Below are positions 1 to 20,033 of a stretch of DNA of 20,033 nucleotides, piece by piece. The stretch covers positions 1-20,033 of IMG/VR virus record IMGVR_UViG_3300021138_001323. One strand, 5' to 3'. The notes beneath the pieces were generated by a model. It searched no databases and was not told the origin of the DNA. It saw only the letters and a program-made list of their open reading frames with translations. The number at the start of each line of letters is the position of its first letter. The first letter of the stretch is position 1. The translations under genes and the position numbers were made by a program. Source of the DNA: a virus.

Positions 1-82
1 AGACGGCGGGAACCTAAAGCGTAAGCAATGGTTAAGGTATAGTCCAGACCACAAACTTAACAGGTAGTGAAAACTATAGTGG
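1..82 (+). other. 3' end of a group I (IC3-like) self-splicing intron in a tRNA gene
   Basis: The start is cut by the window edge. The visible part matches the 3' catalytic core of IC3 group I introns of the Azoarcus/cyanobacterial tRNA type: AGACGGC at 2-8 (end of the R element and the P3 strand), a P8 hairpin at about 14-36, then the S element AAGGTATAGTCC at 35-46 followed by AG. A short P9-like hairpin lies at about 50-81. The intron would end at G82 (omega-G), directly before TAA of the tRNA. The match is by recalled family motifs, not an alignment. Self-splicing would let the interrupted tRNA mature without proteins. Confidence 0.82.
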
Positions 83-138
83 TAAGAAAATCTCTCGCTC
101 GTGAGGGCGTGCCGGTTCGATTCCGGCCCCGGGCACCA
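83..138 (+). tRNA. tRNA-Leu(UAA), 3' exon only (5' exon lies left of the window)
   Basis: This is the half-tRNA after the intron. It starts with TAAGA (anticodon UAA plus loop bases if the intron ends at G82) and a 3' anticodon-stem strand. A long class II variable arm follows, with a 5-bp stem CGCTC/GGGCG closed by a GTGA tetraloop. Then come a perfect T-arm (GCCGG, TTCGATT, CCGGC), acceptor strand CCCGGGC, discriminator A and encoded CCA ending at 138. The class II arm, the A discriminator and TAA at the splice junction point to Leu. tRNA-Leu(UAA) is the classic host of IC3 introns. The anticodon is inferred because the 5' exon is not visible. Confidence 0.85.
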
Positions 139-303
139 TTAAGTGATAGTATTCAACGGGTACCGTGTAAGGACGCTTACACTAGGCGGGCTGGTAGGGC
201 CATCTTCCAGTCCTGACATAACCGTGGCAATGGCTTAGGAGAGGAAGCACCTCACTCCAAAATTCGCTGAGTCTGTAAGACTTGAGTATTATCACTTAAT
301 GGT
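139..303 (+). ncRNA. Highly structured RNA element closed by a 20-bp stem, unknown family
   Basis: There is no gene here, but dense secondary structure is visible by eye. Bases 135-154 pair with 284-303 over 20 bp. The two non-Watson-Crick positions (G149 and T152) form G-U pairs only in plus-strand RNA; on the minus strand they would be A-C mismatches, so the RNA is probably read on the plus strand. Inside are hairpins 165-171/176-182 (7 bp, GACG loop), 188-194/207-213 (7 bp), 238-244/250-258 (bulged) and 270-274/278-282. Loop bases GCCAT 199-203 could pair with ATGGC 230-234 as a pseudoknot. The closing stem includes the ACCA end of the upstream tRNA. It may also stop the convergent dnaJ-like transcript. 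Function unknown. Confidence 0.6.
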
Positions 304-918
304 TTATTGCTGTTGAGGCTCGCTATCAGGCTGCTGTGGTGCTGCTGGATCTAGTAATAGAGTCCAATCACCATTGCCGTAGTGATAGTCTTCAAGTATT
401 TCTAGCATGAGTGCAAATACTTCTAGAGTGCGATTAAATGTAATCAATTCGTTTTCACGAAGACGTAGTTGATTTTCTGCAAAGGTTTTTAAAATATTTT
501 CGCCCTCACGCTTACGGCGAATCTTTTTAATCACTATTTTTAAATTGTGTATTAGCCTATTACAGGTAACAATATCACCCTCAACACGATGTCTGGCTTG
601 GTTAATGTCAGCAATCATCTTTGATATTAAATCATCAACTTCTGGATTAATATTAAAAATAAACTGTGTGACCATGTTGCCTAGTCGCTGTACGGCTTCA
701 GTTTGAACACTCATGTCCTCGCCAACTTTGCCGGTCTTATCATATTCGGCACGGCGAACTGGATCGCTTAATACTTCATAGGCCTTGCTGATCTTTTTAA
801 ATATTTCTTCATCGCCGCCCATGTCGGGATGATGCTTGTGAGCCAATACTCTGTATTGGTGTTTGATTTCTTCTTCACTGCAAGTGGAATCTAATCCTAG
901 GTCTGTGTATAGGCTCAT
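304..918 (-). CDS. J-domain (DnaJ-like) co-chaperone, 204 aa
   Basis: The N-terminal 65 residues form a J-domain: helix II is rich in basic residues (HQYRVLAHKHH), the HPD motif is at residues 30-32, and it ends with the usual EVLSDPVRRAEYD. J-domains stimulate the ATPase of Hsp70/DnaK. The rest (about 70-190) is a predicted helical, charged region without the Gly/Phe or CxxCxGxG zinc domains of true DnaJ, so substrate choice is unknown. The last 15 residues are Gln/Pro-rich. The gene runs opposite to its neighbours and shares a divergent promoter region at 940-980 with the tRNA-Leu(UAG) unit. The ribosome site is weak (AGAGA). It probably recruits host DnaK for phage protein folding or replication. 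Confidence 0.88.
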   Translation of the reverse strand: MSLYTDLGLDSTCSEEEIKHQYRVLAHKHHPDMGGDEEIFKKISKAYEVLSDPVRRAEYDKTGKVGEDMSVQTEAVQRLGNMVTQFIFNINPEVDDLISKMIADINQARHRVEGDIVTCNRLIHNLKIVIKKIRRKREGENILKTFAENQLRLRENELITFNRTLEVFALMLEILEDYHYGNGDWTLLLDPAAPQQPDSEPQQQ

Positions 919-941
919 AAATTTTTCTCTTTTTAATATTT

Positions 942-947
942 ATTATA
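942..947 (-). promoter_or_regulatory. -10 element of the J-domain gene promoter (minus strand)
   Basis: ATTATA on the plus strand reads TATAAT on the minus strand, 24 bases upstream of the ATG at 918. No good -35 sits 17 bases upstream on that strand, so the promoter is either weak or activator-dependent. It overlaps the palindrome at 943-963. Confidence 0.4.
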
Positions 948-963
948 GGTTGACAACCTATAA
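943..963. promoter_or_regulatory. 21-base palindrome overlapping divergent promoters, possible operator
   Basis: TTATAGGTTG, a central A, then CAACCTATAA form a perfect 10+1+10 inverted repeat. It contains the -35 box of the rightward tRNA promoter (950-955) and the -10 of the leftward promoter (942-947). A dimeric repressor bound here could shut both directions. In RNA it would also make a hairpin, but there is no T-run, so an operator is the better reading. Confidence 0.5.
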
Positions 964-978
964 ATATTATGTTACAAT
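950..978 (+). promoter_or_regulatory. Sigma-70-type promoter for the tRNA-Leu/omega unit
   Basis: TTGACA (950-955), exactly 17 bases, then TACAAT (973-978), with TG at 970-971 just before the -10. Transcription is expected to start near 985, 14 bases before the tRNA-Leu(UAG) gene. No terminator is visible before 4609, so this promoter may serve the whole tRNA/protein unit. Confidence 0.78.
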
Positions 979-998
979 ATTGTTTTAGTTAGTTAATT

Positions 999-1082
999 GC
1001 CCCGGTGGTGGAATGGTTTACACAGCGGTCTTAGAAGCCGTCCCGGAAACGGTTGCGAGTTCGAGTCTCGCCTGGGGCACCA
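999..1082 (+). tRNA. tRNA-Leu(UAG)
   Basis: A complete class II tRNA. Acceptor GCCCCGG pairs with CTGGGGC, with discriminator A and encoded CCA. The anticodon loop is CTTAGAA (anticodon TAG) on a GCGGT/GCCGT stem. The variable arm is CCCG-GAAA-CGGT and the T-arm GCGAG-TTCGAGT-CTCGC. It is first in the rightward unit and is followed after 23 bases by the omega-like gene. Confidence 0.95.
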
Positions 1083-1105
1083 AATTTTATAGAAAGTGAT
1101 TTTAC

Positions 1106-1336
1106 ATGTTTGATCCTAAATTGCTGACACGCACCGTTATTGACACCAACAAGTGTGTTGAAAATATCGGTAATCGTTTTGCATTGGTTTTGGTGGCTGC
1201 TATTCGTGCTCGCGAATTGAAGCGTGGTAGTCGCCCGTTGGTAGATAATTCTAACAGTACCACTCCAAATGTTCTAGCATTAAAAGAAATTCAAGAAGGT
1301 AAAATCGGTTTTGATTATTTGAGGAAAATTCGATGA
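1106..1336 (+). CDS. rpoZ: RNA polymerase omega subunit homologue (RpoZ-like), 76 aa
   Basis: Residues 17-45 (CVENIGNRFALVLVAAIRAR, then ELKRG) carry the omega signature 'IGNRFxLVLVAAxRAR' of bacterial RpoZ. The second conserved block, LALKEIQEGKI at 57-67, matches 'ALREIEEG' of E. coli omega. Length (76 aa) is close to bacterial omega (about 90 aa) but lacks the acidic/Gln-rich tail. Omega clamps the beta' subunit C-terminus, aids core assembly and is the ppGpp contact site in Proteobacteria. A phage copy could replace host omega in RNA polymerase or blunt stringent control; both are inference. It lies directly after a tRNA and overlaps the next gene by ATGA (1333-1336). Only weak Shine-Dalgarno bases precede it. 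Confidence 0.88.
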   Translation: MFDPKLLTRTVIDTNKCVENIGNRFALVLVAAIRARELKRGSRPLVDNSNSTTPNVLALKEIQEGKIGFDYLRKIR

Positions 1337-1521
1337 GCAAAGGTTCACGTCCGCGTCCATACAGCGTTAGCCAAGAACAGTTCGGTAATAATTTCGATGC
1401 TATTTTTCGCAAGCCCGATCCCTGTGTAATCGAGGATCAACAAAACGAAGATGAAGCATTTAACAAAGTTGCAAAGACTAGCCAGAATACCGATACCGAC
1501 TCCGGGGACACAAGTAAATAA
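1333..1521 (+). CDS. Small conserved-type phage protein, 62 aa, unknown function
   Basis: The start overlaps the stop of the omega-like gene (ATGA), with a good ribosome site GAGGA at 1321-1325, so the two are probably translationally coupled. The N-terminus (MSKGSRPRPYSVSQEQFGNN, then FDAIF) resembles small phage proteins of unknown role that begin with a basic MxKGxxPRP segment and an FDxIF motif. The C-terminal half is acidic and Ser/Thr-rich and looks disordered. No enzyme motif, membrane segment or signal peptide is seen. Coupling to an RNA polymerase subunit suggests, but does not show, a role near transcription. Confidence 0.8.
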   Translation: MSKGSRPRPYSVSQEQFGNNFDAIFRKPDPCVIEDQQNEDEAFNKVAKTSQNTDTDSGDTSK

Positions 1522-1527
1522 AATTAT

Positions 1528-1602
1528 GCCCCGTTAGTTCTAGTGGTAAAACGACGGTTTTGTAATCCGTAGTCGGGTGTTCGATTCACCCCCGGGGCAC
1601 CA
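1528..1602 (+). tRNA. tRNA-Thr(UGU)
   Basis: Acceptor GCCCCG pairs with CGGGGC (the seventh pair is T-C, a mismatch). The D-arm contains AGTGGTAAA. The anticodon loop is TTTGTAA on an ACGG/CCGT stem, giving anticodon TGT. The T-arm GGGTG-TTCGATT-CACCC is perfect. Discriminator A and encoded CCA end the gene. It starts 6 bases after the preceding stop codon. Confidence 0.92.
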
Positions 1603-1607
1603 AATAA

Positions 1608-1681
1608 GCGGGATTCGTAAAATGGTATTACCTTAGCCTTCCAAGCTAAAGTCGCGAGTTCGATTCTCGCATCCCGCTCCA
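1608..1681 (+). tRNA. tRNA-Gly(UCC)
   Basis: Acceptor GCGGGAT pairs with ATCCCGC, discriminator T, encoded CCA. The anticodon loop CTTCCAA (anticodon TCC) sits on a TTAGC/GCTAA stem. The T-arm GCGAG-TTCGATT-CTCGC is perfect. Its last base, A1681 of CCA, is also the first base of the ATG of the next gene, so tRNA 3' processing and translation start share a nucleotide. Confidence 0.95.
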
Positions 1682-2106
1682 TGAATATGAAAGATAAGTT
1701 TAAGCAGGCCTATATAGACATAGCACGAAGATTTGCTGAACTAAGTCATGCTCGACGCTTGAAAGTTGGTGCTATTGTAGTTAAAGATGATAGTGTTATT
1801 GCCTACGGCTACAACGGTATGCCCGCAGGTTGGGATAACAACTGTGAAGAACTACTAGACAACAGATCGTTAAAAACCAAGCCAGAAGTACTACACGCCG
1901 AATCTAATGCTATTGCAAAATTAGCAAGAAGTAGTGTAAGTGGATTAGCTGCTGATTTGTTTGTTACGCATAGTCCTTGTTTAGACTGTGCCAAACTTAT
2001 ATATCAAAGTGGAATAAAAAGAGTTTTTTATAGTGAAAATTATAGAGACGATTCAGGCTTGACCTTTCTAGAAAAGTCAGGTATAATCGTAGAACAAATT
2101 AAATAG
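1681..2106 (+). CDS. Deoxycytidylate (dCMP) deaminase family protein, 141 aa
   Basis: A zinc cytidine/deoxycytidylate deaminase fold. HAE at residues 72-74 (zinc His and catalytic Glu) and PCLDC at 99-103 (the two zinc Cys) are both intact. The N-terminal part matches dCMP deaminases, with 'RRLKVGAIVVKDD' and 'YGYNGMPAG'. The reaction is dCMP to dUMP, feeding dTMP synthesis. The closest type is T4 Cd/ComEB. The gene fits exactly between two tRNAs: its ATG shares the A of the tRNA-Gly CCA, and its TAG stop (2104-2106) overlaps the first two bases of tRNA-Val. There is no room for a Shine-Dalgarno. A second in-frame ATG lies at 1687. Translation may use a leaderless or near-leaderless mRNA released by tRNA processing. 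Confidence 0.9.
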   Translation: MNMKDKFKQAYIDIARRFAELSHARRLKVGAIVVKDDSVIAYGYNGMPAGWDNNCEELLDNRSLKTKPEVLHAESNAIAKLARSSVSGLAADLFVTHSPCLDCAKLIYQSGIKRVFYSENYRDDSGLTFLEKSGIIVEQIK

Positions 2107-2180
2107 GACGTTAACTCAGTTGGTAGAGTGCCTGCCTTACACGCAGTATGTCGGCGGTTCGAGCCCGTCACGTCCTACCA
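2105..2180 (+). tRNA. tRNA-Val(UAC)
   Basis: Acceptor AGGACGT pairs with ACGTCCT, discriminator A, encoded CCA. The anticodon loop is CTTACAC (anticodon TAC) on a CCTGC/GCAGT stem with one G-U. The T-arm is GGCGG-TTCGAGC-CCGTC with one G-U. It overlaps the stop codon of the dCMP deaminase gene by two bases. Confidence 0.94.
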
Positions 2181-2198
2181 AATAATAATAGGAAACAT

Positions 2199-2888
2199 AT
2201 GGCAAGAACTAAAAAACAAGTTGAACAAACTACAGCAGTGGTAGAATCTGATACTCCTCCAGTAATAGTAGAATCTACTAAACCTGCACCAAGACCATTA
2301 TTAAATCATTGGCATTTAAATGAAGTACAAAATGTTGAACCTTGGTGTTTTGCGAGCGAAATCTTTAGCACCGAAGAATTAGATAAAATTATTAGCATCG
2401 GCGAAAATCCGGAATTATCTAGCGAAATGGGCAAGGGAACAACAGTAGGCCCTACTAGTACTGCTAGGAGTTGTTTTGTTTCTTGGATAAACGCCGGAAT
2501 ACCAGAAAATGCATGGATCTTTCAAAGATTAACATCAACTGTTAACAACATCAATGATAGATTTTTTAAATATGATTTAAAAACTATTGATAGTTTACAA
2601 TTTACCAAATATGTTAGTGATACAGAAGACCACTACAAACAACATCGTGATATGCTGTATTCAAGTTTTACTATTCGTAAACTAAGTTTTAGTCTGATGT
2701 TAAGTGACCCTTCTGAGTATGAAGGCGGAGATTTGTTATTACACCTAGGCGATACTCCAGAGAAGCCTAAAAAGGATAAAGGTACTATTGTATTCTTCCC
2801 CAGTTTCGCATTGCACGAAGTTACTCCAGTAACCAAAGGTGTTAGATATAGTTTAGTCGGTTGGGTCAGTGGCCCTCCATTTAAGTAA
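2199..2888 (+). CDS. 2-oxoglutarate/Fe(II)-dependent prolyl-4-hydroxylase-like oxygenase, 229 aa
   Basis: A double-stranded beta-helix oxygenase of the P4Hc/PKHD type. Iron ligands are HRD at 149-151 (HxD) and H206 in 'FALHEVTPV'. R216 in 'GVRYSLVGWV' is the expected 2-oxoglutarate-binding residue. These enzymes hydroxylate proteins or small molecules with O2 and 2-oxoglutarate; the substrate is unknown. Residues 1-35 are Thr/Pro-rich and probably disordered. The chosen ATG at 2199 has AGGA at 2190-2193; an upstream in-frame start would lie inside tRNA-Val. A second, unrelated-looking oxygenase is encoded at 15012. The nearby parvulin (3718) also acts on proline, but no direct link is shown. 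Confidence 0.88.
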   Translation: MARTKKQVEQTTAVVESDTPPVIVESTKPAPRPLLNHWHLNEVQNVEPWCFASEIFSTEELDKIISIGENPELSSEMGKGTTVGPTSTARSCFVSWINAGIPENAWIFQRLTSTVNNINDRFFKYDLKTIDSLQFTKYVSDTEDHYKQHRDMLYSSFTIRKLSFSLMLSDPSEYEGGDLLLHLGDTPEKPKKDKGTIVFFPSFALHEVTPVTKGVRYSLVGWVSGPPFK

Positions 2889-2897
2889 AAAGTTTTT

Positions 2898-2937
2898 CGG
2901 AATGTAGCGCAGCCTGGTTAGCGCATCTGCTTTGGGA
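2898..2937 (+). pseudogene. 5' half of an interrupted tRNA-Pro(UGG)
   Basis: CGGAATG (2898-2904) is an acceptor strand that pairs over all 7 bp with CATTCCG at 3690-3696. It is followed by a good D-arm (GCGC, loop, GCGC), anticodon stem strand TCTGC and loop TTTGGGA (anticodon TGG). C1-G72 is typical of bacterial tRNA-Pro. The sequence then leaves the tRNA pattern: the expected 3' stem strand GCAGA does not follow. About 750 bases separate the two halves and hold an HNH gene and a complete tRNA-Pro. The gene is disrupted at the anticodon loop, either by an unrecognised intron or by an insertion that killed it. Confidence 0.75.
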
Positions 2938-2958
2938 AAATCTCGTTTTTGTATCGCT

Positions 2959-3456
2959 ATGATAAATAGTAGTATGAAAAACAGAATAACAAAACCAGGT
3001 TTGTTAGCAATGAATCGTAAGATAGGGTGTGTACATTGTGCTAAAGAGACTACAGTAGGAAACATAAAGAAGCATGAAACATCGTGTTTTTTGAATCCTA
3101 CTAATGTAGTTGAGTGCGCGGTTTGTAGTAAGCCAATAAAGAACTATAAGGAATCAAAAGGTACCTGTAGTCGTAGTTGTGCTAACAAGCATTTTAGAAG
3201 TGGTGAAGGCAACGGTAATTGGAAAGGTGAAAACTATCAGTCCATTTGTTTTCTTCATCATGAAAAGAAGTGTGTAGTATGCGGTGAGAATAAGATTGTA
3301 GCAGTTCATCATTATGACCATAATCATGAGAATAATGATCCTAACAATTTAGTTCCGCTTTGTCCTACACATCATAGTTATGTACATAGTCGTTATGTTG
3401 TCGAGGTACAACCCGCAATAGACGAATATGTTAAGAGATTTCTCCGGTTCGCCTAA
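2959..3456 (+). CDS. HNH homing-type endonuclease with zinc-binding motifs, about 165 aa
   Basis: Two N-terminal Cys/His clusters are seen: CVHC with later H and C at about 24-43, and CAVC with CSRSC at about 53-74. An HNH nuclease core follows at about 105-143: CVVC, HHYDH (117-121), N130, then CPTHH. Such enzymes make a site-specific break that drives copying of their own gene. It sits between the halves of a broken tRNA-Pro, and its last five codons lie inside the intact tRNA-Pro at 3442. The start is uncertain: ATG 2959 is used here, ATG 2974 is nearly as good, and a TTG at 2932 would lie in the tRNA anticodon loop. No clear ribosome site is present; GATAAATA at 2961-2968 resembles a T4-type late promoter box (TATAAATA). 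Confidence 0.85.
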   Translation: MINSSMKNRITKPGLLAMNRKIGCVHCAKETTVGNIKKHETSCFLNPTNVVECAVCSKPIKNYKESKGTCSRSCANKHFRSGEGNGNWKGENYQSICFLHHEKKCVVCGENKIVAVHHYDHNHENNDPNNLVPLCPTHHSYVHSRYVVEVQPAIDEYVKRFLRFA

Positions 3457-3520
3457 CCTGGTTATGGCACCTCGTTTGGGACGAGGAATAATGTGAGTTC
3501 GAATCCCACACTGGAGACCA
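3442..3520 (+). tRNA. tRNA-Pro(UGG), intact copy
   Basis: Acceptor CTCCGGT pairs with ACTGGAG (one G-U), discriminator A, encoded CCA. The anticodon stem CCTCG/CGAGG is perfect around loop TTTGGGA (anticodon TGG). The D-stem is short, GCC/GGC. The T-arm GTGAG-TTCGAAT-CCCAC has one A-C mismatch. The first 15 bases overlap the 3' end of the HNH gene. It lies between the two halves of another tRNA-Pro with the same anticodon and may replace it. Confidence 0.88.
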
Positions 3521-3661
3521 AGAGCAGCGGATAAGTTACATTATCCAGTATGAGTCGCTAAGGTAGGTACCTAACCCTTGGGGCGAGCAATAGTACACGA
3601 TTGCGATGTAACAGGAAGTAGTGATCTACTCACCGGGACCGGCCTCAAAACGAATCCCACC
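3521..3661 (+). ncRNA. Structured segment after tRNA-Pro, possible RNA element or intron remnant
   Basis: No open frame is seen. Several clean hairpins are visible: GGATAA/TTATCC at 3529-3546, GCAAT/ATTGC at about 3587-3604 and AGTAG/CTACT at 3618-3631. Like the element at 139-303 it directly follows a tRNA CCA end, and both contain AGGAAG, a short hairpin and CTCAC, then CAAAA. That shared order is suggestive only. I found no group I P7/S signature here. The segment could be a structured RNA, an unusual intron core or debris from the HNH insertion. GAGCAG at 3522-3527 could be the lost 3' anticodon-stem strand of the broken tRNA-Pro. Confidence 0.35.
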
Positions 3662-3691
3662 AATTTAGAGTATAAGGTTCGAATCCCACCA
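3651..3691 (+). repeat. 12-base direct repeat flanking the 3' piece of the broken tRNA-Pro
   Basis: CGAATCCCACCA occurs at 3651-3662 and again at 3680-3691. It is the T-loop/T-stem end of the tRNA, and 11 of its bases recur at 3500-3510 in the intact tRNA-Pro. The duplication suggests a past recombination or insertion junction in the T-arm of the broken gene. Confidence 0.6.
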
Positions 3692-3700
3692 TTCCGACCA
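3663..3700 (+). pseudogene. 3' fragment of the interrupted tRNA-Pro
   Basis: TTCGAAT (T-loop, 3678-3684), CCCAC, the acceptor strand CATTCCG (3690-3696), A and CCA. The acceptor pairs perfectly with the 5' piece at 2898. The bases before the T-loop (TAAGG) cannot form the T-stem: only two of five pairs are possible, so the T-stem 5' strand and 3' anticodon stem are missing or elsewhere. That argues for a dead gene rather than a spliced one. Confidence 0.7.
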
Positions 3701-3717
3701 TTTATAAAAGGAAAATC

Positions 3718-3987
3718 ATGCAAGTAAAAGCAAGTCATATTTTAGTGCCCTCATTGGCAGAAGCAGTTAATCTGCAAGAACAAATCTCAGCAGGCGCTGA
3801 CTTTGCTCAATTGGCCCGTGCTAATAGCAAATGCCCCAGCGGTCAAAACGGTGGAGACCTAGGTGTCTTTGGCCCAGGTATGATGGTTAAACCATTTGAA
3901 GAAGCTGCATTTGGCTGTGAAATTGGTAGGGTCGTAGGACCAGTCCAAACCCAATTTGGATATCACCTAGTTAAACGCACAGCCTAA
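3718..3987 (+). CDS. ppiC: Parvulin-type peptidyl-prolyl cis-trans isomerase, 89 aa
   Basis: The whole protein is a single parvulin domain closely like E. coli PpiC (93 aa): KASHILVPS at the N-terminus with the first active-site His, 'GADFAQLARANSKCPSGQNGGDLGVFGPG' in the middle and 'GPVQTQFGYHLVK' with the second His at the end. It has no signal peptide, so it acts in the cytoplasm, speeding cis-trans isomerisation of prolyl bonds. A strong ribosome site AAAGGA lies 7 bases before the ATG. Its stop overlaps the ATG of the next gene by one base. A free parvulin is unusual in a phage; it may help fold a phage protein. Confidence 0.93.
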   Translation: MQVKASHILVPSLAEAVNLQEQISAGADFAQLARANSKCPSGQNGGDLGVFGPGMMVKPFEEAAFGCEIGRVVGPVQTQFGYHLVKRTA

Positions 3988-4598
3988 TGAAATCGCTAAG
4001 TCAGTTGTATTTGGAAGGTAGTCAATTATACGGCGAAAATCCTCACCATTTTACTGATAAAGGGTCATGGCATACCTACTTAGATTTTTATCAAGAGTTG
4101 TTTGCCAAATATGACAATGATTTCAGATTGTTAGACATTGGTATCAATGCAGGTGGCAGTCTTTGGTTATGGACCAATTATCTAGACAACTACGATATTT
4201 GGGCAGTGGATATAATGCCCACATATATAATGTCAAGGCCATTCCAATCAGATCTCGATCAGAATCCTAACCTACATATACAGTGGAACAAGGATAGCAC
4301 TGATGTAGAAACTTATAATAGTATCCCGGAACAGTTTGATATTATCATCGACGACGGTGATCATAGACCCGAGATACAGGTTAAAACTTTTATGGCTGCT
4401 TGGCCCAAGTTAGCAACTCACGGTACTTATGTTATTGAAGATGTTCGAGGTGTTGAACAGGTCGGCTACCTTTTATACAATATCAGAAAAGTTTATCCGA
4501 ATACTAAATTTGATTTCTATTTTGGTACAGCAGAAAATGCTCAATGGAACGGTATAGGTATCAACGACGATATCATTGTAACAGTGACCAGTTTTTAA
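3987..4598 (+). CDS. Class I SAM-dependent methyltransferase-like protein, 203 aa
   Basis: The Rossmann-type SAM site is at 48-58 (LLDIGINAGGS), an acidic strand end at D74 ('WAVDIMP') would bind the ribose, and 'IIIDDGDHR' follows near 115. The latter resembles the metal-binding DDGxH strand of the macrocin-O-methyltransferase / cephalosporin-hydroxylase-like family, which often methylates sugars or secondary metabolites. The substrate is not known; the glycosyltransferases downstream make a sugar possible. It overlaps the parvulin stop by one base (TAATGA), so the two are coupled, and it is followed by a terminator. Confidence 0.75.
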   Translation: MKSLSQLYLEGSQLYGENPHHFTDKGSWHTYLDFYQELFAKYDNDFRLLDIGINAGGSLWLWTNYLDNYDIWAVDIMPTYIMSRPFQSDLDQNPNLHIQWNKDSTDVETYNSIPEQFDIIIDDGDHRPEIQVKTFMAAWPKLATHGTYVIEDVRGVEQVGYLLYNIRKVYPNTKFDFYFGTAENAQWNGIGINDDIIVTVTSF

Positions 4599-4608
4599 TT
4601 TAATACGG

Positions 4609-4648
4609 CCCTACCCAATGCATGTAATGTACGGTAGGGGTTTCTTTT
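4609..4648 (+). terminator. Rho-independent terminator
   Basis: CCCTACC (4609-4615) pairs perfectly with GGTAGGG (4633-4639), followed by a T-rich run (4641-4648). It lies 11 bases after the methyltransferase stop and ends the long tRNA/protein unit. The next promoter's -35 starts inside its T-run. Confidence 0.85.
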
Positions 4649-4675
4649 GACATTTTTATCAATCTATGTTATAAT
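4647..4675 (+). promoter_or_regulatory. Sigma-70 promoter, leaderless type
   Basis: TTGACA (4647-4652), 17 bases, TATAAT (4670-4675), with TG at 4667-4668 making an extended -10. The ATG at 4681 begins 6 bases after the -10, where transcription itself should start. No Shine-Dalgarno is possible, so the mRNA is predicted to be leaderless. Confidence 0.82.
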
Positions 4676-4680
4676 AGTGT

Positions 4681-5151
4681 ATGAATATTCCTAAATGTTA
4701 TCAATTAGTGGGAGTTCCGGGTAGCGGTAAAACTACTTGGATTAACAATCAAGATTGGACTCGAGATTGTGCTTACATTTCTACAGATCGTCTTGTAGAA
4801 GAATATGCAGCCGCCGAGGGTAAAACCTATAGTGAGGTGTTCAATGAATACATGCCACGGGCTGTAGAGTTGATGTCACAAGAAGTTATTGTGGCCCGCG
4901 AGGCGGGTCGAGATATTATTTGGGATCAAACTAGCACAACTCTTGCTAGTCGAGCTCGTAAATTTAATATGTTGCCTGACTATGAGCACGTTGCTGTAGT
5001 GTTTGAAACACCCGACAGAATTGAATTAAAGCGTCGATTGGCAAGTAGGCCCGGGAAAGAAATTCCAGATGCTGTAATAGAAGGTATGTTGGCCAGTTTC
5101 GAGATGCCAACGGAAGAAGAAGGTTTTAGGGAAATTTGGAGAGCGGTATGA
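4681..5151 (+). CDS. P-loop kinase of the polynucleotide-kinase-like AAA_33 family, 156 aa
   Basis: Walker A is GVPGSGKTT at residues 11-19. STDR at about 34-37 and WDQTSTT at 81-87 match the acceptor-site and lid-strand motifs of the T4 Pnk kinase domain and related AAA_33 kinases. A 'RLASRPG' basic segment near 135 fits the lid. The C-terminal phosphatase domain of T4 Pnk is absent. Likely roles are 5'-phosphorylation of RNA/DNA, for instance in tRNA repair, or of a small molecule. No RNA ligase is in view. It is expressed from a leaderless-type promoter and overlaps the next small gene by ATGA (5148-5151). Confidence 0.83.
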   Translation: MNIPKCYQLVGVPGSGKTTWINNQDWTRDCAYISTDRLVEEYAAAEGKTYSEVFNEYMPRAVELMSQEVIVAREAGRDIIWDQTSTTLASRARKFNMLPDYEHVAVVFETPDRIELKRRLASRPGKEIPDAVIEGMLASFEMPTEEEGFREIWRAV

Positions 5152-5261
5152 TGTATATTACAAATTACGACAGCTCTGTAAATCTTCCCTACGAAGATGG
5201 TTTATTAGAGTGGCTACAAGAACGTTACCCACATTCACGATACAGGATTGAATATGTCTGA
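5148..5261 (+). CDS. Very small protein, 37 aa, unknown
   Basis: The reading frame begins with ATG at 5148, overlapping the kinase stop (ATGA), and encodes MMYITNYDSSVNLP, then an acidic/aromatic segment ending RYPHSRYRIEYV. A second ATG is at 5151. Its last eight bases overlap the start of the next gene at 5254. It fills the gap between two coupled genes, which supports it being real. No motif is recognised. Confidence 0.6.
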   Translation: MMYITNYDSSVNLPYEDGLLEWLQERYPHSRYRIEYV

Positions 5262-5505
5262 AAAGAAAGTTAAAGAACCTATTGAACATAAAGACAAATT
5301 GGGACGATTGCTCAAAGTGGGCGATTGTGTAGCATATCCGTCTAGTAATAGTTTGATGATTGGCATTGTTAAGAAACTCAATCCCAAAATGGTTGGTGTT
5401 AAACCATTAAAAAATAATTGGGGCTCGGGCAATAAATATCCGCAGGATATAGTATTGTTAGAAGGACCTGAAGTTACAATGTATTTGTTGATGGCAAATA
5501 GTTGA
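5254..5505 (+). CDS. Small unknown protein, 83 aa, possible SH3-like beta barrel
   Basis: ATG 5254 is chosen because AGGA lies at 5244-5247 with 6-base spacing; the upstream TTG at 5248 is too close to it. The first 12 residues are charged. Then 'DKLGRLLKVGDCVAYPSSNS' and 'IGIVKKLNPKMVGVKPL' have the alternating hydrophobic pattern and VGDxV turn of SH3-like/KOW barrels. Function is unknown. The stop overlaps the -35 box of the next promoter. Confidence 0.75.
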   Translation: MSEKKVKEPIEHKDKLGRLLKVGDCVAYPSSNSLMIGIVKKLNPKMVGVKPLKNNWGSGNKYPQDIVLLEGPEVTMYLLMANS

Positions 5506-5530
5506 CATTTTAGTCTATTGGTGTTATAAT
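5502..5530 (+). promoter_or_regulatory. Sigma-70 promoter of the metallophosphoesterase gene
   Basis: TTGACA (5502-5507), 17 bases, TATAAT (5525-5530), with TGT before the -10. The leader is about 19 bases and carries AAAGGAGA at 5543-5550, a strong ribosome site, unlike the leaderless promoters nearby. Confidence 0.85.
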
Positions 5531-5555
5531 ACAATATTAAAGAAAGGAGATCGAT

Positions 5556-6158
5556 ATGCCAGCAGTATTTTTATATTCTGATCCACATTTTGGACACCAA
5601 GGAGTTTGTCGTTTTATGCGAAACGATGGTGTGACCAAATTACGGCCTTGGGATAATGCCGAGGAAATGGATGAAGAATTAATTAAAAGATATAACGAAA
5701 AAGTTCGTCCAAAAGACAAGTGTTATTTTTTAGGCGATGTTGTTATTAACCGCAAAGCATTACCTACGTTAGCCCGCTTAAATGGCGACAAGGTCTTAAT
5801 CCGCGGCAACCACGACATCTTCCGTGATGAAGACTACCGTGAATACTTTCGCGAGTTACGGGCTTACCACGTGATGAACGGTATGATCTTAAGTCATATC
5901 CCTGTTCATGAAGCAAGTTTAGGTCGCTTCGGCACCAACATCCACGGACACTTACATGCTAACAGAGTTATGAAGGCTCGCGGTGTTAATGCTAAAACTG
6001 GTGAAATCTTATACAGTGATGAGATTGATCCACGCTACTGGTGTGCTTGTGTTGAACAAACTGACTTTGCACCTATCTTATTTGAAGACGCTATGAAGCG
6101 TATAGAAGCAGAAGGTGGTGTAGTTGGATTTAAGAACGGCAACGGACCGACCATGTAA
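5556..6158 (+). CDS. Calcineurin-like metallophosphoesterase, 200 aa
   Basis: All five metal-binding blocks of the family are present: SDPHFGH (D9, H11), GDVV (G60-D61), GNHD (84-87), SHIPVH (H114) and GHLH (131-134). These dimetal enzymes cut phosphomono- or diesters. The short form with 'LYSDPHFGHxxxCRF' resembles phage and bacterial stand-alone phosphoesterases of unknown substrate, possibly nucleotide or cyclic-nucleotide. It has its own promoter, a strong Shine-Dalgarno and its own terminator, so it is a single-gene unit. Confidence 0.92.
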   Translation: MPAVFLYSDPHFGHQGVCRFMRNDGVTKLRPWDNAEEMDEELIKRYNEKVRPKDKCYFLGDVVINRKALPTLARLNGDKVLIRGNHDIFRDEDYREYFRELRAYHVMNGMILSHIPVHEASLGRFGTNIHGHLHANRVMKARGVNAKTGEILYSDEIDPRYWCACVEQTDFAPILFEDAMKRIEAEGGVVGFKNGNGPTM

Positions 6159-6159
6159 G

Positions 6160-6190
6160 AATAGGACCTCAGGGTCCTATTTTTTTTTTG
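6160..6190 (+). terminator. Rho-independent terminator
   Basis: AATAGGACC (6160-6168) pairs perfectly with GGTCCTATT (6173-6181) around a TCAG loop, and runs into ten T residues (6180-6189). It directly follows the metallophosphoesterase stop. Confidence 0.95.
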
Positions 6191-6205
6191 GATTAAATAT
6201 CTCAA

Positions 6206-6280
6206 GGGTCCTTAGTTCAACGGATAGAACACCGTGTTCCGATCGCGGTGATAGGGGTTCAATTCCTCTAGGGCCCGCCA
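6206..6280 (+). tRNA. tRNA-Arg(CCG)
   Basis: Acceptor GGGTCCT pairs with AGGGCCC (one T-G), discriminator G, encoded CCA. The anticodon loop TTCCGAT (anticodon CCG) is on a CCGTG/CGCGG stem with one wobble. The T-arm is AGGGG-TTCAATT-CCTCT. It stands alone between a terminator and the glycosyltransferase promoter; no strong own promoter is seen. Confidence 0.93.
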
Positions 6281-6289
6281 TGTTATAAT
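6281..6289 (+). promoter_or_regulatory. Extended -10 promoter, leaderless type
   Basis: TGTTATAAT begins right after the tRNA-Arg CCA end. There is no good -35 (it would lie in the tRNA T-arm), so this would depend on the TGn extension. The ATG at 6297 starts 8 bases after the -10, at the predicted transcription start. Confidence 0.55.
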
Positions 6290-6296
6290 GATAATT

Positions 6297-7325
6297 ATGT
6301 GTATGTCAACATTACACATTCTAGCCAGCCCTTACGATGCAGTTAACATCAATCGAAGAGATGATCCATTTAGTATACTAGCCTACAAGTTTATGAGGCA
6401 TATGGAACAATACGGATGGAAGTGTGTACACTACGGAATTCCGGGAACAGAAGTTCCGTGTGAAATGGTTCAGTGTTTAGACAGTCGATCCGGTCATGGA
6501 CCCACTGATTCTAAAATTTACAACGATAGAGCAGGTGCTGCCATTGCTGCTCGTAAACAACCAGACGATATGATATTATGTTATCATGGTTGGGAAAACA
6601 AAGGTGCCTGCGATCTCAATCCAGACCTTAGAGCAGTAGAACACAGTATTGGCTATGAAACCAAGGCAGTGTTTGCTCCGTTTCGTGCTTTTACTAGCCA
6701 AGCACAAATGCACATGTTTTACGGTGAACGAAATATGTTGATGAGTCCTAGTTGGTTTGATACTGTGATTTATAATGCTATATCAAAAGACGAATTTGAC
6801 TACACCGAAGATAAGGATGATTATTTTCTCTACTTTGGTCGTGTTATTCCTGCCAAGGGTGTAAACATTGCTATACAGGCCACAGAAGCAGCAGGTAAAA
6901 AATTAATCATTGCCGGTCGCGGAACACTGGCGGATATGGGGTATAGTTCAACTCCTAGCCATGTTACCTTAGCCGGTCTATGTGATGCTGAACAACGTCG
7001 TAAACTCATGTCCAAGGCCAAGGCCATACTGGGACCTACAACCTATGTTGAACCATTTGGCAATATGATCGTAGAAGGTTATATGAGCGGTACTCCTGCT
7101 ATTACCACAGACTGGGGTGGATTTACTGAAACAGTGATCAACGGCGTTACTGGATTTCGTTGCCGGGAGCATCGACAGTTTGTAGAAGCACTAGAACGCA
7201 TTGACGAAATTAAACCCCGAAACTGCTATGACTGGGCTTTAAACAACTGCGAAGATCAAGTAGTGCACTCTCAGTTAGATACTTGGTTAAGAAAAGTTCA
7301 AGAATTTAATTATTACAGAGAATGA
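6297..7325 (+). CDS. GT4-family (GT-B fold) glycosyltransferase, 342 aa
   Basis: The C-terminal half carries the group 1 glycosyltransferase signature: 'YFLYFGRVIPAKGVNIAI' at about 176-193 opens the nucleotide-sugar domain, and E252 and E260 in 'VEPFGNMIVEGYMSGTPAI' form the EX7E motif. It transfers a sugar from an activated donor to an unknown acceptor. The frame is open from ATG 6288, but that codon lies in the -10 box; ATG 6297 (or 6303) is the likely start. No Shine-Dalgarno is visible. The next gene overlaps by ATGA. Likely part of a glycan or base-glycosylation set. Confidence 0.88.
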   Translation: MCMSTLHILASPYDAVNINRRDDPFSILAYKFMRHMEQYGWKCVHYGIPGTEVPCEMVQCLDSRSGHGPTDSKIYNDRAGAAIAARKQPDDMILCYHGWENKGACDLNPDLRAVEHSIGYETKAVFAPFRAFTSQAQMHMFYGERNMLMSPSWFDTVIYNAISKDEFDYTEDKDDYFLYFGRVIPAKGVNIAIQATEAAGKKLIIAGRGTLADMGYSSTPSHVTLAGLCDAEQRRKLMSKAKAILGPTTYVEPFGNMIVEGYMSGTPAITTDWGGFTETVINGVTGFRCREHRQFVEALERIDEIKPRNCYDWALNNCEDQVVHSQLDTWLRKVQEFNYYRE

Positions 7326-8077
7326 AAACTGCGTTTATTATTACTAGTTGTATCGAAGTTAAAAACGAGCATCCCTTAACCTATAGTAAGACTCGTAGTT
7401 ATTTTTCTAGTGAAGAAAGACTGCGTCAAACCATTACCACCATTGCCAGCATAGATTCGCTGGTAAAAAAGGATGCAACAATATATATTGTAGATGCCAG
7501 CGAGCATTGGGAAAACTATGCTAATTATTTTTGGTATCAACCTAACCTAAAATTTATTAGTATTAAGAACGAGTTTCCTGAAATATTCAACACAGTTACC
7601 AGTCATCCTAATAAGAGTTACTGCGAATGTTTGCTGTTAGAGGCCTTTATGAGCAAGTATCGAGAAGAACTAGTACTTCATGATCATGTTGTTAAAATCA
7701 GTGGAAGATATTTTCTTGACAGCAACTTTGATATAGAAATATTTAAAAAGAACAATAATAAAATTGTTTTCAAACATCCTATAAAGAATGAGTGGCAAGA
7801 CTGGTGGGGATATAATATGGTTGATCTGCGACAGCAACAAAACAATAATATTCTTTATCAGTACTGTTCTGTACTATTCGGATTCTGTAGTTTACAGTTT
7901 GATTATATGCTAGGTACAATTAAAAAAATAAAAGACACACTGGTCGACCCCGTTAACTATCATTATGATTTGGAAACACTGAGTTATTTTTTTACTAGAG
8001 GTAGCCAAGATATTATACATGCCGATTGGATAGTTTATGGATTTCACGGGCCCGACGGCAGATTTGTTCGATATTAA
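7322..8077 (+). CDS. Putative GT-A-type glycosyltransferase, 251 aa
   Basis: The N-terminus MKTAFIITSC starts a Rossmann-like strand, 'ATIYIVDAS' follows near 55-63, and 'DHVVKISGRYFLD' at about 119-131 matches the KxxGRY motif seen in small GT-A-like transferases of capsule/LPS loci and phages. Catalytic assignment is tentative. The start overlaps the GT4 stop (ATGA, 7322-7325), so the two are translationally coupled and probably build one glycan. Base composition is AT-richer than the GT4 gene. Confidence 0.65.
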   Translation: MKTAFIITSCIEVKNEHPLTYSKTRSYFSSEERLRQTITTIASIDSLVKKDATIYIVDASEHWENYANYFWYQPNLKFISIKNEFPEIFNTVTSHPNKSYCECLLLEAFMSKYREELVLHDHVVKISGRYFLDSNFDIEIFKKNNNKIVFKHPIKNEWQDWWGYNMVDLRQQQNNNILYQYCSVLFGFCSLQFDYMLGTIKKIKDTLVDPVNYHYDLETLSYFFTRGSQDIIHADWIVYGFHGPDGRFVRY

Positions 8078-8097
8078 CAGAATTTTAACCATTATTA

Positions 8098-8127
8098 TTG
8101 ACTTTAAATCTATCTGCAACTTATACT
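8098..8127 (+). promoter_or_regulatory. Probable sigma-70 promoter of the metalloprotease gene
   Basis: TTGACT (8098-8103), 18 bases, TATACT (8122-8127). The leader is about 28 bases and holds AAAGGTG (8148-8154), spaced 7 bases from ATG 8162. Confidence 0.6.
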
Positions 8128-8161
8128 AAGATAAATATTTTAGTCTAAAAGGTGTGCATGT

Positions 8162-8878
8162 ATGTTTGACTGGTCCAAACTAAACCGCCAAGATATAGCC
8201 GATGCTATACAAACTCTTTCTCCCAAACTTGTGGGAGATTCGATCCAGCAACAAGATTTCCATAGAATACTATCCACTTATCTCAAACGCAAATATCGTG
8301 TTAAAGTATCCGAGGGTTGGGATACAAAAGTGAAAACACACGCTGTTTTCACAGGCGGTACCTACTATAGTGACTTAGATGCGGAAGATAAAAAGTGCAT
8401 CGAATTGAACTTTATCTACAACCCTGTTATATCAGAATTTAAAATTACCAAACGAAGATTCAACCAATTGTGTAATTTGATTGCCGATACTCTACTGCAT
8501 GAAATTATACACATGCGCCAATATCGCAGACGATCTTTTAAATCGTTGCCTAACTATAACAGCACAGCATCCAAGGGCAAACTACGAGAAGAACAAAGTT
8601 ATTTGGGCAACAGTGATGAAATAGATGCCTATGGGTTTAACATAGCCTGCGAACTTTTACATAAACACAAGGGTGATCAGCAGGCTGTAATTGATCATCT
8701 AAACATAGATCTCAAAGGTAGTAAAAAATCCGGCGGATGTTGGAAAGTTTATCTAAAAGCCTTTGAGCACGATCATAATCACGAAATCATTAAGAAACTT
8801 AAAAAGAAAGTAATACGATACATACCTCGAGCAGTAGAAGGTCGTCCGTTCAAGAATACCGACTGGATCTGCTATTGA
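8162..8878 (+). CDS. HExxH zinc metallopeptidase-like protein, 238 aa
   Basis: The zinc motif HEIIH is at residues 113-117 inside a hydrophobic helix (LIADTLLHEIIHMRQY). A conserved 'NSDEIDAYGFN' at 150-160 supplies the likely third ligand (E153). The arrangement is like SprT-type or phage gluzincin peptidases. The C-terminus (about 205-225) is rich in Lys/His. No signal peptide is present, so it acts in the cytoplasm or virion. The target is unknown. Its stop codon overlaps the -35 of the next promoter. Confidence 0.8.
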   Translation: MFDWSKLNRQDIADAIQTLSPKLVGDSIQQQDFHRILSTYLKRKYRVKVSEGWDTKVKTHAVFTGGTYYSDLDAEDKKCIELNFIYNPVISEFKITKRRFNQLCNLIADTLLHEIIHMRQYRRRSFKSLPNYNSTASKGKLREEQSYLGNSDEIDAYGFNIACELLHKHKGDQQAVIDHLNIDLKGSKKSGGCWKVYLKAFEHDHNHEIIKKLKKKVIRYIPRAVEGRPFKNTDWICY

Positions 8879-8903
8879 CATTTAAATAACACTATGTTAA
8901 AAT
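8875..8903 (+). promoter_or_regulatory. Sigma-70 promoter, leaderless type
   Basis: TTGACA (8875-8880), 17 bases, TAAAAT (8898-8903), TG at 8895-8896. The ATG at 8910 is the seventh base after the -10, the usual start of transcription. The 17-base block around the -10 (8892-8908) matches 4664-4680 at 16 positions, so these are copies of one promoter type. Confidence 0.78.
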
Positions 8904-8909
8904 AGTGTT

Positions 8910-9137
8910 ATGACATATAAAACTCATACCAGCACTATACGCACTCTCAAGCAGGGTGATCCTAACTTTGTAATCAACGACGGACTAATGCAGACACCTC
9001 GAGCAGGATTCGAAATCAGTAATCGATGCCCAGACAATTATGCAAGCCTTATTCAGGAATGTATTATGCATGGTTGGCTCAAACCTGTAGCACATGTCAC
9101 AGAACGAGAATTGTTGTTTATGGGGTTGACTAAATGA
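8910..9137 (+). CDS. Small unknown protein, 75 aa
   Basis: Expressed from a leaderless-type promoter; no Shine-Dalgarno is possible. The sequence begins MTYKTHTSTIRTLKQGDP and ends 'HVTERELLFMGLTK', with a Cys-containing middle (CPDNY, QECIMHGW). No known motif or membrane segment. The stop overlaps the next ATG (ATGA, 9134-9137), so it is coupled to the dehydrogenase gene. Function unknown. Confidence 0.8.
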   Translation: MTYKTHTSTIRTLKQGDPNFVINDGLMQTPRAGFEISNRCPDNYASLIQECIMHGWLKPVAHVTERELLFMGLTK

Positions 9138-10012
9138 GTAATGGCGGTTATACTATGAATATGCCCGGCACTATCGGTGGTGCTAAAATTATTTTTAAAA
9201 ATTCAAACATGGATAAAATTGGAATTATTGGCCTAGGCTTTGTAGGTGGCGCTATTAAAAACGCTCTAAATGACATTTGGGGTCATGAAGTAACCTGTGT
9301 AGATCCCGCTAAAGGTTATAATAATACCATTGCTGATCTTAAAGATTGCGACGGTGTATTTGTTTGTGTGCCAACTCCGCAAGATGATGATGGCACTTGT
9401 GATACAAGCCCCATGGAAAGTGTATTAGCAGAATTAGCCTCTGTAGGTTTCCAAGGGGTTATTATTAGTAAATGTACCGCTCCAGCAGATGTTTATGAAC
9501 GCTTAAATGAACAATATCCAAATCTTGTTCACGCACCCGAGTTCCTTACTGCAGCCAATGCCAACCGAGATTATGTCAACGGCACATTCTGTATCATCGG
9601 AGGTAAACATAAATTATATCTCCGCGAAGCTGAACGCATCATTCGAACAAGCCAACAAAGTCTAGGTGATAATGTTAAATGGTGTTCAATTGGCGAAGCT
9701 GCATTGGCAAAATATACCATTAACTGCTTTATGAGCACCAAGGTTATCTTTATGAATGAAATGTATAACCTTGCTACCAAGATGGGATTTGACTACAATA
9801 CGATTGCTAACATGGTCACAATGGACCCTCGCATGGGTAAGAGCCATATGCAGGTTCCAGGACCCGACGGCATGTTTGGGTTCGGCGGTGCGTGTTTCCC
9901 CAAAGATACCAGTGCTCTACTAAAGACTGCAGAACAACAGGGTATTGATATGATGGTTTTGGATGCCGCAGTTAAGAAAAATACCATCCTTCGCTTGACA
10001 GAACCTAAATAA
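9134..10012 (+). CDS. Short UDP-glucose/GDP-mannose dehydrogenase-family protein, 292 aa
   Basis: The NAD-binding domain starts at about residue 26 (MDKIGIIGLGFVGGA, GxGxxG). 'VFVCVPTPQ' follows near 75, the central helical domain carries 'APEFLTAANA', and the catalytic Cys is C254 in FGFGGACFPKD. Family members oxidise NDP-hexoses to uronic acids and are usually over 400 aa; here the C-terminal UDP-sugar-binding domain is missing, the protein ending 38 residues after the Cys. It may be a minimal functional form or need a partner. The first 25 residues are an extension; an internal ATG at 9209 begins the conserved core. It probably supplies a sugar for the neighbouring glycosyltransferases. 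Confidence 0.88.
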   Translation: MSNGGYTMNMPGTIGGAKIIFKNSNMDKIGIIGLGFVGGAIKNALNDIWGHEVTCVDPAKGYNNTIADLKDCDGVFVCVPTPQDDDGTCDTSPMESVLAELASVGFQGVIISKCTAPADVYERLNEQYPNLVHAPEFLTAANANRDYVNGTFCIIGGKHKLYLREAERIIRTSQQSLGDNVKWCSIGEAALAKYTINCFMSTKVIFMNEMYNLATKMGFDYNTIANMVTMDPRMGKSHMQVPGPDGMFGFGGACFPKDTSALLKTAEQQGIDMMVLDAAVKKNTILRLTEPK

Positions 10013-10040
10013 TCCTGTATTATAAGGTATAGGAATAATA

Positions 10041-10793
10041 ATGTACGACAAAGCATACAAAGATTTTCAACAAGGCGAAGAACTTCATAGCGACAAAGGC
10101 TATGAAGAAGCATATTTTGCTGACGTAATTCGAACTAAAATGAAACGTGATCAAAAGCGTTTTTGGGCCGGTGACAACATCAGCGATTATCTACATGAAG
10201 GCGATCGTGAACGACTAATTGACGAAGCTACAGAAGCATTTGAATTAGTTCTTGATCGGTTGCTTATTGATCGCGAAAACGATCCTAATAGTAAAGGTAC
10301 AGCTCGCCGACTGGCTAAAATGTATTTTAACGAAATTATGGCAGGCAGATATGAACCGGCTCCAGATGCAACAGCATTTCCAAACGACTCGGCGGATCGT
10401 TATGAAGGTATGCTTGTTGTTCGTAGTGAGTTACGCTCTATGTGCTCACATCATCACCAGCCCGTTAGTGGTGTTGCTTATATTGGTATTATTGCTGCTA
10501 ATAAGCTCATTGGTCTCTCTAAGTACACTCGTATTGCTCAGTGGTGTGCTCGTCGTGGTACTCTCCAGGAGGAACTATGTAATGACATTGCTAGAGAAAT
10601 CAGTAAGGCAACTGATTCAGAAAATGTAGGTGTTTATTTAAGAATGACTCACGGATGTTGCGAGAACAGAGGTATTATGGCTCACGATAGTTCAACAACA
10701 ACTTCTGTCCTTAAAGGAGCATTTAACAAAGATCCGGGCACAAAGAAGGAGTTCTTTGATACACTGAGTCTTCAGGAATCTAATAAGCGGTAA
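10041..10793 (+). CDS. folE: GTP cyclohydrolase I, 250 aa
   Basis: The C-terminal 165 residues are the FolE T-fold: 'GTARRLAKM' at 86-94, zinc site MCSHHH (C135, H138), 'VGVYLRMTHGCCENRGI' with C206 as third zinc ligand, and 'SSTTTSVLKGAF'. It converts GTP to 7,8-dihydroneopterin triphosphate, the first step of folate and of 7-deazaguanine (preQ0/queuosine) synthesis. The first 80 residues are an acidic helical extension longer than in E. coli FolE. TAGGAAT precedes the ATG. In phages folE usually serves 7-deazaguanine DNA modification, but no queC, queD or queE gene is in this window. Confidence 0.92.
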   Translation: MYDKAYKDFQQGEELHSDKGYEEAYFADVIRTKMKRDQKRFWAGDNISDYLHEGDRERLIDEATEAFELVLDRLLIDRENDPNSKGTARRLAKMYFNEIMAGRYEPAPDATAFPNDSADRYEGMLVVRSELRSMCSHHHQPVSGVAYIGIIAANKLIGLSKYTRIAQWCARRGTLQEELCNDIAREISKATDSENVGVYLRMTHGCCENRGIMAHDSSTTTSVLKGAFNKDPGTKKEFFDTLSLQESNKR

Positions 10794-10830
10794 GTATATC
10801 GCCCAACAAATCATTCAATAAAGGTAAAAT

Positions 10831-11556
10831 ATGAAAAAAGGTAAGTTAAACATTCCTAGCCGCCAACAAGTGGCACAGAATCAAGTAGCCAATGCTGCTC
10901 AACAATCTATGCAACCGCAAGCCGGTGGACGCCGTCCTAGCATTATGATTGCTGTTCCGGCAATGGAAATGGTTAATGCTGAATTTGCACAGCATTTGGC
11001 CATGGCAGCGGCTAATATGGTTGCCAATGGCATTAAGATTAATTGTGCATTTAACATTGGCTCAGTGATCACTATTGCTCGTCGCAATCTAGTTGATATC
11101 TTCTTGAAGAGCGACTTTGATTACATTTGGTGGGTTGATAGCGATATGAAATTCCCTATCGATGCTCCTATGCGTTTGTTGGCTCGTAACAAAGATATCG
11201 TCGGTGCTAACTATCGTCGTCGTCGTTTCCCTAATCCTAACTTTACAGGTATGATGGGATCCAGCGGTCAGTTCACAGAATTCCAAACTACAGACAATTC
11301 TCCTGCAATGGAACTTATCGATGTATTGCCACACGGTATGGTTCTATGCAAGCGTGAAGTTTACGAACGAGTTCCTCAACCGCACTACCTACAAGAATAT
11401 GTTAAAGAACTTAATCTTGAAATTGGTGAGGACATTTATTTCTGCCAACAAGCTCAAAAGGCAGGATATGAAGTATGGTGCGATCAAGAATTGAGCAGAG
11501 AAGTAGCACACATTGGTATTTTCCACTTTAACTACAATCTATCAGTTCCAAAATAA
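10831..11556 (+). CDS. GT-A-fold glycosyltransferase-like protein, 241 aa
   Basis: The N-terminal 35 residues are Gln/Ala-rich and probably disordered. A GT-A domain follows: 'PSIMIAVPAMEMVNAEF' at 36-52, 'FDYIWWVDSDMKFP' with the DxD metal motif D103-S-D105, 'DIVGANYRRRR' at 122-132 and 'IGEDIYFCQQAQKAGYEVW' at 198-216, where the E/D pair is the usual catalytic-base region. It resembles phage GT2-like proteins often seen beside tail or base-modification genes. AAAGGT lies 6 bases before the ATG. The acceptor is unknown. Confidence 0.78.
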   Translation: MKKGKLNIPSRQQVAQNQVANAAQQSMQPQAGGRRPSIMIAVPAMEMVNAEFAQHLAMAAANMVANGIKINCAFNIGSVITIARRNLVDIFLKSDFDYIWWVDSDMKFPIDAPMRLLARNKDIVGANYRRRRFPNPNFTGMMGSSGQFTEFQTTDNSPAMELIDVLPHGMVLCKREVYERVPQPHYLQEYVKELNLEIGEDIYFCQQAQKAGYEVWCDQELSREVAHIGIFHFNYNLSVPK

Positions 11557-11571
11557 ACTGAAAGGGAACCC

Positions 11572-11739
11572 ATGTTGTTCGAAAGCATAGAGATTCGTAA
11601 AGTACGCAATGGTGTGATTGTCACACTGCGTACCGACGAAGATGAAGATCAAGAATATGTCTACGACACAGATCGTAAAGCGATTAAGTTTGTCAAAGAC
11701 CTTCTTGAAGCAAAAAGTAAGGAACAGGCTCCGGCTTGA
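11572..11739 (+). CDS. Small acidic unknown protein, 55 aa
   Basis: Begins MLFESIEIRKVRNGVIVTLR and continues with an acidic stretch (TDEDEDQEYVYD) and a basic helix. AAAGGGA at 11561-11567 is a good ribosome site. The hydrophobic pattern suggests a small beta-beta-alpha protein. No function is recognised. It fits the gap between two supported genes. Confidence 0.75.
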   Translation: MLFESIEIRKVRNGVIVTLRTDEDEDQEYVYDTDRKAIKFVKDLLEAKSKEQAPA

Positions 11740-11746
11740 TTAAACA

Positions 11747-12214
11747 ATGACAGTTAAGAAACAATATAGCATAGGCGACACAGTTTGGATCTACGGTGTT
11801 AGCAATGGTAAATCTACAGAAGGTAAGGTTGTTCAAACTTTTACCGTTGACCAAGATGGTTGGGATCCAGATACGGTTCATTATGTTATAGCGATTCCTA
11901 CTGAAATCGAATACTTGCTAGAAGTAAGAACATGGGAAACCATTAGCCAAACTAAAGACGGACATGTCGGTAGTTTGCGTGAAGCATTTAATGATCCAGA
12001 TGCTGGCATTAGATTGATGCGAAGGACTGGTGTTGATCTGACTTCCGAGGGTGACTTTGAGCAACATGATGAGGATGATGACATCAGTGCCGACGCTATT
12101 CATGCTGCTCTTGAAAAGTCACAGAAGGATGCTAGCCATCAACCCTTGGTTATCAAAGAAAATAAAGCACGACGCCGCTATCTTAGCCGCAAGAAAAAGC
12201 CAAATGCAAACTGA
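11747..12214 (+). CDS. Unknown protein, 155 aa, with SH3-like N-terminus
   Basis: Residues 5-50 ('YSIGDTVWIYGVSNGKSTEG', then KVVQTFTV) have the GDxVW turn and strand pattern of small SH3-like barrels. The middle (70-120) is acidic, with 'HDEDDDISADAIHAALEKS'. The last 20 residues are basic (RRRYLSRKKK), which could bind nucleic acid. No clear Shine-Dalgarno precedes the ATG. The 3' end overlaps the next gene by 11 bases. Function unknown. Confidence 0.75.
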   Translation: MTVKKQYSIGDTVWIYGVSNGKSTEGKVVQTFTVDQDGWDPDTVHYVIAIPTEIEYLLEVRTWETISQTKDGHVGSLREAFNDPDAGIRLMRRTGVDLTSEGDFEQHDEDDDISADAIHAALEKSQKDASHQPLVIKENKARRRYLSRKKKPNAN

Positions 12215-12524
12215 TTTTAGGCCATTAGAACGTGCTGTAAAGATTTGGATGGACGAGTTGAACACCTCAACGGTTAAGCCAACTTTACATAAAGCCTTTA
12301 ATGGTCATTGGACACTACAACTTGTTGATGTGGAAGATGAATATCCTGTTGCTACCTTTGCTAATATACCCTCTAATAAGTTAGATCGTGCAGTTGAGTG
12401 GACCACTGAGCGTTTAGAGAGTTGGGATAACTGCCGACGTATGGCTTGGGATATGTGGGATTTTAAACATCGAAAAGATGCAGAAAAGTTTATTACCTTA
12501 TTTCATTTATCATGGCATCAGTGA
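12204..12524 (+). CDS. Unknown protein, 106 aa
   Basis: The frame is open further upstream, but the ATG at 12204 (MQTDFRPLERAVKIWMDELN) fits the 11-base overlap style of this run and avoids a long overlap with the previous gene. The protein mixes 'FNGHWTLQLVDVEDEYPVAT' strands with a Trp-rich helix (ESWDNCRRMAWDMWDFKHRK). No family recognised. It overlaps the next gene by 13 bases. Confidence 0.7.
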   Translation: MQTDFRPLERAVKIWMDELNTSTVKPTLHKAFNGHWTLQLVDVEDEYPVATFANIPSNKLDRAVEWTTERLESWDNCRRMAWDMWDFKHRKDAEKFITLFHLSWHQ

Positions 12525-12817
12525 GATTCAAAGTTGAAAACAATGTTGTGAAAGAAATTCATAAGGTTGTTGTATATCGTTTCTATTTGAGCGATGTAGA
12601 GGATCCGGACTTGTATGCCGCGCAACCGATGTGGGATTGGAAACAAAGTGAACAGGGTAAGTTTGTTATGGAACATGCCGTAGGTGAACCCGAATGGCAC
12701 AGACAAATAAGTTACGAAACATTTGGTTATCGATATGCTATAACAGCAGAACTTGAAGCAAAGAAACTAAGTGAATTTTATTTGAGATGGGGCAAAGATG
12801 GAAGTAACAAGAGTTAG
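12512..12817 (+). CDS. Unknown protein, 101 aa
   Basis: Begins MASVRFKVENNVVKEIHKVV followed by 'YRFYLSDVEDPDLYAAQPMW', then 'EWHRQISYETFGYRYAITA' and an amphipathic C-terminal helix. The aromatic and charged pattern suggests a small alpha/beta protein. It overlaps both neighbours (13 and 20 bases), so translation is probably coupled. No motif identifies a function. Confidence 0.75.
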   Translation: MASVRFKVENNVVKEIHKVVVYRFYLSDVEDPDLYAAQPMWDWKQSEQGKFVMEHAVGEPEWHRQISYETFGYRYAITAELEAKKLSEFYLRWGKDGSNKS

Positions 12818-13028
12818 TAGCAAGTGTATTGTTAAACAAGAAAAGACCAGTAAAACAGTAGAAGCAGAAGTTTTATCATTTAATGAAAAACGAAATCTCA
12901 CTGTTGTACTAAACAAATCAGTAAAATTAAATATGTCGTGGAATGGTAGACTCTACGAAGGCCGTATGGCTGGAATTGACTTTACCACAGAAGGGCCAAC
13001 AATAACAACATCAAAGACAGGAAGATAA
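12798..13028 (+). CDS. Small unknown beta-rich protein, 76 aa
   Basis: Alternating Val/Thr/Lys strands (CIVKQEKTSKTVEAEVLSF, then NLTVVLNKSVKLNMSW) suggest a small all-beta fold. 'NGRLYEGRMAGIDFTTEGP' looks like a hairpin turn region. It starts 20 bases inside the preceding gene. AGGAAG near its 3' end serves as the ribosome site of the next gene. Confidence 0.75.
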   Translation: MEVTRVSSKCIVKQEKTSKTVEAEVLSFNEKRNLTVVLNKSVKLNMSWNGRLYEGRMAGIDFTTEGPTITTSKTGR

Positions 13029-13032
13029 AAAA

Positions 13033-13398
13033 ATGAACCCGTTCAAGGATCAATATAAGTTTATGAAGGCTTGCGACCAAAGTGTTGACAAGTTTAATAG
13101 TTCGCAGTATAATATGTATGTAACTTTAATCGACGAAGAACGTGAAGAACTCGAACAGGCAATTAGTAATGGCGATCAAGTTGAACAACTAGATGCACTG
13201 ATCGATATTCTAGTTGTTACCATCGGCGCTATTCATTCAGCAGGATTTGATGCTGAGGGTGCTTGGAAAGAAGTTATGCGATCTAATTTCAGTAAAGTAG
13301 GCGATGATGGAAAGGTCAGGAAAAGAGAGGACGGAAAAGTCCTTAAACCGATCGGTTACTCCCCTCCACAACTTTCAGAATATATTACAAAGAAATAA
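13033..13398 (+). CDS. MazG-like nucleoside triphosphate pyrophosphohydrolase, 121 aa
   Basis: An all-alpha NTP pyrophosphatase. EEREEL at 35-40 and DALIDIL at 54-60 give the ExxE...D..D metal-binding pattern of MazG/HisE-like enzymes. The C-terminal 'DDGKVRKREDGKVLKPIGYSPPQL' is a tail common in phage members. It would hydrolyse (d)NTPs to NMPs and PPi, or possibly alter ppGpp signalling as proposed for other phage MazG proteins. Its stop lies 2 bases from the stop of the convergent GIY-YIG gene. Confidence 0.87.
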   Translation: MNPFKDQYKFMKACDQSVDKFNSSQYNMYVTLIDEEREELEQAISNGDQVEQLDALIDILVVTIGAIHSAGFDAEGAWKEVMRSNFSKVGDDGKVRKREDGKVLKPIGYSPPQLSEYITKK

Positions 13399-13400
13399 TA

Positions 13401-14060
13401 TTATCGAACGGTGTATCTATTTTTATAGATTCCGTTCTTATTATATCTTTTTGCCCAAAATAATGATTTAGTATCTATTCCAAGAGGTTTAAGAATTTCT
13501 GAAGAATTGCGGCAATTAAAAGGTATTTCGATATTATCTTTTATATCTATAAGTATATAAGTTTTAACAAAAGTTTCTCGAGATTCGTTTGCCCTTCTTA
13601 CACCGGCCGCTATTTTAGCACTTACTTCCTCTGGAGTTTTTCTACCATAATTCCAATGTCCTTTCCCCGATCGTGTAATAGACATTTGTTGGCAAATTTC
13701 TTTCGACGGACGAATTCCTGTCCTGCCCTTTGATATATTTGCTTTAACTTCTTCCGAAGGAATCCATCCAACATTTCCATCGCCGCCATCAGTTTTATTT
13801 CGGAGTATACCTGTTCCGTTATCAATGCGACCATACCACCGAATCATTCTACGCTCAATGGCTAAAGAACCAACGTTAGTTAAGTTATGTTCAAGAATAA
13901 CAATATTAGAAAAATCCTTTAAAGGGAAGACGGTCCTGTCTGATTTTGCCCAGGCTCGCTTGCCTTGTCCTTTGCCTATATAATACGGTGTTCCATCTTT
14001 TCGAAGATATGCGTAAACATAGAATCCAGATGGCGGATTTTGGGGTGAATAAATAGTCAT
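13401..14060 (-). CDS. GIY-YIG homing-type endonuclease with NUMOD-like repeats, 219 aa
   Basis: The GIY-YIG core is FYVYAYLR at about 13-20 and PYYIGKG at 25-31, then R35 and catalytic E69 in '[13 protein letters not shown]'. Downstream, '[20 protein letters not shown]' and '[20 protein letters not shown]' resemble NUMOD3 DNA-binding repeats found in Seg-type enzymes of T4. The start at 14060 has AAAGGA upstream; an earlier ATG at 14120 is less likely. It is antisense to all neighbours and sits neatly between a stop and a promoter, as a freestanding homing gene would. AATAAATA upstream on its strand (near 14124-14131) recalls a phage late-promoter box. Confidence 0.9.
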
Positions 14061-14139
14061 GCTGTTAGTTCCTTTACAACTGATAGAGAGGGTGGATACT
14101 GGTAATATCGCGATCCTCACTTTTATTTATTCATTTTTG

Positions 14140-14168
14140 TTGACATTACGGGTTGTTTCCTGTACAAT
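14140..14168 (+). promoter_or_regulatory. Sigma-70 promoter of the oxygenase/amidotransferase gene set
   Basis: TTGACA (14140-14145), 17 bases, TACAAT (14163-14168). The leader is about 19 bases with a weak AAAGAGA ribosome site before ATG 14194. It probably drives four overlapping genes through 16859. Confidence 0.8.
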
Positions 14169-14193
14169 ATATTAAAACTTAAAGAGAAATAAA

Positions 14194-15021
14194 ATGAGAA
14201 GCAATTACTGGTCATGTTCAAAATTTGCAGATTGGGTTCGCGGAACTCCTAAACTCAGTATGGGTACCAGTACGGAATGGGACCAGTGGAACGATCAAGC
14301 CAAACGGTACAATCCCGTTCGTTATTGGATTGCTGAAGATGCGTTAGATGCTATCCAAAATTTTATTCATTATCCTACGGACAAATTAAATGATGTCAGA
14401 TATTACATTAATAATCGTTGGGTCTCTCGTAGTCATCAGCTTACAGCAAATCCTCAAGATATTAAACCTGGACAATGGAAAGACGTTGGAAATCGGTTCC
14501 TTCCTTGTTTGTTTAATGAGCTTGTGGATTTTGTTGAAATAGAACAAGCATGGCATACTTGTATTTGGGATGAAGAAGCTCGTAAAAAATACAACCCACC
14601 ATGGTGGCGCAGTGGATGGTTGCGTTGGCGTACCTGGCGTTGCGCCGAAGCCGGACTTGCTCACTTAGATTGGGCCGCCGGACTCACTAACCGAGATTTT
14701 ATTGAAGAAGGTGAGAAGGAAGAACCTACTCAGCAAGCATTGGCCGCTCGTGAAATCAAAGAGCTGTATCTATGGTGGACTACCACATATCGTAATCGTC
14801 CAGATCCCTATGATGCCAGCGGTTGGACTGCCTATTGCGAACTTAACCGTTTACAAAATGGTGGCCGGTTAAATTGGGATGGCGCAAAAGATTCGCTCGA
14901 GTTGGCTCGAGCAAGTGATTTAGCCCATAATGAACTGCGCAGACTTGAAGCAGAATACGAAGCCGAAGATGAAGCCATGATGATTCGTCTTATCAAAATC
15001 CGTAATTCACTATGGACATAA
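14194..15021 (+). CDS. Trp-rich protein of unknown function, 275 aa
   Basis: Begins MRSNYWSCSKFADWVRGTPK. It is unusually rich in Trp, for example 'WWRSGWLRWRTWRCAEAG' near 147-164 and 'KELYLWWTTTYRNRP' near 190. The C-terminus (245-270) is a charged helix. There is no signal peptide, membrane segment or catalytic signature I recognise. The full-length frame and promoter show a real gene. It overlaps the following 2OG-oxygenase gene by 10 bases, suggesting they work together. Confidence 0.85.
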   Translation: MRSNYWSCSKFADWVRGTPKLSMGTSTEWDQWNDQAKRYNPVRYWIAEDALDAIQNFIHYPTDKLNDVRYYINNRWVSRSHQLTANPQDIKPGQWKDVGNRFLPCLFNELVDFVEIEQAWHTCIWDEEARKKYNPPWWRSGWLRWRTWRCAEAGLAHLDWAAGLTNRDFIEEGEKEEPTQQALAAREIKELYLWWTTTYRNRPDPYDASGWTAYCELNRLQNGGRLNWDGAKDSLELARASDLAHNELRRLEAEYEAEDEAMMIRLIKIRNSLWT

Positions 15022-15815
15022 AATATATTAATGACCAAGACTGGTCGTCTATCAATCAACAATTCCTACAAGGAACGCCATTCAATCACATTGTGATTGA
15101 TAATTTTTTCACTGAGGAAATTGTTCAACAACTTGTAAAAGATTTCCCCTCTTATAATAGTGATATATGGCACACTTATAAGAATGCCATTGAAGATAAG
15201 AAAACCTGCAACAATTGGAATATATTTCCAAAGACAACCTATTCTGTCTTTAATTATCTAGGCGGCAACGATTTCTTGAATGTCATTGGGCAGATTGCAG
15301 GTGTCAATAACCTATATAGTGATCCCGGGTTAAATGGCGGTGGTTGGCATGCTCATACCAAAAATGGAAAACTAAATGTACATTTGGATTACAGCATACA
15401 TCCTAAATTAGGATTAAAGCGTAATTTTAATTTAATTGTATATATGACTCCCGATTGGGACCCTGCTTGGGGCGGTGGTCTAGAGCTGTGGTCTCATAAT
15501 TCCGAAACCAATCAACCCGGAGAACGAGTTGGCGTCGTTGAAAATAAATTCAACAGGGCAGTAATCTTTGATACTACTCAAAATTCATGGCACGGGTTGC
15601 CTGCAGATTTAACCTGTCCCAACGGTGTTGCTCGTCAAAGTCTAGCAGTATACTATTTGACACCATCTGATCTTACAACAGACCCTAGAGGCAAGGCATT
15701 GTTTGCACCTTACCAGGATCAAGCAAACGATCCAGATGTGTTGACACTGATTGCAAAGCGTAGTAATATAGCAACAGCATCTGAGGTATATGGTAATGGT
15801 GGCAAAAAGTCCTGA
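15012..15815 (+). CDS. 2-oxoglutarate/Fe(II)-dependent oxygenase, 267 aa
   Basis: A prolyl-hydroxylase-superfamily fold. HLD at 124-126 is the HxD iron motif, H194 ('SWHGLPAD') is the distal His, and R208 ('RQSLAVYYLTP') binds 2-oxoglutarate. 'WGGGLELWSHN' between them is typical of this family. The N-terminal 'FNHIVIDNFFTEEIVQQLV' is the usual entry segment. It has little resemblance to the oxygenase at 2199. The substrate is unknown. The start overlaps the preceding gene (10 bases) and its end overlaps the next (26 bases). Confidence 0.87.
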   Translation: MDIKYINDQDWSSINQQFLQGTPFNHIVIDNFFTEEIVQQLVKDFPSYNSDIWHTYKNAIEDKKTCNNWNIFPKTTYSVFNYLGGNDFLNVIGQIAGVNNLYSDPGLNGGGWHAHTKNGKLNVHLDYSIHPKLGLKRNFNLIVYMTPDWDPAWGGGLELWSHNSETNQPGERVGVVENKFNRAVIFDTTQNSWHGLPADLTCPNGVARQSLAVYYLTPSDLTTDPRGKALFAPYQDQANDPDVLTLIAKRSNIATASEVYGNGGKKS

Positions 15816-16305
15816 TCGTAATACTTTCCAAATGGAAAGTCATATTAAACGTCGTGCCGAAGAAGGTCTAGAACCTATGGAAGAATATATTGAGATGTTC
15901 AAAACTTGGCGAGAACAGGATGAAGAAAATCTTAAAAATCCCGAGTGGCAAAAAGACAACCTAGAGTACGATCTTCGTAGTACCAAATGGATCTGTGATA
16001 AGGTCAAGGCTAGCGAAATCTATGCTCAAAACCTGTATGCGGCCATGTGTAATATGCAGTTCCAAAAATTGGATGTTATGCCTATATTGAAGAATCAGCG
16101 TTGGTCGTGCTCTTGGCGTAGTGCCGGCGGCATTGTTGCTGACATGTTGGAAAAGGGCGATTACATTGATTGGTACTGTTCGGGTATAATGCACGACGAA
16201 GAAGGAATAAGTACAGGACACGTTCCAGAAGGACATGTTACTGATGAGATCAAAGAAGACCTAAAGAAATTAGGTTGGATACCTGTTGAATGGGAAGACG
16301 ATTGA
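15790..16305 (+). CDS. Unknown protein, 171 aa
   Basis: Start ATG 15790 overlaps the oxygenase gene by 26 bases; ATG 15796 is an alternative. The first 60 residues are highly charged and helical ('ESHIKRRAEEGLEPMEEYIE'). The rest has 'SCSWRSAGGIVADMLEKGDY' and 'GHVPEGHVTDEIKEDLKKLG'. Cys and His are scattered with no clear metal-site spacing. Coupled to the oxygenase and amidotransferase; function unknown. Confidence 0.78.
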   Translation: MVMVAKSPDRNTFQMESHIKRRAEEGLEPMEEYIEMFKTWREQDEENLKNPEWQKDNLEYDLRSTKWICDKVKASEIYAQNLYAAMCNMQFQKLDVMPILKNQRWSCSWRSAGGIVADMLEKGDYIDWYCSGIMHDEEGISTGHVPEGHVTDEIKEDLKKLGWIPVEWEDD

Positions 16306-16859
16306 AAATCGCATTGAGTAAACGCACAATTGAACGACAAGGTAAGATATACGATGCAATTGAAAATGCATGGTATAAGTATCTTGACGAGCATGAACTC
16401 ACCTTTGTGCCAAACCATTTAGATCAAGATTTTGATGCTATTGCCCATTCTGTTGATTGTTATATTATCACCGGCGGAGATAATAGATTAATTCGTCGTA
16501 AGACTGAACGCCGAATGATAATCAGTATGATGAAACTAGGTAAACCCGTTATTGGAATATGCCACGGATGTTTCTTATTAACAAAGTTTCTCGGCGGAAC
16601 TGTTAATAAAAAAGAAGGACACCGAGATGGTGTTGAACATTCGGTAATCTATAATAATACCGAACATATAGTTAATAGTTATCATAGATATTATATTAAT
16701 ACATTACCGAGCAATACTCAAATATTAGCAGTAGATAATGATAATCACTGCGAGGCCTGGATAGATGGTAATCTAGCAGGAGTAGTTTGGCATCCGGAAC
16801 GTATGGAATCAGCATGGGTGCCTCCAGAAATTGGCAAACTATTTGGTAAATCCACTTGA
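16302..16859 (+). CDS. Class I glutamine amidotransferase-like (peptidase C26 type) protein, 185 aa
   Basis: The triad is visible: nucleophile C87 in GICHGCFLL, and H164-P-E166 in VVWHPERM. 'YIITGGDNRL' near 54-63 forms the oxyanion side. The short single-domain form resembles gamma-glutamyl hydrolases (PuuD-like) as well as free amidotransferase subunits, so it may hydrolyse a gamma-glutamyl bond or pass ammonia to a partner. A TTG start at 16302 gives MKIALSKR and a TTGA overlap with the upstream stop. An ATG at 16290 would add four residues. TTG use is supported by the next gene. Its stop overlaps the next promoter. Confidence 0.82.
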   Translation: MKIALSKRTIERQGKIYDAIENAWYKYLDEHELTFVPNHLDQDFDAIAHSVDCYIITGGDNRLIRRKTERRMIISMMKLGKPVIGICHGCFLLTKFLGGTVNKKEGHRDGVEHSVIYNNTEHIVNSYHRYYINTLPSNTQILAVDNDNHCEAWIDGNLAGVVWHPERMESAWVPPEIGKLFGKST

Positions 16860-16884
16860 CTTTGCTCCTGCTCTCCTGTATAAT
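16856..16884 (+). promoter_or_regulatory. Sigma-70 promoter of the 401-aa protein gene
   Basis: TTGACT (16856-16861), 17 bases, TATAAT (16879-16884). The leader is about 26 bases and ends with TAGGAG (16905-16910), 6 bases before the TTG start. Confidence 0.85.
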
Positions 16885-16916
16885 AAGTACATTGTTTAAC
16901 AACATAGGAGCAGAAA

Positions 16917-18122
16917 TTGGCAACAGTAGCAGGGGTTAAAATCAAGCCCAAAGCAAAAAAGATTACTAGTGTTAGCATCCGTGAGAATGCTAAACGCGAC
17001 CACGCTCCAAGTTGGGATGGTGCTGCTGATATGACTCCGGCAGAATACGCTACCCATTTCCGTAATGCTATGAAGTATTACAATTTGGAAACTTCAGCAA
17101 AAGATTTGAAAGTCAAGGTCATTGATTGGATGGCCCGTAATGGCTACGACAAAGATCAAATCCAAGACTTTAAGAAGACCAAAGATTGGCGCTGCCATTT
17201 GACCATGGGTGCTATTGCATCCTGCTTGATCAAAGGCATGCCAGATGTTAAAGAAGGATTTAACAACGGTAAGAGTGCAGTTGCATGGTTGAAAAACGAA
17301 ATTGCCGCTATTTTGGATGCAGGACAGTATGATGTTGAAACAGTCGTAGTAGATAAGACTGTTAAAGTTGCTGTTCCTACTCCAAATATCCAAGATCGTA
17401 TTCGTGAGCAGGCAGTGGCCATGAGCGACGAGATCGATGCTGCCATCGACAGTTGGATTATGGATCCAGAAGCATTTGATCCAAAGTCAATCAAGTTGGT
17501 CAGTTTGTTGCGTGGCAAGGGTGCCAAGGCTGCTCAGGCTCGTTATATCAAATCATTCTTTGCTCGTGGGTTGGCAGAATTGCAGGAATTGTCCAGCGGC
17601 AATGCCGATGAGCAGTTGCGTGAAGGTTATAAGTTTGCTAGTCGCAAGAATGTTAAGAAGTTGATCGAGTTTTACGAAGGTATTGCTTCAGCTTGTGAAC
17701 AGATTGCCGCAGAAGCTAAAGTGCTCAAGAAGCCACGTGCTAAAAAGGCTGTGCCTGCAGACAAGTTGGTTGCCAAATTGAAGTTCTTGGTGCGTGATGA
17801 CAAGTTAGGCATTGTTAGTGTTCCGCCAGCACAGATCATTGGTGCTCAAGGTGTAGTGGTGTTTAACAACAAGACTCGTAAATTGGGCTACTATATTGCT
17901 ACCAATGCAGATGGGCTCGGTGTTAAGGGAACTACTTTGATGAACTTTACCGCAATGAGCGTTCAACGCACTCTGCGTAAGCCATTAGAGCAGTTGAAAG
18001 AGTTCAAGGATCAAAATACACAACGACGTTTTGAAACTTGGTTTGGTAAGATTAAGACCACAGACACATTGTTGAATGGTCGGTTTGGTGAAGATACTGT
18101 TATCCTGAAAGTATACAAATGA
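16917..18122 (+). CDS. Unknown 401-aa protein with a TTG start, likely well expressed
   Basis: The TTG at 16917 is set by TAGGAG with 6-base spacing. The N-terminus is basic (MATVAGVKIKPKAKKITS). Residues 30-130 look helical, with 'WRCHLTMGAIASCLIKGMPD'. A charged helical middle (160-275) contains 'KKPRAKKAVPADKLVAKLKF', and a beta-rich C-terminus holds 'IIGAQGVVVFNNKTRKLGYY'. The basic patches suggest nucleic-acid binding, but no known domain is recognised. Codons are shifted to AAG, TTG and CGT relative to its neighbours, which with the strong promoter suggests high expression. It overlaps the next gene by ATGA. Confidence 0.85.
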   Translation: MATVAGVKIKPKAKKITSVSIRENAKRDHAPSWDGAADMTPAEYATHFRNAMKYYNLETSAKDLKVKVIDWMARNGYDKDQIQDFKKTKDWRCHLTMGAIASCLIKGMPDVKEGFNNGKSAVAWLKNEIAAILDAGQYDVETVVVDKTVKVAVPTPNIQDRIREQAVAMSDEIDAAIDSWIMDPEAFDPKSIKLVSLLRGKGAKAAQARYIKSFFARGLAELQELSSGNADEQLREGYKFASRKNVKKLIEFYEGIASACEQIAAEAKVLKKPRAKKAVPADKLVAKLKFLVRDDKLGIVSVPPAQIIGAQGVVVFNNKTRKLGYYIATNADGLGVKGTTLMNFTAMSVQRTLRKPLEQLKEFKDQNTQRRFETWFGKIKTTDTLLNGRFGEDTVILKVYK

Positions 18123-18304
18123 ATCGTATAGATCCTAGCTTAAATCCTTTGGAAGTAATGCTAGTATGTGAAGATTTGGAAAAGCGGGGCTATACGAGGT
18201 ATAGCCTTGCACCAGGAAACAATTGTATTTGGGCACATCTTCATCAATTTAACCTTTACTATGTTTTCCAAGATAGTAAAATTTTAGATGTACAAACGGA
18301 TTAA
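18119..18304 (+). CDS. Small unknown protein, 61 aa
   Basis: Starts on an ATGA overlap with the 401-aa gene. 'MNRIDPSLNPLEVMLVCEDL' and 'CIWAHLHQFNLYYVFQDSKI' suggest one helix and a beta hairpin. No motif recognised. Coupled translation is likely. Confidence 0.72.
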   Translation: MNRIDPSLNPLEVMLVCEDLEKRGYTRYSLAPGNNCIWAHLHQFNLYYVFQDSKILDVQTD

Positions 18305-18307
18305 TAT

Positions 18308-18523
18308 ATGAGTACGCTCTATTCGATTTTGTTTGCAGTGGCTTTGATTTTTAGTATTACCAAATACTCTAATCAATATGAAACCAACGATGAGGATCAA
18401 AGTCCACCAGTTGCCGAACAGGTCTATATCGTTAATACACGAGAAGACAAAGGCGACAAGTGGGATGATGATCCTCTAGACAAAGATAGAATTGGGCCAG
18501 ATGGAAGTGATAAAAGACGATGA
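18308..18523 (+). CDS. Small membrane-anchored protein, 71 aa
   Basis: Residues 4-18 (LYSILFAVALIFSIT) form a single hydrophobic N-terminal segment, either a membrane anchor or an uncleaved signal. The remainder is strongly acidic and hydrophilic ('TREDKGDKWDDDPLDKDRIG'). No clear Shine-Dalgarno. The stop overlaps the next ATG by four bases. It could place an acidic tail at the inner membrane; function unknown. Confidence 0.72.
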   Translation: MSTLYSILFAVALIFSITKYSNQYETNDEDQSPPVAEQVYIVNTREDKGDKWDDDPLDKDRIGPDGSDKRR

Positions 18524-18717
18524 GAACACTTGACAAGGATCAATGCGGCTGCTATAATTGTTTGAAAGAAGTAAAAGACCACAATGGGTGGCCTATTACC
18601 ATGTCAACTTTTATTGTATGTCCAATATGCGGCAATAAGCGTTGCCCAAAATCAACAGATCATAATTTAGCGTGTACCAACAGCAATGAACCAAATCAAC
18701 CAGGAAGTCGATATTGA
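18520..18717 (+). CDS. Small zinc-ribbon-like protein, 65 aa
   Basis: Cysteines are paired as CGCYNC (residues 9-14) and CPICGNKRC (34-42), with a later H48 and C52, consistent with one or two zinc sites. The stretch 'STFIVCPICGNKRCPKSTDH' with a 'CTNSNEPNQPGS' tail is a pattern I recall from small conserved phage proteins of unknown function. It overlaps both neighbours (4 bases upstream, 32 downstream). Confidence 0.8.
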   Translation: MRTLDKDQCGCYNCLKEVKDHNGWPITMSTFIVCPICGNKRCPKSTDHNLACTNSNEPNQPGSRY

Positions 18718-18856
18718 TACTTATCGTATAGTCCAAGTAAAGTTTCCCGGCTGTATGCTCGATTATTGGTCTATTGTTGATCAAAATAACAGGACTATCT
18801 TTTACCATTGGTCTAGGCGTGAAGTTGAAGCTAAATTGAAAGAATTACAAAAATGA
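18686..18856 (+). CDS. Small unknown protein, 56 aa
   Basis: ATG 18686 lies 32 bases inside the zinc-ribbon gene; the stop overlaps the next ATG (ATGA, 18853-18856). The protein begins MNQINQEVDIDTYRIVQVKF and ends with a charged helix (SRREVEAKLKELQK). It exactly bridges two supported genes, which favours it over the antisense frame here. No function recognised. Confidence 0.7.
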   Translation: MNQINQEVDIDTYRIVQVKFPGCMLDYWSIVDQNNRTIFYHWSRREVEAKLKELQK

Positions 18857-19119
18857 ACAATAATTTAGAAGATTTGATGTATAAGGCAGGATTGACAGCA
18901 CAAGGTTGCTGGGATAGTATGGATCAATATGATCGAGATTCTATTATGAAGTTAACGGAACTTGTTGTAGAAGATTGTATTAAACTGATCAAAGAAAGTG
19001 GGAAGCAGTGTAAGCACACAACTTTTGATAAAAGTATAGTTGACTGCACTCGAAGAAGTGCTGTAAAATTAGTTAAACAACATTTTGGTATTAATGATCA
19101 TAAGGAAACAACATGCTGA
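18853..19119 (+). CDS. Unknown helical protein, 88 aa
   Basis: Helical and charged: 'LEDLMYKAGLTAQGCWDSMD', 'LTELVVEDCIKLIKESG' and 'RRSAVKLVKQHFGI'. Cys and His residues are present without clear metal spacing. It resembles small phage proteins of unknown role. It is coupled upstream by ATGA and overlaps the next gene by 7 bases. Confidence 0.75.
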   Translation: MNNNLEDLMYKAGLTAQGCWDSMDQYDRDSIMKLTELVVEDCIKLIKESGKQCKHTTFDKSIVDCTRRSAVKLVKQHFGINDHKETTC

Positions 19120-19649
19120 GTCTTAAAACATTTATGGAATTGGTAGATTATAAGATCACCGAAGGCAACGACTATTATGCCTTTAGTCCCGATGCCTATA
19201 GCCTAAACTCTTGGAGCGGGACTCAAGATGGTTATAGTTTTGACATTGTGTTTGATACCAAGACACAAGTCGTTTACCAAGTCGAAGCCTGCGATTATCA
19301 ACGCAATCGTGCTTATCGTTTAGTTCATCCTTCATATAAGGATCAAGTCCAAGCAGGTGAAAAGGCTTGGGATGGTACAAAATGGATTGACTTGGATGTG
19401 GATACAGACTTTATGGAAAAGGCCCGTGCCATCAAGGATGGTAAGGACTATGATACTCGTGTCCAAATGGAGTTAGATATTCCGGAAGAGGACTTGCTGT
19501 TGTATATGAAAGAAGCGCACAAGCGTGATATGACTTTCAATGCGTTTATTGAAGAAGCACTTCGAACCATGATGGAAGAGTTTGAACGTGATCCCGAAGG
19601 CATGAAGGCTAGGGCAGAAGTAATGTTTGATTCACCTAATGGAGCATAA
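19113..19649 (+). CDS. Unknown protein, 178 aa, with ribbon-helix-helix-like C-terminus
   Basis: Residues 1-90 look like a beta-rich domain ('YSFDIVFDTKTQVVYQVEAC'). Residues 117-157 run 'VQMELDIPEEDLLLYMKEAH', then 'RDMTFNAFIEEALRTMMEEF': a short strand, a helix, a turn and a second helix, the pattern of Arc/MetJ-type ribbon-helix-helix DNA-binding domains. If so it may be a DNA-binding regulator, though RHH domains are usually N-terminal. The call is by pattern only. Confidence 0.72.
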   Translation: MLSLKTFMELVDYKITEGNDYYAFSPDAYSLNSWSGTQDGYSFDIVFDTKTQVVYQVEACDYQRNRAYRLVHPSYKDQVQAGEKAWDGTKWIDLDVDTDFMEKARAIKDGKDYDTRVQMELDIPEEDLLLYMKEAHKRDMTFNAFIEEALRTMMEEFERDPEGMKARAEVMFDSPNGA

Positions 19650-20033
19650 ATGCGTATAGGTCTTAGTTATAGCCGATGCGTTCGCGACATCGTGGATGGT
19701 AAAGTCAATGTTGGAGATGTGTTGGTGATTATTGCCCGCACAGATTTCAATCCAACTATTGACGAGGAGTGGGCCAGCATTTGGTCAGGCTACCATGGTT
19801 ATAGTCCATGGAGCAATCCTGAGTGGACATCTTACGCAGACGAGGACGAAGAAAAGTTCCGAGAAATAAGTATTGAACTTTATGAGACTGGTAGACTACA
19901 TCAGCCTCGTCAGTTTGGTGCTAATGTTGCTCGTTTGCCTTATTACTGGTTAGAAGCAAGTTTACCTAAGGAAGAACTCGAATCTCGACCTGCTGTAAAA
20001 GAAGCATGGGAACGATTCCAAATTATTGCTGGA
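19650..20033 (+). CDS. Conserved phage-type unknown protein, partial (128 aa, runs off the window)
   Basis: ATG 19650 follows GGAG at 19641-19644 and directly abuts the previous stop. The open frame continues to the last base with no stop, so the C-terminus is missing. It begins MRIGLSYSRCVRDIVDGKVN and contains 'VLVIIARTDFNP' and 'RLHQPRQFGANVARLPYYWL'. The Trp-rich middle ('EEWASIWSGYHGYSP') and these blocks resemble a small phage family I recall without a known function. Confidence 0.82.
   Translation, partial: MRIGLSYSRCVRDIVDGKVNVGDVLVIIARTDFNPTIDEEWASIWSGYHGYSPWSNPEWTSYADEDEEKFREISIELYETGRLHQPRQFGANVARLPYYWLEASLPKEELESRPAVKEAWERFQIIAG

Follow-up and report, generated by a model that had tools for sequence, protein, structure and literature searches.

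The DNA analysed here, referred to as the window, is a virus record of 20,033 bp in which a tRNA-Pro(UGG) gene is split in two by an insert. This insert holds, in order, an HNH endonuclease gene, a complete tRNA-Pro(UGG), a structured RNA and a short conserved tail (Table 1). The acceptor strands of the broken gene, CGGAATG at 2898-2904 and CATTCCG at 3690-3696, pair at 7/7 positions, and the HNH gene and second tRNA lie between them as originally predicted, the HNH stop at 3456 falling within the tRNA at 3442-3520 to give an overlap of 15 nt. The original prediction described the insert as an HNH gene plus a tRNA; both are there, but the structured RNA at 3522-3662 had been overlooked. The TTTGGGA direct repeat, to which the same prediction drew attention, is present in both anticodon loops but is trivial, as it is the tRNA-Pro(UGG) anticodon loop itself. 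Elsewhere, the window carries metabolic cargo over 1681-15812, with two 2OG-Fe(II) oxygenases (2148 and 15012), a PpiC-type isomerase of 89 aa, a dCMP deaminase, GTP cyclohydrolase I, UDP-glucose dehydrogenase and a glycosyltransferase.

Table 1. Features of the interrupted tRNA-Pro(UGG) locus in window coordinates.
Feature	Position	Strand	Basis
Host tRNA-Pro(UGG) 5' half, acceptor to anticodon loop TTTGGGA	2898..2937	+	Aligned to L004 2160-2199, one difference
Inserted element, 739 bp in place of 14 bp of target (GCAGAGGGTCGTGA)	2938..3676	+	BLAST junctions against L004
TAAATA motif upstream of the HNH start	2963..2968	+	13/35 endonuclease genes
HNH endonuclease gene	2974..3456	+	PHROG_1271; conserved His/Asn/Cys columns; AlphaFold model
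Replacement tRNA-Pro(UGG), 5' end overlapping the HNH stop	3442..3520	+	ARAGORN; Rfam tRNA, 46.7 bits
Conserved structured RNA, 141 nt, starting 2 nt past the tRNA CCA and ending CCACCA	3522..3662	+	Model R1, covariation
P1 hairpin GGATAA-GTTACA-TTATCC	3529..3546	+	3 pairs with two-sided changes
Pseudoknot strand GTTACA (P1 loop)	3535..3540	+	Complementary to 3607-3612 in 37/37
Palindromic apical segment TAGGTACCTA, candidate dimer contact	3564..3573	+	Palindrome in 32/37 members
Pseudoknot strand TGTAAC	3607..3612	+	Complementary to 3535-3540 in 37/37
Conserved 3' end of the element (ATTTAGAGTATAAG)	3663..3676	+	Similar sequence with full T-arm in L024 and L028
Host tRNA-Pro 3' half: T-loop, acceptor strand, ACCA	3677..3700	+	Identical to L004 from 2214 on

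The HNH gene most likely starts at the ATG at 2974, other starts being an ATG at 2959 and a TTG at 2932. Its product matches the HNH endonuclease family PHROG_1271 (E 4e-13), and the His/Asn/Cys columns are invariant in the alignment of the HNH family. The AlphaFold model, derived from 22 sequences, has a mean pLDDT of 81, with the C-terminal beta-beta-alpha segment (residues 115-142) at about 90-96. Pfam HNH_3 and HNH_2 matches fell below the curated cut-off and a Foldseek search of the model against the PDB returned nothing under E 0.001; the weak best matches include the HNH nucleases Cap5, IscB and McrA, and a search of the HNH profile against PDB sequences likewise gave IscB as the best match, over the HNH region. 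The presence of a predicted HNH nuclease domain is thus supported by the PHROG match together with the modelled fold. Upstream, the TAAATA motif resembles the late promoters of T4 type, and it occurs no more than 30 nt before the start of 13 of the 35 endonuclease genes tested, compared with 2.5% of all ATGs.

The complete tRNA-Pro has fully paired acceptor (7/7) and anticodon (5/5) stems, and its C1:G72 pair and A73 are those of bacterial tRNA-Pro. Its sequence differs from that of the broken gene, including the anticodon stem and the variable region. The tie between this tRNA and the HNH gene extends well beyond the window, with an overlap of equal length between HNH stop and tRNA-Pro start in at least 12 loci, and the overlapping unit is kept down to about 45-58% HNH identity. 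A tRNA-Pro is the immediate neighbour of 28/47 distinct HNH relatives, and tRNA-Pro makes up 31 of the 63 tRNAs adjoining the HNH family (49%) compared with 12 of 296 others (4%), an excess for which the Fisher p of 8e-18 is computed over related loci that are not fully independent.

The structured RNA directly behind this tRNA is represented by about 40 distinct copies in viral contigs, gathered by searching with an 18-nt probe and afterwards with a gapped pattern. A tRNA lies 1-3 nt upstream in 35/39 copies according to ARAGORN; 20 of these are tRNA-Pro, the others including Gly, Ala, Leu, Tyr, Val, Thr, Asp and Arg, and the copies in L102 and L115 follow tRNA 3' ends that ARAGORN overlooked. 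The copies in L089 (1307-1447) and L090 are found after a protein stop codon, not a tRNA. Copies with a complete 3' end terminate in CCACCA or a close variant, and the RNA is single-copy in all 12 larger records carrying it. Model R1 scores the window RNA at 150.7 bits (E 6.5e-30), the window having been part of its training set. Folding of the region as a single sequence did not outperform shuffled controls (z -0.12), and the structure therefore rests on covariation. Across 37 sequences, 93.8% of cells pair in the proposed structure versus at most 45% in slid controls, and 13 pairs show two-sided changes. The two pseudoknot strands are invariant across the 37 members and so provide no covariation. 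At one hairpin apex, a perfect 10-nt palindrome occurs in 32/37 members as five different sequences, with a 6-nt palindrome in three more. As the central bases of a palindrome cannot pair within one hairpin, a contact between two RNA molecules is predicted, an argument previously used for OLE and GOLLD (PMC12286853).

Rfam 15 contains no family that covers the structured RNA in the window or in eight further loci scanned, and no copy was found among isolate phages by blastn. Bacterial genome contigs held no copy either, their two pattern matches lacking the structure and being attributable to chance. Similarly, no HDV-like Rfam family matched 3522-3662 and, by eye, no complement of the first bases GAGCAGC is present. 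The RNA looks like a new, uncatalogued family; our working guess is that of an independent phage RNA that would share its transcript with the tRNA and mature through tRNA 3' processing.

The two halves had been predicted to derive from one tRNA-Pro(UGG), and a joined relative bears this out. An exact search with the 5' half of the broken gene led to L004, a contig that shares the neighbouring genes of the window at 94% DNA identity and in which an intact tRNA-Pro(UGG) occupies the same place (2160-2237). BLAST sets the junctions at window 2937/L004 2199 and window 3677/L004 2214, and therefore the 739-bp insert took the place of 14 bp of target. The insertion was not clean, as these 14 bp (GCAGAGGGTCGTGA) are missing. 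The same site is occupied in the window and empty in L004, the present/absent polymorphism expected of a free-standing homing endonuclease.

A second expectation for such endonucleases, that the element be closer between two genomes than the DNA around it, is borne out by L002 and L005, which are one phage (100% over 5130 bp) and were counted once. Their element differs from that of the window at 3 of about 740 positions, none of them outside the non-coding 3' part, whereas the 2.4-kb region at 1606-3988 is about 84% identical overall between the window and L002, with the near-identical element included in that figure. Because of this disparity the element is judged to be far younger in the window and L002 than their common ancestor, and the comparison indicates that it moved recently between diverged phages. 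An assembly artefact was also considered and is ruled out by the presence of the element on separate contigs. In L022 the element is 95% identical and the upstream DNA unrelated. Altogether, an HNH gene and a complete tRNA-Pro inside a split tRNA-Pro with 7/7 acceptor pairing are found in the window, L002, L022, L024 and L028, and the host tRNA sequences differ among these loci. All carriers of the split layout, and all carriers of the structured RNA, are uncultured contigs.

The layout is not restricted to one type of endonuclease. A search with the 3' tail of the element plus CCA found 11 loci, in all of which this sequence directly follows a tRNA-Pro(UGG), in some cases with other enzymes. 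L218 has an Endonuclease VII-type gene (Endonuclease_7, Pfam E 6.5e-18) between pairing tRNA-Pro halves, and L213 and L216 have an HNH/NUMOD1 gene (PHROG_655) accompanied by a tRNA-Pro of its own. The L213 and L216 units, of 818 bp, are 99.6% identical within unrelated flanks and beside different 5' tRNA halves. In both, the 3' half fails to pair with its 5' counterpart; remnants can therefore be carried along or exchanged. The 5' half in L213 is similar to the L218 replacement tRNA-Pro, so one element may, to judge from this single case, have invaded the replacement gene of another. As a separate observation, L214 and L219 have identical flanks and an interrupted tRNA-Pro whose 3' half differs, suggestive of local allele exchange.

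A related arrangement is found in L096 (3240-4200), where the interrupted gene is the structured RNA itself. A GIY-YIG/NUMOD3 gene lies inside the RNA directly after the P1 hairpin and is followed by a complete RNA copy, whose P1 is altered at several positions and still pairs (GGCGAG-GTTACG-TTCGCC). L091 is the uninterrupted allele and has the same tRNA-Pro; against it, identity is 65% in the regenerated P1 and 91% in the remainder. At the insertion site the regenerated part is thus recoded, which is what would be expected of a replacement that resists cleavage. This remains a single case, because no relatives of the L096 enzyme were found at other copies of the structured RNA; its relatives lie elsewhere. 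On the reverse strand of L103 (about 1433-2400 of the reverse complement), an HNH-like gene stands in place of the 3' domain of the RNA, its stop overlaps a complete tRNA-Ser, and a short 5' fragment that resembles tRNA-Ser (GGAAGCGTG) precedes the gene; this is possibly the same layout on another tRNA.

An intron seated in a tRNA anticodon loop is a classic homing arrangement, and it could be supposed that the halves are self-spliced to a functional tRNA-Pro, with the HNH gene and second tRNA as passengers. Candidate introns do occur among the loci compared (L071, L106 and L074), and each keeps the anticodon stem on both sides. In the window, the 14 bp of target are gone, the 3' anticodon strand among them, and the T-stem is mispaired at 3/5 positions, as it is in L002 (2/5 in L022). 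Splicing had been named as the finding that would overturn the idea of a destroyed and replaced tRNA, and joining these halves could not give a tRNA. It would also be needless given the complete tRNA-Pro. A group I intron is ruled out, as the exons do not join to an intact tRNA, and self-splicing of any kind is considered highly improbable. The stems decide this question; Rfam reported no intron family in the window up to E 5 but is a weak test, having likewise missed the L074 and L071 candidates. The T-stem is complete in L024 and L028, as would be expected if the tail derives from an older host with a TAAGG/CCTTG stem, and the tail at 3663-3676 is probably a T-stem strand from an earlier tRNA-Pro host.

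As for the candidate introns themselves, L071 (3249-3545) and L106 (reverse strand) are tRNA-Leu-like and L074 (2445-2763) is a tRNA-Pro; all three have short anticodon-loop insertions with both anticodon strands kept. Group I-like sequence, AGAGACT...AGTCCAGAC, is seen in L071 and L106. Rfam at E 0.5 was silent on the L071 and L074 insertions, the two that were scanned.

The association of parts could instead have arisen by chance, a free-standing HNH gene having landed in a tRNA and an unrelated tRNA-Pro, with no rescue function, having been acquired beside it. Phage tRNA arrays are fluid, and several HNH relatives adjoin other tRNAs (Ala, Arg, Thr) or none. We nevertheless regard this as unlikely, given the overlapping HNH/tRNA-Pro unit conserved among distant relatives, the excess of tRNA-Pro beside the family, a layout common to three endonuclease types and, in L096, a different RNA that was also regenerated after interruption. 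Less likely still is that the replacement tRNA-Pro is the mobile unit, selected for example by escape from host tRNA nucleases, with the endonucleases as changing passengers that exploit the locus. Extra phage tRNAs can counter tRNA-cleaving defences (PMC13096335). The replacement tRNA-Pro also occurs without the HNH gene in L082 and L097, and with the HNH tail only in L126, and the same 3' remnant is seen behind various tRNA-Pros that have various endonucleases before them. Against this, the identity that runs through the element includes the endonuclease gene, and homing endonucleases normally decay once they have become fixed.

Given this anatomy, the empty site in L004, the recent movement of the element between phages that have diverged and its repeated occurrence in several tRNA-Pro genes, the insert is best read as a mobile homing-endonuclease cassette, belonging to tailed phages, which breaks tRNA-Pro(UGG) genes and compensates with its own complete tRNA-Pro(UGG); to this reading we assign a probability of about 0.78. 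The proposal made at the outset, in which a homing element ruins a tRNA and brings an equivalent with it, gains support from the joined relative and the non-restorable halves; the idea can now be extended by the conserved HNH/tRNA-Pro unit, the near-identical element in diverged phages and the recurrence with unrelated endonucleases. In a mixed infection, the HNH protein, provided that the cassette is expressed, would cut the tRNA-Pro gene of an element-free phage, perhaps in the stretch that runs from the anticodon loop to the T-loop. The cut site is not readable from the junction, because the left junction of L024, L027 and L028 falls within the D-loop, not the anticodon loop. The break would be repaired from the donor, with conserved tRNA-Pro sequence and the flanking genes as homology arms, such that the recipient would lose its own tRNA-Pro and gain both the endonuclease and the replacement. 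The replacement is presumably not cut, because its anticodon stem and variable region differ from those of the target, and the structured RNA behind it would travel with this copy of the cassette.

Endonuclease elements that replace what they break have been described in fungal mitochondria, where the mORF elements of Allomyces and Glomus are found in atp6, atp9, cox2 and nad3 (PMC3630166). Such a mORF enters a gene, pushes the gene's end aside and provides a diverged copy that works in its stead, the native end being left as a remnant (PMC3630166), and the window similarly pairs an endonuclease gene with a foreign copy for the broken gene, in the form of a different, complete tRNA-Pro. The mORF elements are the closest published idea, although they concern mitochondrial protein-coding genes with an in-frame fused replacement, whereas the present cassette is found in phages and carries a whole tRNA gene. 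The closest phage case for tRNA genes is SegB of T4, a free-standing GIY-YIG homing endonuclease that is tied to phage tRNA genes and drives their inheritance. SegB, however, lies between tRNA genes, targets a tRNA intergenic region and splits no tRNA (PMC2988022, PMC13096335), and no report of SegB carrying a replacement tRNA was found in the open-licence literature. Group I introns with homing endonucleases also keep an insertion in a tRNA gene tolerable for the host (PMC3984707), but they do so by splicing, unlike the spare gene and lost target sequence seen here. We found no account in the open-licence literature of a phage endonuclease cassette that interrupts a tRNA gene while providing a substitute tRNA.

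For the structured RNA, GOLLD, ROOL and OLE offer a precedent as bacterial and phage RNAs with palindromic loops and covariation that backs intermolecular contacts, and GOLLD and ROOL are often near tRNAs (PMC12286853). Those RNAs are several hundred nt long, in contrast to the 141 nt of the present RNA, which is unmatched in Rfam and sits immediately behind the tRNA CCA. Among phage RNAs that adjoin tRNAs, the theta ribozymes come closest, likewise beginning only a few nt from the tRNA 3' end (PMC10879173). For the RNA at 3522-3662, Rfam gave no HDV-like match and inspection by eye showed no HDV-type P1; nothing matching a tRNA-abutting RNA of its kind was found in the open-licence literature.

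Selfish endonucleases in useful genes usually persist by splicing or by residing between genes, and replacement of a whole RNA gene represents a further solution. Such replacement could explain the varied and often duplicated tRNA-Pro genes of these phages. The RNA of 141 nt adds an apparently uncatalogued molecule that is precisely linked to tRNA 3' ends and predicted to dimerize through its palindromic loop. Taken more broadly, tRNA-Pro(UGG) may be a battleground in these phages, where each of three or more unrelated endonuclease families came independently to cut the gene and replace it with recoded, cleavage-resistant copies, sometimes invading each other's replacements, with the same logic having spread to new dimer-forming RNAs attached to phage tRNAs; we give this wider proposal an even chance of being correct. 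The cassette itself is a natural model for rescue-type gene drives and, if the battleground proposal is true, its elements would be a natural counterpart of engineered home-and-rescue drives.
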